Shown in pieces: positions 1 through 64,000 of a stretch of DNA of 64,000 nt. The number at the start of each line of letters is the position of its first letter. The stretch's first letter is position 1. This DNA is from Synoicihabitans lomoniglobus (GTDB taxonomy: Bacteria > Verrucomicrobiota > Verrucomicrobiia > Opitutales > Opitutaceae). The stretch is from the NCBI RefSeq assembly GCF_029023725.1, contig NZ_CP119075.1, positions 4,459,501-4,523,500 of the forward strand. The letters run 5' to 3'. The notes below the pieces were generated by a model, which saw only the letters and a list, made by a program, of their open reading frames with translations, was not told where the DNA came from and made no database searches. A program made the position numbers and the translations under genes.

Positions 1-471
1 TTCCTCCTCGTTGCTCTCCTCGCAAACGGCCGTTCGCTCACTCAATCACCCTGCTCCCGTCACCGTCGCGCATTACGCGCTTAGCCGGGTTATCCATCGG
101 GCGCGGGTAAAAGGGCGTCACCTATCGGGGTGATGTTCGCCTCCGCGGATATCCCGCAAAGTGCGCGACCGGTCGTCACTTCGGCGGAAACCCGTGCCCC
201 CAAGGCACAAATCAAAGCGCTGCTCGATCAGGTCGACGCCGATCAAAAAGCCGGCGCGATTCATTGGTTGCCCATCACCGACGATCATCTTCAACGCGTG
301 TCGGCCGTTTTCCTGAAGGCTCCGGCTGATCTCTTTTTGCGCGCCGCAGACGCCTTGCATCTCGCCTGCGCGGCGGCGGAGCGTTTCCCCGCAATCTATT
401 CCAACGATCGCCACCTCCTGGCCGCCGCATCTCGATTCGGACTCGATGGAATCAACGTCATCGCGGCATAG
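1..471 (+). pseudogene. PIN-domain toxin remnant, 5'-incomplete and apparently frameshifted
   Basis: The readable frame from ATG 130 gives 113 residues. Its second half, with FLRAADALHLACA and YSNDRHLLAAA, matches the C-terminal half of VapC-like PIN ribonucleases (conserved D of ADALHLA, D of NDRHLL). The N-terminal PIN core with its first catalytic Asp is absent from this frame. In another frame, bases 2-127 can be read as ALSRVIHRARVKGRHLSG followed by a stop, which resembles the segment that normally precedes the visible part (helix with R-x-x-x-x-H/R and GxLS). I infer one frameshift near base 125; the true start would lie left of the window. No antitoxin gene is visible. It could instead be a short divergent PIN protein starting at 130, but without the N-terminal acidic residues it would not be an active nuclease. 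Confidence 0.55.
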
Positions 472-794
472 GAGGTGTTTTTTGAAGGACAGAAAAACAG
501 GGGCAATCCGCAGATCTTGGTTCCAGCCTCAAACCTATAGCCGTTCTTTGCTGGCGCATCCATTATTTCGATACATCGCCGCCGATGACCGAGCTCACCA
601 GGTCACCTACCTTTGGCGTTCAGAGGGGCCATATTGTCACGTTGTCACCACTCAAAAAATCGCCGAATCGGTGATTTCCGGTCGAGCCATCGGATTTAAT
701 CTGAGTTCCGCAGCTCAAAAAAACACGATTGTTGCATTTAAGAGCTTGGGGAATGAATGCCCCTTTGCGGTTCTCGGCGCGGCGCGCGGACGGA
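472..794. other. Intergenic region without a recognisable gene
   Basis: This stretch lies between the PIN remnant and the convergent end of the mannitol dehydrogenase gene. A purine-rich AGGAGG sits at about 471 and is followed by a TTG at 482, opening a frame of about 125 codons. The translation resembles nothing I know and runs into the antisense of the dehydrogenase gene, so I do not call it. Local base composition is lower in GC than the neighbouring genes. Confidence 0.4.
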
Positions 795-2291
795 CTATTC
801 CTGCCCGAAGAGGATCGTTTGCATCTGGCGGGCGATGTCGGGGTTTTCGTAGAGGGCGTTGACCATCCGCGTGTAGGTGGTGGTAAAGGTCTGGTGGCGG
901 ACCAGGTCGCCGAAGACCGGCTTCAACTTGAGAAACGACAGCGGGTCGCGTGGCGTGTCAGCGGCGGCTTTGTTCAGCTCCGCTTTCAGGTCGTCAACGA
1001 TGTCGAGCGGCGCACCGTGCCGACTGGTGCCTTTGTCGCTGTAGAAGCACCAGGCGGCGATCACCAACGTGGCGTATTCGATGCTGCCACCGCGGGTCAG
1101 ATTTTCGGTGATGGTGGGGATGAGGAATTTCGGCAGCTTGGAGGAGCTTTCCAGGCATATGCGGGCGAGGTTGTCTTTGATGTTCGGGTTCCCAAACCGC
1201 TCGATCAGGCAATCCTTGTAATCGTCCAGATCGATGCCTTCCACGGCGTCGAGCACAGGCGTGGCTTCGAAGTCCATGAAGCGGCGCAGGTAGGTCGCGA
1301 AGAGCGGATCGGCCATACAACCGTCGATGGTGGCATGTCCGTGAATGGAGCCCAGCAATCCGAGCACGGAGTGACCGGCGTTGAGCAGCCGGATCTTCAT
1401 TTTTTCGTAAGGAGTGACATCGGGCACGAATTGCGCGCCGACGGTTTCCCACGCGGGTCGTGCACCACAAAAATGGTCCTCGATGACCCACTGGATGAAC
1501 GGCTCACAGGTGACCGGCCACTCGTCCTTCACCCCGCACTCGGTATCCAGATACTCGATATCGGACGGCGTGGTGACGGGCGTGATGCGATCGACCATCG
1601 CATTGGGGAAGCAGACCTCGCGCTCAATCCAGCGGGCGAGTTCGGGGTCCTGTTTGGCGGCAAAGGCCAGCAGCATCCGGCGCGTCATGTCACCGTTGTG
1701 CTGGATGTTGTCGCAGGATTGCACGGTGAAGGGAGGTCGGCCCACCGACCGGCACTGTTGGAGCGATGCGGTGAGGTAGCCGAAGATGGTTCTGGGCAGC
1801 ATCGGATTCGCAAGATCGTGCCGCACGTCGGGGTTCTTCAGATCGAACTCACCGGTAGCGGGGCTGAAGTTGTAGCCGCCTTCGGTGATGGTGAGGGAGA
1901 CGATCTTGGTCTCCGGGTGCGCCATGCGGGCGATGACCGCTGCAGGGTCGTCGCAACTCAGCATGAAGTCGATGAGCGAGCCGATCACCCGGGTCTCCAT
2001 CTGCCCTCCGGGGTGCTTCACAATCAGCGAGTAGAGGTGATCTTGCTTCTTGAGAATATCGCCGATCTTGCGGTCGGCGTCGCGCAACCCCACCCCGCAG
2101 ATACCCCACTCGGTCGTGCCGGTGGTTTCCATGAGCTCGTCGGTGTAAAAGGCCTGATGCGAACGGTGAAAACCGCCGACACCGATGTGCACGATACCGA
2201 CCTTCACGCGACTGCGGTCGTAGGTGGGGCGGGCCACGCGCGCAGGCAGCCGATAGAGGTTCTGCTGATTCAGGCGAAGGGATTCTTTCAT
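795..2291 (-). CDS. Mannitol 2-dehydrogenase (long-chain polyol dehydrogenase family)
   Basis: A 498-residue cytoplasmic NAD(P)-dependent oxidoreductase expected to convert mannitol to fructose, or a related polyol or uronate pair. The N-terminal Rossmann motif HIGVGGFHRSH (residues 35-45) is diagnostic of the polyol-specific long-chain dehydrogenase family. The catalytic region reads KIRLLNAGHS, supplying Lys299, Asn304 and His307, which correspond to the Lys/Asn/His triad of characterised mannitol 2-dehydrogenases. Length is normal for the family (about 480-500). It is the last gene of a three-gene leftward unit, 21 bp after the permease gene. The adjacent fructokinase supports mannitol to fructose rather than fructuronate reduction. 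Sorbitol or arabinitol as substrate, or fructuronate reductase activity, cannot be excluded from sequence alone. Confidence 0.88.
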   Translation of the reverse strand: MKESLRLNQQNLYRLPARVARPTYDRSRVKVGIVHIGVGGFHRSHQAFYTDELMETTGTTEWGICGVGLRDADRKIGDILKKQDHLYSLIVKHPGGQMETRVIGSLIDFMLSCDDPAAVIARMAHPETKIVSLTITEGGYNFSPATGEFDLKNPDVRHDLANPMLPRTIFGYLTASLQQCRSVGRPPFTVQSCDNIQHNGDMTRRMLLAFAAKQDPELARWIEREVCFPNAMVDRITPVTTPSDIEYLDTECGVKDEWPVTCEPFIQWVIEDHFCGARPAWETVGAQFVPDVTPYEKMKIRLLNAGHSVLGLLGSIHGHATIDGCMADPLFATYLRRFMDFEATPVLDAVEGIDLDDYKDCLIERFGNPNIKDNLARICLESSSKLPKFLIPTITENLTRGGSIEYATLVIAAWCFYSDKGTSRHGAPLDIVDDLKAELNKAAADTPRDPLSFLKLKPVFGDLVRHQTFTTTYTRMVNALYENPDIARQMQTILFGQE

Positions 2292-2312
2292 GATGAACTC
2301 CGGTTTAACGGA

Positions 2313-4028
2313 TTATGCTTGAGCGGACTTTCTGCGCCGCAGGGCCCAATAGGCGAAGCTGAAGTAGGCGATCGTGCAGATGAATCCATATCGGAAGAAG
2401 GTGTCGCGGTTGGCCTCGTAGGCAGCCATATCCGGGCTGCGGAACAAGGTGATGGCCGCCAGCATCAGCGTGAGCGCGAGACTGGCTCGGGCCAACAGGT
2501 GCAACGTCTTCGAGAACGCCGACCGATCGTTCACGCGCGGTTTCGCCTCCGCGGCCTGCCGGGCCTGATAGGCGGCGATCTCCTGGTCGCGCGCCTGCAT
2601 CCTGGCCTCGGCTTCGGGATACTGCTCCGCAGCCCCCGCCTGCTTGGCGAGCAGGGTGTAAACAGTGACGGTGAAGAACCAAGTCGGGATGAAAAGGTAG
2701 TAAAACGACATCACGTTGAGCGCGTTCAGGCCGAATCCGAAGACGAGGCCCGCACCCCAGGACGCCACGGCGGGCGTGCTGTGCTTGAGCTGGCGATAGC
2801 TCACCCAATACCGGGTGAGCCCGATGCGCGGAAAGAGCACGTGCTCGGCAAACACGATAGCACCAACCGGCACGACCAGCAGACCGGCGTAGGTGAGCAT
2901 CGGCAGCATCTTGGTGAAGACAAAGGGGAAGCAAGCAACGATCACGGTGACGATGCCCACGACCAAGGTGGTCTGCTGGCGCGACCGATCCTTGAAGACA
3001 GCCTGCGCTGCCAAGCCCGCCCGATACAGGTTCGCGTTGGCGGTGGTCCAACCCGCGACGAGCACAATCACAAACCCCGACAGACCCAGCGCATGAAACG
3101 CCACGTCGCCCGGGTCGAGGGACACGATGGAGGTTTTCAGCAAGACGGCCGTGCCCGCACCCATGATTCCGGCGGCGATCCATGCAATGTAGTGGCCGAA
3201 CAACATGCCCGAGCTGGTGCACAATCCGTAAATGGATTTTTTGGCGTAACGCAGCAGCGCCATGTCAATGAGACCGACGTGCGTGATGGTATTGGCGGCC
3301 CAGGCAAAACCGATCACCTCAAGCAGGCCGATCCCGGGCTCACCCTTGCTGTTCAAGCCGGTCCAGATCGACTGGTTCCCAATTTCCAGAAAGTCGCTCC
3401 AGCCGGACAGGGTAGTCCGGCCCAACACCGATTCCGCCAGCGCCGGCATCAGGACCAGCGCACCACTGGCGAACATGACAAACAACCACGGTCCGCACAG
3501 TCCTGAAAATTCGGATACCGCGTTGAAGCCATACATGGCGACAAACACCACGATGACACCGACACCCAGAACCACCGCGACAAACATCGGGTCGGTGGGA
3601 TACCAATTGAGCTGAGCGGGAATGTTGAAAACGAACCGAACCGCCGTTGACGAGACCGTGATCATGGCGGCCGAGATCACGGTAAAAATGACGACATTGG
3701 CCCAGTTGTAGAGCTTGGTCATCGAGTCACCGGCGATCTTGTGCAGGTAGGTGTAGAGGCTCAGCCGGGTTTGCACCGCGATGGGCGACGTGATCAGCGT
3801 CCAACTCAGAATGGCGAGAATGTTGCCGATCAACAGGCCGACCAGAATGTCCATCGTCCTGGCCCCCAGCGCCACAAACGTGGCCCCAATGACGAACTCC
3901 GTGGCGGCCACGTGTTCACCGGCATACAGCCCCATGAAATGGGTCCAGCCGTGCAGTTTGTGCTTCGCAATGGGCAACTGCTCTTCGCTCACGTTGCCCC
4001 ACGCGGGAGCCTCAGTTTTGGTATTCAT
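2313..4028 (-). CDS. NCS1-like (cytosine/purine permease family) transporter, probably for the polyol
   Basis: A 571-residue polytopic inner-membrane protein with roughly 12 hydrophobic segments. Its N-terminal part (HGWTHFMGLYAGEHVAATEF followed by a glycine-rich first helix, then a second helix) has the layout of the nucleobase:cation symporter-1 family rather than of MFS or ABC polyol transporters. It is longer than CodB (about 420), with a hydrophilic stretch near residues 460-510 before two last helices. It lies 9 bp after the fructokinase gene and 21 bp before the mannitol dehydrogenase gene. Genomic context therefore points to uptake of mannitol or another polyol, although characterised NCS1 members move nucleobases, hydantoins or vitamins. 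Family assignment is moderately sure; the substrate is inference from context only. Confidence 0.65.
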   Translation of the reverse strand: MNTKTEAPAWGNVSEEQLPIAKHKLHGWTHFMGLYAGEHVAATEFVIGATFVALGARTMDILVGLLIGNILAILSWTLITSPIAVQTRLSLYTYLHKIAGDSMTKLYNWANVVIFTVISAAMITVSSTAVRFVFNIPAQLNWYPTDPMFVAVVLGVGVIVVFVAMYGFNAVSEFSGLCGPWLFVMFASGALVLMPALAESVLGRTTLSGWSDFLEIGNQSIWTGLNSKGEPGIGLLEVIGFAWAANTITHVGLIDMALLRYAKKSIYGLCTSSGMLFGHYIAWIAAGIMGAGTAVLLKTSIVSLDPGDVAFHALGLSGFVIVLVAGWTTANANLYRAGLAAQAVFKDRSRQQTTLVVGIVTVIVACFPFVFTKMLPMLTYAGLLVVPVGAIVFAEHVLFPRIGLTRYWVSYRQLKHSTPAVASWGAGLVFGFGLNALNVMSFYYLFIPTWFFTVTVYTLLAKQAGAAEQYPEAEARMQARDQEIAAYQARQAAEAKPRVNDRSAFSKTLHLLARASLALTLMLAAITLFRSPDMAAYEANRDTFFRYGFICTIAYFSFAYWALRRRKSAQA

Positions 4029-4037
4029 AATCGTGGG

Positions 4038-4949
4038 TTATCTCTTCGGTGGGGATGGGAGTAATTGGCTTTTCAACAGGTGGGCGGGCAGGACGGGAGT
4101 GGCCCCTCTTTGTGAGCAGACATAAGCGGCCACCTCGTTGGCGAATCGATTGACCCGCTCCAACGAGCCGCCTCGCAATATGCCCATGCAAATGGCGGCG
4201 GTAAACGAATCGCCTGCGCCGACGGAATCCACCGCAAGCCCTCCCAGTCCGGGGAAATCACTTGTGCCGTCGGCGCCCACCAACCGGCTGCCTTCCGCAC
4301 CGCGCGTGTAGACCACCAAGCGCAAATCGAACCGTTCCCGGAGCGACACCAACTGCGCGGCCTCTGCGCCCGGCAGCGCGAAATGGGCGGCCAACACCGG
4401 TAGCTCCTCGTCGCTGAGCTTCAGCACCGAGGCCAGTTCGAGCGACTCCTCAATCAGCGCGCGGGAATGAAACGACTGCCGTAAATTCACATCAAAAACC
4501 TTCAACGCGTCCGCGGGCATCTCTCGCAACACCGCACGAATGGTCTCCCGAGTCGGAACCGAGCGCTGGGCGAGTGATCCGAAGCAAATGGCATCCAGCC
4601 TGCGCGCCAACGTCTTCAACTCGTCCGCCAACGGCAGCTGATCCCAAGCCACATCGGCCTTGATCTCATACGACGGTTTCCCGGCCGCACTTAGTGAAAC
4701 CTCCACGCTCCCCGTCGGAAGAACGTCGGTCGTGAAGACATACCGATCATCAACTCCCATCTCCGCCAGCCGACTGCGTGCACGCCGTCCCAGCGAATCC
4801 GTTCCGACACAACTGACCGGGTAGGCTTCGGCACCAAGCTGCCAACAATGCCAGGCAAAGTTTGCGGGCGCACCGCCGAGCTGTTGATGGTGCGGAAAAA
4901 TGTCCCAAAGGAGCTCTCCGATGCCGGCAACAGTCGCCGGTCGTAGCAT
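4038..4949 (-). CDS. PfkB-family fructokinase
   Basis: A sugar kinase of 303 residues if started at ATG 4949; a GTG at 5012 would add 21 residues that do not resemble the family. It begins with GIGELLWDIFP, typical of fructokinases (GE-x-L-x-D). It carries the substrate-lid region QLGGAPANFAWH and ends with the PfkB signature VDSVGAGDSFTAA, whose Asp is the catalytic base and whose GAG forms the anion hole. Expected reaction: ATP + fructose to fructose 6-phosphate in the cytoplasm. It is the first gene of the leftward mannitol unit and sits downstream of the operator-bearing intergenic region. Together with the dehydrogenase it would feed mannitol carbon into glycolysis. Other ketohexoses or ribose-like substrates are possible but less likely here. 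Confidence 0.85.
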   Translation of the reverse strand: MLRPATVAGIGELLWDIFPHHQQLGGAPANFAWHCWQLGAEAYPVSCVGTDSLGRRARSRLAEMGVDDRYVFTTDVLPTGSVEVSLSAAGKPSYEIKADVAWDQLPLADELKTLARRLDAICFGSLAQRSVPTRETIRAVLREMPADALKVFDVNLRQSFHSRALIEESLELASVLKLSDEELPVLAAHFALPGAEAAQLVSLRERFDLRLVVYTRGAEGSRLVGADGTSDFPGLGGLAVDSVGAGDSFTAAICMGILRGGSLERVNRFANEVAAYVCSQRGATPVLPAHLLKSQLLPSPPKR

Positions 4950-5041
4950 GGGTCTATTCAATGGTATTCGGGGTTGTGAGTCAGAGTGAACGGAAGGCAG
5001 CAGCCTTTCCACGGGTAAATGAAATCCTTCATAGGCACCTT

Positions 5042-5089
5042 AAATGTAAACTTTTTAAATTACATTTGCATCCCTTAATAATTACATTT
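5042..5089. promoter_or_regulatory. Operator cluster between the polyol operon and its regulator
   Basis: The region between the divergent fructokinase and regulator genes is strikingly AT-rich. AAATGTAA (5042-5049) and TTACATTT (5060-5067) form an inverted repeat with a 10-bp spacer, and a third TTACATTT lies at 5082-5089, 22 bp from the second copy. Spacings of 18 and 22 bp between equivalent points put the half-sites about two helical turns apart. This is the arrangement expected for dimer binding by the GntR/LacI-type regulator encoded immediately to the right. The assignment to this regulator is inference. Confidence 0.65.
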
Positions 5090-5105
5090 TGTTCTCATTT
5101 TAAGC

Positions 5106-6203
5106 GTGAACTCTTCAAAATTAAGACACTTACAGATTTACGAAAAAATTCGCAGTCTGATCCAAAACGGGAGCTATCGGGCGGGCGATATGTTGCCCAC
5201 GGAGGCCCAATTAGGGGTCACCTTCGGGGCGTCACGCCCCACCATCGCCAAAGCGCTCAACCGGCTCGGCCACGAAAAGCTGGTGCGCCGCCGGGCGGGT
5301 TTCGGAACCCAGGTCCTCGCCCCTGGACGATCTGCGGTAACGGCGGGCTTGCTCATTCCGGAACTACACCAGACCGAAATCTTTGAGCCCATTTGTGCAA
5401 GCATCACCGAGACGGCCAGCATTGCCGGTATGCGCATCATCCGTCCACCGGAGTTGAACCTGCGACAAGAACGCCGCATGTTGACCGAGTCACTGGCCGA
5501 TCAGTTCATCGCCGCCAAGGTTCAGGGCGTGTTCTTCACGCCGGTCGAGTTTATACCCGACCAAGAGGCCTTTAATGTGGAGACCATCAACCGGCTCACG
5601 TCGGCGGGCATCCGCGTGGTGCTGATCGACCGCGACGTGTTCCCCTGGCCTCGGCAAACGCCTCACGACCTGATCGGCATCGACAACATCGAAGCCGGCT
5701 ACGTCATGGGCCGCCACCTGCTCGACAATGGTTGCGGCAAACTCGCCTTCGTCTCCGCCCCCGATCCGGCGATGACTGTGCAGCTACGGCGACTCGGCTG
5801 CCGCGAAGCCCTGATCCAAAACGGCTATCGAGCCAACAGCCTGACCAGCGTGGACTTCATCCCCGACCAACCCGAGAAGACGGCGCAGCAGCTGTTGACC
5901 AAAAAAGTCGACGGCGTGATCTGCGCCAACGACGCCACCGCCGCCCCCCTACTTCGTGCCCTGCTGGATCTCGGCGTTGATATCCCGGGTGCTCTGCAAG
6001 TGGTCGGATTTGACGATGTGAAATACGCGTCCCTATTGAGCGTGCCGCTGACCAGCTATCGTCAGCCCTGCGACGACATCGGCAAAGTCGCCACCGAAAC
6101 GATGATCAACCGCATCAAACACCCGGAGGCACCCACACGTCGCGTCACACTGGCCGGTCAACTCATTCCCCGAAACTCCTCCGCTGGTCGGCTTCCCTCA
6201 TAA
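5106..6203 (+). CDS. GntR-type HTH / LacI-type sugar-binding transcriptional regulator
   Basis: A 365-residue DNA-binding repressor of the AraR-like architecture. A winged-helix GntR domain occupies residues 1-75 (IYEKIRSLIQNGSYRAGDMLP, then SRPTIAKALNRL as the recognition helix). The rest is a periplasmic-binding-protein-like effector domain of the LacI/GalR type (about 80-360), with the typical stretches GVFFTPVEF, VVLIDRD, LIGIDNIEAGYVMGRHLLDNG, GVICANDATA and VVGFDDVKYA. The start is a GTG at 5106; there is no ATG in a plausible place. It is divergent from the mannitol dehydrogenase, permease and fructokinase genes and shares a repeat-bearing intergenic region with them. It probably represses that unit and is released by a sugar or polyol ligand. 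The effector is not deducible from sequence. Confidence 0.85.
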   Translation: MNSSKLRHLQIYEKIRSLIQNGSYRAGDMLPTEAQLGVTFGASRPTIAKALNRLGHEKLVRRRAGFGTQVLAPGRSAVTAGLLIPELHQTEIFEPICASITETASIAGMRIIRPPELNLRQERRMLTESLADQFIAAKVQGVFFTPVEFIPDQEAFNVETINRLTSAGIRVVLIDRDVFPWPRQTPHDLIGIDNIEAGYVMGRHLLDNGCGKLAFVSAPDPAMTVQLRRLGCREALIQNGYRANSLTSVDFIPDQPEKTAQQLLTKKVDGVICANDATAAPLLRALLDLGVDIPGALQVVGFDDVKYASLLSVPLTSYRQPCDDIGKVATETMINRIKHPEAPTRRVTLAGQLIPRNSSAGRLPS

Positions 6204-6366
6204 ATATGCCAATGCCAGGTCCGGAAATCGTCGCAAGTGACGTAGCCATTCCGGACATGACAAGCGATTCGCCATTGCCTCAGACTAGGGTGTGTCTGGG
6301 TTTAAATGGCAGCCATCGTGGGCCGAAAAGGCGGTTCCGCACGATTGCTGCGCGTCAATTCAAACC

Positions 6367-7362
6367 TCACTGACCCAAAGCAAATCCTTCATCCCGTAGG
6401 AAGTTCACCGCCTGTTGCGCGCAGTCCTCAATGTAAGGGTCACGATTGTGAAACCCGTGGCCGACTTTCTGGAATGTCACCAATTCGCAACGCAGCTCCA
6501 GCGCGTGAGCCCGCTCGGTAAAATTGCGGGCATCGACGAGAGGCGTTTTTTCGTCCTCCTCACCTTGAAAGATGATAATCGGCGGGAGTCCGGCCCGCAG
6601 GTTGGGCGTGGAGGAGAATTGCTCCACGGTTCCGCCAATCGAATCTTCCAGTCGTCCTCGCCCTCGATCCCCGACGAATCGCTCAAAATCAATCGCCGGA
6701 TTGTAGAGCACGACGGCATCGGGAACCTCGATTGAGTCGGAGTGCGGCAGCACCGCGCTCGCCAACGCCAGGTAACCTCCGGCCGAACCGCCGGCCGCGA
6801 TGACTTGCCGCGGATCGATCTGGAGCGCAGCGGCATTCTCGCGAACCCACCGCAACGCGGAACGCGCGTCGATCACCTGCTGGGCAATCGTCACCTCGAC
6901 GCGGTCTTTCAGGCGATACTCCACACAAAACGCCACCGCCCCGCGGGCCGCGAAATACTTCGCCTGCAAAAAAAACTGCTCCGGACTTCCGGATTGAAAA
7001 CCTCCTCCGTGAAAAAACAACACCGCCGGTCGCGCGATAGCGCCCCCGGCTTCGGTTTCCGCTGGCGGAGGCCGCACGATGGAGAGCCGAAGATCCAGGT
7101 AGTCGACCTTGCGATCCCGCTCCAACCGCCCGCGTTCGTTGCGGCGTTTCGTAATGACGTCGGGGATACGTTTAAACGCCACGATCTCCATGTCGGCGGC
7201 GACCCGGGCGCGCCCTTCGAGCAGTTGCTCGCGCGTGCGATTGGCCGCGGTGAGGTCGCTGACAAAACAACTGCCACCCCAGATCAGCGTGCAACAGACA
7301 AAGCGGAAAATCGCGAGACGAACGGAACGCGGGCAAACGGACATAAGCAGGAGGAATTTCAT
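6367..7362 (-). CDS. Secreted alpha/beta-hydrolase esterase
   Basis: A 331-residue protein with an N-terminal hydrophobic export segment (residues about 8-35) and an alpha/beta-hydrolase-3-like fold of the acetyl-esterase/BD-FAE kind. Visible are the oxyanion motif HGGGFQSG, the nucleophile elbow GGSAGG (Ser), the acid region GEEDEKTP and the catalytic His in VGHGFHNRD. It should hydrolyse small ester substituents (for example acetyl or other acyl groups) outside the cytoplasmic membrane. It is the last gene of the 13-gene sulfatase cluster, 12 bp after the preceding sulfatase, so removal of ester decorations from the same substrate is the natural inference. The specific ester is unknown. A start at the second Met (residue 7) is equally possible. 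Confidence 0.8.
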   Translation of the reverse strand: MKFLLLMSVCPRSVRLAIFRFVCCTLIWGGSCFVSDLTAANRTREQLLEGRARVAADMEIVAFKRIPDVITKRRNERGRLERDRKVDYLDLRLSIVRPPPAETEAGGAIARPAVLFFHGGGFQSGSPEQFFLQAKYFAARGAVAFCVEYRLKDRVEVTIAQQVIDARSALRWVRENAAALQIDPRQVIAAGGSAGGYLALASAVLPHSDSIEVPDAVVLYNPAIDFERFVGDRGRGRLEDSIGGTVEQFSSTPNLRAGLPPIIIFQGEEDEKTPLVDARNFTERAHALELRCELVTFQKVGHGFHNRDPYIEDCAQQAVNFLRDEGFALGQ

Positions 7363-7374
7363 TTCAATGCCACA

Positions 7375-8901
7375 TCATGGGCCGAGTGAGCGCACCGATG
7401 GCAGGGCGTCGACAAACGGAGCTTCGGTGCGGCGGAGTTGCGCGACGGCGTCACCACGCAGACGCAGAACACGCTGCCGTTGATCCGGCTCACCGGCTAA
7501 ATTCGTCAACTCATCCGGATCGGCGTTCAGATCGTAGAGTTCCTCCCCTTCACCTTCCACCAAGGTGCGAATGTATTTAAAATTCCCCTTCCGCAGCATG
7601 ACATACCACGGCACCTGGGCGACGTGGGAGTGTCCGTCCATCCCGGCTTCGGGCAACGGCATCGTCGCGCGGCCATACGTCCAGCCGGTGTAACTGAGCA
7701 TGACGGGATGCGGCCAAGTCGCAGTTTCGTTCTGCAGCAGCGGGCTGAGGTCATGCCCGTGCATTCGCCACGGCAGTGCAATGCCGGCCTGCTCAAAAAA
7801 AGTCGGGATCAAATCAAGCCCGGTCACCGGACGGTCCACCGTGTGTCCGGCCAGCACCGTGCCGGGTTGGCTCACGATCAACGGCGCCCGAATATTTGCA
7901 TCGTAGGGCGCCACTTTTTTGATGAAGCCGTGTTCCCCCCACGCGTAACCTTGATCCGAGGTGAACACGACGAGGGTGTTCTCCAATTGCCCCGTTTCGG
8001 CCAACGTATCCAACAAGCGCCCCACGCCTTCATCGATCGCGCGAATCGAGCGGTTGTAATCGTGCACGCCTTCACGCAGGGGAAAGCCTGCGGGGTAAAC
8101 CGCCCGCAACATGCCGTTGTCATCGTATTCAAATTCCCTGACCTTTTGCATGTAAGCCGGTTTGCCCGGCCGCGGCGGAAAGATGTCGGACGGCACCGGG
8201 ACTTCCTCGCGCAGGTAATCGAAGCGGTGACGCTCGGCCGGCACGAACGGATGATGCGGCGCGGTGTAACACAACCAAAGATACCACGGCTGGTCGGCGT
8301 CGCGGTTCGCTCCGCGCACAAAGGCATCCGCCCACTCCGTGTAGTTATCGGTCGAATACCCCCGGACCGGTTGCGCGGGCGCGCCGTTGAACGAAATCTT
8401 CTGATCGTAAAAATAACTGGTTCCGTCCGGGTTTTCCGCGCGTTTGGGTCTCAACCACGCGGCCTGATAGTCCCAATCACGGCCGGCCCCCGTGTCCGCC
8501 CCAACGTGCCATTTGCCGATGTGCGCCGTGGTGTAGCCATGATCACGCAACACGCTCGGCCAAAACGGGGCCTGCTGGGGATCGTATGCAACGCCCGGAT
8601 AAGGTCCTTCCATCCGCACGGTCTCCACCGCGTGCGGCAGACGTCCGGTCAGCAACGACACGCGGGCCGGCATGCACCAGGTGCCGACATACGCCGTCGC
8701 AAATTTCACCCCGCTCTCGGCCAGCCGATCAATATTCGGCGTATTCACCCACGGCCGGGAGCCTTCGTAGCAGCCCACCGACCGGTAGGACTGATCGTCG
8801 GTCATGATGAACAGAATATTGGGTCGCGCCCTGGCGGTCGCGGCTACCGCCGACAGCGCGAAGAATCCCAGGAACAAACCAAAGCGTATCTGATTTCTCA
8901 T
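7375..8901 (-). CDS. Sulfatase, S1 family, exported
   Basis: A 508-residue type I sulfatase with a cleavable signal peptide (about 1-25) and the active-site sequence CMPAR at residues 76-80, fitting the C-x-P-x-R signature in which Cys is converted to formylglycine. Asp35-Asp36 (TDDQS) are metal ligands. Later metal and substrate elements are also visible: GKWHVG, TAPHHPFVP, TSDQGYAWGEHG. It should hydrolyse sulfate esters in the periplasm or outside the cell. The start overlaps the stop of the amidohydrolase gene by 4 bp, indicating translational coupling. A formylglycine-generating enzyme or anSME is needed for maturation and is not in the window. The sulfated substrate cannot be told from the sequence. 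Confidence 0.9.
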   Translation of the reverse strand: MRNQIRFGLFLGFFALSAVAATARARPNILFIMTDDQSYRSVGCYEGSRPWVNTPNIDRLAESGVKFATAYVGTWCMPARVSLLTGRLPHAVETVRMEGPYPGVAYDPQQAPFWPSVLRDHGYTTAHIGKWHVGADTGAGRDWDYQAAWLRPKRAENPDGTSYFYDQKISFNGAPAQPVRGYSTDNYTEWADAFVRGANRDADQPWYLWLCYTAPHHPFVPAERHRFDYLREEVPVPSDIFPPRPGKPAYMQKVREFEYDDNGMLRAVYPAGFPLREGVHDYNRSIRAIDEGVGRLLDTLAETGQLENTLVVFTSDQGYAWGEHGFIKKVAPYDANIRAPLIVSQPGTVLAGHTVDRPVTGLDLIPTFFEQAGIALPWRMHGHDLSPLLQNETATWPHPVMLSYTGWTYGRATMPLPEAGMDGHSHVAQVPWYVMLRKGNFKYIRTLVEGEGEELYDLNADPDELTNLAGEPDQRQRVLRLRGDAVAQLRRTEAPFVDALPSVRSLGP

Positions 8902-10730
8902 GACTTATCGATGAACCGGTTCTTCGCGAGGATGCGCTGCATGTTGGCTCCGAGCATGGGAATCAGGCGTTCATCACTCAGGCCGATGGACAGGAAGCGC
9001 CCCATCTCCCACGCCGGACTGTGGCCCCAGCGGTGCTCCCATCCCACGCCGTCCGCCCCCCAGAGAATACGTTGATTGCCCTGTCGATCCATCACCGGAC
9101 GCCAGTCGTCCGGGTTCACAAAGCTACCGGCCCACTCCAGGTAAACGTTGAGGTTGTCCTGCATCAGTTCCTCGACCACGTCCCGATCACGATTGCCGGA
9201 ATGCGCGAGCAGGAAAAACGCGTCGGGATAACGCGGCGCGATCTCGCGCAGCAACTTGGGCGACGCATTGGGCGTCGTCCAGGTGTGCGACAGGATCGGC
9301 AGCCGGTGGCGGTTGGCATACTCCCACATGGGAATGAAACGCTCATCAGTGAGCGGCACCTGCCAGTGATCGGTGTGGGTTTTGAAGCCCACGTAAAACC
9401 CACGGCGAAATATCTCGTCCAGTTGGGCGGTCGTCGGTGGCTGGTCCCATTGCAGGAAAACTTGGGCGCTGAGGTAGGCGTTGAAGCGATCCCGGTGATC
9501 CGCCAAGCCCGCCTCCAACCGGGTCAAACCACCCAGTTCCCCGTCCCGGTAGGTTTGGTGCTCCGCAATGATCATGCGCTGCACGCCCATCTCGTCCAAA
9601 TACCGCAACGCACTGCTCATGTGGTCGGCGAATTCGGGCCGATGGTGGTCTTCCCACTCCCCGCCATAACCCATGTGCGCATGCGCATCGATGATCAACG
9701 GGCCGAGGACTTCCCGGCGCAACAGACGGTGCCAGAGCGTGTCGCCCTGCAGCGTTTGTCCACCCCGTAACGGCCGACGCACCTGCAACAGTTGTTCGAC
9801 GTTGCCGTGCGCCACTTGCTCGCGCTGCGCGGCGGTCATCGGCGAATGCACGAGATTGGCGATGGCCGCACCGTAGTTGGAGCGATAGCCGGTGCCAAAA
9901 AGCATACGCTCCGCTCCGAACTTTTCCACCACGTGCTCCACGGTGCGATAGGTGTGCACGAGTGATGTTTCCATGCGGATATTGGGGCGCGCCGCCATCA
10001 GTTCGTAGAGCCGGTCGTGATGCACCCACATCGCATTGGTGAAGATCAGCGTGAGGTTCGGATGCCGTTCCGCGAAACCAATGATCCGCCCCAGGTTCGC
10101 CCCGCGTCCCATCGATTCGAAACAGTCGAGCAACAGCACCGGACGGCGTGAGGCCAGCCGCTCAATCAGCGGGTTAAGATCCTCCAGCCCCCCTTCCCCG
10201 CTGCGCGGAAAATAACGAAAGGCGCGCACGTCGTGTCGGTGCACCAGTTCGACGAAAGCATCATGCTCGGGGCCGGCCACGCTTACACTCGGTGCGACCA
10301 CAAAGGCCGGGACCAGCCGGTCGCCCCCCTCGGCGTCCGCCAATGCTTTGATCAAACGCTCATTGCCGTTCAACGGGTGCGCCGTGCGCGCGTCCGTGTG
10401 CCAGACCAACGATCGGTCGATGTGCAGGCGATCCATCTCCTCCACCAGCGACGCCGGCGTGGGGAAATCCGGCACCGTCGAAAAACCCGGGCCGAGGTAA
10501 CGATTGCAGTCAAAGAATCGGGGCAATTCGAAGGGGGTTCCGCCCGCCCCGCTCGATGAAACACCACCGCCATGCGGACCCGCCGCCGCGGCACTACGTC
10601 CCATCACCGGAGCAAGCGTCAGCGCTAGGGAACCGGTGCCCAAACGTTTCATAAAATTGCGACGGGAGAATCCAGGAGAGTCGGACATGGCGGAGATCGA
10701 AGGGTGTGGTTTGCGGTTAGTTTTGAGCAT
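8898..10730 (-). CDS. Tat-exported double amidohydrolase (two amidohydrolase-2 domains)
   Basis: A 610-residue protein with a twin-arginine signal (SRRNFMKRLG at about 22-31) and two consecutive TIM-barrel domains of the amidohydrolase-2 type. The second domain (about 340-610) starts with DAHAHMG, the D-x-H-x-H metal motif, and has further expected sites (FKTHTDHW, LSHTW, LAHSGN, LWGADG). The first domain (about 65-320) has DCNRYLG at the equivalent position, lacking both histidines, but retains a barrel-like pattern (LIFTNA, MLFGTGYRSNYG). It is probably a catalytically silent duplicate or substrate-binding half. The gene overlaps the sulfatase genes on both sides (14 bp upstream, 4 bp downstream). 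The start may be ATG 10730 or ATG 10688. Family activities include hydrolases and decarboxylases; the substrate is unknown. Confidence 0.8.
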   Translation of the reverse strand: MLKTNRKPHPSISAMSDSPGFSRRNFMKRLGTGSLALTLAPVMGRSAAAAGPHGGGVSSSGAGGTPFELPRFFDCNRYLGPGFSTVPDFPTPASLVEEMDRLHIDRSLVWHTDARTAHPLNGNERLIKALADAEGGDRLVPAFVVAPSVSVAGPEHDAFVELVHRHDVRAFRYFPRSGEGGLEDLNPLIERLASRRPVLLLDCFESMGRGANLGRIIGFAERHPNLTLIFTNAMWVHHDRLYELMAARPNIRMETSLVHTYRTVEHVVEKFGAERMLFGTGYRSNYGAAIANLVHSPMTAAQREQVAHGNVEQLLQVRRPLRGGQTLQGDTLWHRLLRREVLGPLIIDAHAHMGYGGEWEDHHRPEFADHMSSALRYLDEMGVQRMIIAEHQTYRDGELGGLTRLEAGLADHRDRFNAYLSAQVFLQWDQPPTTAQLDEIFRRGFYVGFKTHTDHWQVPLTDERFIPMWEYANRHRLPILSHTWTTPNASPKLLREIAPRYPDAFFLLAHSGNRDRDVVEELMQDNLNVYLEWAGSFVNPDDWRPVMDRQGNQRILWGADGVGWEHRWGHSPAWEMGRFLSIGLSDERLIPMLGANMQRILAKNRFIDKS

Positions 10731-12297
10731 CAGTCGGAGTCGGCCATTGCCGGGCCAGCACGCCCGCCATCATACGGCGAGACTCCGCATAGTCATGATA
10801 GCTGGCGTGATTTACGGTTTCATCGGGATCGATCGAATGATCGTAGAGTTCTACCCCCACCACCGCGCCGTGTCCCGCCTCTTCCCGCCACTCAGTGTAA
10901 CGAAAACGGTCGGTCTTGGCGGAATAGCCCATCAGATCACGTCGCGGATATTGGCTGTAGGCCGCTGCTTTGCCGGGACGATTCGGATCACGCAGCAACG
11001 GCGCAAAACTCTCGCCTTCCAAATGTGCCGGCAACGGCAGTCCGGCCAGTTCGCACAAGCCCGGATAAATATCGATGAACTCGACCAACGCATCCGTCGC
11101 ATGCTCGGACGACTTTACTCGTGGATCATAGACCACCAGCGGCGAACGCGTGCCGATTTCGAAATTCGTAAACTTACTCCACATGGAAAGCTCCCCAAGG
11201 TGGTATCCGTGATCCCCCCACACCACCACGATGGTATTGTCGGCCAATCCGGACGCTTCGAGTTCCGCCATGATCTTACCGATCTGCGCATCAACAAAAC
11301 TCACGCACGCGTAATACCCGTGCAGCAACCGGCGCTCTTGCTCCGGCAACAACTCACCGCCGGCCGACGGCATCTCATAAACGGCGTCGCCCGACACCGG
11401 CTGACCGGTCTCCGCGTCGACCCGCACGTCCCACGGATACGAATCACGTAGCTCGTCCAACACCACATTGGTCGCCGGAACCGGCACGCCCACGGGCGGG
11501 TTGCGCAGCTTCGTAATTTCGAGCGTGGTCGGATCATAGAGATCCCAATAGCGCTTCGGCGCGATGAACGGCAGGTGCGGTTTCAAAAACCCCACCACCA
11601 GAAAAAACGGCGGCGCATTCTCGTCCGCCGCCAACGCGCGCAGGGCCGCGACACTGCGATCCGCCACCTGTCCGTCGTAGAGCGTGTTGTCCGGCACGTT
11701 CGGGGCCTCGGTGGCCAGCGAACGCAGAAAATCCGTCTTCCAATCCGCCAACGCCGCGCCGGTCTTTCCGGTCTTTTCGGCGTAGACGCCACGCGTCAGT
11801 TTCTCCCCCAGCGGCGAATAATAATAACGCGGGCCGCCCATCCAAATCGGCTCACTCCACGAAGGCGGATCACCCAGGTCGCTACCGATGGCTTTGCCCG
11901 GAAACGCCGGGTGATAGATTTTCCCGAACGCCTGGGTATGGTAACCGTGCTGCTTGAAATGCTGCGGCAGTGTCACCACGTCGGGCACCTTCTCCCGGAA
12001 ATGCGTGACCAGATCATAAACCCCCGTGGAGTCCGGACGCAGTCCGGTCATTACGCTGGCTCGCGAAGGATTGCATACCGCTTGCTGACAATAAGCGCGC
12101 TTGAACACCATGCCCTGCGCGCCCAGGCGATCGATGTTCGGACTTTTCACGTGATCACGACCGTAGCAACCCAGCTCCGGTCGCATGTCGTCCATGACGA
12201 TGAAGACCACATTGGGCCGCGGGGCGGCGGCGAGCGAGCCGACCGACAGCAGGCCGCCGGCAACCGACAACAGGGTGATCAATCCGCGCGGAGTCAT
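10717..12297 (-). CDS. Sulfatase, iduronate-2-sulfatase-like, exported
   Basis: A 526-residue S1 sulfatase with a signal peptide (about 1-25), metal ligands in MDDMRPELGCYG, and formylglycine Cys75 in CNPSR (75-79). The following GLRPDSTGVYDLVTHFR and the later GFLKPHLPFIAPKRYWDLYD are characteristic of the iduronate-2-sulfatase-like branch; VVVWGDHGYHLGE holds additional metal ligands. It is therefore likely to act on a 2-O-sulfated sugar-like residue, although many bacterial members of this branch have other or unknown substrates. It overlaps the enolase-family gene upstream by 4 bp and the amidohydrolase gene downstream by 14 bp. It is clearly related to the sulfatase at 23142-24773, with the same HFREKVPDVVTLP stretch, suggesting a within-cluster duplication. 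Confidence 0.9.
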   Translation of the reverse strand: MTPRGLITLLSVAGGLLSVGSLAAAPRPNVVFIVMDDMRPELGCYGRDHVKSPNIDRLGAQGMVFKRAYCQQAVCNPSRASVMTGLRPDSTGVYDLVTHFREKVPDVVTLPQHFKQHGYHTQAFGKIYHPAFPGKAIGSDLGDPPSWSEPIWMGGPRYYYSPLGEKLTRGVYAEKTGKTGAALADWKTDFLRSLATEAPNVPDNTLYDGQVADRSVAALRALAADENAPPFFLVVGFLKPHLPFIAPKRYWDLYDPTTLEITKLRNPPVGVPVPATNVVLDELRDSYPWDVRVDAETGQPVSGDAVYEMPSAGGELLPEQERRLLHGYYACVSFVDAQIGKIMAELEASGLADNTIVVVWGDHGYHLGELSMWSKFTNFEIGTRSPLVVYDPRVKSSEHATDALVEFIDIYPGLCELAGLPLPAHLEGESFAPLLRDPNRPGKAAAYSQYPRRDLMGYSAKTDRFRYTEWREEAGHGAVVGVELYDHSIDPDETVNHASYHDYAESRRMMAGVLARQWPTPTDAQN

Positions 12298-13424
12298 AAC
12301 AGTGCTTTACCTCCGGTCAGGCGATCCACCGCGTCGAGATTGAGTTTCACGCCCAAACCCGGAGCCGTCGGAATGTCGAGCCAACCGTCCGCATCGAGTT
12401 TCCAAGCCTCCGCCACGATGTCATCAATGAACGGCGAACCCGTGATGTATTCCACCATGTCCGTGCCCGGCACCGCCGAAGCCAGATGCAGATCAGCGGC
12501 CAAGCCCAGCGCCGTGTTCCAACCGTGCGGAATGAATTGAATACCGTGCTCCTCCGCCCACCAGGCGATGCGACGTTCTTCACTGATGCCGCCCACCTTC
12601 GTGACATCCGGCTGGATGATATCAAAGGCCCCTTGCTCGATCCAGGGCAGGAACGTTTGCCGCCGGGTGAGCACTTCTCCTCCGGAAATGGATACCGGGG
12701 AATGCTCCCGCAACCGCACAAACTCTGCCAGGTGATCGGGATTGAGCGCTTCCTCGAACCAATGCACGTCATACTCGGCCAACATGTGCGAAGTGCGCAG
12801 CGCCCACTTGTAACCATTGGTCCAATACGCGTCGCTGCCGCCGGCATCGACCATCAGGCGGCACTCCGGTCCGATCGCATCACGGGCCGCGCACACGATG
12901 GCCCGGTCGGTCGCGGCGTTGCGACGCCCGAAGGGTCCCCACCCGATTTTGAAAGCCCGAAAGCCCTGCGCCTTGATCGCCTGCAACGTGTCGCGCAGTT
13001 TTTCCGGCTCATCCATCAGGAGCGACGCGTAGGGCTGCACCCGCTCGCGGTAACGGCCGCCGAGCAGACGACCCACCGGCTGGCCCGTGGCCTGTCCCAA
13101 GATATCCCAAAGCGCGATGTCGATGCCGCTGATGGCGTGCGTAATCGCGCCCCCCCGGCCCAACCAAAAGGTGTGTTGGTGCAACTTCTCGCTCACCCGC
13201 TCGGGCTCCAACGCGTTTTCGCCGCGCAACAGCGGTTCCAACACGCTCATCGCCGCCCCCACCAGCGCTTCGCTGGTAAACACACTGCCTACGCCCGTGA
13301 GCCCTTCATCGGTATGCACGGCCACCAGCGTGTGCACGCAGTCATCCGGCTGAAGTTCCGTGCTCCAGCCGCCTTCCGGGGTCTCGCCGCGCAAGCCGGC
13401 CCAACGTATTTCCGTAATTTTCAT
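12294..13424 (-). CDS. Enolase-superfamily sugar-acid dehydratase (mandelate racemase/MLE type)
   Basis: A 376-residue protein when started at ATG 13424 (MKITEIRWAG), which overlaps the upstream stop as ATGA; longer upstream frames add only unrelated sequence. It has the capping domain plus an (beta/alpha)7beta barrel with FKIGWGPFG on the second strand (Lys, but Gly where mandelate racemase has its second Lys). Metal ligands appear in MVDAGG (Asp), WFEEA (Glu) and SGGEVLT (Glu). The IIQPDVTKVGG and FIPHGWN segments give the Asp-His dyad. This pattern fits acid-sugar dehydratases of the superfamily, which form 2-keto-3-deoxy acids. It probably acts after the SDR and aldehyde dehydrogenase of the same cluster have oxidised a sugar. 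The exact acid sugar is not assignable. Confidence 0.82.
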   Translation of the reverse strand: MKITEIRWAGLRGETPEGGWSTELQPDDCVHTLVAVHTDEGLTGVGSVFTSEALVGAAMSVLEPLLRGENALEPERVSEKLHQHTFWLGRGGAITHAISGIDIALWDILGQATGQPVGRLLGGRYRERVQPYASLLMDEPEKLRDTLQAIKAQGFRAFKIGWGPFGRRNAATDRAIVCAARDAIGPECRLMVDAGGSDAYWTNGYKWALRTSHMLAEYDVHWFEEALNPDHLAEFVRLREHSPVSISGGEVLTRRQTFLPWIEQGAFDIIQPDVTKVGGISEERRIAWWAEEHGIQFIPHGWNTALGLAADLHLASAVPGTDMVEYITGSPFIDDIVAEAWKLDADGWLDIPTAPGLGVKLNLDAVDRLTGGKALL

Positions 13425-14968
13425 GAGTCTGATTTCACCGATCGATTTCGCACGTAGATCGTCGCTTCCGGCGTAAAGGGAACGTCCGCATCGAGCGGGA
13501 AAATGGGTCGCGGACAACGCGTGTGTCCGAGGCTCGGCAAGTTGGCCGAGGTCGCTCCCGGCGCGTCCACATGAATCATTTCCCTACACCACGCCGCATA
13601 CATGTGGTGCTGGCAGTGCGGTGATTTAACCACCACCGCATCGAACTGTCGGGGATCCAGTCCGTGACCCAAAAAGAGCGAACGATCGAACAGGTGCACG
13701 GCCTGGCTCGTGACCACGATGGTGATTTGGCCCGCTTGCAAAACGGCCGTCGGGCCGGAGTTCCATTCCTCCCCCCACGATTCGCTGGGGAAGCGACCAT
13801 TCGACAACATTCGCACAGTGACTTCCACCGGCAATGGTTCAAATCGAGCCGGATCCAACGCTCCGCCCAAATGCAAATTCAGCGTCGCCCCGATGCCCGC
13901 CGCCATCGCCGCCCCCACCGCCGACGGGTCGACCAGTGGCACCAGCACTCGACCGGTATAACCCGAAGCCAAAACCGCCCGCAGAAGCGTATTGCTGTCG
14001 CCGGATGCACCCGAGCTCGTGGCATCCGCCGCGTCAACCAACGCCACCGTGCCTTCGGCCTGACGTGCCAGTGCCGCCATGGCGTCGCTGACGCTGACCA
14101 ACGGCACCTGCATTTTTTCATGATCGGCCCACAGCAATCGTGCGAGTTCCGTCGCAGTGTTTCGCGCCGCCGCTTCGTCGCCATCGGTCACCGCGAACGC
14201 ATAACTTTGCAACTCCGGCACGTCCGTAAACGGATTGCCGACAAACAGTCCCGCCGACAATCCGCCACCCGATACCTCAAACGCCTTGGCCCGCTCGATC
14301 GGCCGTCGAATCGCCCCCGTTTCGGTGATCAATTCATCTCCCCGCACGAGCACCGGCACCGGCACCCGGGCGGTGACCGGGCAGACGCCGTCCTGCAAGA
14401 TTCGCCCCATCAGAAAAGCCGCCCGCTGACCAGTCGAACGCAGATCGACGTGGGGATAAGTATGAAACGCCACCACCGCATCGCTCAGCGCAAACATTCG
14501 GTCGGTGGCGATGCCATGCAGATCAAGCGAAGTGACCACCGGCAGTGCATCCCCCCTTTGCCGCCGCAACTCAGCGAGCAACCAACCTTCCGGATCCTCT
14601 TCCCCTTGGGCCGCCATCGCCCCGTGCAAACACATGATCACCGCATCCGCCGCGGGGGCCGCCGCCAATGCCGTGGAGAACTCGCGCGACAACCGTCCCC
14701 ACGCATCCGCCGCCAAAACCCCGCCACACGTTTTGCAGCTCGCCCCCCATACCGGGATCAATTCGATCTCGGGGTCGTCTTCCAGCACCGCCATCACGCC
14801 GCCCACCTCCGATTCCACGCCGCGATGGTGATCGAACAACGTGGCCCCCACGCGCACGTTGAAGTCACCGTAACCGCTAGGGTTCGGATTAAAAGTCGAC
14901 ACCTCCTGCTTGCACTCCGCGACCAGGACGCGGAACCGTCGACGTGATGGATTAGTGGATACGCTCAT
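13421..14968 (-). CDS. M81-family (MlrC-like) metallohydrolase
   Basis: A 515-residue protein started at ATG 14968 (MSVSTNPSRR), since the extension from TTG 15100 lies inside the MFS gene and is low-complexity. It starts with FRVLVAECKQEVSTFNP, typical of the MlrC/M81 family (E-x-x-T-F). It continues with MCLHGAMAAQGEEDPEG and TSLDLHGIATDRMF, whose His and Asp are the expected zinc ligands, and FHTYPHVDLRSTGQRA. MlrC of microcystin degraders cleaves a linear peptide, but most family members sit in sugar-acid or amide catabolic clusters and are uncharacterised. It overlaps both neighbours (17 bp with the MFS gene, 4 bp with the enolase-family gene). No signal peptide is visible, so it is likely cytoplasmic. 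Substrate unknown. Confidence 0.82.
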   Translation of the reverse strand: MSVSTNPSRRRFRVLVAECKQEVSTFNPNPSGYGDFNVRVGATLFDHHRGVESEVGGVMAVLEDDPEIELIPVWGASCKTCGGVLAADAWGRLSREFSTALAAAPAADAVIMCLHGAMAAQGEEDPEGWLLAELRRQRGDALPVVTSLDLHGIATDRMFALSDAVVAFHTYPHVDLRSTGQRAAFLMGRILQDGVCPVTARVPVPVLVRGDELITETGAIRRPIERAKAFEVSGGGLSAGLFVGNPFTDVPELQSYAFAVTDGDEAAARNTATELARLLWADHEKMQVPLVSVSDAMAALARQAEGTVALVDAADATSSGASGDSNTLLRAVLASGYTGRVLVPLVDPSAVGAAMAAGIGATLNLHLGGALDPARFEPLPVEVTVRMLSNGRFPSESWGEEWNSGPTAVLQAGQITIVVTSQAVHLFDRSLFLGHGLDPRQFDAVVVKSPHCQHHMYAAWCREMIHVDAPGATSANLPSLGHTRCPRPIFPLDADVPFTPEATIYVRNRSVKSDS

Positions 14969-16208
14969 AATCTCGCATGAAGAGAAATTTGATGCCGAGC
15001 ATGAGCAGACCCGCGCCGACGACATACGCCACCGCCGTGCCGCCCAGCAGGAACTCGATGCCCAGCGTCTGCCGCCAGGCCCCGCCCAACAAGGGGGCAA
15101 ATCCCGAGACCACCGCTCCGCAGAAATTCAAAATGCCGACCGCCGAGGCCCGGGTGTTCGACGGCACCACTTCAAACGCCGCCGGGAAAATATTGCCAAT
15201 ACACAGGCCACTGCAGAGCCCGAAACCCACCGCCGCGATCCGCGTCGCCATCAACGACTCCGTGTAACCAAGGGCCCACAAACACGGCGCGCACAGCAAC
15301 AGACTGACCGCAAACATCCACAACCGCGACGCCTTGGTGACGCGGTAGAGTTTATCCGCCAGCGTGCCACCGCACATCATGCCCACCAGCGTGGCGACCT
15401 GCATGTAGGCGGTCGCGACAAAGGCCGCATCACCCAGGTCCAGACCGAACTTGTCGTGAATGAAACTCGGCAACCAGCCATACAGTAACCAAAGTCCGAA
15501 TACAAAGATCGGAAAGGCCACGCAAAGCAGCAGGTAGGTCGGCACTTTAACCAGATCACCGACGGCGAAACGACTGCCCGACTTCTTGGTCTCCACCTGC
15601 GCCTCCTCGTTGATGCCCCGCAGGTAGTGATAATAAGGATAGGCATAGAGCAGCCCCGTGCCCCCGAGCACAAAAAACGCCTCCCGCCACATGCCGCGTT
15701 GCGCCATCCAACCCCCAAACCACGCCCCGCCCACCGTGCCGCAGATTTGCGCCGTGGTGAGAAACGAAATCGCCCGGGAGCGTTTTTCCGGCGCATAAGC
15801 GTTGGCGGTCAGCGCAATCGCCGCCGGCATGTAAAGCGCCTCCGAAATCCCCATCGCCGCCCGCAGCGCCAACAAGACAAAGGCCGATTGGGCAAACCCG
15901 GTGCCGATCGACACGAGGCTCCAAAGCGCCAGACTCCACACCACCATGGCGCGCTTCGAGCAGCGGTCGGCAATCTGTCCCGCAATAGGGCAAAACAAGC
16001 CGTAAACCCACAGAAAGATCGAACCAGTCAGCCCGAGCTGCGTATCGGACATGCCCAGCTCCTCCCGTAAGATCGGGAAGATGGCGAACACGGCCTGGCG
16101 GTCAGTGTAGTTTTGAAAATACGCCCCCCACATCAGCAGCACCAATACAAAGGCACTGCGGTTATCCAGCGTGGGGGTCGGCGAGGGAGAGGTTGGGGAG
16201 TTCGTCAC
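14952..16208 (-). CDS. MFS transporter, anion:cation symporter type (hexuronate/galactonate-transporter-like)
   Basis: A 418-residue inner-membrane carrier with 12 predicted helices. The pattern NYTDRQAVFAIFPILREELGMSDTQLGLTGSIF followed by a D-R-x-x-K loop (ADRCSKRAMV) and a proline-rich helix 4 region (GISEALYMPAA) is typical of the ACS branch of the major facilitator superfamily, which imports hexuronates, aldonates and other organic anions by proton symport. It is embedded in the 13-gene cluster directly upstream of the MlrC-like and enolase-family genes, so it probably imports an acidic, desulfated product for intracellular oxidation. Start ATG 16208 follows the LamG-like gene by 32 bp, the largest gap in the cluster. 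The cargo is inferred from context only. Confidence 0.85.
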   Translation of the reverse strand: MTNSPTSPSPTPTLDNRSAFVLVLLMWGAYFQNYTDRQAVFAIFPILREELGMSDTQLGLTGSIFLWVYGLFCPIAGQIADRCSKRAMVVWSLALWSLVSIGTGFAQSAFVLLALRAAMGISEALYMPAAIALTANAYAPEKRSRAISFLTTAQICGTVGGAWFGGWMAQRGMWREAFFVLGGTGLLYAYPYYHYLRGINEEAQVETKKSGSRFAVGDLVKVPTYLLLCVAFPIFVFGLWLLYGWLPSFIHDKFGLDLGDAAFVATAYMQVATLVGMMCGGTLADKLYRVTKASRLWMFAVSLLLCAPCLWALGYTESLMATRIAAVGFGLCSGLCIGNIFPAAFEVVPSNTRASAVGILNFCGAVVSGFAPLLGGAWRQTLGIEFLLGGTAVAYVVGAGLLMLGIKFLFMRDYERIH

Positions 16209-16240
16209 GGGGTAAAAAATGAAACTGGCAACGCCGCGCT

Positions 16241-17128
16241 CTACGGGGTGGCCGAATCGCGCAGGTCCGCCACCCCTTCCGGCAGGGCATGTAGCGTCGC
16301 GATTTCGGTGGCGGTCAGAGCGCGATCAAAAATCGCCAGATCGTCCAGAAAACCGACGTAGTTCCACGCCAGCGCGATGATCACCGAGGCTGGGTCCCAT
16401 GCGAGTGTGAGATCCCAACCTGCGATGGAGCCCACCGCTACACCGTCGATATACAGTGATCCGCGCGCGGCCTCGCCCGCATTCAGGCGGTCGTAAGTAA
16501 AGACCACGTGCACCCAACGATCGCGCCCAAATGGCCGCTCGCTCAATTGCACCATCGGACGCTCGCCATCCGGAATCGACTCCCACTCGCGGTCGTCCGC
16601 ATTCCACCGCGCATACTCCGGCAGGATCGCATAGCGAAACCGTCGCGGCGCGTGATCCTTGGACCATTCCACGAATAAAAATCCGTCGCGGTGATTGTCG
16701 CCTATCAACATGACCGGATCACAAAACGCTCGAGGCATATCCTCATCCGGATCGGTGCGAAGCCAAACCGACACCGTCCCGCTCAGCTCGGGTTTATCAA
16801 GCCGAAGATTGTCCCCCGATCGATAAAAGAGGCGCCCCTGGTGCTCCACACCCCGATGCAACGCGCCGCCATGGCGACCCGCCTGCGGCGCGATGCTCAA
16901 CTGATCGCCCACGGTTGCAGCGATCCCGCCGGTTTTCCGTTCCGCGCCGGTCCGGAACAAGCGCAACCCGGGATCGCCGCGCGCATAATCCGCCGTCAAC
17001 CCCTCATCAAAAGACGCGTGTAAGCGCAGCGACCTCGACAACGATTCCAGCGCCACCGTCGGTGCACCGACGGCCAGCGACGCCAATAGCGCGCTCACCA
17101 AGCTCAACTGCATCCACGGCGTTCGCAT
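16241..17128 (-). CDS. Exported LamG/concanavalin-like domain protein
   Basis: A protein of about 295 residues with an N-terminal signal peptide (MRTPWMQLSLVSALLASLAVG, start ATG 17128, one base after the upstream stop). A single jelly-roll LamG-like domain follows. Diagnostic pieces are LRLHASFDEGL near the N-terminus, GTVSVWLRTDPDE, the central RDRWVHVVFTYDR, GSLYIDGVAVGSI and, at the end, FLDDLAIFDRALTATEIATLH. Such domains in Verrucomicrobia and Planctomycetes are usually carbohydrate- or protein-binding modules of secreted proteins. No catalytic motif is visible. It lies directly downstream of the PVC dehydrogenase-cytochrome gene and may bind the substrate or the partner protein. Function otherwise unknown. 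The carboxyl end has no anchor or sorting signal. Confidence 0.75.
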   Translation of the reverse strand: MRTPWMQLSLVSALLASLAVGAPTVALESLSRSLRLHASFDEGLTADYARGDPGLRLFRTGAERKTGGIAATVGDQLSIAPQAGRHGGALHRGVEHQGRLFYRSGDNLRLDKPELSGTVSVWLRTDPDEDMPRAFCDPVMLIGDNHRDGFLFVEWSKDHAPRRFRYAILPEYARWNADDREWESIPDGERPMVQLSERPFGRDRWVHVVFTYDRLNAGEAARGSLYIDGVAVGSIAGWDLTLAWDPASVIIALAWNYVGFLDDLAIFDRALTATEIATLHALPEGVADLRDSATP

Positions 17129-17129
17129 C

Positions 17130-19868
17130 TCAGCGGGTTCCTTTCGCGGTTTCAAATTCCGGCAACGCCTGCAACTCCGCCGCCGACCACGGCTTGATGC
17201 GGCCTTCGCCCAACTTGCGCATCCGCGCGGCGTCCTCGACAGTGATCGGCGACGCTTGATTTCCCCAGGCGCGCCTTAAATAAGTGGTGATCGCCGCGAT
17301 GCCTTCATCGTCGAACATGCCCGGCACCGAGCCGAGCGCCGGCATGACCATGTCCCACGTGCGACCCTGAACCTCAACGGGGCCGGACAGACCGCGCAGC
17401 ACGATTTCCACCGGCAGCCGGGGATTTTCCACCACCCAGGGGGAGCCCGCCAGCGGCGGAGCGACGCCAGCCATGCCCATGCCGTCCACCTGATGACAGG
17501 CGGCACAAATGGTGGCGTAAGTCTGTTTACCACGCTCGAACAATACTTGTTCAGCTTCCGTCAAAGGACGCACCTCCGCGTCCGCAAACCGCGCGTCGCC
17601 GGGCCACGTAAGCTGTTCAAACACCTTCACCGCCGCCGTCGCCAACTCGCCTTCCGGCCACGCCTGCGACTCGGCATAAATCGTCGGCGGACCGGCCAGA
17701 CTGAGCGGCGCGCCATTGCGTTGATGAGCGGACGCTCCCGCCCACAGCGCGGTTCCGACCGGCGAACCTACCGGCCACATCTGAAGTTGATTCAACAGGG
17801 CGGCCACCTCCGCCGCATCACTGCGCACCATCACATCGTAACCGAGTTGCTCCCATAAATGGACTTCCGCCGGACGAAGTGCCCGGCCTGTCAGCGACGA
17901 TTTCGCCGCCGCTAAAAATGCCAGTTCCTGTCCGCGCAATCCCGCCGCGGCCGCCACTCCGAATTCCGGCGCGGCATCGTCCGCCGCCACCAGCTCACGC
18001 ATGACCGGCCATGCCTCCGGTGAACCGGACGCCCCCAAGGTCAGCAGCAATTGAAGGCGCACTTGGAGCGAGGAGTCGTTCGCCAGTGACATCAACGTCG
18101 AGGCGATCTCCGACCGCGCGGCCGCAGGGAGTCTTTCGGTGAGCCGCACCGCCGCTTCCCGCAAGCGAGCATCGGTATCCTGCAAAGCCCGTCGCACCAC
18201 TTTGGGCTTGAGCGCGTCAAGCCCTTCCAACGTCCACAGCGCGTGCAACCGACCCAACGGCGTAGCATTCGCGTTCGTCGCGAGTCGAATCAGATCCGAG
18301 GCGACTTCGCGATGGTCACCTTGCACCAAAACCCGTTGCGCCGTATCGCGCATCCAGCCGCTGCGATCATCGAGTTGTGCCACCCAGCCGGCGGCGGATT
18401 CGGGCAGCTCCGATTCTTGTAACACCGTCGAGGACTGCTTGGGCACGATCCGATAAATACGTCCGGTCGCGGTGAATTGCCCAAGATCACGACCGAGCAC
18501 CTGCTTGCGCAGATACTCCGTCACGTAGCGTTTGTGCTCTACGATGCCGGTATACATATCGGCCACGTAGAGCGCACCATCGGGTCCCGATTCCAAAAAT
18601 ACGGGTCGGAATCGTTCGTCGGTTGAAGCGAGAAACTCGCGGTCCGGTTGCGTCCGCTCCGCGCGCAGATTCAGCCCGTCGGAGTGCATGCTCAAATGGC
18701 TCACGAGGTTCCCCACGGGGTCGCAGATGAAGACATCTCCGTTCACGGCCGACGGGAAAAGATCGCCGCGATAAATGAACGGTGAAGACGCAGCGGTGAA
18801 CTGTTTCAGCGTGCCATCGGGACGCAGATCCGACGCCCCCAATGTCACGAGTGGGGTCACGCGCGGCGGATGGAGCGCCTTGTCCGCGACCAGATCGACA
18901 TTAAGTAACGCCGGCCCGCGAACATGACGCCGTTGAGACAAGTTCGGACCCGTGGCGTCCAGAAAATACTGCCCCGGGGCCAGATCAGCATGAAGGGGTG
19001 ACGCGTTGTAGTTGTAGAACAAGCGTCCTGTATCATCCTGACTGATACCCCACTGACCGCGAAAGGCCGTCGGCTCGGCCGTCAAAGCCCCATCCCGATA
19101 TTGGTAACGCACCGCGCTCTTCGCGGAATACAACCAATTGTCCAACCCGCGCACCAAACCGTTGGCCGAATGCTCGGGATTCCCTTCCACCCCGTAGTCC
19201 TCCGCCAGCAAAGTTCTTTCGTCGGCGATCAGGTCGCCATCGAGATCCCGCGCCAACCAGATGCGCGGTGGCTCCACCACCAAGGCGCCCTCCGGCACCA
19301 AGGCAAGCGAGCGCGGCATGACCAGTCCGTCCAGGAAGGTGGTGGAACGATCCATCCGGCCATCCCCGTCATCATCCTCCAACACCACGATTCGTCCGCT
19401 CGGGTCATCCTGGCCAGTGCCGTCAATGTCACGCATGTAGCCGGGCATCTCCACCACCCACAACCGACCTCGCTCGTCGAATCGCATGAAAACCGGCCGC
19501 ACCACCAGCGGTTCGGCGGCCACCAGTTCGATGCGGAAGCGATCGTCCAATTGCATCGATTCCAAAGCCTCTTCCGGTGAAAGTAACGGCGAAGGCGGGA
19601 TGTCCACATTCTCCCAAATCTTGTCCGCCGCGTCCCCTTCGTAGCCCTCGTAGGTAAGCCACCACTTGCCTTTGGGGTGACCCGTTTTTTTCCACCACTC
19701 TTCCGCCTGCTTCTCGTCCACCTTCGGAGCATCCCCCGAGACAGCGGCCGGGGATGATGTGTCGGCGGCTCCCGAGGTTTGGGCTGAAACGATGGAAGGG
19801 TGACCGACCCACAAAGCGGCCAACAGAGAGATGCGTAGGGAATAAATGAACACGGAAGTTGATTTCAA
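17130..19868 (-). CDS. PVC-type membrane-bound dehydrogenase with HEAT repeats and C-terminal cytochrome c domain
   Basis: A 912-residue exported protein (signal about 1-29) with a beta-propeller dehydrogenase-like domain at roughly 90-500 (ELVAAEPLVVRPVFMRFDERGRLWVVEMPGY, ANGLVRGLDNWLYS, GPDGALYVADMYTG), HEAT-like alpha repeats at about 510-680, and a cytochrome c domain with CAACH at about 791-795 and a likely axial Met in MVMPALG. This three-part arrangement is characteristic of Planctomycetes-Verrucomicrobia-Chlamydiae proteins expanded in polysaccharide degraders; none has a settled reaction. By analogy with PQQ-like or glucose-dehydrogenase propellers it could oxidise a sugar in the periplasm and pass electrons to the respiratory chain. 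It starts 2 bp after the fusion gene, within the sulfatase cluster. The redox substrate is unknown. Confidence 0.85.
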   Translation of the reverse strand: MKSTSVFIYSLRISLLAALWVGHPSIVSAQTSGAADTSSPAAVSGDAPKVDEKQAEEWWKKTGHPKGKWWLTYEGYEGDAADKIWENVDIPPSPLLSPEEALESMQLDDRFRIELVAAEPLVVRPVFMRFDERGRLWVVEMPGYMRDIDGTGQDDPSGRIVVLEDDDGDGRMDRSTTFLDGLVMPRSLALVPEGALVVEPPRIWLARDLDGDLIADERTLLAEDYGVEGNPEHSANGLVRGLDNWLYSAKSAVRYQYRDGALTAEPTAFRGQWGISQDDTGRLFYNYNASPLHADLAPGQYFLDATGPNLSQRRHVRGPALLNVDLVADKALHPPRVTPLVTLGASDLRPDGTLKQFTAASSPFIYRGDLFPSAVNGDVFICDPVGNLVSHLSMHSDGLNLRAERTQPDREFLASTDERFRPVFLESGPDGALYVADMYTGIVEHKRYVTEYLRKQVLGRDLGQFTATGRIYRIVPKQSSTVLQESELPESAAGWVAQLDDRSGWMRDTAQRVLVQGDHREVASDLIRLATNANATPLGRLHALWTLEGLDALKPKVVRRALQDTDARLREAAVRLTERLPAAARSEIASTLMSLANDSSLQVRLQLLLTLGASGSPEAWPVMRELVAADDAAPEFGVAAAAGLRGQELAFLAAAKSSLTGRALRPAEVHLWEQLGYDVMVRSDAAEVAALLNQLQMWPVGSPVGTALWAGASAHQRNGAPLSLAGPPTIYAESQAWPEGELATAAVKVFEQLTWPGDARFADAEVRPLTEAEQVLFERGKQTYATICAACHQVDGMGMAGVAPPLAGSPWVVENPRLPVEIVLRGLSGPVEVQGRTWDMVMPALGSVPGMFDDEGIAAITTYLRRAWGNQASPITVEDAARMRKLGEGRIKPWSAAELQALPEFETAKGTR

Positions 19869-19870
19869 AA

Positions 19871-22800
19871 TTAAGGTATTGCGGGGCTGGTCGCGGACGC
19901 GCGCGGGACGGGTCCGACGTCAGGAGACAGGAGCGCCTTGACCTGCTCAAAAATGAGATCTTCGACCGACGGATCGAAGCGGGCGGGCACCCCGTAGTTG
20001 ATTCGCGAACCATCCACTTCCCAACCGCCCTCGGGGATCTCGTCCGCGGCCGGAATGTAGGCCGGCGAATCGTGCGCATAGGCATTGACCCAAAGACGTC
20101 CTCCCGGGAATTCCTTCTTGAGGCGCAAACCATATTGCACATGCACTTCTCCCGCGAGAAACACGATGTTCAGTTCATCGGCAAACGTCCATGTCTGCAC
20201 CATATACGGGATTGATGTCGCCACCGGCTCACCCCGCTGGAGGCGCGCCGTCATCGTGCGACTGAACCAGTCCTTTCGTTTTTCCCAATGCGCTAGATCC
20301 GGCACGGGCTGCAACGGCAGGTCAAACCGCGCCACCCGAACCTGCGGTGTTCCTGCCAGCGGTTCCATCGGCTGCCCCAGAACGCGTTCGACTTCAGCCG
20401 CCGCCTCTTCGCCGGGCGTCACGGGATCTTCGCCCCGGAAATGGATATCGAGCGGATTGATGTTCCCGCCACATCCCACGGTCACCATTGCCACGCTACC
20501 GGGATGCGCCGCCTCGAGGCGGGACTGCGCCACCCCCATCCAGTCGCCGTGCACGCTGGGAGCCTGCCAACACACTCCATGGCACGCGTAACTGAACCAG
20601 GTCGCGCGCAACGTGCCATCCGGCGCCCGCACGCTCATGACCGTCAAATCCTGGTCCATCGGGCCGTGCGGATTATCGCCGAACGTCACCCATTCGCCGT
20701 TCTCCACCAGGCGGCGATTCATCCCGAAGCCGGCCTGACCCGTGGCATGCGCGAGACGAGCGGGTTGCCGCTGCGTCAGCGCTTCCACTGCGACCTGCTC
20801 CAGCCGATCCATCAACCAAGCCTCGTAGGCCGCTATTTCCGCCGCGTCTTCCGGCGACGGCTCCACCCGAAAAACATACGGAGCCACCGATTTTAACGCC
20901 GGCGCGCTGTGGTTGTGCGCGGAGGTCAGCGTCAATCGTGCGCGATTCGTAAATCCCACCGCCTGGCCCAAACGCGCCATCAACGCCGCGGCCATCTCAT
21001 CGCTCACGCCGAGCAGGTCGGTGGTGAGCAACAATACCGGGTCCTCGCCCGCGTCGCCTCCGATGGCCATCGCCTTGGCAAAAATCCGCTGCGTCACCGC
21101 GTTCGAGCTGGTCTTGCGCACACCGCGAGGGAACCCGTGTAGCCGCACCGCCATCGGAGGAGTGATGTCCACTTTCGCAACACCAACTAAAGTCAATGGA
21201 CCGGTCGCCGTGCGAGCTGGCGCAGCGTGCGCGTCCAGCTCCGCCAAGGCACGTTGCAAGACCCATTGCACCATCAGAAAAAGGTTGGCCCCGCTGAACG
21301 GACCGGGATCGAGTGCCGCCACCCGCTGCATTGCCGCCCTGACCGGGAGCGCTTGCTCATCGATCCGGTCCATCACATTTGCAGCGGCCAATTGCACGAG
21401 GGGCCGCTCGTCCTCCAACCACCGGGTCAGGAAGGGCAACGCGGCCGACGGCTCACCTCGGTTGCATAGGGCTTCCGCCGCCGCGATCGAAACTTCCGCG
21501 TGCTCGTCCTGCAGGGCTTTGCGTAACGCCGCGCCCATTCCCGGCGTTTTCACCTCGCGCCCCAGTGCGGCCAATCCACTCGCCGCCCAGTAACGAACCG
21601 GCGGATACGAGTCCGCCAGCGCCGCCATCAGCACGGATCCCGCCGCCGCTCCCTGCTCCAGCAAACGGACCGCCGCAATACAGCGATCGATGTCATACGC
21701 TCCGCTGCGGGCATATTCAAATTCACTGCTGCCAACCGCAAAATCGCGCAACATCTGTTCCGGGATAAATCCGGTGTCCACCGTGCGGCGCGCCCAATCG
21801 AAGTGCTCCGCACGCATGCGGGCCAAGGTATCCGCATAGGCCGGATCATGGGCCACATTGTGCAGTTCATCGGGATCAGTGCGCAAATCATAGAGTTCCT
21901 CCAACGCCTTGTGATCGGCCATGAAATAGGTCAGCCCGGGAGACAAATCTCCCGCGACAGCGAGACGACGAAACGCCTGCGAGGATTGCAGGAGGTCCAT
22001 GTAATCCAACCAAGGAAAGTGCGGCAGGTCTGGGTGGTAGTTGCGGTGATACTTGAACCGGTCGCTGCGCACGGTGCGGCTCATATCAATGCGTTCGTCC
22101 ATCCGGTCCCGAATCGAATAAATGTAATCATTGGGATCCGGCACCGTGGTGCTGAGCACGTCGCGTCCCTGCATCATCTCCGGCACGGGAAGTTTCAAAA
22201 ACGACAAAATCGACGGAGCCAAATCGATCAAACTCACCAGTTGGGAATCCACCGATCCGGGCTCCGCCGCCATCCGCGTCCGCCACTTCTCCGGCACGCA
22301 AACAATCAAGGGAACCTGCAGCCCCGCCTCGAAATTGAACTGTTTCGCGCGCGGTAAACCCGCCCCGTGGTCCGTATAAAACATGACCACGGTGTCATCC
22401 GCCAACCCGTCCGCTTCCAGTTGGGCGAGAATCGTTTTCACCTGGCCGTCCATCGCCGTGATCATGTCGTGATTGCGAGCCCACTCCCGCCGCACTTCCG
22501 GCGTATCGGGCAACCACGCGGGCAATGTCACTTTGGCCGGATCGTGGCGTTGTTCCGGCGTGAGCCCGGCGGTGAGTTTCGCAAACGCTTCATCGTCGAA
22601 ACGCAGGCGACTCTCGTGCGTCGTCATGAAATTAAAGATGCTGAAAAAGGGCTGACCCGGTGCACGGTTTCTCCAATGCGCCTTCCGGCTCGACTCATCC
22701 CACATCCCGGCCGGAGCGGGAAAATTGTAATCCTCCTTGAAGTTGTTGGTGCAGTAATAACCGGCATCCCGCAGCAGTTGAGGTAACGTCGGCGTCTGGT

Positions 22801-23113
22801 CCGACAACGTCGCGCTTCCTCGCATGTGCTGCGACCCCAGCGACGACGCAAACATGCCTGTGGCCAAACTCGATCGCGACGGCGCACATACTCCCGCCGC
22901 ACTGAACGCCCGCGTAAATCGCACTCCCTGCGTCGCCAGCTGATCCAGACTCGGCGTGTTCGCATCCGGGTCACCGTAACTGCCGAGATTCGAACTCATA
23001 TCCTCGGCCACCAACCACAGAATATTGGGACGCTCCTCCGCCATCGCCCCCGTCCAGAGCCCAATCGTCCCTCCTAAAATCAAAAGAAGACGAGACCGGG
23101 AAAAACGATTCAT
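19871..23113 (-). CDS. Sulfatase - HEAT - neutral-ceramidase-like fusion protein
   Basis: A 1080-residue exported protein (start ATG 23113, MNRFSRSRLLLILGG). Residues about 28-465 form an S1 sulfatase with ERPNILWLVAEDMSSNLGSYG and formylglycine Cys76 in CAPSR. Residues about 490-640 are HEAT-like repeats (AALADSYPPVRYWAASGLAALG). Residues about 660-1070 are a neutral/alkaline-ceramidase-like domain (VAKVDITPPMAVRLHGF, LTLTSAHNHSAP, FSYACHGVCW, VTVGCGGNINPL). The usual ceramidase nucleophile Ser, in a GDVSPN-like loop, is replaced by NIN, so the domain may be a different amidohydrolase or inactive. The reading frame is uninterrupted, so this is a true fusion. It sits 28 bp after the preceding sulfatase and 2 bp before the cytochrome protein. 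It could act on a sulfated N-acyl compound, which is speculative. Confidence 0.85.
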   Translation of the reverse strand: MNRFSRSRLLLILGGTIGLWTGAMAEERPNILWLVAEDMSSNLGSYGDPDANTPSLDQLATQGVRFTRAFSAAGVCAPSRSSLATGMFASSLGSQHMRGSATLSDQTPTLPQLLRDAGYYCTNNFKEDYNFPAPAGMWDESSRKAHWRNRAPGQPFFSIFNFMTTHESRLRFDDEAFAKLTAGLTPEQRHDPAKVTLPAWLPDTPEVRREWARNHDMITAMDGQVKTILAQLEADGLADDTVVMFYTDHGAGLPRAKQFNFEAGLQVPLIVCVPEKWRTRMAAEPGSVDSQLVSLIDLAPSILSFLKLPVPEMMQGRDVLSTTVPDPNDYIYSIRDRMDERIDMSRTVRSDRFKYHRNYHPDLPHFPWLDYMDLLQSSQAFRRLAVAGDLSPGLTYFMADHKALEELYDLRTDPDELHNVAHDPAYADTLARMRAEHFDWARRTVDTGFIPEQMLRDFAVGSSEFEYARSGAYDIDRCIAAVRLLEQGAAAGSVLMAALADSYPPVRYWAASGLAALGREVKTPGMGAALRKALQDEHAEVSIAAAEALCNRGEPSAALPFLTRWLEDERPLVQLAAANVMDRIDEQALPVRAAMQRVAALDPGPFSGANLFLMVQWVLQRALAELDAHAAPARTATGPLTLVGVAKVDITPPMAVRLHGFPRGVRKTSSNAVTQRIFAKAMAIGGDAGEDPVLLLTTDLLGVSDEMAAALMARLGQAVGFTNRARLTLTSAHNHSAPALKSVAPYVFRVEPSPEDAAEIAAYEAWLMDRLEQVAVEALTQRQPARLAHATGQAGFGMNRRLVENGEWVTFGDNPHGPMDQDLTVMSVRAPDGTLRATWFSYACHGVCWQAPSVHGDWMGVAQSRLEAAHPGSVAMVTVGCGGNINPLDIHFRGEDPVTPGEEAAAEVERVLGQPMEPLAGTPQVRVARFDLPLQPVPDLAHWEKRKDWFSRTMTARLQRGEPVATSIPYMVQTWTFADELNIVFLAGEVHVQYGLRLKKEFPGGRLWVNAYAHDSPAYIPAADEIPEGGWEVDGSRINYGVPARFDPSVEDLIFEQVKALLSPDVGPVPRASATSPAIP

Positions 23114-23141
23114 GATAACAAAGAAGGGCCGCCAATCGCGG

Positions 23142-24773
23142 TCAGGAGCGAGGTTGGGCGGCCTCCCAGCCGGCACGTAATTTTTGGGTCAATTGCGCCA
23201 CCAGTTCCGCCTGCTCCGGATGGCCCGCGATATTCACATTCTCCGCCGGATCGAGTTGATGATCGTAGAGTTCGATGCCCCGAATCACGTCCGGATTGCC
23301 ATCCTCCTGCCACAACGTGAACCGGTATCGATCCGTCCGCATCGAGTAGCCCATCGTCGCGGTCTTGGGATAGTCCCGATAGCCAAGCGGAGTATCGATC
23401 GCCAACGGATTGACGCGATAATTAGGAATTGCCCTTCGAAGATACTGACTGAAAGCCGCTGACTTCCAGGGCCGTTGAGGATCCGTCAACAAAGGCACGA
23501 AGCTGGTGCCTTCAAGGTGCTCCGGTAGCGACAAACCGGCCAATTCCGCCAGCGAAGGATATATGTCCACAAACTCGACCAATGCATCGGTATGTCGCCC
23601 CGCGCCGCGACCGTCCGGCAACGCGATCATCAACGGAGACCGGGTGGACATCTCCAAGTTCGTCAACTTGGCCCACATGCTGTTTTCGCCCAGGGAAAAA
23701 CCATGATCCCCCCACAGCACGATGATGGTATTCTCGCGTAGACCGAGACGATCAAGCTCGTCCAGCAGACGACCCACCAACGCATCCACATAGCTGATAC
23801 ACGCGTAATAACCATGAATCATTTCCCGCGATTGCTCCGGCAGGATGGCTCCGCTGTCCGGGACATCTGACTGGGCCCGCGCCTCCGGCCAATGCACCTG
23901 CAGAGAGATCGGCGGCGCATCGCGAGGCGGAAAATTGTTCTCCGCGATCTTGATCTCGTTGCGATCATACAAATCCCAATACTTCTTGGGCGCGATGAAC
24001 GGATAATGCGGTTTGAGAAACCCTACCCCGAGGAAGAAAGGTTCCTCGAGTGCGGCAACCTCACGCATGACTTGCAGCGCCCGATTGGTGACCTGGCCGT
24101 CGTATAACACATCCTCGGAAACATCCGGTGCTTCCGTAGCGAACCCCCGGATCACGTAATTCTCCCAATCGTCCGGCGTTTCGTCCGCGCGCATCCGGGT
24201 GCGCGCAAACACTTTTTTGGCGTCCGCTATCCCCGCCTCCGTGTGATAATATCGCGGGGGACTGGGCAACCACAAAGGAGCCGACCAGGACTGCGGATCA
24301 TCCAAATTCGGCTGACCGTCCACGTCGGCGTGAAAAGAGAATGCGGGATGGAAGTTCTTTCCCACCGCCTGGGTGTGGTAACCCTGCTGTTTAAAATGTT
24401 CGGGCAACGTCACCACGTCGGGAACCTTCTCCCGGAAATGGGTGGCCAGGTTGAAAACCCCGGTCGAATCGGGGCGCAGGCCCGTCATCAAACTGCTGCG
24501 CGATGGACTGCAGATCGCCATCTGGCAATACGCGCGATCGAACGTCATGGACCGCTCCATCAATCGATCCAAATTTGGCGCAATGACCTGCTCCTTACCA
24601 TATCCCTTCAGATAGGGCCCAAAGTCGTCCATCGAGATAAACAGCACATTGGGTCGTTCAGACGTGGCCGCCTGGACCGATCCTGCGAAGGCGACCCAAC
24701 CGATGAGTAGGAAATGCCCCCACGTCATCGCCTTCCCCGGCCTTTTCGATTTTCGCATCATGATCAGCCTCAT
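23142..24773 (-). CDS. Sulfatase, iduronate-2-sulfatase-like, exported
   Basis: A 543-residue S1 sulfatase. An N-terminal signal region (about 16-36) precedes RPNVLFISMDDFGPYLKGYG; the formylglycine site is Cys88 in CSPSR. MTGLRPDSTGVFNLATHFR and GFLKPHYPFIAPKKYWDLYD put it in the iduronate-2-sulfatase-like group, together with the sulfatase at 10717-12297, from which it probably arose by duplication. VLWGDHGFSLGE carries further metal ligands. The ATG overlaps the stop of the aldehyde dehydrogenase gene as ATGA, supporting the long N-terminus; ATGs at residues 5 and 6 are alternatives. Expected role: exported desulfation of a sugar-like substrate. The regiospecificity cannot be read from sequence. 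Confidence 0.9.
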   Translation of the reverse strand: MRLIMMRKSKRPGKAMTWGHFLLIGWVAFAGSVQAATSERPNVLFISMDDFGPYLKGYGKEQVIAPNLDRLMERSMTFDRAYCQMAICSPSRSSLMTGLRPDSTGVFNLATHFREKVPDVVTLPEHFKQQGYHTQAVGKNFHPAFSFHADVDGQPNLDDPQSWSAPLWLPSPPRYYHTEAGIADAKKVFARTRMRADETPDDWENYVIRGFATEAPDVSEDVLYDGQVTNRALQVMREVAALEEPFFLGVGFLKPHYPFIAPKKYWDLYDRNEIKIAENNFPPRDAPPISLQVHWPEARAQSDVPDSGAILPEQSREMIHGYYACISYVDALVGRLLDELDRLGLRENTIIVLWGDHGFSLGENSMWAKLTNLEMSTRSPLMIALPDGRGAGRHTDALVEFVDIYPSLAELAGLSLPEHLEGTSFVPLLTDPQRPWKSAAFSQYLRRAIPNYRVNPLAIDTPLGYRDYPKTATMGYSMRTDRYRFTLWQEDGNPDVIRGIELYDHQLDPAENVNIAGHPEQAELVAQLTQKLRAGWEAAQPRS

Positions 24774-26203
24774 TTTTTAAGCGGAGTTCGGATGACGAGA
24801 TTCCTGATCTCCGTCATGTCTTCCATGGCGAATCGCACGCCCTCTCGTCCTATGCCGCTGTCTTTGACTCCCCCATAGGGCATGTGGTCAACCCGCCAGG
24901 AGGGCACATCACCAATGATCACGCCGCCCACCTCAAGTTCGTCCCACGCTTGCTGCATCTTGTAGAGATCGCGGGTGAAGATACCGGCCTGCAGACCAAA
25001 GACACTGTCATTCGTCATCCGCAGCGCGTCGTCAAAATCATCATACGGCATAAGAATGGCGACCGGGCCAAACGCTTCATCGGCCACCACACGACTGTTC
25101 GCGGGAGCGCTTTCCAACAGGGTTGCCTGCATCATCGCGCCCTCGCGCGTTCCGCCACAGAGCAAGGTTGCTCCTCCCTGGACCGCTTCACCAATCCACG
25201 ACTCCAGGCGCTCGGCTTCCGACTCCGAAATCATCGGACCGATAAAAGTGTCCTTTTCCTTCGGATCGCCCGCGATGAGTTTTTGGGTCGCCGCCACCAA
25301 CTTGGTGCGAACGTCCTCATAGATTGATCGATGCACCAGCACGCGCTGCACACTGATACAGCTCTGCCCCGACTGATAGAACGCGCCAAAGACAATGCGT
25401 TCGATCGCTTCATCCAGATCCTCCCAATCCGGCTCAACCACACAGGCCGCATTCCCTCCCAATTCGAGCACCACTTTCTTTTTGCCCGACTGGGCTTTGA
25501 GCGCCCACCCCACATCGGGTGACCCCGTGAAACTAAGCAGCTTCAGTCGATCATCCGTGGTGAACAAATCCGCCCCGTCGCGGTGACAGGGTAAAATCGA
25601 GAACGCCCCCTTCGGCAGATTCGTCTCCGCCAAAACTTCGCCAATCACCAACGCGCCCAATGGCGTGCGACTCGCCGGCTTCAACACGAACGGACAACCC
25701 GCCGCAATGGCGGGGGCGATCTTGTGCGCCGCGAGGTTGAGGGGAAAATTGAACGGTGAAATAAACGAACACGCCCCGATCGGCACCCGTTGAAACACTC
25801 CGCGGTAACCTTGCGACCGCGGCGAGATTTCGAGATTCATTAACTCACCGCCCTGCCGCGTCGCCTCCTCGGCGGCGATCTCGAACGTATCGATCAAACG
25901 CAACACCTCACCTTTACTGGCGGCGATCGGTTTGCCGGCCTCGATGCACAACAACTCGGCCAACTCGTCCTGCCGTTCCGTGAACCGTTTCACGCAATGG
26001 GCGAGCACGGCTCTGCGCTCATACGGCTTGAACTCCCGCATGGCCTTTTCCGCCGCCTGCGCAGCTCCTATCGCGCGATCAATCGTCGCACGATCCGCCA
26101 TCGCCACCTTGGCCGCGATCTCGCCGGAATACTTGTCGACCACCTCAAGGTCGGCATTGGGCAACTCAGCGGCATTGGCCAAGTAGAAAGGGTAGGTCTT
26201 CAT
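24770..26203 (-). CDS. NAD(P)-dependent aldehyde dehydrogenase
   Basis: A 477-residue cytoplasmic ALDH-superfamily enzyme with every expected motif. SFISPFNFPLNLAAHK and FVLKPASRTPLGA form the cofactor site, SFTGSPDVG the phosphate loop, VLELGGNAA the general-base Glu and FYQSGQSCISVQR the nucleophilic Cys. It would oxidise an aldehyde to the acid. It is the second gene of the sulfatase cluster, 15 bp after the SDR gene. An SDR plus ALDH plus enolase-family dehydratase set is seen in non-phosphorylative pathways for deoxy sugars such as L-fucose, where the ALDH oxidises lactaldehyde, and in related acid-sugar routes; that is a plausible but unproven model here. Succinate semialdehyde or glyceraldehyde-3-phosphate as substrate cannot be excluded. 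Confidence 0.88.
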   Translation of the reverse strand: MKTYPFYLANAAELPNADLEVVDKYSGEIAAKVAMADRATIDRAIGAAQAAEKAMREFKPYERRAVLAHCVKRFTERQDELAELLCIEAGKPIAASKGEVLRLIDTFEIAAEEATRQGGELMNLEISPRSQGYRGVFQRVPIGACSFISPFNFPLNLAAHKIAPAIAAGCPFVLKPASRTPLGALVIGEVLAETNLPKGAFSILPCHRDGADLFTTDDRLKLLSFTGSPDVGWALKAQSGKKKVVLELGGNAACVVEPDWEDLDEAIERIVFGAFYQSGQSCISVQRVLVHRSIYEDVRTKLVAATQKLIAGDPKEKDTFIGPMISESEAERLESWIGEAVQGGATLLCGGTREGAMMQATLLESAPANSRVVADEAFGPVAILMPYDDFDDALRMTNDSVFGLQAGIFTRDLYKMQQAWDELEVGGVIIGDVPSWRVDHMPYGGVKDSGIGREGVRFAMEDMTEIRNLVIRTPLKK

Positions 26204-26218
26204 CGGTCGAATGGCCTC

Positions 26219-26980
26219 CTAGATGCAGCGCCCGCCGTCGACTTCCATGCAAACGCCGGTGACGAAATTGGAAGCCGGGTCGGCGAAAAAGACCGCCGCA
26301 TTGGCCACATCGGCCGGGGTGCAGAGACGGCCCAACGGAATCGTGGCGAGGAACGGTTTGCGGTTATCCTCCGTGTCCTCGTTGCCCATGAACGTCGTCA
26401 GCAAAGGCGTGTCCGCGATGGCGGGATTGATGGAGTTGGCCCGAATGCCGTCGGGCGCCAGTTCGACGGCCAGTGACTTGGTCAGCAGGGTGACGGCACC
26501 CTTGGAGCCGTTATACCAGGAAAGACCCGGACGCGGACGCACCGCCGCCGTCGAGCCGATGTTGATGAAGCAGCCCGAGCCTTGGCGGCGAAACACCGGC
26601 ACGCAGTGCTGCGCGGACAGATAGACACTCTTCACATTAACCGCGTAGAGCCGATCGAAGAAAGCTTCGTCGACCTCCAACATGGGCCGATTGGGGTGAC
26701 TCATGCCGGCATTGTTCACCATCACGTCGATGCGGCCGAAACGTTCGACCGTGGCCGCGACCATGGCTCTCATGTCATCGGACTTCGCTACGTCGACCCG
26801 ACAAAATGCGGCGTCCCCACCGGCCACGATGACGGCTTCCGCCACCTTCGCCGCTTTGGCCTCATCGAGATCGGCGACCATGACTTTGGCACCGTGGGAG
26901 GCATATTGATGACAAATGGCTTCACCAAAGCCGGATCCACCGCCGGTTACTATCGCAATCAGATTCTTTAATCGTTCCAT
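26219..26980 (-). CDS. Short-chain dehydrogenase/reductase
   Basis: A 253-residue classical SDR. The start is ATG 26980 (MERLKNLIAIVTGGGSGFG); the upstream in-frame extension to 27118 is not SDR-like. It has the TGGGSGFG cofactor loop, Asp after the second strand (VADLDE; favours NAD), NNAG, catalytic Ser in NIGSTAA and the YNGSKG catalytic Tyr-Lys. The C-terminal end GVCMEVDGGRCI is typical. It probably oxidises a sugar (to a lactone) or a sugar alcohol in the cytoplasm. It is the first gene of the 13-gene cluster, so the promoter should lie in the 26981-27200 region. I see no convincing operator there. The specific substrate is unknown; beta-ketoacyl reductase activity is unlikely in this context. 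Confidence 0.88.
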   Translation of the reverse strand: MERLKNLIAIVTGGGSGFGEAICHQYASHGAKVMVADLDEAKAAKVAEAVIVAGGDAAFCRVDVAKSDDMRAMVAATVERFGRIDVMVNNAGMSHPNRPMLEVDEAFFDRLYAVNVKSVYLSAQHCVPVFRRQGSGCFINIGSTAAVRPRPGLSWYNGSKGAVTLLTKSLAVELAPDGIRANSINPAIADTPLLTTFMGNEDTEDNRKPFLATIPLGRLCTPADVANAAVFFADPASNFVTGVCMEVDGGRCI

Positions 26981-27546
26981 GATTTTAAAAGGGGTAAAAG
27001 ACGCTTTCCGTCCGGCAAACAGGCGACCGGAAGAGACAACGTATAGGGGTGCAAAAGCAGAGTTTTCCGAACATCCCGAGCATGCCACGACGCCGGAAAA
27101 GTCGCTACATCTTAGCACTCATCCACTCGCACTATAATCTCACAAAAACAGACTTGGAGCGAAACGGCACCCGAGGCTCAGGGGTAATTTCAGGATGAAT
27201 AAACCTAATTAACGCAGTTCACAGAAGGTAACAAAGTTAACAAAGTGTTGTAATAGCGTGAGTTAAATCAAGTAGACTGCATGGCATCCAACTCACCTTA
27301 CGGGTGAATGAATTGATGCCCATAATCGCCTGCAACTCGTTCCAGCTTCGTGCTCTTCGTTGCCTTCTGTAAAATCCAACTGCGGAATCTCGGATAAAGG
27401 CCTTCACTGAAAGTTTTTGAAAATTATCCCCAAAACCTCCGGAGGATAATTTCGGTATGCTCTGCATTCCGAAAACGACAAAGCAGCCACCACATTCTTC
27501 AGCCTTCATTTCCGAAATAGCTGCTACTTGCGTAGAGTTCTAAAAC
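26981..27546. other. Intergenic region with nested inverted repeats
   Basis: About 560 bp without a recognised gene, upstream of the SDR gene and left of the tRNA-Glu repeat array. It should contain the promoter of the 13-gene sulfatase cluster, but I cannot single out -35/-10 boxes. Bases 27221-27236 and 27355-27370 are imperfect inverted repeats (ACAGAAGGTAACAAAG against ACAGAAGGCAACGAAG on the other strand, 14 of 16). Inside them 27283-27297 and about 27303-27320 form a second hairpin (GGCATC...GATGCC). The region is lower in GC than its surroundings. A 90-codon leftward frame (27237-27509) passes through it but resembles no family I know. Confidence 0.5.
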
Positions 27547-28009
27547 GGCGTCCCGCCGGGGATTGGCTGCCGCACGGAGGTGCTTTGCACTCGCACCTTC
27601 TCCGGTCCGCAGCCGGGCCTCCGTCAAACCCCTCCGGGGTCCGAACTTGGACCTCCGGTCCAAGCGCCAAAAAAACCGCCTCGAAAGGCGGGTTTTAAAA
27701 ATGGCGTCCCCACGGGGATTGGTCCCGCTGAAGCGGAATCGCTGCGCGACCGATGCCTCGCATCGTCCCTTCTCCGGCCCGCAGGCGGGCCTCCGTCAAA
27801 CCCCTCCGGGGTTCGAACTTGGACCTCTGGTCCAGGCGCCAAAAAACCCGCCTCGAAAGGCGGGTTTCAAAATTGGCGTCCCCACGGGGATTGGTCCCGC
27901 TGAAGCGGAATCGCTGCGCGACCGATGCCTCGCATCGTCCCTTCTCCGGCCCGCAGGCGGGCCTCCGTCAAACCCCTCCGGGGTTCGAACTTGGACCTCT
28001 GGTCCAAGC
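27547..28009. repeat. Tandem array of units derived from the tRNA-Glu 3' end and its terminator
   Basis: Three head-to-tail units start at 27547, 27703 and 27875 (periods 156 and 172 bp). Each begins with a match to the plus-strand image of the tRNA-Glu 3' end (GGCGTCCCCACGGGGATT, one degenerate in the first unit). About 100 bp of GC-rich dyads follow, then a TTCGAA-containing piece, an 18-19-bp TTGGACC/GGTCCAA hairpin, and a perfect GGCGGGTTT-type terminator hairpin. The third unit is interrupted at 28009 by the insertion sequence and resumes at 29736, leading into the real tRNA at 29772. Frames of 70-155 codons through the array merely translate the repeats. Confidence 0.85.
27989..28009. 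repeat. Left copy of the 21-bp direct repeat flanking the insertion sequence
   Basis: This 21-bp segment, which contains the TTGGACC-TCT-GGTCCAA hairpin of the repeat unit, is identical to 29715-29735 at the other end of the element. The uninterrupted repeat units have the hairpin only once, so the duplication is best explained as a target-site duplication. Confidence 0.8.
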
Positions 28010-28060
28010 CTGAAGTTTGGCACCGACTAGTTTTTTGGGAGGAAAGGGCTTGTCATTAAT

Positions 28061-28076
28061 CTAGTAATTAAACTAG
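28061..28076. promoter_or_regulatory. Inverted repeat upstream of the AbrB-like gene
   Basis: CTAGT (28061-28065) and ACTAG (28072-28076) flank an AT-rich AATTAA centre immediately upstream of the AbrB-like start at 28085; a further ACTAG occurs at 28026-28030. AbrB-fold proteins commonly bind short AT-rich palindromes near their own promoter, so this is a candidate autoregulatory operator that would limit transposase expression. Confidence 0.45.
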
Positions 28077-28084
28077 TTATCTTC

Positions 28085-28288
28085 ATGGGCTATCCAACTA
28101 AAGTTCAATGCATTCAGCGGAAGGAAACTTCCCAGTTCTATATCAACTTCCCCACTCCCATCGCTCAAGCGATGGACTTCGCCAAAGGCGAGACCGTCGA
28201 GTGGACGATCCACGACAAGGGCCACCTCATTGTCTCCCGGCGTGAAGTCCCGCCCGACAGGGTCCCTGTAAAAAAAACGCCTCGTTGA
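28085..28288 (+). CDS. AbrB/SpoVT-like small DNA-binding protein of the insertion sequence
   Basis: A 67-residue protein with the swapped-hairpin AbrB-type pattern: KVQCIQRKETSQFYINFPTPIAQAMDFAKGETVEWTI followed by the closing strand GHLIVSRREV. Such proteins act as antitoxins or transition-state regulators. Here it lies inside the insertion sequence, upstream of and overlapping the transposase start (TTGA: TTG start 28285, TGA stop 28286-28288). It is therefore likely an accessory regulator of transposition and translationally coupled to the transposase. An inverted repeat just upstream may be its operator. A role as terminus-binding protein is possible. The proline- and lysine-rich tail (PPDRVPVKKTPR) is outside the fold. 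Confidence 0.7.
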   Translation: MGYPTKVQCIQRKETSQFYINFPTPIAQAMDFAKGETVEWTIHDKGHLIVSRREVPPDRVPVKKTPR

Positions 28289-29691
28289 GCGAAGCGTTCG
28301 ATTCCCTGCTCGATGGTCTCGCGCCGGTCTTCGACTTGCCCGAGGACTTTGCGCGCGCCCGCACGCAATGGCTGGCTGGGTTGCTCAACCTGGGCCGCCA
28401 CACGGTGACCGGTGCATTGAGCACCGCTGGCTCCCAGCACCGGGACTGGTCGGCGGATTATCGGTTGCTGCAACGCCTGCCGGTCGAGCCGATCTTCGCA
28501 CACGTGCGCACCGAGGCACTGGCTGCCACCGATGCCACCCGGCCCTGGGTGGTCGCATTGGACGACTCCATCACACGCAAGACCGGCCGGTGCATCCCCG
28601 GCTGCGGCTGGCGCAAGGACCCCCTCGGTCCGCCCTTCAACGTCAACTTCATCTGGGGCCAGCGCGTGCTCCAGTTCAGCGCCGCGATGCCCGCCGACGA
28701 CGGCTCCGCCCGGCTGGTGCCGGTGGACTGGCAAGAGGCTCCATTGCCCAAAAAGCCCTCGCGTCACGCCGACGCCCAGGCGCAGGCGGCGTATGTGGAG
28801 GCGCGCAAACAGGCCAACATCAACAAAGTCGCCGCCGAACGCATGGCGCACCTGCGCACCGCGACCCAACGGCCCATCCACTGGGTGAGCGACGGGCGCT
28901 TCACCAACCGCACCCTCCTGCGCCAACTGCCGGAAAACACCGTGCTGATCGGCCGGGTGCGCAAGGACACCAAACTCTACGCGCCCTACGCAGCGCAGCC
29001 CGGCAAGAACGGCCGCCCCCGCAAGTATGGCGACACCTTGCCCACGCCCGAACAGCTGCGCGTGGACGACACCGTCGGGTGGACCCGGGTGTCGGCCTTT
29101 GCGGCCGCAAAGCGTCACGACTTTAAGATCAAAACCCAGGGGCCGGTGCTCGCCCGTATCACCGGAGTCGATACGCTGGTGCAGGTGGTCGTGATCGCGC
29201 CCCTGGGCTACCGATTGAAAACAGGCGGCAAATTGCTCTACCGGCAGCCCGCCTACCTGATCTGCACCGATGCGGACGTGCCGCTCGCAGAGATCTTGCA
29301 GGAATACCTCTGGCGCTGGGACATCGAGGTCAACTTCAAGGACGAAAAGGACCTGCTCGGTGTCAGCGAAGCGCAGTTGCGCGAACCCGAGGCGGTGCGC
29401 CGCCAGCCCGCCTGCGCGGTGGCCGCGTATGCGCTCCTGTTGCTCGCCGGGCACAAAACCTACGGCTCGAATCGACTGCCGCCCTCGGTGCCCCTCGCCA
29501 AATGGCGACGTCGTGAACCCCCGCGCCGCGCCACGACTGGCCTGCTCATCAACCAGCTGCGCGTCGAACTGTGGTCGCGCCACCTACGGCCGGACAGTTT
29601 ATCGCACTTCTGCTCTCGCACCCGGCCAATCCACAAATCGGATAAACCCGCCACCGACCTCGCCTCCGCCCTGTTCTACTCCCATAATTAA
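28285..29691 (+). CDS. DDE transposase (IS4-superfamily-like)
   Basis: A 468-residue RNase-H-fold transposase. The catalytic triad is visible as LDDSITRKTG (Asp near residue 93), VSDGRFTN (Asp near 203) and the YLWRWDIEVNFKDEKDL segment near 340-350, which has the Y-x-x-R-W-x-I-E form typical of IS4-like elements with the catalytic Glu. The N-terminal part (FARARTQWLAGLLNLGRHTV) looks like the DNA-binding region of that superfamily. It starts with TTG, overlapping the AbrB-like stop, which suggests translational coupling. The stop at 29691 is 23 bp before the right terminal repeat, as expected for a compact element. No frameshift or internal stop is seen. Confidence 0.88.
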   Translation: MSEAFDSLLDGLAPVFDLPEDFARARTQWLAGLLNLGRHTVTGALSTAGSQHRDWSADYRLLQRLPVEPIFAHVRTEALAATDATRPWVVALDDSITRKTGRCIPGCGWRKDPLGPPFNVNFIWGQRVLQFSAAMPADDGSARLVPVDWQEAPLPKKPSRHADAQAQAAYVEARKQANINKVAAERMAHLRTATQRPIHWVSDGRFTNRTLLRQLPENTVLIGRVRKDTKLYAPYAAQPGKNGRPRKYGDTLPTPEQLRVDDTVGWTRVSAFAAAKRHDFKIKTQGPVLARITGVDTLVQVVVIAPLGYRLKTGGKLLYRQPAYLICTDADVPLAEILQEYLWRWDIEVNFKDEKDLLGVSEAQLREPEAVRRQPACAVAAYALLLLAGHKTYGSNRLPPSVPLAKWRRREPPRRATTGLLINQLRVELWSRHLRPDSLSHFCSRTRPIHKSDKPATDLASALFYSHN

Positions 29692-29714
29692 GCCTCACTC
29701 GCGCCAAACTTCAG

Positions 29715-29735
29715 ACTTGGACCTCTGGTCCAAGC
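29715..29735. repeat. Right copy of the 21-bp direct repeat flanking the insertion sequence
   Basis: Identical to 27989-28009. It is followed by the remainder of the interrupted repeat unit (CGCC, then the terminator hairpin), which joins correctly to the left flank if the element and one copy are removed in thought. Confidence 0.8.
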
Positions 29736-29740
29736 GCCAA

Positions 29741-29766
29741 AAAACCCGCCTCGAAAGGCGGGTTTT
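29741..29766 (-). terminator. Rho-independent terminator of tRNA-Glu
   Basis: A perfect 11-bp stem, AAAACCCGCCT paired with AGGCGGGTTTT, closes a CGAA tetraloop. On the minus strand it is followed by a run of six T. It lies 5 bp beyond the tRNA CCA end. Copies of the same hairpin end each unit of the tandem array to the left (about 27671-27697 and 27842-27868). Confidence 0.9.
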
Positions 29767-29771
29767 AAAAT

Positions 29772-29848
29772 TGGCGTCCCCACGGGGATTCGAACCCCGG
29801 TTGCATGGATGAAAACCATGTGTCCTGACCGGGCTAGACGATAGGGAC
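29772..29848 (-). tRNA. tRNA-Glu (anticodon UUC), CCA encoded
   Basis: Read on the minus strand the sequence folds as a complete tRNA. The acceptor stem is GTCCCTA/TGGGGAC, the D arm GTCT...GGAC, the anticodon stem CATGG/CCATG with loop TTTTCAT (anticodon TTC), and the T arm holds GGTTCGAAT. A G discriminator and an encoded CCA (29772-29774) follow. The anticodon reads GAA/GAG, so the product is glutamate tRNA. It is divergent from the H-NOX gene, whose start lies 160 bp to the right. Its 3' end and terminator have been copied into the tandem array to its left. Confidence 0.95.
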
Positions 29849-30007
29849 GTGAAGAACCGGAGCGCGGACCGTAGAAAGCGGGCCGGGTCGCGCAAGGCAA
29901 AATTTCAATTCTTACTCAATTACTCCCTCTCCGTGGTCGATAAACCAGCTCATGTTGCCGTATTTACCCATTTGCCACCCGGCCGACTTTCAGCACACTT
30001 TGTGACC

Positions 30008-30550
30008 ATGTATGGCATGGTAAACCAAGCAATTGAGGACATGGTGTGCGAAGTTCACGGCGAGGAGGCCTGGGAACTCATCAAGTCCAAAGCCGGGGTC
30101 AATGTGGACGTTTTCATCAGCAATGAGGGTTATCCCGACGACTACACCTACCAATTGGTCGCCGCCGCCAGCGAGGTCAGCGGCACTCCGGCCCATGAGA
30201 TCCTCGAAGCCTTTGGCGAACACTGGGTGCTGCGCACCGCCACAGAGGGTTATGGACACCTCATGCAGGCCGGCGGCAACAGTTTGCCGGAATTTCTCCA
30301 AAACCTGCCCAATTTTCACACCCGCGTCGTGATGATCTATCCCAAGCTGCAGCCGCCGCGGTTTGAGGTCACCGATGTCACCGAGCACAAACTGCTCCTC
30401 CACTACTACACCCACCGGGAGGGTCTGGCCCACTTCGTCGTCGGGCTCATGCACGGTCTGGGCAAGATGTTCAAAACTCCCGCCACCGTCACTCAGATCC
30501 AGGCGCGCGCGGACGGGGCCGACCACGATATCTTCACCGTAGAATGGTAG
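30008..30550 (+). CDS. H-NOX heme-based gas sensor
   Basis: A 180-residue soluble heme-NO/O2-binding domain protein. The start is ATG 30008 (MYGMVNQAIEDMV, the classical H-NOX N-terminus); upstream codons in frame run into the tRNA region. The proximal heme ligand His104 lies in LQNLPNFHTRV. The heme-propionate motif Y-x-S-x-R appears as Y133-x-T135-x-R137 (HYYTHREGL), a conservative Ser-to-Thr change. No distal-pocket Tyr is obvious, so it is more likely an NO than an O2 sensor; that is inference. The stop overlaps the start of the HNOBA hybrid kinase by 7 bp, so the two proteins are co-translated and surely work as a sensor-kinase pair. Confidence 0.92.
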   Translation: MYGMVNQAIEDMVCEVHGEEAWELIKSKAGVNVDVFISNEGYPDDYTYQLVAAASEVSGTPAHEILEAFGEHWVLRTATEGYGHLMQAGGNSLPEFLQNLPNFHTRVVMIYPKLQPPRFEVTDVTEHKLLLHYYTHREGLAHFVVGLMHGLGKMFKTPATVTQIQARADGADHDIFTVEW

Positions 30551-33531
30551 ACCCTTCCCAGTCGCCCGGCGTGGCCTTGTCTCCGGCCGACTTCGGTCGA
30601 TTGTTTCCGTTCTACATCGAGATCGGGGCGGATTCGCGGGTGATGACCGTCGGCCGGTCCCTCGCGCGCACTTGCCCCGCCGTGACCGCAGGAAAACGCC
30701 TCGCAGCGGTGCTTGAACCCATCCGCCCCGCCGAAGCGCTGACTTTGGCCCCGCTGCGCAACGCCTCCAATACCCTCTTTCTGGTGCGGGAAACGGCCAC
30801 GGGTCTCAATCTGCGCGGTCAATGGCTCGCCCTCGCACACGGCGGCGTGGTGTTTCTGGGTTCACCATGGCTGGAGGATACGAACGAACTGGCCTCGCGC
30901 CAACTCCGGGTCGACGACTTTGCCATCCACGATCCTGCGGTCGACTTGCTGCAGATCCTGCGCACTCAGCAGATGGCGACCGCCGATCTACGCCGACTCA
31001 CCGACAAACTCACCGCCCAGCGCGCCCGCCTCAAGGAAGCCAACGCTCGGCTCACGACCCAGGAGGCGGAATCGCGTAAACTCGCCTTGATCGCCGAGCG
31101 CACCGACAACGCCGTCATTCTCACCGATGCCGAGGGTAAGGCCGAATGGATCAACACCGGCTTCACTCGCCTCACCGGATACACATTGGACGACGTCCTG
31201 GGCCAGCGCCCGGGGTCACTGCTCCAGGGACCGCAGACCGAGCCCGATCAAATCAAGGTGATGCGCACGAACATCGCGAAAAAGCAGGGCTTCAACGTCG
31301 AGCTCATCAACTACGACAAATCCGGGCGCCGCTACCGGGTCGCCATCGAAGCCCAGCCCATTACGAACGCGGACGGCGCAGTCACCCACTTCATGGCGAT
31401 CGAGAGCGATGTGACCGTGCAGCGCGCCGCCGAAGCCGATCTGCGCGTGCAGTTTTCGGTCTCGCAGGTGCTCGCCGAGGGCGCGTCCCTCGCCGCCGTC
31501 TCCCACCGTATCCTGCAGATCATTACCACGGAGTTCGGATGGAGCCTCGCCCAACTCTGGATGCATGAGGCGAAATCCGGGCATATGGTGCTCACCGAAT
31601 CCTGGGCCGAGGACGCCCGGCTGCTGCAGCGCTTTCTCGACACGGCCCGGCAACCGAAACTCGCCTGCGACGTCGGCCTGCCCGGCCTCACCTGGCAGTC
31701 GCAGAAAAACCAGTGGATCGAGCGTATCAGCGACTACCCCGAATGCCCGCGAAGCAGCGCCGCGCATGCCTGCGGCCTGCATTCCGCGGTGGCCTTCCCG
31801 TTGCACATCGGCGAGACGCGGCTCGGCATCATCGAGCTGATGAGTGTGCACCTCGAACCGGAAGACGGACCGCGGCAACTGGCCCTGGAAGCCATCGGCG
31901 TTCAAATCGCCCAGTTCGTGGCCCGGGCCCATTCCCGCGAGGAGCTCAAGACCCGCAGCGAAGAGCTCGTTCAGGTCAACGAACGGCTCGCCACCGCCAG
32001 CCGTGCCAAGAACGCATTTTTGGCCAGCATCAGTCACGAGATCCGCACCCCGCTCAACGGTGTGATCGGCGCGGTCGACGTCCTCGCCCAATCCTCCCTC
32101 GATCTCCGCCAACGCGAGGCGCTCGCCACCCTCAACTCTTCCAGCACGCACCTGCACTCCCTGCTCAACGACGTGCTCGACTTTTCGCGCATCGAGGCCG
32201 GGCACCTCGAACTCACCCCCGAGCCGATTCTGGTGAGTCGCCTGGTGGAAGATACCGTGCAGATCTTCAACCCGATCGCCCTCGGCAAGAAACTCGAATT
32301 CAAGCGGGAGATCGAGATCGCCGCCGACATGGCCATCTCGATCGACGTCACCCGCCTCCGCCAGATTCTGGTCAACCTGCTGGGCAACGCTTTCAAATTC
32401 ACCGACGTCGGCAGCGTGACACTGCGCCTGCGCAGCCAGGTCGAGGGCGAGCGCATTCGCCTGCGCTTCGAGGTGCAGGACAGCGGCATTGGCATCCCAC
32501 CGGACAAGGCCTCGCAGCTGTTCAAACCCTTCAACCAACTGCAGGACAATCATACCCGCAACTACGGCGGCACCGGCCTGGGCCTCGCGATCTCCCACCA
32601 ATTGGTCAAGCTCATGCACGGTGCCATCGAACTGGATACATCGGTCACCCCGGGCAGTTTGTTCTGGTTCGAGATCGTCGCCCCGTTGACGACTCCTCCG
32701 GCGGCCAAGCGGGAATTCGCCGGCCGCTTTGCCGTTTCCGAAAGCATCCTCATCGTCGACGATCATCCCGCCAACGCCGCCGTGCTGCAGATGCTGCTCA
32801 AGCAACTCGGCCTCACCGGACACCACTGCGACAACGCCAACGCGGCCCTCACCTACTGCCACCGGAACAATCCGCCCGCGATCATGATGGACGTGCACAT
32901 GCCCCGGATCGACGGGATTGAAACCACGCGGCTCATTCGCGAAAGCACTCCGCCCGATCGTCCGCGCGTGCCCATCATCGCGCTCACCGCCGACGTGCGC
33001 GCCGAGATCAAGAACGCGTGTTTCGAGGCCGGCATGGATCACTTCCTGTCCAAGCCCATCCGCCTCGCCGACCTGCGCGCGATCTTGTGCGAAGTCATCC
33101 CCACCGCCAACGAGAGCGAAGACGCGCCCCCCGACGCCCCGCCGACCGGGGCCGAACCGGCCGCGCACGGACTGGATTTTGCCGTCGCCGACAACATATT
33201 CAAACTGGGCGAACGACCCGAGCTTTCCGAGGAATTCGCCGGCATGTTCGCCAGCATGTGGACCGAACTGGCACCCGATCTGGACCTGATCGAAAAACTG
33301 CGCAAATCCGCCGACTTCAAACGTGGTCGGGCGTGCTGCCACCGGATGCGCGGCGTGCTCTCCACCTATGGTTTCCGCCGGGCGGCCGACCTGCTCGGTC
33401 GCATGGAAAACGACTCCGCGGAATTTCGCCGATCGGCCAACTTGTCGGCGGTGCGCGCCTTGCTCGAAGTCGGCCGGATCGAACTCTTCGAACGGTTCCC
33501 CTACCTCGCCGTTGCGCCCCCTAAAAAATAG
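30544..33531 (+). CDS. H-NOX-associated (HNOBA) hybrid histidine kinase
   Basis: A 995-residue soluble kinase. Domains in order are HNOBA (about 8-165: FGRLFPFYIEIGADSRVMTVG, FLGSPWLEDTNEL), coiled coil (about 140-185), PAS (about 180-300), GAF (about 310-470), HisKA with FLASISHEIRTPLNGV (about 490-560), HATPase (N box NLLGNAFKF, G1 QDSGIGIP, G2 GGTGLGLAI), a receiver (VDDHPANA ... MMDVHMP ... SKPI, about 735-860) and an Hpt domain (CCHRMRGVLSTYG). All catalytic residues look intact, so it can run a full internal phosphorelay. It takes its input from the H-NOX protein encoded just upstream. No response regulator directly follows; the LuxR-type regulator at 40257 is a possible final acceptor. 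Confidence 0.9.
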   Translation: MVDPSQSPGVALSPADFGRLFPFYIEIGADSRVMTVGRSLARTCPAVTAGKRLAAVLEPIRPAEALTLAPLRNASNTLFLVRETATGLNLRGQWLALAHGGVVFLGSPWLEDTNELASRQLRVDDFAIHDPAVDLLQILRTQQMATADLRRLTDKLTAQRARLKEANARLTTQEAESRKLALIAERTDNAVILTDAEGKAEWINTGFTRLTGYTLDDVLGQRPGSLLQGPQTEPDQIKVMRTNIAKKQGFNVELINYDKSGRRYRVAIEAQPITNADGAVTHFMAIESDVTVQRAAEADLRVQFSVSQVLAEGASLAAVSHRILQIITTEFGWSLAQLWMHEAKSGHMVLTESWAEDARLLQRFLDTARQPKLACDVGLPGLTWQSQKNQWIERISDYPECPRSSAAHACGLHSAVAFPLHIGETRLGIIELMSVHLEPEDGPRQLALEAIGVQIAQFVARAHSREELKTRSEELVQVNERLATASRAKNAFLASISHEIRTPLNGVIGAVDVLAQSSLDLRQREALATLNSSSTHLHSLLNDVLDFSRIEAGHLELTPEPILVSRLVEDTVQIFNPIALGKKLEFKREIEIAADMAISIDVTRLRQILVNLLGNAFKFTDVGSVTLRLRSQVEGERIRLRFEVQDSGIGIPPDKASQLFKPFNQLQDNHTRNYGGTGLGLAISHQLVKLMHGAIELDTSVTPGSLFWFEIVAPLTTPPAAKREFAGRFAVSESILIVDDHPANAAVLQMLLKQLGLTGHHCDNANAALTYCHRNNPPAIMMDVHMPRIDGIETTRLIRESTPPDRPRVPIIALTADVRAEIKNACFEAGMDHFLSKPIRLADLRAILCEVIPTANESEDAPPDAPPTGAEPAAHGLDFAVADNIFKLGERPELSEEFAGMFASMWTELAPDLDLIEKLRKSADFKRGRACCHRMRGVLSTYGFRRAADLLGRMENDSAEFRRSANLSAVRALLEVGRIELFERFPYLAVAPPKK

Positions 33532-33553
33532 TCGGGCCGCCGCGGGGATGAGC

Positions 33554-36553
33554 TCACGCCAGCAGGCGTTCCAATGCCGCGAGCAATTCCGGCTCCTTGA
33601 AGGGCTTGTGCAATAACTCGGTGACCCCCAGCTCGCCGAAGGCCTTGACCTCCGCTTCTTCGAGGCGACCACTGGCCACGATCACCCTGGCATCGGACGC
33701 CATCCGTTTGAGCGCCCGGGTAAAGGCCAGACCATTCATCTCGGGCATGTCCACGTCGGTAATCACCGCCGCCAGTTCCGCGCCGCGCTCGCCCGCGACG
33801 ATCATGGCCTCGGCTCCGTCCATGGCGGTGAGCACCCGGTAGTTTTGCGACTCCAACGTCACGCGGGTGAGCATGCGCTGGGTGGGATCATCCTCCACCA
33901 CAAGAATGAGTCGATCGCGTCCGTCATGCGAAAACGGCGCGGCCGTTGCCTGTTTTTGCGCTTCGACGATGTCTCCAGCCGGCAAATACACTTCAAATGT
34001 CGTGCCCGTGCCGACCGTGGAAGTGACGCGCATGAAACCCTCGTGGCTCTTGACGATCCCGACCACGGTGGAAAGTCCCAGCCCCGTGCCTTTGTCGATG
34101 TCTTTGGTGGTGAAGAACGGCTCGAAAATACGGTCCACCACCTCCGGGGGCATGCCCGTGCCCGTGTCGCTCACCAACAGACACACAAATTTTCCGGGCT
34201 GGATCCCTTCTTCGTTTTCGGGCGGCTCACTGATATCGACGACCCGCGCACTCAGACCCAACACGCCGCCATCGGCCATCGCGTCGCGCGCGTTCACACA
34301 GAGGTTGAGCAGGATTTGGTGCAACTGCGTGGGGTCGCCCACGATGGGAGGGAGTTCCGCCTCCACCGTGGCCCTGACCTTGATCGCACGCGGGAAGGTG
34401 CTGCGGACGATCTTGGTCAAATCGTCCACCATCGAGGGAACTGCAATGGGGAGACGCTCCCCCGCCACCCCGCGGGCGAACATGAGCAACTGGCGAATCA
34501 TCGCCGCACCGTGCCGGGCGCTGGACTCCATCGCATCGATGATCGTGCTCACCTGCTCGCTCGGCGGGGCCGAGCGCCGCAATAAGTTCACGCCCATGAG
34601 CACGGGCGCGAGCGCGTTGTTGAGGTCGTGGGAGATGCCGCCGGCGAGGTTGCCAATGTTTTCCAGCCGCTGCTTGCGCAGGTTCGCACTCTCGATTTTT
34701 TTGCGCAGGGTGATGTCGCGCACAATGTGCGTAAAATAACGTCCTTGCGGCCCCGTCCAGGTCGCGACCGACAGCTCGATCGGAAACTCCGAACCATCGG
34801 CCCGTTCACCATGCAGCTCCACGGTGGGATTGGCCGACGCGGACGTGTCCGTGGCCACCCCGATCGCTTTCGTCTCACGATGTCGCGGTGCCAGGATGAG
34901 GGTCAGATTCTGACCGATCGCGTCCGACGCCGATCGTCCGAACATCTCCTCCGCCCCGTGATTCCACGAGATGATGACGTCCTGATCGTTCGCGGAGATA
35001 ATGGCGTCGTGGGCACTGTCGAGGACCGCCCGGAAATGGGTTTCGCTTTCGCGCAGCGCCGCCGTGCGCTCGGCCACCAAACGCTCGAGGTCGCGGTTGA
35101 GCTGGCGGGTCTCTTCCTCCGCCTCGCGGCGCTTGGCGTTCTCGAGGGCGAGCAGAATGGTGGCAGCGATCGCGACCCCGAAGTCCTCCTCCTCGCCGGT
35201 CCATTCCCGTTCCATCGCATCCATTTCAAAGACCAGCACCCCGAACAAGGCCGCGCCCAAACGCAGCGGCACCATCAATCGCGCCCGACTCTCCGAAAAA
35301 TTCCGCAACTCCCGCGTGAGCTCCTCGCTATCGCGCCCCGCCAATGTCAGCACTTTTTCGTTCACGATGGCAGTGAAGAGAAGGGGGAAATCGCGGCGGG
35401 AGAGGGTCCGGCGTTGACCGGCTTTCTCCCCGGCGGGACCGCACTCGTCCTCACATTCCAAATACTGCCGGGAGGCGTCGAACCGCCAGACCGACGCCCG
35501 GTCAACCTGCAGGGCATCGACCACGACCCGATTGGCCAAGGCATACACCGCACGCTCGCTCGCATCGGCGTCGTCGCGCAGTTCGAGCACGGCCGACTTG
35601 AAGCGCAAAGACTTCTCACGGGCTTCCCGCCCCAGGGCTTCGATCTGTTTGCGATCGGTGAGATCGCGCACGCAGCCGAAACGGATGGTTTTGCCCCGAA
35701 AGCGAATCGGACCGCTGCTCACCTCCACCTCGAATATTTCGCCCGACTGCTTGATTCCGCGCACCTCGTAGTTGGCCACTGTCTCGCTGAGCGCATGCTG
35801 TTTCACCACCGCCAGCGACTCCGGGGCAACCAGCATCGCCAACGGTTGCCCAATCATGGCCGCGCGAGTGTAGCCGAACATTTCGATGCAGGCGGGATTC
35901 ACATCGAGGATGCGTCCGTGGTCGTGCATGATCACGGCTTCGCGCGTCGCGTTGGTGAAAAACTGCAGACGTTCCGCATCCTCTGCGCCGGTGGTTCGGG
36001 CCGCATTGTGCTCGGCGATTTCCCCTTCCTCCGGCGCCTGGTTTTCATCCGCCCGCGCTTCCCGGGTCGCGCGGCGATTCTCCAAATGCCGCATCACCAT
36101 GCGGCTCAACCGTTCAAGATGGTCCTGAACCGCAGCGTCCGGTTTCCGGGGTTGGTGGTCTAAAATACAGATCGTGCCGATGGCATGTCCCTCGGCGGTG
36201 ACGAGGGGGGCACCGGCATAAAAACGGACCGCCGGTTGGGCCGTCGCCCAGGGGTGATCGGAAAATCGCGGGTCAAGGCGGGTGTCCGGCACCATCAGGA
36301 AGCGACGCGCGGCGATCGTGTGATCACAAAACGTGTTTTCCCGCGGCCACTCCGCCTGGTCCCAGCCGACCCTACTTTTGAACCATTGCCGATGTGCGTC
36401 GACGAACGACACCAGCGCGATGGGCGCGTCACCCAGGCGGCACGCCAAGGAGGCGAAATCATCAAACGCTTCTTCCGCCGGAGAATCGAGCACCTCATAG
36501 CGCCGTAACGCCGCGAGGCGGGCCGACTCGGATTGTGAAGGGGTCAAAGACAT
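33554..36553 (-). CDS. Soluble hybrid histidine kinase (GAF-PAS-GAF-PAS-HK-REC)
   Basis: A 999-residue cytoplasmic kinase with no membrane segment. An N-terminal GAF (about 8-160, starting LAALRRYEVLDSPAEEAFDD) is of the type seen in stress or light sensors. A PAS domain (about 190-310), second GAF (about 320-480), coiled coil and PAS (about 520-640) follow. The kinase core has GGISHDLNNALAPVL (phospho-His), NLCVNARDAM (N box), SDTGTGMPPE (G1) and KGTGLGLSTVVG (G2). The C-terminal receiver (about 880-999) has VEDDPTQ, ITDVDMPEMNG and HKPFKEP. It is convergent with the HNOBA kinase (22 bp between stops) and lies downstream of the membrane kinase gene on the same strand. Its signal is unknown. 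Confidence 0.9.
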   Translation of the reverse strand: MSLTPSQSESARLAALRRYEVLDSPAEEAFDDFASLACRLGDAPIALVSFVDAHRQWFKSRVGWDQAEWPRENTFCDHTIAARRFLMVPDTRLDPRFSDHPWATAQPAVRFYAGAPLVTAEGHAIGTICILDHQPRKPDAAVQDHLERLSRMVMRHLENRRATREARADENQAPEEGEIAEHNAARTTGAEDAERLQFFTNATREAVIMHDHGRILDVNPACIEMFGYTRAAMIGQPLAMLVAPESLAVVKQHALSETVANYEVRGIKQSGEIFEVEVSSGPIRFRGKTIRFGCVRDLTDRKQIEALGREAREKSLRFKSAVLELRDDADASERAVYALANRVVVDALQVDRASVWRFDASRQYLECEDECGPAGEKAGQRRTLSRRDFPLLFTAIVNEKVLTLAGRDSEELTRELRNFSESRARLMVPLRLGAALFGVLVFEMDAMEREWTGEEEDFGVAIAATILLALENAKRREAEEETRQLNRDLERLVAERTAALRESETHFRAVLDSAHDAIISANDQDVIISWNHGAEEMFGRSASDAIGQNLTLILAPRHRETKAIGVATDTSASANPTVELHGERADGSEFPIELSVATWTGPQGRYFTHIVRDITLRKKIESANLRKQRLENIGNLAGGISHDLNNALAPVLMGVNLLRRSAPPSEQVSTIIDAMESSARHGAAMIRQLLMFARGVAGERLPIAVPSMVDDLTKIVRSTFPRAIKVRATVEAELPPIVGDPTQLHQILLNLCVNARDAMADGGVLGLSARVVDISEPPENEEGIQPGKFVCLLVSDTGTGMPPEVVDRIFEPFFTTKDIDKGTGLGLSTVVGIVKSHEGFMRVTSTVGTGTTFEVYLPAGDIVEAQKQATAAPFSHDGRDRLILVVEDDPTQRMLTRVTLESQNYRVLTAMDGAEAMIVAGERGAELAAVITDVDMPEMNGLAFTRALKRMASDARVIVASGRLEEAEVKAFGELGVTELLHKPFKEPELLAALERLLA

Positions 36554-36659
36554 GGGAAACGCACGGGGGCGGGGCTTGCGGCCATCCGGGGGAAATCGAT
36601 TCCGAACCGATCTCGGCTCGACCTCAACAGCCTGACGACGCCGTCACCGATCCACGACA

Positions 36660-39600
36660 TTAAAAGTGAGCATGGCCCCGCGGGTTCCGCCGGGTCAGGG
36701 CGCGCTGGATCGCCGCCACCAAGGCCTGCGCATCATAGGGTTTGGGCACGGCTTCATCGAAGCCGAATTGCTCGTGATCAGACATGACAGGGTCGTCCGC
36801 GTATCCACTGGCGACCACACTGCGAACGTCGGGATCGATGAGCTTCAATTGTTCCAGGGTGCGCAGCCCGCCCCAACCACCGGGCACGGTGAGATCGAGG
36901 ATCACTAGGTCAAAGGGACGCCCCGCGGCGGCCGCCGCTTCATAGCCCTGCACCGCAGTCTCTCCTTCGGCGACCATCTCCACTTCGTAGTTCCAATGCC
37001 GCAGGACGCGACCGGCGATGGACCGAACCGCCGGTTCGTCATCCATCAACAGCACCCGCGCCATGGGTCCGTCGGAGCCCTCGGAGGTCGGCTCGGGTGG
37101 CGAAGCCGGCGCGGCCTGGGTTGATTTATCGGACGCCTGGTTGAGCGCCGTGTCATCGCGTTCCGAGACCGGCAACCACATGGTGCAATACGTGCCGGAA
37201 GTGACCCCCGACTCAATCTCCAAGGTGCCGCCATGACGGCGGACGATCGAGTGCGCCATCGCCATCGCCATGCGATCATCGCCATGCAAGGCACCCGCGT
37301 AGGGATCGAAGACCGATCGGATTTGTTCCGCCGACCACGGCGCGCCGCGGTCGTGCAGTCGCGTGACCAGATAATCACCGGACGGCAGCTCCGACGCATG
37401 GTCCGCCGCAAGCTTACGCTGCTCCAAGGTCACGTTGATGGTGCCGCCGTCGGGCATCGCTTCGCGGGCCCGCATGACGAGATTTTGCAGCGCCCGACTG
37501 ATTTGCTCGCGGTCCATCATAATGGAACGCAGGCCGATCAACGGTTCAAACCGGGCGATGCAATTGGAACCGTGCAGGGCCACATCGAGCGCTTCGCCGA
37601 TGACTTCGCTCAAATCATGGGGCGCACTGTGCGGGGCGCCTCCTTCGGCGAAGGTCGCCAACTGTTTGGTGAGCTGCCGCACTCGACGCGCGCCCGCTTC
37701 GGCGTCGCGCAGACAGGCTCCCGTTTCATCATCGAGTTCCGGATCGAGCAGAGCCAGCGAGAGGTTACCGGTGACGCCAGTCATCGCATTGTTGAAATCA
37801 TGGGCGATACCGCCCGTGAGCTTGCTCAACGCCTCCAGGCGTTGGCCGCGCTCCAAGTCGGCCTCGAGTATACGCTGCCGCTCCATCTGCTCCATCAGTT
37901 GTTTCGTCTGGGTTTTCACCCGGGAACGCAGCGAAGCCACCCAAGCCAGCACGAGCAGCGCACACGCGCCCAGGATGGTCGCCAGGCCCAGGGCGCGGCC
38001 CGCCGTCCACCACCGCGGCGACTCCAACACCACGAGGTCGTCAAGACTGCGCAGCTGAATCATCACGGCGCGTGGACGCCCGAAGTCGTCGAACTGCACC
38101 AGATACAGACCGGTGACACTCAGCTTGGCGTCGATCAAGCTGTCGAAAAACGCCGGATCATCCACCGATCGCAGGGTGGCTCCAAAAATCGTGTCCCCGG
38201 TTTGCATGATCAGGCGGGATTGCCCGTCTTCATGCCAGACGTCGTGCAACCGTCCCTCTACTCGCACCAGACGCAGGTCGAGGGCCGGATCCGTCGGCTT
38301 GGCAATGTCGATGACACAGGCGTGGACCGGATCGCCGGTGCCCACCTGGCGAAACGCCGCTTCGCGCAGCACCACGTGGGCACCTTCCAATCCGAGGATA
38401 CCCACCGCCTCGATCTCCGCGCCCGGCGACGGCACCGACGTATTGCGGCTCAACACCCGCAACCCGATGCCACCCTGCTCCAGCGCGAGGTAATCCCCCG
38501 GTAGCTGGTGCGTGAGGCGCGCACGGATGCGCACTCGCACCATATCGCTGACCGCCTGCAACCGCGCCAGCTCACTCACGTCACGCAAAGGCAGATCATA
38601 CACATTGGCCGGCGCGTCTTCCTCGATGGTGATGTCATGCAGAAACGGCACGCGCAACAGCACGCCGACCCGACCGTGGGCGAGTTCCACATTGGTCTCA
38701 CACACGCCTTGCACGCGGATCAATGAACCCGGCGTCGCCACGAAATTAACCGGCGATTGCAAATGGGCGGTGAATTCACCCTCCGGCGAGGTGACGCGAA
38801 TCCAACGCCAATCGCCGTCGGAAATGACTTCCCGCACGAAACCGCGCAGCGCCACCCACTGGCCGTTCTCGTCGCCGGAAGCCGCGCGATCATAGCTAAT
38901 GACCCGGGACTGCGGATGCGCCTGAGACCCGCGGTCCTCGACTCCCGTGAGTCGCACCGCCGGCCCTTGGGCGGTCGCGATCGTCACCCCTCGCACCAGC
39001 AGCGCCTTTTGCAAGGGAGGAGCCGGGTAGGCGTCGGCATCAAACTCGACGCGCACCCCGCCGCCCAGATCCTGCAGAAAAAAGAAATCCGCCTCGGGCA
39101 ACGACCACGTCACCAACCCTGCGAGCTCCACGGGCTGTCCGGCGGCTACTTCCGCCGGAGACAGTTCCCGCAATCCGTCGACGCGTTTGATGACCTTGTC
39201 CCCCGTCGAACCCGCCGATGCGACGGGCCCGAGCGCGCGCCGATACAAAGCCTGCCCGACAATGCGCTGCGCCCCGTCGGCCGCCACCACTCCGTGCACA
39301 TCGACGGCGGTGCCGATCGGGAGACGCTCACGTTGCAGGGAGCGCACTAATACTTCCCCCGTCTCGTCCCGCACCACGATCGATTCGCCACTGATACTGG
39401 CGCGCACGTTCCCGGATATCACAACGGATTCGCCGCGCGACAAATCCCGGAGACGACCAATGGCCGTGGGTTCCCCGGCAAACCGGGCGTCGGTCTCGAT
39501 GTCGTTGAGCACGACCACGAGATCCTCGCGACCCGTCCACAGTTCGAACGTGAACGCGTTGCCGGTCGGGTCGACCCGAGCCGAATAAAGCCCCGTCAGA

Positions 39601-40169
39601 CGAACGAAACGACCGCGCCAGTCCGGCAAATGCGCCGGGTCCGTGGGCGGCACCCAACAGATCACGGGATGGCCTTCCACAATGAGGTTCAACCGCAGAT
39701 GCTCGTCGTCGATCAACTGCAGGTCATCGACGTAGGCTTCCGTCTCAACCACCCGTTGATCGAAGCGCTGCAGATCGTCGAAACGTCCTTGCGTCGACCA
39801 TGCCGCCACCGGCTCGGCGCGATCGAGCCGTTCCACCGTCACCTGATCACCCCGCAATCCTTGCCCCGGCACGAACGTGCCGGTCAGGCGAACGGATTCA
39901 CCACCTTTAAGATCGAGATAAGGCGCGACCACCCGCACATAGCGAACACGGTCATGTCCCTGATCGATCCACAGGTTTCCCCATTGCGGATCGTGGTAGA
40001 CCACCCGCCCCTCGACATCAAGCGGGTGCGGGAGCTCGCGCTCGCCGACCGGCATCGTCCACACCGCGTTTAAATCCTCGACCACGAGCAACGGCTCCGC
40101 CGCGAGTGGCGCGAACGACGCAAGTGGAGCCAATACCATGCAGGCGTGCAGGAAAACCTGCCGCGACAT
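36660..40169 (-). CDS. Membrane hybrid sensor kinase with degenerate ATP-binding site
   Basis: A protein of 1169 residues from ATG 40169 (MSRQVFLHACMVLAPLASFAPLAAEP, a signal peptide). The frame stays open upstream only because it is antisense to the divergent response-regulator gene. Residues about 26-720 are extracytoplasmic beta-rich repeats resembling consecutive OB-like modules (VRLTGTFV, VRLTGLYS, VTGLYLVQF). A transmembrane helix lies near 725-747, then a coiled coil, HisKA with GGIAHDFNNAMTG, an ATPase-like domain and a receiver (LLMDDEPAV, ILDLTVPGG, PKPYD). The ATPase lacks standard residues: the N box reads NLVMRAREAM (Arg for the Mg-binding Asn), G1 reads HDRGAPW and the glycine-rich G2 is absent. 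It may be a pseudokinase or act only as phosphatase/relay. It is divergent from the LuxR-type regulator, its likely partner. Confidence 0.85.
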   Translation of the reverse strand: MSRQVFLHACMVLAPLASFAPLAAEPLLVVEDLNAVWTMPVGERELPHPLDVEGRVVYHDPQWGNLWIDQGHDRVRYVRVVAPYLDLKGGESVRLTGTFVPGQGLRGDQVTVERLDRAEPVAAWSTQGRFDDLQRFDQRVVETEAYVDDLQLIDDEHLRLNLIVEGHPVICWVPPTDPAHLPDWRGRFVRLTGLYSARVDPTGNAFTFELWTGREDLVVVLNDIETDARFAGEPTAIGRLRDLSRGESVVISGNVRASISGESIVVRDETGEVLVRSLQRERLPIGTAVDVHGVVAADGAQRIVGQALYRRALGPVASAGSTGDKVIKRVDGLRELSPAEVAAGQPVELAGLVTWSLPEADFFFLQDLGGGVRVEFDADAYPAPPLQKALLVRGVTIATAQGPAVRLTGVEDRGSQAHPQSRVISYDRAASGDENGQWVALRGFVREVISDGDWRWIRVTSPEGEFTAHLQSPVNFVATPGSLIRVQGVCETNVELAHGRVGVLLRVPFLHDITIEEDAPANVYDLPLRDVSELARLQAVSDMVRVRIRARLTHQLPGDYLALEQGGIGLRVLSRNTSVPSPGAEIEAVGILGLEGAHVVLREAAFRQVGTGDPVHACVIDIAKPTDPALDLRLVRVEGRLHDVWHEDGQSRLIMQTGDTIFGATLRSVDDPAFFDSLIDAKLSVTGLYLVQFDDFGRPRAVMIQLRSLDDLVVLESPRWWTAGRALGLATILGACALLVLAWVASLRSRVKTQTKQLMEQMERQRILEADLERGQRLEALSKLTGGIAHDFNNAMTGVTGNLSLALLDPELDDETGACLRDAEAGARRVRQLTKQLATFAEGGAPHSAPHDLSEVIGEALDVALHGSNCIARFEPLIGLRSIMMDREQISRALQNLVMRAREAMPDGGTINVTLEQRKLAADHASELPSGDYLVTRLHDRGAPWSAEQIRSVFDPYAGALHGDDRMAMAMAHSIVRRHGGTLEIESGVTSGTYCTMWLPVSERDDTALNQASDKSTQAAPASPPEPTSEGSDGPMARVLLMDDEPAVRSIAGRVLRHWNYEVEMVAEGETAVQGYEAAAAAGRPFDLVILDLTVPGGWGGLRTLEQLKLIDPDVRSVVASGYADDPVMSDHEQFGFDEAVPKPYDAQALVAAIQRALTRRNPRGHAHF

Positions 40170-40256
40170 TGCGCACCACCGTCGCAACCCGCGACGTCGC
40201 AGGGCTTGCCCCCCGGGGGCAGCTCGGTAGGTTGCACCGCAATCGCCCCCGCCCGT

Positions 40257-40913
40257 ATGGCTAAAACCGACCGCAAAACTACCCTTTATATCGCCGAGGA
40301 CCACGTCGCCATTCGCGATCTGCTCGCGCGTCACCTTGAGCTCACCGGCAGCTTCGATGTCGTCGGCATGGCCGCCGATGGCGAGCCCATCGTCGACGAT
40401 TGCACCCGACTCAAGCCGGACGTGCTGCTCCTCGACTTGTCCCTGCCCAAGCGCACGGGACTCGAGGTTTTGCGCGACCTGCGCACTAGCAATTTGCCCA
40501 CCAAGGTCATGGTCTTCAGCAGCCACAACGACTCCGCCATCGTGCGCGAGGTGGTGGAGGCGGGCGCGCTCGGCATGGTCGAGAAAACGGCTCCGTTTGA
40601 TGAGTTGGAAACCGGACTGATCGCCGTAGCGGCGGGTCGGGCCCACTTTGGCGCCGCCGTGATCCAAGCCCTGCAGCAGGGGTTGCAAAAACACGCCGAG
40701 GTCAAGGGCGCCTCCGCCCTCACCCAACGTGAGCGCGAGGTCCTGGGCCATGTCGCGGCGGGACGGTTTAACAAGGAGATCGCCGACCTGCTGGGCGTGA
40801 GCGTCAAGACGGTGGAAAACCACCGGCACAATCTCATGTCCAAGCTCGACGCCGGCAACGCGGCCGACCTCACCCGGATCGCTTTTAAATTGGGTCTGGT
40901 AGTGCATGATTAG
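40257..40913 (+). CDS. LuxR/NarL-family response regulator
   Basis: A 218-residue regulator started at ATG 40257 (MAKTDRKTTLYIAEDH). The receiver domain (about 8-125) has acidic residues ED, phospho-acceptor Asp in LLLDLSLPKRTG, Ser in MVFSSHND and Lys in VEKTAPF. The LuxR-type HTH (about 150-215) reads LTQREREVLGHVAAGRFNKEIADLLGVS followed by KTVENHRHNLMSKL. It is divergent from the membrane sensor kinase (87 bp between starts), with which it probably forms a pair, and convergent with the REC-kinase gene (4-bp overlap of stops). It is the only DNA-binding response regulator in the signalling block. That makes it the best candidate to bind the 18-bp dyads near the DUF11 genes, which is inference. 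Confidence 0.9.
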   Translation: MAKTDRKTTLYIAEDHVAIRDLLARHLELTGSFDVVGMAADGEPIVDDCTRLKPDVLLLDLSLPKRTGLEVLRDLRTSNLPTKVMVFSSHNDSAIVREVVEAGALGMVEKTAPFDELETGLIAVAAGRAHFGAAVIQALQQGLQKHAEVKGASALTQREREVLGHVAAGRFNKEIADLLGVSVKTVENHRHNLMSKLDAGNAADLTRIAFKLGLVVHD

Positions 40914-42034
40914 TCCTCGGCTGCGGGGGAAAGGTTACTGGCGGGCAACCACACCCGCACTTCGAGTCCGCCCGCGGCGGGGCTGACGACGTCCAGTCGC
41001 CCTCCGCAAATTTCCGCGAGACGACGGGCGTTGATCAGTCCGAGACCGAGCCCTTGCTGCTCTTGGGATGGACGATTGAATTGACGAAACGGGGCGATGG
41101 ACGCGATTTGCTCGGCCGTCATGCCGATGCCTCGATCCGACACCCGCAGCTCAAATCCCTGGTCCTGACCCCGCCGGAAATCGACGTGCACCGCCGTGCC
41201 CGGCGAGGAAAAACGACAGGCGTTGTCCACGATTTCCTCGAGCATGGGTTTCCATACGTGAGGCGGCATCGCGACCATGCCATCGCAACTGCCGACCTGC
41301 AGGTCCTGCTCCCGGGAATGGGGCGCGGCGACCGCCACGGCCATCGCGGTCAGCGTGCCCTGCGGCATCAACATCTCGCCGGTGCAAAACTCATCGCGCA
41401 CGCTGGAAGCAGTGCTTTCGAGAAGATCCAATTGCACGTGCTGCACCAGCTTGGTGGCAAATTTTTCCAATCGATCGCCACCGCCCACAATCATGTTCAG
41501 CAGTTCGGGGACATCCGCCGGCACCGGCTCGCCGGGGATCAGTTCGTCGCGCAGCATTTGCGCCACGCCCACGATGGCGTTCAGGGGCGTGCGCATTTCA
41601 TGCGGCAGGGTGCGCAGCATGCGCTGCTGTTCAGCGATCGCCACGGCACTGCGTTCGCGTGATCGCACGAGGCGGGCCTGCACCGCATTGATGAGATCAT
41701 TGAGATCGAAGGGTTTCGGCAGATAGTCGTCGGCGCCCGAATCCATGCCTCCGCGGATATCCTCCTTCGCCACCCGGGCGGTGAGAAAAATGAATGGAAC
41801 GCCGCGGCCATGTTCGGTCTGCCGCAATCGGGCGAGCATTTCGCGCCCGTCCATTTCGGGCATCATGAGATCACTGATGATCACGTCGGGCTGGTGGCGC
41901 TGCGCCATCTCCAGACCTTCGTTGCCGTTGCACCCGTGGATGACGTCGAAGCCTTCCATTTCCAGCGCCATGATGATCTGGCCCCGCAGGATTTCGTTAT
42001 CCTCCACGATGAGGATTTGTTCGTTGTTTTTCAT
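40910..42034 (-). CDS. REC-histidine kinase protein (receiver fused to kinase core)
   Basis: A 374-residue cytoplasmic protein with an N-terminal receiver (about 5-125: IVEDNEILR, VIISDLMMPEMDG, FLTARV, PKPFD) followed directly by HisKA (LPHEMRTPLNAIVGVAQ) and HATPase (EIVDNACRF N box, SDRGIGM G1, QQGLGLGL G2). It lacks an output domain and a membrane segment. Such a REC-HK can be phosphorylated by an upstream kinase and gate its own kinase activity. The ATG is 3 bp after the stop of the four-PAS kinase gene, so the two are co-transcribed. A close paralogue sits at 58257-59357 on the far side of the DUF11 cluster. Both share LPHEMRTPLNA and the FRQF-x-RP-x-x-EQQG segment. All catalytic motifs appear intact. 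Confidence 0.9.
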   Translation of the reverse strand: MKNNEQILIVEDNEILRGQIIMALEMEGFDVIHGCNGNEGLEMAQRHQPDVIISDLMMPEMDGREMLARLRQTEHGRGVPFIFLTARVAKEDIRGGMDSGADDYLPKPFDLNDLINAVQARLVRSRERSAVAIAEQQRMLRTLPHEMRTPLNAIVGVAQMLRDELIPGEPVPADVPELLNMIVGGGDRLEKFATKLVQHVQLDLLESTASSVRDEFCTGEMLMPQGTLTAMAVAVAAPHSREQDLQVGSCDGMVAMPPHVWKPMLEEIVDNACRFSSPGTAVHVDFRRGQDQGFELRVSDRGIGMTAEQIASIAPFRQFNRPSQEQQGLGLGLINARRLAEICGGRLDVVSPAAGGLEVRVWLPASNLSPAAED

Positions 42035-42037
42035 GGT

Positions 42038-44320
42038 TTATGCCTCCGATTGATTGAGGGGCAGGGTCACGGTGAACTGGGTCCCCCGCCCGACTTGGGA
42101 TTGAAATTCGATGGATCCGCCGTGGGCCTGCAGACAGTATTTGACGACCAACAGGCCGAGTCCGGTGCCGGCGATCTCGGCAACGTTGCCGGCTCGCACG
42201 AAGAACCCGAACAGCTGGGGCTGATCCGCCTCGGGAATGCCGATGCCTTCGTCTTTTACCACCAGCGTCAGGTGGTCCGGCTCGCGGGTCACGGCGATGG
42301 TGACCGGGTGGCCCGCCTCCGAGTATTTGCACGCGTTGGACAACAGATTGGACAGCACGTGGGATGTAAGTAACGGATCTATGGATACACGTTCCCCGGC
42401 CACGATCCCCGTGGTCACGAACGGATGACGGTGTTTGTCGCGCTCGCCCGCCGCCCCACACAGTTTTTGCAACAGCGGTTCCAACTCGGTGGGCGTGGGA
42501 TGACACTTGATCTGGCCATCATCGGCTTTGCCCAACAACAGCAGATCATCGAGGATGGCTCGCAGTTCGCCCACGCCGTTGAACGCGCACTGCACGTTTT
42601 GACGAATCTGAGTGGTCGAGAGTTTTTCGAGATTCTTGAGGACGAGTTCCAACCCGAGCGACACCGTGGCCAGCGGGGTTCGTAGTTCGTGACTGGCCAT
42701 GTGCACGAAGTGTTGCCGCATTTCGCTGAGCTCTTTTTCGCGGGCCAGATTTTCCATGAGGCGTTGCTCCGCCTCCTTGCGCACCGTGATGTCGGTGATG
42801 GTGCCGATGAGGCGTTGCGGCGCGCCGTTCTCGTCAAACGTCGCCTGGGCCCGCACCATGATCCAACGGTAGACGTTGCCGATCACAAGAATCCGATGTT
42901 CGCATTGAAAGACGTCGGTCTCGCGCCGGAAGTGGGCGTCGAGCACCTTGTTCATATCGGCCCAATCGTCCGGATGCACCACCCGCTTCCACGTCGCAGC
43001 CGCTCGCGTCAAATCTTCTTCCGACACAGGCAACTGGGAACGCCACCGCGGCGACATGTAGACCACATCACGTGGAATATCGTAGTCCCACACCCCGTCA
43101 CGGATGCCGTCCACCGCGAGCTGCCACCGCATTTCACTCTCATGCAACGCGGCAGCAGCCACCTCGCGTTCGGATACGTCACGGCAGATGCAAACTGATT
43201 CCCCGTCCGGCAATAAGGTGAGCGTCAGCTCGATCGGAAAGTAAGCCCCATCAAGACGGCGGGCTTTTGCCATCCCGCTCCAGTTTCCCGCCTGCCGCAG
43301 TTTCGGACCAATTTCCGCTTCGAGACGGGCCGCTTCGTCAGCATCATGGATGATCTTCCAATCCTTCCCCAGGAGATCCGATTCCGTTTCGAATCCAAAC
43401 ATGCGGTAATGCGCACGATTGAAGTAAAGGTATCGACCGTCCGCATCAATGCGAGCGATGCCATCGACCGCTTCGTCCATGGCCACGACCTGAGCCCTGA
43501 TCTCGGCTTCGGCGAGGTGGCGTTCGGTAAAATCCACCAGAGTGCCACATAGGGCCAGGACCTTGCCCCGATCGTCCAACCGGGTCCGGATGTTCACCTG
43601 CAACCAACGAATGGATCGGTCGGCACAAACCACTCTGAACTCCCGATTGTGAGTGCACTCGGATTCCGCTGCGATCTGCCCCAACCAGTCGGTCATACTG
43701 GTGCAGTCGTCTTCGTGCACAAATTCAGCCAACGGATAGGCCAGCGATTCCGCCACGGGATGCCCGGTGACCGTGGTCCAGGCCGGATTGAGAAAAACCA
43801 GACGGCCTTGAGCATCCGTCTGGAAAACCACTTCATGTAACCCATCCACCAGCTCTCGATAGCGGTGCTCACTCTCGCGCAGCCGCGACTGATACTGGTT
43901 GCGATTGGTGACGTCGTGAAAAATGCATCGCAACGCCTGTAACGCGCCATCGCCTAAGACGATCCGCACGGTGCCCTCGACCTGAATCGTCACTCCCTCG
44001 CCACTCCGCAACGCCGTGCTGATATACATCTCGGTCGAACGGCCCTTCGCGATGGTTTCCGTCAGAATGCGGTGAAACCGATCCCGGTGCGGCGGCGCGA
44101 TCACGTCCAAGTAGGTAAGTTCCCGCGCATCGAAGGCGCTGTGATCCATCGCGTCGCACCACGTGCGATTCACGAAGACGAGCCGGCCCGAGGCATCGGC
44201 GCATTGAATCAAATCACTGGTTCCGTCCAAAAGGTCCAACAATTGGCCGGCCGATTCCTGCCGGTCAGCAGCGCCATGCTTAGGGACGGGTTTTGAATTT
44301 TGGATCGGGTTGCTTTTCAC
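42038..44320 (-). CDS. Four-PAS sensor histidine kinase
   Basis: A 760-residue soluble kinase with about four PAS domains (roughly 30-155, 160-285, 290-410 and 415-535; examples ADASGRLVFVNRTW, TDAQGRLVFLNPAW, IDADGRYLYFNRAHYRMFG), a short coiled coil, HisKA with HMASHELRTPLATVS, and HATPase with NLLSNACKYS, KDEGIGIPEAD and AGTGLGLLVVK. It has no receiver of its own; the REC-kinase gene follows 3 bp downstream and could be its partner. Upstream of the start lie a 22-bp inverted repeat (44338-44359) and one copy of the 18-bp dyad (44380-44397). This suggests that this two-gene unit has its own promoter and shares regulation with the DUF11 genes. The sensed signal is unknown. Confidence 0.9.
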   Translation of the reverse strand: MKSNPIQNSKPVPKHGAADRQESAGQLLDLLDGTSDLIQCADASGRLVFVNRTWCDAMDHSAFDARELTYLDVIAPPHRDRFHRILTETIAKGRSTEMYISTALRSGEGVTIQVEGTVRIVLGDGALQALRCIFHDVTNRNQYQSRLRESEHRYRELVDGLHEVVFQTDAQGRLVFLNPAWTTVTGHPVAESLAYPLAEFVHEDDCTSMTDWLGQIAAESECTHNREFRVVCADRSIRWLQVNIRTRLDDRGKVLALCGTLVDFTERHLAEAEIRAQVVAMDEAVDGIARIDADGRYLYFNRAHYRMFGFETESDLLGKDWKIIHDADEAARLEAEIGPKLRQAGNWSGMAKARRLDGAYFPIELTLTLLPDGESVCICRDVSEREVAAAALHESEMRWQLAVDGIRDGVWDYDIPRDVVYMSPRWRSQLPVSEEDLTRAAATWKRVVHPDDWADMNKVLDAHFRRETDVFQCEHRILVIGNVYRWIMVRAQATFDENGAPQRLIGTITDITVRKEAEQRLMENLAREKELSEMRQHFVHMASHELRTPLATVSLGLELVLKNLEKLSTTQIRQNVQCAFNGVGELRAILDDLLLLGKADDGQIKCHPTPTELEPLLQKLCGAAGERDKHRHPFVTTGIVAGERVSIDPLLTSHVLSNLLSNACKYSEAGHPVTIAVTREPDHLTLVVKDEGIGIPEADQPQLFGFFVRAGNVAEIAGTGLGLLVVKYCLQAHGGSIEFQSQVGRGTQFTVTLPLNQSEA

Positions 44321-44337
44321 ATCCCCAATCTACCGTT

Positions 44338-44359
44338 TTATAGGGGTTTTTTCCTATAA
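44338..44359. promoter_or_regulatory. Inverted repeat in the promoter region of the four-PAS kinase
   Basis: TTATAGG (44338-44344) and CCTATAA (44353-44359) form a perfect 7-bp inverted repeat around GGTTTTTT, 18 bp upstream of the kinase ATG. On the minus strand the arm CCTATAAAAC could also serve as a -10 region. It is too close to the start to be a terminator of the upstream gene alone. Confidence 0.45.
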
Positions 44360-44379
44360 GACCCGACCACCAATTCAAT

Positions 44380-44397
44380 CTGGGTAGTAGCACCCAG
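44380..44397 (-). promoter_or_regulatory. 18-bp dyad motif, copy 1 (upstream of the four-PAS kinase)
   Basis: CTGGGTAGTAGCACCCAG, a perfect 6-bp inverted repeat (CTGGGT/ACCCAG) around AGTAGC, lies 59 bp upstream of the kinase ATG and 12 bp beyond the stop of the DUF11 gene at 44410. Near-identical copies occur at 47264-47281 and 58097-58114. All three are noncoding and in the same orientation relative to the downstream leftward gene. A transcription-factor site is the best reading. Confidence 0.7.
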
Positions 44398-44409
44398 AAA
44401 GTGTAAAAA

Positions 44410-47205
44410 TCAGTCGTCGAGCCGGACGCTAAACGTGACCTCTCCCGTGGCTCCCGGGCGCAATTCGCCCTCGAACGTCCAGGTCAACGCCCCCGTCCCA
44501 CCCGCACCAGGGTTCGTAAGCGACACGGCGGTAAGCCCTTCCGCCAAAGCGGGGGTAGGTGCCGCCACGAGTTTCGTGAAGGTGGGCGTCATGTCCCGAA
44601 CCACCAGGTCCGAAATCGGGGCACTGCTCTGATTTTGATACCGAATCGTGTAAGTGAGGGTCTCGCCCGGCAGCGCCAGGTCTTTGTCGACCTCTTTGAA
44701 GAGCGTCAGGCCATTCGCGCCGGTATCACCCACTTCGGTGAGATCGGTCCGGCTGGCCGGGGAAAACGTCAACGCGGGCGCGTTGGCCGCCGTGAGTTCG
44801 GCGGCGAGCACAGACTGAAATTGAGCGCCCACGGGAGCGGCCACGGGCACGAAAACCTTGGCCACGAGGCCCACGCTTTCGCCCGCCGCCACGTCCAGTG
44901 GTCCCGTCACTTGCGGCTCCCCGGGATCGACCTGACCGTTGTTGTTCAAATCCTGGTAGAGAACGGTGGACCACCCGTCGATTGCCGGGGTCGCCCGGGT
45001 GGTCACCGTGAACTCCACGCGACCGGTGGTGCCGGCCTCGAAGGTGTGCGGATAAAAAGCCACCGCCCCGGCCTCCACCGTTTGGCGACCCTCGGTGGTG
45101 AGTCGGCTCAGCGGCACGTCACCAAAATCAAGACCCACGCGATCAAGTGCCGGATCGTGCGAAAACGTGATGGCATCGGTCGCCGCATCGTAGGTGCCGG
45201 CGCTGTCGCCCACGTCGCCACCGGTGGAAACGTGGCCCGTCGCATCCACCGCCCGCACCCGCAAGTCGGTCCCGGCAGGAATACCGCCGTCGACAAAAAA
45301 TGAATACGTGCCGTCGCCACCGGTTTGGGTGGTCCCGAGGACCGCGCCGGTCGCGACATTTTCCAATCGCAGCGTCACGCCGGTTTGGCCGGGCTCGGCG
45401 CCGTTGCGGCGGCCGTCGTTGGCGGTGCCGCCACCGGTGCCGGTATCGACAAAAACGATACCGCTCACGGTCACGCCCGAGGCGAGACCGAAGTTTTGGT
45501 TCGTCACATTGGCATCGAGCATGACGACCTGTTCCCGGCGCAGGGTGTTTTGTTCGATCGCCGTCCAGCCCGACGGCACGGCGGCGGGAGTGACGTCGGA
45601 CAGCGTGGAGTTGTCGTCGATGACGATGTGATACTCGCCCATCATCACATTCGGAAACGTGTAGACGCCGGTGGCCGGATCGACCGTCACCGCTTGGGTG
45701 GCCGGGCCACCGGGGGAGTCGGCCGGGATGAGTTTGGCGTAAAGGGTCAGCCCGGTGCCGGCCTCGCCGTTGTCGATAAAGCCATTGCGGTTGTCGTCCC
45801 GGTAAACCGTGCCGCCGAGTGCGTAGCCGCACATCTGATCAACGCCATAGACCGTCACATCGATTTCGCCGAGATTAACGCCGAGGCCGTCCAGCACGGG
45901 GTCGACCACGTCGGTCAGCGTCGTGCGCAGCGTCGGGCTGAGCGCGTCGCCATAGGTGGAATTCAGGTCGCTCGTAAGCGTCGGGACCAGTTGATCGAAC
46001 GCGGCTTGGGAAACCGGATCCAGCACGGCTGGTTCCTTCGTCTCAACGTTGATTTCGAGACTGTTGGTGAGTTCGTCGACGATGTTGTCGATCGCGACGG
46101 AGCCCACTCCGGCCGTCTGAGTTTCGGAGAAAGGACCGAAGTATTGGAGAATGTAGTAGCCGGCATCCTGACCGCTGGCCGTAGCCCGAGCATTGATTGA
46201 GGCCGTGACCGGCTCGCCGGAGAGAGAAAGATCGAGTTCACCAATCTCGGTGTAACCGAAGTCGGACGAGTCGATGGTGGTATTGCGGTCGAAGAAGAAG
46301 GCGTCGTCGATGGCACCGAGGTAAACGTCGGCGAGACCGGGCCGAGCGCGCACTTTGACGAAGCTGTTGTCGGCATCGATAACCTCAATCACGCCGTCGC
46401 CGCGCCCGACCACTACGTAAAGATCAATCTTGGACAGGGTGGCCTGGTCCACACTGGTGCCCGGCGGCAAGGTGCCGATCGCCGGGCCGAGCGCATCGAG
46501 CAACGTCGGCGTGAGATCTTGATTAACCAGATCGACGCTAATCTTGAGGCGCAGACCGGCACTGCGAAAAGTGGTGCCTTCGGGCCCGCAAGTGATGATG
46601 GGCGGCTCCTCGACAATGGTGGTGATGGTCACGTTGTTGAGCACATCCCCCACCCCGAGCGCCGCACCGTCAATGACCTGCGGCACCGGCACGACCGTGT
46701 TGTCGTAGCTGTATTGTTGGGACGACGCCGTGATGAGATCGAGACCGCCGATCGAGAGCATCGACGGATCCTCGGCATCGATGAAGGAGCCCAACGTGAT
46801 CGTGCCCGCCGCGTCGTCGACGGGAATGGCGGCCACGGCCGCAGCGGCTTCGGTATCACCCTGGGCGAGGAGCGTGCCGGCGATGGCGTCGAGTAATCCG
46901 GCCGGGGTGACGCTGGTGGCAAGGGCCGCCTGGGTGTCGTCCGACCCGGTAAGATTGAGCAGAAGGTTACCCACGTTAACCTCGGCATCGCTGATGCTCT
47001 GCAGCTCCGTCGGCGTGAGGTCACCGGTGGTGCCAAACAGCGCACCCGTCGCGGTGTTGAGAATCGTCGCGGTGGGACCATCGACGGTAACGATGTTCGA
47101 GCTGATGCCGACACAGGCCGATTTCGGGCAGGCCGCAGCGCTCAGTCTTCCGGCGGAACTGAACCACAGAATCGTCAACGCACTGAACCAAACCAAACTT
47201 TTCAT
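44410..47205 (-). CDS. Secreted SdrD_B/DUF11-type surface protein, paralogue A
   Basis: A 931-residue exported protein with a signal peptide (about 1-24) followed by the mature start ACPKSACVGIS. It has a unique 440-residue region, two SdrD_B-like prealbumin folds (about 475-570, GGTVYRDDNRNGFIDNGEAG; about 590-690, VSGIVFVDTGTGGG ... GAEPGQTGVTL), a Ca-dockerin-like stretch (YQDLNNNGQVDPGEP) and a C-terminal DUF11 module (FKEVDKDLALPGETLTYTIRYQN) ending in FSVRLDD. It is a close paralogue of the 47294-50068 product. There is no LPXTG, type-9 or PEP-CTERM signal. It has its own upstream dyad motif (47264-47281). Function unknown; by fold it is an envelope or extracellular structural protein. 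Confidence 0.85.
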   Translation of the reverse strand: MKSLVWFSALTILWFSSAGRLSAAACPKSACVGISSNIVTVDGPTATILNTATGALFGTTGDLTPTELQSISDAEVNVGNLLLNLTGSDDTQAALATSVTPAGLLDAIAGTLLAQGDTEAAAAVAAIPVDDAAGTITLGSFIDAEDPSMLSIGGLDLITASSQQYSYDNTVVPVPQVIDGAALGVGDVLNNVTITTIVEEPPIITCGPEGTTFRSAGLRLKISVDLVNQDLTPTLLDALGPAIGTLPPGTSVDQATLSKIDLYVVVGRGDGVIEVIDADNSFVKVRARPGLADVYLGAIDDAFFFDRNTTIDSSDFGYTEIGELDLSLSGEPVTASINARATASGQDAGYYILQYFGPFSETQTAGVGSVAIDNIVDELTNSLEINVETKEPAVLDPVSQAAFDQLVPTLTSDLNSTYGDALSPTLRTTLTDVVDPVLDGLGVNLGEIDVTVYGVDQMCGYALGGTVYRDDNRNGFIDNGEAGTGLTLYAKLIPADSPGGPATQAVTVDPATGVYTFPNVMMGEYHIVIDDNSTLSDVTPAAVPSGWTAIEQNTLRREQVVMLDANVTNQNFGLASGVTVSGIVFVDTGTGGGTANDGRRNGAEPGQTGVTLRLENVATGAVLGTTQTGGDGTYSFFVDGGIPAGTDLRVRAVDATGHVSTGGDVGDSAGTYDAATDAITFSHDPALDRVGLDFGDVPLSRLTTEGRQTVEAGAVAFYPHTFEAGTTGRVEFTVTTRATPAIDGWSTVLYQDLNNNGQVDPGEPQVTGPLDVAAGESVGLVAKVFVPVAAPVGAQFQSVLAAELTAANAPALTFSPASRTDLTEVGDTGANGLTLFKEVDKDLALPGETLTYTIRYQNQSSAPISDLVVRDMTPTFTKLVAAPTPALAEGLTAVSLTNPGAGGTGALTWTFEGELRPGATGEVTFSVRLDD

Positions 47206-47263
47206 GGCAGAAGCATATCGAGTCTGGGGTGAAACGCCTATGAGGACATATCACCGGAGCAAA

Positions 47264-47281
47264 TTGGGTAGTAGCGCCTAG
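47264..47281 (-). promoter_or_regulatory. 18-bp dyad motif, copy 2 (upstream of paralogue A)
   Basis: TTGGGTAGTAGCGCCTAG lies between the two DUF11 paralogue genes, 58 bp upstream of the ATG at 47205. It differs from copy 1 at four positions outside the GGGTAGTAGC core. The spacing to the start is almost the same as for copy 1 (59 bp). Confidence 0.65.
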
Positions 47282-47293
47282 TTTTTGTAAAAA

Positions 47294-50068
47294 TCAGTTA
47301 TCGAGAACGACGCTGAAAGAGACTTCCCCCGCCGCTCCAGGCAATAGTTCGCCGGCAAACGTCCATGTGAGCGCACCCGTTCCCCCGGCCCCAGGATTGG
47401 TGAGCGTTACTGCCGTCAAACCTTCCGCCAGCGGCGGAGGCGGCGCCGCCACGAGTTTGGTGAAGGTGGGGGTGGCATCGCGCACCACCAGTTGTGAAAT
47501 CGGGGTGCTGCCTTGGTTGGTATAGCGAATCGTGTAGGTGAGGGTTTCACCCGGCAGGGCGAGATCCTTGTCCACTTCCTTGAAGAGAATCAGCCCGTTC
47601 GCCCCCGTGTCTCCAACTTCCGTCAAATCGGTGCGCGAGGCTGGCGTAAACGTCAGTGCCGGCGCGTTGGCCGCGGTGAGTTCGGCTGCGAGGACGGAAA
47701 CGTATTGGGCGCCGATCGGTGCCGCGTCAGGCACCAGCACCTTGACCACCAGATCGACGCGCTCACCGGCCACCACGGCCAGCGGTCCGTCAATCCGGGG
47801 CTCGCCGGGTGTGAGTTGGCCGTCGGCGTTGAGATCGTGATAGAGCACGGCGGACCACCCGTCGACCGCTGGGGACGCCCGGGTGGTCACAGTGAACTCC
47901 ACGTTGCCGGCAGTGCCGGCCTCGAAGGTGTGGGAATAGAATGCAACCGAGCCCGCCTCCGCCGTTTGCCGACCTTCCGTGGTCAAACGGCTGAAGGGCA
48001 CATCGCCAAAATTGAGTCCCCCACGGCTGCTCACCCCGTCATGCGTGAAGGTGACTGCATCCGTGGCGAGGTCATAGGAACCGGCGCTGTCACCAACCTC
48101 GCCACCGGTGGAAACATAGCCGGTCGCATCGACGGACCGCACCCGGAGGGTGGTGCCGGCACTGACCGCGCCGTCGATGGAAAATTCATACGTGCCGTCA
48201 CCGGCCGTCTGAGTCGTAGCCAGCGTCGCACCGGAGTCGGCGTTTTCGAGGATGACCTTTACTCCGGTCTGACCGACCTCGGCTCCGTCGCGAACACCGT
48301 TGTTGGCCACGCCTCCCCCCGCACCGGTATCGATGAACACGCGGCCGGCGACGGTGACACCGTTGGCGAGGCCGAAGTTTTGCTCGATAACATCGGCATC
48401 GAACACGATCACGCCGGTGCGCTGGAGCGACGGCTGCTCGGTGGGCGTCCAGCCGGCGGGCGGAACCAGCGGCGTCACGTCGCTGAGCGTGTTGTTGTCG
48501 TCGATGATGATATTAAACTCCGCCATGGCCACGCCGCCGAACGTATAGACTCCGGTGGTGAGATCGACCGGCACCGCCTGCACGGCGGGACCGCCAGGAG
48601 CATCGGCCCGCACCAACTTGGCGTAGAGGGTAAGCCCCGTTCCGGCCTCTCCCGTATCCAATGTGCTGTTACTATTTATGTCGTGATAGACCGTGCCCGA
48701 GATGGAGTAGTCGCACATCAGGTCCAAACCGTAGACCGTGACATCCGCCTCGCCCAGGGTTGCCCCGGAGGCGGAGAGAATGGGATCGACCGCATCGGCC
48801 AGCGCCGGGCGCAGCACCGGGCTGAGGGCATCGGCGTAGACCCCGCTGAGCGCCGGAGTTGCGGTGCTCACAATCGTGTTGAAGAGCGTCTGCGAAACGG
48901 GATCGAGAGCGGAGGGTTCCTTGAGCGAGATCTGGATCTCCAGATTATCGATCAACGAACTCACCATGTTATCGATCGCCACCGCCCCGTCGCCAACGGT
49001 CTGCGTTTCTGCATAGGGACCGAAGTATTGGAGAATGTAATACCCAGTATCCTGTCCGCTCGAAAAGGATCGCGCGCCCACCGAGGCCACCACGGGTTGG
49101 CCATTGATGGTCATTTTCAATTCACCAATCTCGCTGAATTCAAAATCGCTGGGTTCGATCACCGACGTGCGGTCAAAGAAGACGCTGTCATCGATTGACC
49201 CGAGATAAACGTCGGCGACTCCGGGACGGGCGCGCAGTTTCGCAAAATCGTTGATGGGATCGAGAACTTCCAGCGCTCCATCCGCCCGACCGCTGACAAT
49301 GGCGAGGTCGATGGACGTGAGCGATACCCCATCGACACTCGTGCCGAGAGGCAGCGCACCCAGCAACGGACCTGCTTCGGCCAGGAGATCCTGCTCCACC
49401 AGTTCAAAGTTCATTTTCGTGCGTAGGCCGGCACCACGAAACTGCGTGCCTTCGGGTCCGCAGATGATCTGCGGCGGCTCCGAGACGGACGACTTGACCG
49501 TCACGTTGTCGAACAGTGACGGCGGTAGTCCCAAGGAGGAGGCACTCACCACAGTCGGCACAGGCGCGGTGGGGTTGTTATAGTTGTAGGTGGCATTGAC
49601 GGTCGCCAGGAAATCGCTGCCCGGAAGGATCAGCATCCCGGGATGATCGGAGGTGAGAAAATCATCCACGGCCAGAAATCCGTCGGTGGAGCCGGAGATG
49701 GAGCGAAAAGCATCGGCGCCATCCGCATCACCCGCGTCCTCCAACACCGTGGCCGCCGCGGCAAAGAACTGCGCGGGAGTCGCCAGGTTGGACTGCGAAT
49801 CCACGGGATTCTCGCCCGGGAAAAGGGTGACCAGCAAATCGCCAAAATCGATCCGGGCGGCATCGATCGCCTGATACTGGGCGGCGGTGAGATTGTAGCT
49901 TTGACCGGTCAACGCTTCGTTGGCGGCATTGGCGGCTTCGGCATCAGAGTCGGAGGCACCCGCCATGCGGGCGGAGATTCCCGCGCAGGCCGACTTGATG
50001 CAGGTGGCTCCGTGCACGGCCAAAGGAATGGCGAGAACGAGGCAGGCGATTAGTTGGCGGAGATTCAT
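47294..50068 (-). CDS. Secreted SdrD_B/DUF11-type surface protein, paralogue B
   Basis: A 924-residue exported protein starting at ATG 50068 (MNLRQLIACLVLAIPLAVHGATC), which overlaps the stop of the barrel-protein gene as ATGA. Layout equals paralogue A: mature start TCIKSACAGIS with the same C-x-KSAC-x-GIS pattern, a long unique region containing CGPEGTQFRGAGLRTKM, two SdrD_B-like folds (SGTVYHDINSNSTLDTGEAG; GRVFIDTGAGGG), then LYHDLNADGQLTPGEP and a DUF11 module ending FSVVLDN. The unique region holds conserved YYILQYFGP and VTVYG segments shared by both paralogues. Calcium-binding-like DxNxDG loops suggest stabilisation by metal. Co-translation with the outer-membrane barrel protein suggests that it is a partner or cargo of it. 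Confidence 0.85.
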   Translation of the reverse strand: MNLRQLIACLVLAIPLAVHGATCIKSACAGISARMAGASDSDAEAANAANEALTGQSYNLTAAQYQAIDAARIDFGDLLVTLFPGENPVDSQSNLATPAQFFAAAATVLEDAGDADGADAFRSISGSTDGFLAVDDFLTSDHPGMLILPGSDFLATVNATYNYNNPTAPVPTVVSASSLGLPPSLFDNVTVKSSVSEPPQIICGPEGTQFRGAGLRTKMNFELVEQDLLAEAGPLLGALPLGTSVDGVSLTSIDLAIVSGRADGALEVLDPINDFAKLRARPGVADVYLGSIDDSVFFDRTSVIEPSDFEFSEIGELKMTINGQPVVASVGARSFSSGQDTGYYILQYFGPYAETQTVGDGAVAIDNMVSSLIDNLEIQISLKEPSALDPVSQTLFNTIVSTATPALSGVYADALSPVLRPALADAVDPILSASGATLGEADVTVYGLDLMCDYSISGTVYHDINSNSTLDTGEAGTGLTLYAKLVRADAPGGPAVQAVPVDLTTGVYTFGGVAMAEFNIIIDDNNTLSDVTPLVPPAGWTPTEQPSLQRTGVIVFDADVIEQNFGLANGVTVAGRVFIDTGAGGGVANNGVRDGAEVGQTGVKVILENADSGATLATTQTAGDGTYEFSIDGAVSAGTTLRVRSVDATGYVSTGGEVGDSAGSYDLATDAVTFTHDGVSSRGGLNFGDVPFSRLTTEGRQTAEAGSVAFYSHTFEAGTAGNVEFTVTTRASPAVDGWSAVLYHDLNADGQLTPGEPRIDGPLAVVAGERVDLVVKVLVPDAAPIGAQYVSVLAAELTAANAPALTFTPASRTDLTEVGDTGANGLILFKEVDKDLALPGETLTYTIRYTNQGSTPISQLVVRDATPTFTKLVAAPPPPLAEGLTAVTLTNPGAGGTGALTWTFAGELLPGAAGEVSFSVVLDN

Positions 50069-53000
50069 CGGGCCCATCCTTTGGCTTGGTCGCGAAGTCC
50101 CTGGAGGGAGTCTTCGTCGAATTTGATTTTCATGGTGAGGTAGAAGCCGTGCGAAGCACTGCCGTCGGCGATGAAGTCCTCATCGCGGAAACCGGAAACG
50201 TTGTAGCCGACACCGAGACGCATGTTGTTGCGCACGACCAACCCGACTTCGGGGCCGATCGCCCAGCTACCCCCGACGTCGTCACCGAAGCGACCGTGCG
50301 CCGCGATGGAGGCGTCCCAGCGGGTGCCAAAGGTGCGGGTGACTTTCACAGCGGCGAGGCCGGCCATGCCCCGGTAGGACAGATCACCGTCGCGCTCGTC
50401 GTAGGCTTTGCCGGCGAGGCGGGCGGAGACTTCCCAGCGCGGGGCGGGCATCCAATTGATATCGGTCGAGAGCACGTGGACGTTGCGGCGGCGTTCGCCG
50501 TAGCTGCCGGTCGCGTCGTCGAACCGGAACTCGTATTTGCCGAGGATCTGCCATTTCGCGTCGCCGACCGGGCGGTAGGCGGCACCAGCTTGCAGGCGGC
50601 CCTGAATGCGATCGCCGGGACGGTCACCGTCGCGCTGGTTGATGACGAGCACGCTGCGACCGAGCGCGGTCCAGGACTCGTCGAGGCGACGGGCGTAACC
50701 GAGGGTGCTCAGGATCGTGTCCTGGTCACCGCTCTGGCGCCATTCGAGGCGACCGTTGGCGCGCCAGTCGGGGTTGACCGCGTAGTCGATGGCGGCCGTG
50801 GCCGACATGGTCGACGGACGGGCTTCGCCTTCAAAGACGTGGACTTTTTCAAAAGAAGTATCGAGGCGCACGCCCTCGCGCAGATCCCAACGGTTGCGCA
50901 GGCCGGAGGCGGCTTCGATCTCGCGATCGCCGAACTCATCACGGATGCGGTATTCGCTGAAGGTGCGACCGTTGCCGCCCACGCCGCGCTCGAGACCGAT
51001 GACGGTCGAAGCGTCGCGCTGCAGCTTGTCGGGATCGAACGGCAGGCTCAGCTCGGACTGGAACTCATGGCGACCGTAGAGGCGGCCACGCTTGCCCAGG
51101 TCCCAGTCGAAGCCCGTGGCGACCGTCTCGCGACCATCACCAAGATCGCGCTCGTATTCACCGTAGGCGGACGCGCCTTTGAGGAAGGGCAGCTCGCGGC
51201 CGACGGCGAGTTTCACGGAGTTGATATCGTCGGATTGAGCCGTCTCCGGGCGACCCTCGCGGGCCCCGATCTCGGTGTGGCTGTGGCGCAGGCCGGCGGT
51301 GAAGTTCCACGCCCCGCGTTGGTGACGCAGCTCGCTGCGCACGCCGTAGTATTCCAGGTCGCGAGCTTCGGCGGCCTTGTAGACACCCTCGGTGTAGAGC
51401 GTCCAGCCGGGCTTGAGTTTGGAGGTGACGCGCACGGCGCCTTCGGTGCGGCCCGGCATCAGCGTGGCGGTTTGGTTTTCAAACGTCTCCTCGGTGCGAC
51501 CCAGGTGAGCGCGGATGTCGTGCTTGCCCTGTTTGTGGCGCAGTTCGACGCGACCGGCCAACCCGGCGCCGCTTTCGTCGCTTTCGCTGCGGGCCACCTC
51601 GGCGAGGATGCTGGTGCCGTCGCGCGGCTTCCACTCCACCGTGGCGCCGGTGAGCAGGTAGTGGTTTTCTGGATTCTCATCGCGAGCAACGGTGGCACCA
51701 ACGGTGAGCGACTCGGTGAGATCAGCGCTCGCGCCACCACCGTAGGTCCAGAAGGACTCGCCGCCCTGATCCACCTCGTAGGTGACGCGCAGCGACACGG
51801 GGTTGAGATCGGCGTCGAGGCTGGGCACCGGAGCGCGCAGCAGCAGGCGGCCGCTGAAGGGTTCGAATTCGTAGTCGACGAAACGGGAAAGGGTCTGGGT
51901 GCGGATGATTTCCGAAGCGGAGTTGCGGTCGCGGGTGATGATCTCGACGCGCTCGCTTTGCAGGATGCCGTCGCGGTTGCTGAAGGTGAACGGACCCGAG
52001 GTGCCGTCGGCGGGCAGCTCCTCCACGACCTGGGCCGAGGTGCCTTCGCTGGCCCACGCGTCGAGTTTCACGCCCCCGATTTCGCCCTGAGTGCGCACGC
52101 CGTTGAGGCTGCGTTGGTAGGTGCCGAGCGAGGCGCCACCGCGCAGGTTGCGGCGATCGGTAGTGGTGAAGTCACCGAGCAACAGGTAGTTTTGACCCTG
52201 TTCGAGACGCACGTAGAGGCGACCGGTGGACTGGGCGTCGAAGCCGTGCACGGCGCCGTCACCGTAGACGGGATAGTAGGCGTCGGGCTCGATGTCGCGG
52301 AAGAGGCGATCACGATCGGCCTTGTCGGAATCGTAGGCGGCGGTGAGCAGCGTGTCGCCGCGGACCTTGCCCTTGAGGTAGAAGGCGGCGCGAGCGCCGG
52401 CGGTTAATTTTCCGTCGGAGGAGGAGGTCGTGAAGGCTTGCAGCGCCTCCTCGAACGAATCCCCCGCTCCGACGGGTTCAAGTGATGAGGTGCCGCGCAG
52501 GTCGATGCGGCCCTCGATCACGCCGGTGGCGATGAGCGGACGCAGGGCGGGCACAAAGGCGATTTCCTCTTCGGTGCGCAGGATGCCGCTGGAAGCAGCG
52601 ACGCGACCGGTGCCGGCGCGCAGGGGCGGCAGCAGTTCAAAGGTATCTTCGCCGCCGGTGATGAAAACTTGGATACCTGGATCCAGGGGATCGAGGTCAC
52701 GCACCTGCCAGCGACCGGCGGTGGTTTCGAGCGTGACGGGCATGCGAGCGGTGACCGGCACGCCGTCCTCGTCCTCGAGGCGGACGATGATCGACGCCGG
52801 GGTCAGTCCGTCGGCGGCGGCGCCATCGACGGGAGGCAGCAGCACGATGCGGCCGAGTTGGGCGGGAGCCAGCACGGTCACACCGTCGCGGCCACGCTCG
52901 TTGCCGAACATGTCCATCATGACGGCCTCGATGCGGTTCTCACCGGTGACGAGTTTCACGCCAACGTATTCCCAGGCTTCGCGGCCATTGGCAGGATCGC

Positions 53001-54687
53001 GCACGACTTGGCCGAGGCGATCAGCCCCGACGGACTCCCCGTTGATCTCGACCGAGAAGCTGGCTCCCAGGGGACCTTTGATCCAGAGGGTGGTTTGCGG
53101 CGCGGCGAGGATGGTGCCGTCGAGGGGAGCCATGATGGCGAGATCGGCCCCCGTGGCATCGGCCGTGATGGCGGCTTCCAAAGTGCGGGGGCGGGTCGAG
53201 GCGGCGGGAGCAGCTTCGCCTTCAACCGAATCGATTTCGGCGTCACGGCCGGTTTGCAGCACCTCGGCACCGCCGACCAGACCATTGGCGGGCAGAGCGC
53301 GCACGTCGCTGAGATCCTGGGAACGATCGTCGGCGGAGAGGTCGCGGCGCAGGGTGCGGGCGAGTGAGCGGGTGACGTCCTCGGCATCGCGGCGGGCCTC
53401 GATGGCGGCGGCGATGAGGTCGAAGTCGCCGCTCACAGGGAAGTCGGCGCGATGGATCTCGTAGAATTTGAGGTTCACGAAACGCGAACCGGGGCGACCA
53501 GCGAAGCGGGGGTCGTCACCGCTGGGAGCGGCGGTGGCCGGGAGCGTGATCTCGTCGAGCTTGAGCGCATGAGTGCGGGCGAGCAGGCCGTAGAAGCTGT
53601 AGCGGCCGTCGGCATCGGTGATGGCGTAGGTGCCGTCTTCGAGGAAGAGGCGAATGCCGGGCACGCCGGGTTCGATTTCACCGGGGAAACCGTCGCCGTC
53701 GAGGTCGAGGAAGACGCGACCGAGGATGGCACCGCGATCGGTGAAGACGCCGGGCTCAATCTCCACGGCCACCTCGGCGAGGTTGCTCATGATGGCGGGG
53801 CCGACGGCGTAGGCGCGGTTGATGCCGTCGCCCTGGAGCGCATTGGGACCAACGCGAACCTGGTAGGTGATCTCGACGGATTCACCGGCTTCGACCTCGC
53901 CCACGAAGAAATCAATTTCACCGTTGGGCAGGAAACGATCGGCCAGCACCACGTCGTCGAGCCGAGCGGAATCGGGGACGTAGGTGAAGCCGAGTGGCAG
54001 GCGATCGCGGACACAGACCTGGAGGAGACGCTCGGAGCTGATGTTGCGGGTGCGCAAGCGGTATTGAATGCGATCACCCACGGAAGCGCGGGCGCGGTCG
54101 GCAGTTTTTTGGACGAACAGACCGATGAGATCTTCGCCTTCGACCACCGTCACCCGGCTGACGTTTCTGAGGGTGCGACCCGAACTGCGGGAGGAGACGT
54201 TGAGTCCGATGCTGGCGACAAAATTGAGCGGGGCCGAATCGGGGACGATGCCGACGATGATGATGTTGTGCGACGCGCTGCCCGCGACTTCGAACCATTG
54301 ATCGAGCTCGATGCGTTCTTCGCCGGGATCGACCACGCCGTTGCCATTGGCGTCGTAGATGGCGTGCAGGTCTTCAAGGGCGAACTCGGAGTCGTCGAGA
54401 TTGAAGAGCGAGACCATGTAACCTTCGTCCTCATCATCGAGATGGAAGAGCGCGTGGGGGAAAGTGACGATGCTGCCGGCGGATGAGACGGTCTCGGCGT
54501 CGGTGGTGATCGTGAAGTGCAGGTCGCCGGCCACGACGGTGACGACGGTATTGGAAACGAGCACGGAATCGATCGGGCCGTCGAAGCTCGCGGTGGCCTG
54601 ATTGATGATCTCCTCACGCGGTCCGCCGTCGTTGCCACGGAGGGTGGCGACGCAAAGCAGGAGAGTTAGGATCAGGCGGATGTTCAT
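50065..54687 (-). CDS. Large DUF11/SdrD_B protein with C-terminal outer-membrane beta-barrel
   Basis: A 1540-residue exported protein (signal about 1-18). The N-terminal third has DUF11-type folds (about 190-310: FVQKTADRARASVGDRIQYRL), one SdrD_B-like module (about 325-375: GRVFLDLDGDGFPGEIEPG) and Ig-like segments to about 700. The C-terminal 800 residues alternate polar and hydrophobic residues with many Tyr/Trp/Arg/Glu, in strands such as RLYVRLEQGQNYLLLGDFT, typical of a large outer-membrane beta-barrel; the end region HGFYLTMKIKFDEDSLQG is strand-like. It probably anchors or exports the neighbouring DUF11 proteins at the outer membrane. It follows the 54823-57432 gene after a hairpin-bearing 135-bp gap. 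It overlaps paralogue B by 4 bp. The exact function is unknown. Confidence 0.8.
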   Translation of the reverse strand: MNIRLILTLLLCVATLRGNDGGPREEIINQATASFDGPIDSVLVSNTVVTVVAGDLHFTITTDAETVSSAGSIVTFPHALFHLDDEDEGYMVSLFNLDDSEFALEDLHAIYDANGNGVVDPGEERIELDQWFEVAGSASHNIIIVGIVPDSAPLNFVASIGLNVSSRSSGRTLRNVSRVTVVEGEDLIGLFVQKTADRARASVGDRIQYRLRTRNISSERLLQVCVRDRLPLGFTYVPDSARLDDVVLADRFLPNGEIDFFVGEVEAGESVEITYQVRVGPNALQGDGINRAYAVGPAIMSNLAEVAVEIEPGVFTDRGAILGRVFLDLDGDGFPGEIEPGVPGIRLFLEDGTYAITDADGRYSFYGLLARTHALKLDEITLPATAAPSGDDPRFAGRPGSRFVNLKFYEIHRADFPVSGDFDLIAAAIEARRDAEDVTRSLARTLRRDLSADDRSQDLSDVRALPANGLVGGAEVLQTGRDAEIDSVEGEAAPAASTRPRTLEAAITADATGADLAIMAPLDGTILAAPQTTLWIKGPLGASFSVEINGESVGADRLGQVVRDPANGREAWEYVGVKLVTGENRIEAVMMDMFGNERGRDGVTVLAPAQLGRIVLLPPVDGAAADGLTPASIIVRLEDEDGVPVTARMPVTLETTAGRWQVRDLDPLDPGIQVFITGGEDTFELLPPLRAGTGRVAASSGILRTEEEIAFVPALRPLIATGVIEGRIDLRGTSSLEPVGAGDSFEEALQAFTTSSSDGKLTAGARAAFYLKGKVRGDTLLTAAYDSDKADRDRLFRDIEPDAYYPVYGDGAVHGFDAQSTGRLYVRLEQGQNYLLLGDFTTTDRRNLRGGASLGTYQRSLNGVRTQGEIGGVKLDAWASEGTSAQVVEELPADGTSGPFTFSNRDGILQSERVEIITRDRNSASEIIRTQTLSRFVDYEFEPFSGRLLLRAPVPSLDADLNPVSLRVTYEVDQGGESFWTYGGGASADLTESLTVGATVARDENPENHYLLTGATVEWKPRDGTSILAEVARSESDESGAGLAGRVELRHKQGKHDIRAHLGRTEETFENQTATLMPGRTEGAVRVTSKLKPGWTLYTEGVYKAAEARDLEYYGVRSELRHQRGAWNFTAGLRHSHTEIGAREGRPETAQSDDINSVKLAVGRELPFLKGASAYGEYERDLGDGRETVATGFDWDLGKRGRLYGRHEFQSELSLPFDPDKLQRDASTVIGLERGVGGNGRTFSEYRIRDEFGDREIEAASGLRNRWDLREGVRLDTSFEKVHVFEGEARPSTMSATAAIDYAVNPDWRANGRLEWRQSGDQDTILSTLGYARRLDESWTALGRSVLVINQRDGDRPGDRIQGRLQAGAAYRPVGDAKWQILGKYEFRFDDATGSYGERRRNVHVLSTDINWMPAPRWEVSARLAGKAYDERDGDLSYRGMAGLAAVKVTRTFGTRWDASIAAHGRFGDDVGGSWAIGPEVGLVVRNNMRLGVGYNVSGFRDEDFIADGSASHGFYLTMKIKFDEDSLQGLRDQAKGWAR

Positions 54688-54735
54688 CGGAAGACGGGGG
54701 TCGAAAAGTAAAGCGGCGAAAGGGAGGAAAAGTGG

Positions 54736-54762
54736 CCGGTCCGGGGAGTTGCCCCGGACCGG
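54736..54762 (-). terminator. Strong hairpin between two DUF11 genes (attenuator or terminator)
   Basis: CCGGTCCGGGG (54736-54746) pairs perfectly with CCCCGGACCGG (54752-54762) around a 5-base loop. On the minus strand it is followed by a pyrimidine-rich stretch with a TTTT. A second dyad, GGTGAGC ... GCTCACC, lies just upstream (about 54772-54812). Because the genes on both sides look like one operon, partial termination or processing that lowers expression of the barrel gene relative to the 869-residue DUF11 gene is likely. Confidence 0.65.
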
Positions 54763-54822
54763 GAAGGGGGTGGTGAGCGGGAGGCGACCTCAGCCGCGTC
54801 CCCTGTGCTCACCGGTTGAGGG

Positions 54823-57432
54823 TTACTGGTTGATGCGGACGCCGAAGCTCACGGTGGCGGTGCCGGAGGGAGCGATGGTGCCGAGGTTGAACTCGAGGGC
54901 GCCGGCTGATCCGTCGGCGGGCGTGGAACCCACGCTGCCTTGGCTGGCGGCGGCCGGAGTGGTGGCATCATAGACCGTGAAGGTCGGGGTCGAATCGGAG
55001 ACGACGACGTTGTCGGCGTTGGTCGATCCGATGTTTTTGATCGTGATCTTGTAGAGGATCGAAGAACCGGGGACGGCGCCCGTGGTGATCTGATTGATGC
55101 TGTAGGCGGTGTCGGCGGTGCCGTTGTTGTCGGCATCGAGGGCTTGCTCTTTCAGGATCGTGAGATCGCTGGAGATCACCGTGGAGACGTCGGTCGCGCT
55201 GACGGCGGCGGGGACGGTCTCGGTGCGGGTGCCATTGGCGGTCGTGGCGGACAAGGTCGTCGTGTCAGCCGAGCCAGCGGGCGCTCCCTCAGGGGAGAAG
55301 ACCTTGACCAGGAGTTCGACGCTCTCGCCCGGCTCGAGACCGGCACCGCTGTTGCTCACGAAGCTGAGGTCGGTGACGACGGGCTCTCCCGGATCGATCA
55401 CGCCGTTGCCGTTGACATCGTGGTAGATGATGGAGGTCCAGCCGTTGAGGCTGTCCGCGCTGGCGAGGCTGACGGTCGAGGCGATGTTGTCACCTTCGAG
55501 CACGTTGCCGTTGTTGGTGAGGGTGTGGCGGTAGACCACGGAACCACCAGCGTAGATCTGTTGCACGTTGTTCGGAGTCAGCGTGAGGCTGCGCTCGGCC
55601 GCGACGGACACGGCGTCGTGCTTGATGTCACCCGAGCCGGAGTTCGGCGAGAGGACACGGAAGTAGATCGACTCGGTGACGGGCTCGGAGCCGGCCGGCA
55701 CGATGACATCGGCGTAGACCAGGAGGTCGGCACCGGCGTTGATGACGGGCGTGCGGGCGATGACCGCTTCATTCACGTCGCGGAACACGACGGTCCAACC
55801 AGCCGGGAGGGCGATCGAGGAGTGATCGGCCACGGTGCTGGCGGTGAGGTCGAACGTATCCGCGCGACCACCGGTGTTGTTGACGTAGAGGGAGAAGCGG
55901 GCGGTTTCGCCGGCGTTGACCGTGAGGGTCGTGACGGGATCGGCCTCGGCGCCAGCGCCAGCGCCCGGAGCGGACGGACCAGCGGAGTCGTTGGTGAGGT
56001 CGACCGTGTTGAGCACGATGGCCGTGAGGGTGTCGGCCGCGGTGGCGGCGACGCCGGAATCGAGGACCGAACGAGCGGTCTTGTTCGCGGTGTAAGGTCC
56101 GCCGGAAGCTTCGACCGGGAGGGTCGCGAGCAGGATCACGGTGTAGGACGCGTTGGCCGCGAGAGGACCGGTGTCAGGGATGCCGTCGCCGTTGCTGTCG
56201 AGCAGCGCGGTGGCGCCGTCGGCCTGCGCAAGGCGGAAGGCCGTGCCAGCGGGGAAGTCGTTGCTGTCGACGGTGACGTTGAAGGTGTCTTCGCCGAGAC
56301 CGTTGTTGGTGATCACGTTGGTGAACGCGACCGTGCTGCCCTGAGGGGCGGAGGCGACCGTCTCACCGACGATGCTGACCGCAGCGCTTTGGCTGACGGT
56401 AAATCCGACGGTGTTGGAGGTGCGGGGACCGACGGTGGCAACGCCGTCGCTGTAGGTGTAGGACACCTGGTTGTTGATGTCACCGGGAGCGGCATTGGCA
56501 TCGATCGAGACCTGGAAGGTCACGGTGCCGGTCTGGCCGGGCGCGACGGAATCGATGACGGCTTTGACCTGGCGGGAGATCGGATCGTTGTAGCTGTAGT
56601 TGATGCCGGCCGGGTCACCCGCGTTGGCATCGGTGAGGGCCGAGGCGGAACCGCTCCAGCGGGCGCTGCCATCGACGTAGACCAAACCGGTCGGCAAGTC
56701 GTCGATCAAGGTGACGGCCGTGGCGGCGGTGTTGCCCGTGTTGCTGAAGGTCAGCGTATAGGTATAAGGACCGCTGCCCGGCGCACCGGAAGAGGAGCTC
56801 ATGGACTTGGTGACATTGATCACTCCGTTTTCGCTCACGATCGCGGTGTCGTTGTTGGCCGCGGTGGCGGAACCATCAAAGCCACTGACAGCCGAAACGG
56901 AAACCGCGGCGGTGTCATCGGAAGCCACCGAAGTCGGGACGGTGCCGGAGACGACAAACGAGAACGACGCCCCGGAAGGCAGATCGCCGGTCGAGGTGAT
57001 CGGCGTGCTGCTGTCGGCGCGACCGTCGCCATTGGCGTCGGCGTAGATGGCGAGACCGCTGAGGTCGAAGTTGTCACCGGCCCCTTGCGTGAAGCTCAAC
57101 GCGTAGGCGTCGGTGCCGTTGCCGGTATTGGTGAGGGTGTGCGGGAAGGAGACCTGACCGCCCGGGGCCACACTCTTGGTATTGTCGGAGGTAAGCGTGA
57201 GACTCGCCACCTGTTGCACGATGGTGACGGCGACGTTGGACGTGGCCGTGCGTTCCGTATTGGAAGCGTCCGTATACGTGGCGGAAGCTTGATTACCGAT
57301 GCTGCTACCAGCGGCAGGCGCAGCGGCACGAAGCACGCTGATACCTGTCACACCGGCCAGCATCAAGGCGGCGACAGTCACACGAAAACGTGTGGACCCC
57401 CGCGCCGATTTCTTAGCGAATGAATTAATCAT
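54823..57432 (-). CDS. Secreted protein of tandem DUF11-type repeats
   Basis: An 869-residue exported protein (signal about 1-36: RFRVTVAALMLAGVTGISVLRA). The whole mature part is a chain of DUF11/conserved-repeat beta-sandwiches with recurring phrases such as SFPHTLTNTGNGTDAY, GPYTYTLTFSNTGNTAATAV, AFTNVITNNGLGEDTF, RFSLYVNNTGGRADTF and YRHTLTNNGNVLEGD. DxNGDG loops also recur (ADANGDGRAD, DSNGDGIPD, DVNGNGVIDPGEP). It is Thr/Ala/Ser-rich and poor in Cys, consistent with an extracellular fibre or layer protein. The C-terminus FGVRINQ resembles the ends of the two paralogues. It follows the small DUF11 gene by 68 bp and is separated from the barrel gene by a strong hairpin, suggesting that it is made in excess of the barrel. 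Function unknown. Confidence 0.83.
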   Translation of the reverse strand: MINSFAKKSARGSTRFRVTVAALMLAGVTGISVLRAAAPAAGSSIGNQASATYTDASNTERTATSNVAVTIVQQVASLTLTSDNTKSVAPGGQVSFPHTLTNTGNGTDAYALSFTQGAGDNFDLSGLAIYADANGDGRADSSTPITSTGDLPSGASFSFVVSGTVPTSVASDDTAAVSVSAVSGFDGSATAANNDTAIVSENGVINVTKSMSSSSGAPGSGPYTYTLTFSNTGNTAATAVTLIDDLPTGLVYVDGSARWSGSASALTDANAGDPAGINYSYNDPISRQVKAVIDSVAPGQTGTVTFQVSIDANAAPGDINNQVSYTYSDGVATVGPRTSNTVGFTVSQSAAVSIVGETVASAPQGSTVAFTNVITNNGLGEDTFNVTVDSNDFPAGTAFRLAQADGATALLDSNGDGIPDTGPLAANASYTVILLATLPVEASGGPYTANKTARSVLDSGVAATAADTLTAIVLNTVDLTNDSAGPSAPGAGAGAEADPVTTLTVNAGETARFSLYVNNTGGRADTFDLTASTVADHSSIALPAGWTVVFRDVNEAVIARTPVINAGADLLVYADVIVPAGSEPVTESIYFRVLSPNSGSGDIKHDAVSVAAERSLTLTPNNVQQIYAGGSVVYRHTLTNNGNVLEGDNIASTVSLASADSLNGWTSIIYHDVNGNGVIDPGEPVVTDLSFVSNSGAGLEPGESVELLVKVFSPEGAPAGSADTTTLSATTANGTRTETVPAAVSATDVSTVISSDLTILKEQALDADNNGTADTAYSINQITTGAVPGSSILYKITIKNIGSTNADNVVVSDSTPTFTVYDATTPAAASQGSVGSTPADGSAGALEFNLGTIAPSGTATVSFGVRINQ

Positions 57433-57500
57433 CGGGATGTTGGATTTGTGGTTTTGGTTTAAAGCGCGGGAGCGCTCTGAAAGAGAAGGGAGGTCAAGGC

Positions 57501-58013
57501 TCAGCGGGATTTATTGAGCGAAGCGCGGGCGACGACCGTGGCACTCGAACCGGCGTCGAGCTGGGCGACATGCCAGCGCAGGGCCCGCACGACGCGGGAG
57601 TTGTCGGCCTTGAGGGCGGCCACCGCCTCGGCCATGGGCACAAAGGTTTTGCCATCGAGGCTGGCTTCCGCCGGAGCCGGTGAGGCGGCGGTGAGGTCGC
57701 AACGCATGCCCTCGGGAATGGGGAGCACCGGGGCGAGATTGGAGATGTGACCGTCACCGGTGTTGCGGTAGACGGCGGTGTATTGAATCACATCGCCGGG
57801 TTGAGCGGGGCTCTGGGTGTCGAACACCTCGGTGCCATCGACGGTGGAAATGACCTTCTCGGCCACGAGGCCGATGCGAAGGTCGCCGGCGGCGACGGCG
57901 CTGGCGGGCAACAAAGCCACCGTGAGCAGAACGAGCAGAGCGGAAAGGCGGGAGAGAGAAAGCGGCGCCGCAACGCGGGAGCCACTGAGATGGGAAAGGA
58001 AGGCGGAGTTCAT
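57501..58013 (-). CDS. Small exported DUF11-like protein
   Basis: A 170-residue protein started at ATG 58013 (MNSAFLSHLSGSR), with a signal peptide whose hydrophobic core is LSALLVLLTVALLPASAVAA. One DUF11-like sandwich follows: LVAEKVISTVDGTEVFDTQ, GDVIQYTAVYRNTGDGHISNLAPVLPIPEGM. The C-terminal part ALRWHVAQLDAGSSATVVARASLNKS is typical of the last strands. It is the first gene of the five-gene leftward cluster; the 18-bp dyad lies 83 bp upstream and a related half-site (58083-58090) follows it. By size it could be a periplasmic adaptor or minor subunit, but no partner is proven. A start at 58058 is possible but adds only non-signal-like residues. Confidence 0.8.
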   Translation of the reverse strand: MNSAFLSHLSGSRVAAPLSLSRLSALLVLLTVALLPASAVAAGDLRIGLVAEKVISTVDGTEVFDTQSPAQPGDVIQYTAVYRNTGDGHISNLAPVLPIPEGMRCDLTAASPAPAEASLDGKTFVPMAEAVAALKADNSRVVRALRWHVAQLDAGSSATVVARASLNKSR

Positions 58014-58096
58014 GCCGCAAATCCTACCGAAATCGGGATTTACAACCCATCGGCTCAATTGGCCAATTGCCCGTGAAAGCCCCTACCCAACGCGAA

Positions 58097-58114
58097 CTAG
58101 GTGCTACTACCCAG
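58097..58114 (-). promoter_or_regulatory. 18-bp dyad motif, copy 3 (upstream of the first DUF11 gene)
   Basis: On the minus strand this reads CTGGGTAGTAGCACCTAG, one mismatch to copy 1, 83 bp upstream of ATG 58013. A related TTGGGTAGGGGC half-site follows at about 58079-58090 on the same strand. A perfect 14-bp palindrome, GCGCAACGTTGCGC, lies further upstream at 58149-58162. Confidence 0.7.
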
Positions 58115-58256
58115 ACGCGGATTTAAGAACCTGGGGGGCCAACGGTAAGCGCAACGTTGCGCCCCACTTACGGGTCACGCGTGTCTCCCTGGCGCGTTCA
58201 TCCCACACTCACACCGGCCTCCGTCCGTCCCACCCCGATCCCGCGGATCGAACAAG

Positions 58257-59357
58257 TCAGGCGCGCGGCAGGCGAATCCTGACCTCGAGACCGCCCGTCG
58301 CCGGTGAACTGATATCGATCGAGCCACCGCTCAACTCCGTGAGTTGAGTCGCATTGCTCAATCCGAGTCCCATGCCCTGTTGCTCATCAGCCGGGCGGTG
58401 AAACTGACGAAACGGCGCGATTTCGGCGATCTGTTCGGCCGTCATCCCGATGCCGGCGTCGGCGATCAACAGCTCGATTTCGGAATCATTCCGCGACGAG
58501 AGTTCGACCCGAATCGGCGTGCCTGGGGCGGAAAACCGGCTGGCGTTGTCCACCACCTCACCGACGATCGGCTCCCACACTTGACCCGGCGCTTGGATGC
58601 GCCCGTCGCAGGTGATGATTTGTAAATCTTGAGCGCGGTCGTGTAACGCGGCCCTCCGCTTCACGAGTTTCTCCAACGACACCTGAGGATCAATCGGGTC
58701 GCCCCGCAGAAAACGCGCCCGGCCTTCGGGTCCCGCCGTTTTGAGCATATCGAGTTGGATGTGGAGCATGAGCTTCACCGTGAGTCGCTCCAGGCGCTCC
58801 CCGCCCTTGATGATCATGTCGATCATGGAGGGCGTGTCGTCCGGCACCGGAGTCCCCGGTTCGAGTTCTTCGCGCAACAATTGCGCCACCCCCATCACCG
58901 CATTGAGGGGAGTGCGCATTTCGTGCGGCAACGTGACCAGCATGCGTTCCTGCTCCTTGACCAAGGCCGTGCGCTGGGCTTTGACCCGGTCCATCCGCGC
59001 GCGCACCGCCCGTAACAATTCGGCTACATCAAAGGGCTTCGGCAGGTAGTCATCCGCCCCGGATTCCATCCCCTCCCGCACTTCCGGCAGCGCTGACCGC
59101 GACGTCAAAAATATAAACGGCACCTCGCGACCAAACTCCGTCTGCCGCAGCTCCCGCAGCATTTCGAGACCGTCCATCACCGGCATCAACAAATCGCTCA
59201 ACACGAGCTGGGGCCGGTGACGCAACGCTTTCTCCAACCCCTCGCGACCATCCGTCGCCGTCACCACCCGGTAGTCATGCATCTCCAGCGCGATCGTGAC
59301 CTGCTCCCGGAGCAAATCATTGTCATCAACATAAAGAATACACTCCGGTGCGGCCAT
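58257..59357 (-). CDS. REC-histidine kinase protein, second copy
   Basis: A 366-residue cytoplasmic protein with the same architecture as the 40910-42034 product: receiver (YVDDNDLLR, LVLSDLLMPVMDG, FLTSRS, PKPFD) directly joined to HisKA (LPHEMRTPLNAVMGVAQLL) and HATPase (EVVDNASRFS, ADAGIGMTAEQ, QQGMGLGLSN). Motifs are intact and there is no output domain. It lies alone upstream of the DUF11 cluster on the same strand. The paralogous pair thus brackets the DUF11 genes, suggesting that both feed one signalling pathway or that the locus grew by duplication. No copy of the 18-bp dyad is seen upstream of its own start, so it is probably not part of the same regulon. The signal and the phosphate source are unknown. 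Confidence 0.9.
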   Translation of the reverse strand: MAAPECILYVDDNDLLREQVTIALEMHDYRVVTATDGREGLEKALRHRPQLVLSDLLMPVMDGLEMLRELRQTEFGREVPFIFLTSRSALPEVREGMESGADDYLPKPFDVAELLRAVRARMDRVKAQRTALVKEQERMLVTLPHEMRTPLNAVMGVAQLLREELEPGTPVPDDTPSMIDMIIKGGERLERLTVKLMLHIQLDMLKTAGPEGRARFLRGDPIDPQVSLEKLVKRRAALHDRAQDLQIITCDGRIQAPGQVWEPIVGEVVDNASRFSAPGTPIRVELSSRNDSEIELLIADAGIGMTAEQIAEIAPFRQFHRPADEQQGMGLGLSNATQLTELSGGSIDISSPATGGLEVRIRLPRA

Positions 59358-59478
59358 AAGGGACTTACTGGGCTACGATGGTGAAAAGTAGTCAACTCGA
59401 CGCGCGCAAGACGTTCTTACCGCTTGGCGAAATTTGCGGCGTGATTTTCCGGTCCACCACCTCCAAAAACTCTCATCG

Positions 59479-60390
59479 ATGACCACCGCCGAGATTGCCG
59501 CCGCCCTGCCCGCTTCCGCCCGCCTCACGGTCGAGGGCCTCCCTTTCCCGCTGCTCGCTTCCGGCAAAGTGCGGGAGATCTTCGACCTCGGTGACGCCCT
59601 GCTCCTGGTCGCGACGGACCGCCTGTCCGCGTTCGACGTGATTCTGCCCGACGGCATTCCCGGCAAAGGCATCCTGCTCAACCAAATCAGCCTGTGGTGG
59701 TTCGAGCGCACCGCCGACCTGATTCCCAATCACCTGTTCCCCGACCAAGCGGCCGAGTTTGCCCGCCGCGGCATCACCGATCGCGACCTGCAACTGCGCT
59801 CCATGATCGTGCGCAAACTCACCCCCCTCACCATCGAATGCGTCGTGCGCGGCTATCTCGTCGGCAGCGGCTGGAAATCCTACCAAGAGAGCGGCCAAGT
59901 CTGCGGCCACGTGCTCGCACCCGGTCTGGCCCAGGCGGCCCGCCTACCCGCGCCATTGTTCACGCCGACGACCAAAGCGGCCGTCGGCGACCACGACGAG
60001 CCCATCAACGATGCCGAGGGTGCCGCCGAAATCGGGCCCGCGCTCTATGAGCAGGTCAAGGCCGTCAGCCTCGCGCTGTATCAGCGCGGCCACGACACCG
60101 CCGCCGCCGCCGGCATGATCCTGGCCGACACCAAATTCGAGTTCGGCACCGACCGCACCGGCCAACTCGTGCTCATCGACGAAGTCCTCACGCCCGACTC
60201 CTCCCGTTACTGGCCCGCCGACGAATACCGCATCGATTGCTCGCCCCCCAGTTACGACAAGCAGTTCGTGCGCGACCACCTCGAAGCGGTGGCCTGGGAC
60301 AAGTCGCCGCCCGCGCCCCGGCTGCCCGCCGCGACCATCGCCCGCACGCAGGAAAAATACCTCGCCGCCCTGCGCAACCTCATGGGCTAA
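59479..60390 (+). CDS. purC: Phosphoribosylaminoimidazole-succinocarboxamide synthase
   Basis: A 303-residue enzyme started at ATG 59479 (MTTAEIAAAL). It makes SAICAR from CAIR, aspartate and ATP in purine biosynthesis. Family hallmarks are all present: GKVREIFDLGDALLLVATDRLSAFDV, LNQISLWWFERT, the signature VVRGYLVGSGWKSYQ, and ILADTKFEFG followed by LIDEVLTPDSSRYW. The length is that of the long form (about 300, as in yeast ADE1), not the 240-residue form of E. coli. Neighbours are unrelated (REC-kinase divergent, cinA convergent), so it is a stand-alone purine gene. The end overlaps nothing; 26 bp separate it from the cinA stop. Confidence 0.95.
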   Translation: MTTAEIAAALPASARLTVEGLPFPLLASGKVREIFDLGDALLLVATDRLSAFDVILPDGIPGKGILLNQISLWWFERTADLIPNHLFPDQAAEFARRGITDRDLQLRSMIVRKLTPLTIECVVRGYLVGSGWKSYQESGQVCGHVLAPGLAQAARLPAPLFTPTTKAAVGDHDEPINDAEGAAEIGPALYEQVKAVSLALYQRGHDTAAAAGMILADTKFEFGTDRTGQLVLIDEVLTPDSSRYWPADEYRIDCSPPSYDKQFVRDHLEAVAWDKSPPAPRLPAATIARTQEKYLAALRNLMG

Positions 60391-60416
60391 GCGCGGCGCG
60401 CGCGGCATTCGTTCGC

Positions 60417-61745
60417 CTAGGCGTCGAGATCGATCGCGCGCGGCAAAGCCGCTTCGCTGTCTCGCGCGCGCACCAGTTCGCGCCGCAGCCAATCAAGCGC
60501 GGCGTTGACCGCCCGCCGATTGACGGCGTCACGACGACCTGGATACCGCAGTCGCTTCGACCACACCCCGACCGGCGTGTAGAGCGCCACAAACATCGTG
60601 CCGATCGGGTTCTCGTTGGTGCCCCCGCAGGGACCGGCAAATCCGGTGATGGCGAGCCCGTAGTCGGCGCCGAGTTTTTCCGCCGCGCCTGCCGCCATCG
60701 CGACGGCGTTTTCCGCACTCACCGCGCCGTGCTGCATGAGAATGTCCTCCGGCACATCCAGGAGCTGCATTTTGGACTGGTTGGAGTAGCACACCGAACC
60801 ACCCGCAAAAAACTTGGTCGCCCCGCAGATGTCGGTGAACGCGCTCGCCAACATGCCTCCGGTGGCCGTCTCCGCCACCGCGAGGGTTGCCTCGGCGGCG
60901 CGCAACATGTCCGCGCAATGCTTGGCCAGTGAATCATGCCCGAAACCCATGAAGTTTTCTCCGAGCAATTTCGCACACTTCTCCGCGATCGCCTGCACGT
61001 CGTCGGCGGACAGGTCGGCGCTGGCCGAACTCAGGCGACAATCGACCTGCCCTTGGTGGGCGCAAAAGGCGACATTGAGCCGACCGGCATGCGCTTGAAA
61101 AATGGGCTGCAAACGCGTCTCCAGCGCCGACTCGCCGATACCCGCCGTGCGCAACTGCACGTAGACTTCCCCTTCCGTGAGCAACCCGAGCGCGGCGAGC
61201 TTGGGCAACACCTGCTCGGTCAGCATGGGCTGCAATTCGTTGGGCGGACCCGGCAGCATGACCAACACCTTGCCATCCGCCGCATACCACAACCCCGGAG
61301 CCGTGCCGTGGGCGTTGGGGATGACTTCCCCGTCGGCGAAACGGTAGGCCTGCTTGAGATTGTTATCCGTCATGCGCCGACCAAACGATTTGAACCGCTC
61401 CAACATCGCCGCCTCGATCGCGGGATCGAAAACCAGTTTCTGTCCCAATGCCTCCGCAATCACTTCGCGCGTGCGATCGTCACACGTCGGCCCCAGCCCG
61501 CCGGTCGTGATCACGACATCGGCCCGCGCCCAACTCTCGCGAAATTGGGCCGTGATGGATTCGATGTCGTCGGAGATCGTAACATTGCGCGAGAGTTGCG
61601 TTCCGCGTTTCCGCAGTTCTTGTCCCACGAACGTCAAATGACCGTTGGCCGTGAGCCCCAGCAACAGCTCGTCGCCGAGCGTGATGAGCTCGAAATTAAC
61701 CCGCTTTGAGGAAGCGCTGAGTTGGGAGGGAGACGGAGAAACCAT
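60417..61745 (-). CDS. cinA: CinA-like protein (MoaB-like domain plus nicotinamide-nucleotide amidase domain)
   Basis: A 442-residue two-domain protein. Residues about 15-185 are the MoaB/MogA-like pyrophosphatase-type domain (ELITLGDELLLG, VITTGGLGPTCDD, VIPNAHGTAPGLWY, MLPGPPNE). Residues about 270-430 are the PncC-type amidase domain (AETATGG at 291-297, GGSVCYSNQSK, HGAVSAENAVAMA, GFAGPCGGTNENPIGTMFVAL). CinA proteins deamidate NMN in pyridine-nucleotide salvage. The usual amidase motif is AESxTGG with a nucleophilic Ser; here it is Thr293. Length is normal. It is convergent with purC and divergent from uvrC (85 bp between starts). Confidence 0.9.
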   Translation of the reverse strand: MVSPSPSQLSASSKRVNFELITLGDELLLGLTANGHLTFVGQELRKRGTQLSRNVTISDDIESITAQFRESWARADVVITTGGLGPTCDDRTREVIAEALGQKLVFDPAIEAAMLERFKSFGRRMTDNNLKQAYRFADGEVIPNAHGTAPGLWYAADGKVLVMLPGPPNELQPMLTEQVLPKLAALGLLTEGEVYVQLRTAGIGESALETRLQPIFQAHAGRLNVAFCAHQGQVDCRLSSASADLSADDVQAIAEKCAKLLGENFMGFGHDSLAKHCADMLRAAEATLAVAETATGGMLASAFTDICGATKFFAGGSVCYSNQSKMQLLDVPEDILMQHGAVSAENAVAMAAGAAEKLGADYGLAITGFAGPCGGTNENPIGTMFVALYTPVGVWSKRLRYPGRRDAVNRRAVNAALDWLRRELVRARDSEAALPRAIDLDA

Positions 61746-61830
61746 TGGCAGACCACTAAACTAAGTTAAACTCCCCATTTTTCCAGCGACCGGTTCAATT
61801 CATTTTGAATGATCCCTTTAGACTAACTCG

Positions 61831-63300
61831 ATGAGCGCCTCCCCCGAATTGAAAGAAAAGGTCCGCCGCCTGCCCGAAAAGCCCGGCGTCTACCTGATGA
61901 AAGACCGCCTGGGGCGCATCATCTATGTCGGCAAAGCCAAGGCGCTTAAAAAGCGGGTCGGCACCTATTTCACCCCGTCTCGCTCCCACGCCCACTCGCC
62001 CAAAATCCGTGCGCTCATCGATATGATCGCCGATTTCGACACCATTGAGGTCAAGTCCGAGCCCGAAGCCCTGCTGCTCGAAGGCCGCCTCATCAAGCAG
62101 TGGAAACCGAAATACAACACCGACTTCATCGACGACAAACGCTTCCTGCTCGTGCGAGTCGACCTCGGTGAACCTCTGCCCCGCTTCCGCCTCACCCGCT
62201 TCCGCAAGGACAACCGTTCGCGCTACTTCGGCCCCTTCGCCCACAGTGGCCTGTTGCGCAAAACCCTCGTCCAAATGCGCCGTCAGTTCGGCATCCTGCT
62301 CGGCGACTCCACCCCGCAACGCCTGCCCGACGGCCGCTGGCGGCTCTACGACGACGTGCGCCAGGAAATTTACGGCCACATCAACGAAGTCACCGTCGAC
62401 GACTACCGCGCCCGCGTCGACGAAGCCTGTGCCTTCCTCGACGGCAAGTCCCGCGAATGGCTCGAATCCCTGCGCGAGGAAATGCAGGCCGCCGCCGCCA
62501 AACAGGCCTTTGAAAAAGCGGCCGAGCTGCGCGACATCGTGTTCGCGCTCGAAGGCACGTTGCAAAAAACCCGCCGCTTCGAACGCGACCATCCCGTCGT
62601 GCGCACCGACGACGAAGCGCTCGGCCGCCTGCGCGACGCCCTCGCCCTGCCCGCCGTGCCCGAACACATGGAGTGCTTCGACATCTCGCACATCAGCGGC
62701 ACCTACGTCGTCGCCTCCATGGTGCACTTCACGCACGGCAAACCCGACAAAGCCCAGTATCGCCGGTTCAAGATTAAGAGCTTCATCGGCAACGACGACT
62801 TCCGCGCCATGGAAGAAGTCGTTGGCCGCCGCTACCGCCGCCTCCGTGACGAAGGCCGCGCCCTGCCCGACCTCGTCGTGATCGACGGCGGCCGCGGCCA
62901 GATCGGGGCCGCGTTAAAGAGCTTCGTCGCCCTCGACCTCGAACCGCCCGCCCTGATCGGCCTGGCGAAGAAACACGAGACCATCATCTTCCACGACGAA
63001 CGCGAACCGCTGAACCTCGGCCTCACCGACCCCGGCCTGCAACTCCTCCAACGCCTCCGCGACGAAGCCCACCGCTTTGCCAACACCTTCAACGCCGACC
63101 TGCGGAGTAAGAAGATCAAGGAGTCCATTCTGGACGATTTTCCCGGCCTCGGTCCCGCCCGCCGCACGGCGTTGCTCGATCACTTTGGCAGCATCGACAA
63201 ACTCAAAGCCGCCAGCGCCACCGCCCTCGCCGAAGTCCCCGGCATCGGCGACAAATTCGCCAGAGACCTCCAAGCCTTCCTGCGGCAGGATGCGCCCTGA
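61831..63300 (+). CDS. uvrC: UvrC-type excinuclease subunit lacking the cysteine cluster
   Basis: A 489-residue nuclease of nucleotide-excision repair. It has the GIY-YIG domain (about 15-95: GVYLMKDRLGRIIYVGKA), a UVR domain (about 205-245: MQAAAAKQAFEKAAELRDIV), the RNase-H-like second nuclease (about 275-425: ECFDISHISGTYVVASMV, VVIDGGRGQIGAA, LRDEAHRFA) and C-terminal helix-hairpin-helix motifs (FPGLGPARRTALLDHFGS, VPGIGDKFA). Unlike typical UvrC (about 600 residues), the linker after the GIY-YIG domain (about 130-195) holds no cysteine; the only Cys residues are 200 and 282. The four-Cys iron-sulfur motif is therefore missing. It is too long and too complete to be a Cho-type single nuclease. 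A zeta-toxin-like gene follows after 15 bp. Confidence 0.9.
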   Translation: MSASPELKEKVRRLPEKPGVYLMKDRLGRIIYVGKAKALKKRVGTYFTPSRSHAHSPKIRALIDMIADFDTIEVKSEPEALLLEGRLIKQWKPKYNTDFIDDKRFLLVRVDLGEPLPRFRLTRFRKDNRSRYFGPFAHSGLLRKTLVQMRRQFGILLGDSTPQRLPDGRWRLYDDVRQEIYGHINEVTVDDYRARVDEACAFLDGKSREWLESLREEMQAAAAKQAFEKAAELRDIVFALEGTLQKTRRFERDHPVVRTDDEALGRLRDALALPAVPEHMECFDISHISGTYVVASMVHFTHGKPDKAQYRRFKIKSFIGNDDFRAMEEVVGRRYRRLRDEGRALPDLVVIDGGRGQIGAALKSFVALDLEPPALIGLAKKHETIIFHDEREPLNLGLTDPGLQLLQRLRDEAHRFANTFNADLRSKKIKESILDDFPGLGPARRTALLDHFGSIDKLKAASATALAEVPGIGDKFARDLQAFLRQDAP

Positions 63301-63315
63301 CCGAAACCCAACGGC

Positions 63316-64000
63316 ATGAAGAAAATCCTGATTATCGCCGGACCCAATGGGGCGGGAAAGACCACTTTCGCCGAAGAGTTTCTCCCTCACGAAGCGGGTT
63401 GCCCCGAGTTCGTAAATGCAGACCTGATCGCCGCCGGACTGAGCCCGTTTCGCCCCGATCACGTCGCTTTCACCGCCGGACGCCTCATGCTCAATCGCCT
63501 TCGCGCCCTGTCATCCACCGGACAGAATTTCGCCTTTGAGACCACCCTGGCGACCAGAAGCTACCTCCGCATGATTCCCGCATGGCAGGCGCTCGGCTAT
63601 CGCGTGAAGCTCTACTTCCTCAAACTCCCCGACCCAGAAATTGCGATAGCGCGGGTGGCACGCCGGGTTCGTTTGGGCGGACATGACATTCCGGCGGATA
63701 CGATTCGACGCCGCCATGAACGAGGTTGGAAAAACCTCCAGAACGACTACCGGCATATCGTAGACGAATGGGCGATCTACGACGCCGCCAGTGCACCTGC
63801 ACATTTGCTGGCCACCGGAATCCGTGTCCCACCTCATACCACCATGGAAGAAGCGGCTCCCTATCAACCGACCTCCACCTCGCCAACCACTGTGCAGCTT
63901 TCTGATGACCCGGATTTTCAGGGGGCGGAGGCCGCTTTCAAGCGGGCCGCCATCAATGCCATCAACCGCTCCCGGGCCGCCGGCCTGGAACCCATCATCG
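63316..64000 (+). CDS. Zeta-toxin-like P-loop protein, 3'-incomplete at the window edge
   Basis: The frame is open from ATG 63316 to the end of the window (228 residues visible). It starts MKKILIIAGPNGAGKTTFAEEF, a Walker A loop, and continues with FVNADLIAAGLSPF and FAFETTLATRSYL, both typical of zeta-toxin/AAA-type small kinases. The region RVRLGGHDIPADTIRRRHERGW matches the lid. Residues about 200-228 (DPDFQGAEAAFKRAAINAINRSRAAGLEPI) look like a small helical module often found as a separate partner protein next to such genes, here joined in frame. It starts 15 bp after uvrC. A toxin function is only one option; chromosomal members may be housekeeping kinases. No antitoxin can be assigned because the window ends. 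Confidence 0.75.
   Translation, partial: MKKILIIAGPNGAGKTTFAEEFLPHEAGCPEFVNADLIAAGLSPFRPDHVAFTAGRLMLNRLRALSSTGQNFAFETTLATRSYLRMIPAWQALGYRVKLYFLKLPDPEIAIARVARRVRLGGHDIPADTIRRRHERGWKNLQNDYRHIVDEWAIYDAASAPAHLLATGIRVPPHTTMEEAAPYQPTSTSPTTVQLSDDPDFQGAEAAFKRAAINAINRSRAAGLEPII

Follow-up and report, generated by a model that had tools for sequence, protein, structure and literature searches.

Conserved promoter element before sensor kinase and DUF11 surface-protein genes of Synoicihabitans lomoniglobus and related Opitutaceae: predicted operator of a LuxR/NarL-type response regulator

The VraR two-component system responds to envelope stress, and PEP-CTERM/exosortase regulons control many secreted surface proteins, a likeness to the locus described here, for which we propose a specific operator sequence, a regulator, and a list of targets comprising the very large DUF11 surface-type proteins of this family. 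Literature searches on Opitutaceae two-component systems, Verrucomicrobia LuxR regulons, and Opitutus DUF11 returned nothing evidently on such a regulon. The locus lies in a 64,000-nucleotide stretch of the S. lomoniglobus genome (hereafter the window), and its genes are:

40257..40913, plus strand: LuxR/NarL-type response regulator (Response_reg plus GerE), proposed binder
42038..44320, minus strand: PAS sensor histidine kinase (PAS, HisKA, HATPase_c), proposed target and likely partner kinase
44410..47205, minus strand: DUF11 surface-type gene B, proposed target (SdrD_B and a DUF11-type repeat over cut-off, DUF11 just below the Pfam cut-off)
47294..50077, minus strand: DUF11 surface-type gene A, tandem paralogue of gene B, with no operator of its own found
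50065..54687, minus strand: 1540-aa DUF11 gene, probably belonging to the operon behind operator 3, with a homologue in G113
54823..57432, minus strand: 869-aa DUF11 gene, a likely member of that operon, with a 61% identical homologue behind a predicted promoter in G113
57501..58013, minus strand: 170-aa gene that opens the DUF11 operon, proposed target of operator 3, with promoter-bearing homologues in G011 and G113

The regulator had been recognized as LuxR-type in the first-pass annotation, and domain analysis bears this out: it joins a receiver (PF00072, E 2.8e-21) to a helix-turn-helix domain (PF00196, E 3.7e-18), as NarL/FixJ response regulators do. Its best sequence match among solved structures is VraR (5hev, E 4.2e-23), a likeness at the family level only, and the partner kinases and target genes of VraR differ from those of the window system. 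NarL of E. coli likewise has receiver and GerE domains, and the TACCC half-sites of its test site TACCCCTAAAGGGGTA (PMC4549865) stand in the same convergent order as those reported below. However, the NarL 7-2-7 operator consists of inverted heptamers two bases apart, whereas the arms found here, ACTACCCA and TGGGTAGT, are separated by 7–10 bp (half-sites 3–6 bp farther apart than those of NarL), and the regulator scores 105.2 bits against the NCBIfam NarL equivalog, below its cut-off of 250. No nitrate-respiration gene was present among the window proteins scanned, which were a part of the total. On the strand opposite the regulator, a 1415-aa frame (36660–40907) overlaps its gene, and the matches of the first 207 residues of this frame lie opposite the regulator.

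Three copies of an 18-bp dyad had been noted upstream of leftward genes:

44380–44397, plus strand: dyad copy 1, CTGGGTAGTAGCACCCAG, in which the left arm is joined by an extra half-site pointing outward
47264–47281, plus strand: dyad copy 2, TTGGGTAGTAGCGCCTAG, located by pattern scan of the window
58097–58114, minus strand: dyad copy 3, CTGGGTAGTAGCACCTAG, located by the same scan

These are the sole exact copies in the 5.93-Mb genome, where about 0.0016 exact 18-bp matches would be expected from base composition; each is intergenic by our reading of the genes, and the gaps to the start codons at 44320, 47205, and 58013 are 59, 58, and 83 bp. The judgment that they are very improbable by chance also held, as a scan of the window at up to three mismatches gave just these three, whereas 100 shuffles averaged 0.09 matches and never yielded three. 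Their orientation, described at first as uniform, is not: copies 1 and 2 are on the plus strand and copy 3 is on the minus strand. Since all three target genes run leftward, copies 1 and 2 read ACTACCCA toward the gene and copy 3 reads TGGGTAGT.

The dyad is not in itself the conserved unit, as no exact match occurs in the other 251 of the 252 family genomes, which hold three one-mismatch matches; a wider contig scan (from which records of this genome may have been excluded) gave nine stretches, from other phyla by their titles. Within the genome, GGGTAGTAGCNCC at one mismatch has 11 further matches, against 130 for the reversed pattern; eight of the 11 lie inside open frames of more than 500 codons, and the remaining ones (L006, L013, and L008) in frames of 316, 260, and 222 codons. 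Such apparent scatter, mostly in coding sequence, counts against the dyad as a site used throughout the genome, and on the genome and family scans we rejected the idea that GGGTAGTAGC marks sites across the genome or the family.

Copies 1 and 2 are related by descent: both sit 12 bp past the stop codons of the tandem DUF11 paralogues (61% amino-acid identity), at an offset of exactly 2884 bp. As parts of a 2884-bp tandem duplication they might be functionless leftovers, or members of a dispersed small repeat, a reading to which we give very little credence. The match between the two copies cannot be put down to the duplication, which is too old: fourfold sites of the paralogues are 42% identical (351 sites) while 23 of 30 post-stop bases have been kept; moreover, the element to which the copies belong recurs at the same distance before other genes in other genera, which already contradicts this reading.

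The unit that is conserved is a promoter, in which an inverted repeat, ACTACCCA-N7..10-TGGGTAGT, is combined with a block near −35 and a −10-like TANNNT. It is found in this genome and in genomes from three further genera of the family, with the end of the left arm 59–62 bp upstream of the start codon in eight promoters of these four genomes, by start codons that we chose (the genes of G164, the 5472-kb gene, and the gene starting at 58013 have alternative upstream starts). It stands before a kinase (or mscL-kinase) unit, one DUF11 gene, the small gene that opens the DUF11 operon, the gene for a small protein of unknown family, and, elsewhere in this genome, another response-regulator gene. 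Before the transcription unit of the kinase it is present in the window, in G113 (where it precedes mscL and the kinase gene comes next), and in G164, and the homologues of the first DUF11-operon gene carry it in G011 and G113. This conservation 5′ of homologous genes favors the operator reading, and the sites are very probably cis-regulatory, as had been supposed. The outward half-site of dyad 1 was not seen in the promoters of the relatives. The corresponding features of the window are:

44366..44388, minus strand: operator 1, ACTACCCA-N7-TTGGTGGT, before the PAS kinase gene, with two mismatches to ACTACCCA-N-TGGGTAGT and the left arm ending 60 bp before the GTG at 44320
47250..47272, minus strand: operator 2, ACTACCCA-N7-CCGGTGAT, with a weak right arm, four mismatches, and a left arm 59 bp upstream of the 47205 ATG
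58082..58113, minus strand: operator 3, TGGGTAGT-AGCACCTA-N8-TGGGTAGG, upstream of the 170-aa gene that opens the DUF11 operon, holding dyad copy 3 minus its end bases, with four mismatches
44327..44332, minus strand: putative −10 box TAGATT of the kinase promoter
47212..47217, minus strand: putative −10 box TATGCT of the DUF11 gene promoter
58021..58026, minus strand: putative −10 box TAGGAT of the DUF11 operon promoter
40224..40238, plus strand: look-alike, probable −10 region (TAGGTT) of the regulator gene

Within the three operator-bearing promoters, the −10 boxes were picked by eye in the alignment, and both these and the transcription starts are putative. The left arm of operator 3 is 84 bp from the ATG at 58013, about 24 bp farther out than the others. 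The look-alike CGGTAGGTTGCACCG at 40224–40238 does exist, but it fits a −10 box better than an operator: its CGGTAGGTT looks like the −10 boxes of the remaining promoters, and neither of the models R1 and R2 lists a match there.

Placement of the element was also evident in a model-free scan, in which ACTACC[CT]A occurred nine times in 402,242 strand-bases of ten loci, five of them 59–62 bp before a start codon; the chance of such placement is 2.9% per site, and P = 8e-4 for three of seven when the two founding sites are left out. Model R1, built from five promoters, was run on the 252 family genomes and gave two held-out matches below E 1e-3. One (G113:C37:6609, E 2.5e-7) precedes a homologue of the 170-aa gene and then the homologue of the 869-aa DUF11 gene, and the other (G164:C343:1121, E 6.7e-5) lies 60 bp upstream of the ATG that starts a 226-aa gene. 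In this genome R1 also gave a weaker match (E 0.018, at 5472 kb), 60 bp upstream of the ATG of a second response-regulator gene. Operator 2 scored E 3.5e-13, but as a training sequence; operator 3, which was not in the training set, scored E 0.0026 across the loci and 0.064 across the genome, and was weaker under R2, where it was split into E 0.213 and 0.996. A search of 14 loci (261,751 bases) for the inverted repeat at up to three mismatches gave eight places, seven exactly at these promoters and the eighth near the 5472-kb regulator; four mismatches, as at operators 2 and 3, were reached by 67 of 19,496 random pieces. A large regulon is not borne out, as within this genome the models score all three window sites, of which one is weak, and a single promoter beyond them.

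The gene of the regulator itself had no match to the element. Model matches were also lacking in G159, G171, and G266, which have close relatives of the regulator and whose stretches, as far as read, are also without kinase and DUF11 homologues, and ACTACC[CT]A was not found in the stretches of G012, G098, and G065 that carry homologues of the DUF11 C-terminal half. Model matches in G040 and G418 were set aside as lying inside long open frames, and five AAACTACCYAG matches in G171, G011, and G266 as having no start codon at 59–62 bp. One weaker model match was seen in G231.

Close relatives of the regulator, at 48–61% identity, are encoded in G113, G164, G159, G171, G266, and G011. With the boundary set at the drop from 197 to 175 bits, close relatives occur in seven of the 252 genomes, and these include all four that bear the promoter, a co-occurrence that overstates the evidence because the relatives were chosen for carrying the locus. 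The presence of a regulator orthologue in four of four promoter genomes, together with the conservation of the element, supports its assignment as the operator of this protein, and the prediction that the regulator at 40257–40913 binds it is well supported on these comparative grounds. Another protein could bind the element, since this genome (G000) has 27 GerE matches. Among these the second NarL-like regulator, at 5472 kb, has the box before its own gene; yet at E ≤ 1e-35 it was found, in a search of 57 relatives that covered G011 of the other box-bearing genomes, only in this genome and two congeners, G011 has the box and gave no match to it, and the regulator at 40257 has a close relative within the locus in all four box-bearing genomes. 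We therefore regard a different binder, whether this one or another of the 27, as unlikely. A G002 relative of the 5472-kb regulator had no inverted repeat at up to three mismatches in its locus, and a resemblance between the 226-aa G164 protein and the product of a 190-aa gene near 5472 kb was set aside (22% identity, E 1e-4, a single comparison).

The near-fixed spacing through to the −10-like box, with a conserved block at the −35 position, would also suit a dedicated promoter type in which an alternative sigma factor reads all three blocks and no response regulator takes part. This is quite improbable in our view, as the upstream arms form an inverted repeat with 7–10 bp between them, as for a dimeric binder, they lie far upstream for a sigma factor, and the −10 fits an ordinary TANNNT. 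No sigma-70 consensus promoter or intrinsic terminator was listed at the window sites, and both of these readings were rejected. The dyads might instead act as RNA structure in the 5′ leader or at the 3′ end of messages, given the position of copies 1 and 2 just past stop codons and the perfect 6-bp hairpin that copy 1 could fold (the others need G-U pairs on the GGGTAGTAGC-reading strand). However, the consensus fold of the eight promoters has four pairs, −0.85 kcal/mol, and a covariation term of 0.2, short of a conserved covarying fold; there is no Rfam match in 40000–59500, and the element is upstream of the putative −10. On the weak consensus fold and the lack of an Rfam match, the RNA hairpin was rejected as highly implausible.

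Taken as DNA, the motif is probably the upstream part of a two-component-controlled promoter, bound by the regulator at 40257–40913 and serving the kinase and DUF11 genes. The PAS kinase (42038–44320), whose homologues adjoin the regulator in G113 and G164 and which is also near it in the window, would most likely phosphorylate the regulator. The phosphorylated protein would then bind the inverted TACCC-type half-sites just 5′ of the −35 region and, acting as an activator rather than a repressor, may switch on weak promoters without a TTGACA-like −35, namely those of the kinase's own gene and of one DUF11 gene, while the DUF11 operon would be activated from its more distant site. The 18-bp dyad of this species would arise from a further, outward-pointing half-site next to the left arm.

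The comparison further suggests that a mechanosensitive channel and a histidine kinase are linked. A membrane-tension circuit, in which an MscL-linked kinase would signal through the regulator to the large DUF11 surface proteins and to the kinase itself, is a tentative idea that we rate as rather doubtful; if it were true, stretch of the envelope would control the outer coat of the cell. MscL and the kinase are fused in G164 and separate in G113, where mscL stands directly before the kinase gene, and in the kinase of the window species the channel part is absent and the PAS domains remain.

Our sequence scan bore out three 18-bp dyad copies in intergenic DNA upstream of leftward starts, at the distances which the first-pass annotation had given, as well as its LuxR-type regulator:

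44380-44397, plus strand: copy 1, 59 bp before the start (44320) of the PAS kinase gene (42038-44320)
47264-47281, plus strand: copy 2, 58 bp before the start (47205) of DUF11 gene B (44410-47205)
58097-58114, minus strand: copy 3, 83 bp before the start (58013) of a 170-aa gene
40257-40913, plus strand: LuxR-type regulator with receiver and GerE domains

The 5,926,369-base genome (G000) contains no exact copy of the dyad beyond these three; base composition predicts about 0.0016. The copies had also been described as sharing one orientation; since the target genes all run leftward while copies 1 and 2 lie on the plus strand and copy 3 on the minus strand, there is no common orientation towards the genes. 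Nor is the dyad a family-wide site, being private to G000: in 252 family genomes, YTRGGTAGTAGCRCCYAR with at most one mismatch occurred at the three window sites and at one place in each of three other genomes, each of these carrying one mismatch. When YTGGGTAGTAGCRCCYAG was scanned against the genome_contigs collection, nine stretches came up, from other phyla by title.

Duplication was considered as the origin of copies 1 and 2, which are spaced 2884 bp apart, each 12 bp past the stop codon of a different member of a tandem DUF11 pair. The two paralogues share 61% amino-acid identity and are old, with 42% identity at 351 fourfold sites, yet 23 of 30 bases are identical directly after the stop codon (the three 30-base bins that follow keep 16, 9 and 6). 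Something has therefore kept this stretch, and duplication was ruled out as the explanation.

Conservation before homologous genes was found for a promoter marked by the box ACTACC[CT]A; the promoter precedes the kinase units of the relatives G113 and G164 and homologues of the 170-aa gene in G011 and G113. The box occurs nine times in 402,242 strand-bases (ten loci, both strands, no model), and at five of the nine a start codon follows at 59-62 bp (with the two founding sites excluded, this coincidence has P = 0.0008 for 3 of 7); the other four are copy 3 on its plus strand, one each in the extracted loci L031 and L077, and one near 5472 kb of G000. Genome-wide, AAACTACCYAG occurs once in G113 and once in G164, each time at the promoter site, and at five places altogether in G011, G171 and G266, none with a start codon at that distance. 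ACTACC[CT]A was absent from the stretches of G012, G098 and G065 that hold homologues of the DUF11 C-terminal half. The promoter alignment falls into three blocks: first the box, then one around CGCGTCGATAGG at the position of a -35, and last TANNNT (mostly CGGTANNNT), 6-8 bp upstream of the start. The box forms one arm, the left, of the inverted repeat ACTACCCA-N7..10-TGGGTAGT.

Promoter sites: distance from ACTACC[CT]A to the start codon (five sites) and mismatches to the inverted repeat. For the G164 genes, the 5472-kb gene and window 58013, alternative start codons exist upstream of the ones chosen.
Window 1, PAS kinase: 60 bp; 2 mismatches
Window 2, DUF11 gene B: 59 bp; 4 mismatches
Window 3, 58013: 4 mismatches
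G113, mscL of the mscL-kinase unit: 59 bp; 3 mismatches
G113, 170-aa-gene homologue: 3 mismatches
G011, 170-aa-gene homologue: 59 bp; 1 mismatch
G164, MscL-kinase gene: 62 bp; 2 mismatches
G164, 226-aa gene: 2 mismatches
G000, 5472 kb: 3 mismatches

Among 19,496 random 130-bp window pieces, the best had four mismatches (67 pieces), never fewer. At three or fewer, the repeat occurs at eight places in 261,751 bases (14 loci): seven are the promoters listed with at most three, and the eighth, L119:5825, lies near the 5472-kb regulator. The dyad is this left arm plus one extra outward-pointing half-site, present at all three window sites; at copy 3 the array is shifted outward by about 24 bp relative to both the -10 and the start. 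A perfect 14-bp palindrome, CAATTGGCCAATTG, is found at 58056-58069, between window site 3 and its putative -10.

A sequence-only model of five promoters (R1), run on the 252 family genomes at E up to 1, matched in 33. Below 1e-3 it returned the training promoters and two new sites, G113:C37:6609 (2.5e-7) and G164:C343:1121 (6.7e-5). The former ends at the ATG of a 39% homologue of the window's 170-aa gene, the gene that carries copy 3, and next in line comes a homologue (61% identical) of the 869-aa DUF11 gene; contigs C37 and C29 may be neighbours in the G113 genome, so the match does not count as one from an unlinked locus. The latter precedes the 226-aa gene, in the gene row of the kinase. 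For copy 3, outside the training set, E was 0.0026 when the loci were searched and 0.064 genome-wide. A further match, at 5472 kb of G000 (0.018), precedes a NarL-like response-regulator gene, with 60 bp between it and the ATG. With R2 (eight promoters, all three predicted ones included; 21 genomes), E was at most 1.3e-9 for the training promoters and at least 0.033 for everything else; copy 3 was split into two pieces (0.213 and 0.996), and G159, G171 and G266 gave no match. A sample of 387 genomes from across the phylum gave matches at E <= 0.05 in 16; the best besides G000, G011 and G113, in G040 (3.2e-4) and G418 (0.001), were rejected as lying inside long open frames.

Domain searches assigned the regulator to the NarL/FixJ definition, below the NarL equivalog cut-off. 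It matches at E <= 1e-38 in 194 of 252 family genomes, and close relatives occur in six genomes besides G000: G113 (61%), G164 (56%), G159 (55%), G171 (54%), G266 (49%, one internal stop) and G011 (48%). This boundary was read from a score drop, from at least 197 bits to at most 175 bits (up to 47% identity), and completeness is 85% for G164 and G159 and 78% for G266. In G113 the regulator has as neighbours a kinase homologue, a DUF11 gene and a 1540-aa-protein homologue; it adjoins the kinase in G164, and in G011 neighbours homologues of the 170-aa gene and the DUF11 C-terminus; the G159, G171 and G266 stretches have no kinase, DUF11, 170-aa or 1540-aa homologue at E <= 1e-6. All four promoter-bearing genomes are among these seven, at a hypergeometric 2e-7 that is too favourable because relatives were picked through the regulator locus; the fair part of the evidence is the held-out matches.

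If the putative -10 is right, the repeat would lie at about -45 to -68 (worked out by hand). From this position, and because these promoters have no consensus -35, we infer that a regulator dimer would bind the repeat, touch polymerase and activate transcription, the predicted system working like a NarL-type two-component regulon. The NarL test site in PMC4549865 is TACCCCTAAAGGGGTA; the half-site TACCC is common to both, whereas the spacing here is wider and the putative operator is not of the NarL 7-2-7 form. In the window, the predicted targets comprise the kinase, DUF11 gene B and, as an operon starting at 58013, the 170-aa, 869-aa and 1540-aa genes, perhaps with DUF11 A, whose start (50077) falls inside the end of the 1540-aa gene and which has no box. 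Positive feedback on the kinase unit is likely, since the box precedes it in all three genomes with this kinase beside the regulator. The look-alike CGGTAGGTT at 40224, previously described as a weaker match to the dyad, resembles a -10 of the regulator gene, and no box lies there or before that gene's start. Library searches on Opitutaceae two-component systems, Verrucomicrobia LuxR regulons and Opitutus DUF11 proteins turned up nothing evidently on such a regulon.

L119 (G000:C1:5468000-5478000) encodes, at 4332-5021 and 5139-5711, a second NarL-like regulator, which has a box, and on the opposite strand a 190-aa gene; ACTACCCA-N9-TGAGTAAC occurs 0.8 kb past the end of the regulator gene and 113 bp upstream of the 190-aa gene's start. 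In G164 (L076:2581-4938) the kinase homologue forms an in-frame fusion with MscL and MASE1, and in G113 (L031:8314-10832) a complete 151-aa mscL, preceded by a box, is immediately followed by a same-strand GAF-PAS kinase; library searches on MscL with kinases turned up nothing evidently on such a fusion. Two small proteins with no Pfam family over cut-off precede the G164 kinase (L076:1199-2488); in the corresponding stretch of L031 (G113), similar-looking ones (by eye, e.g. FDCDD, EPQN) separate mscL from the DUF11 gene. In the window, paralogous receiver-plus-kinase proteins (40910-42034 and 58257-59357; 55% identical), each with a receiver domain at the beginning and a kinase core at the end, frame the DUF11 block. 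At 29849-33531, an H-NOX (haem NO-binding) gene adjoins a hybrid kinase that has an HNOBA domain and, at its end, an Hpt match below threshold.
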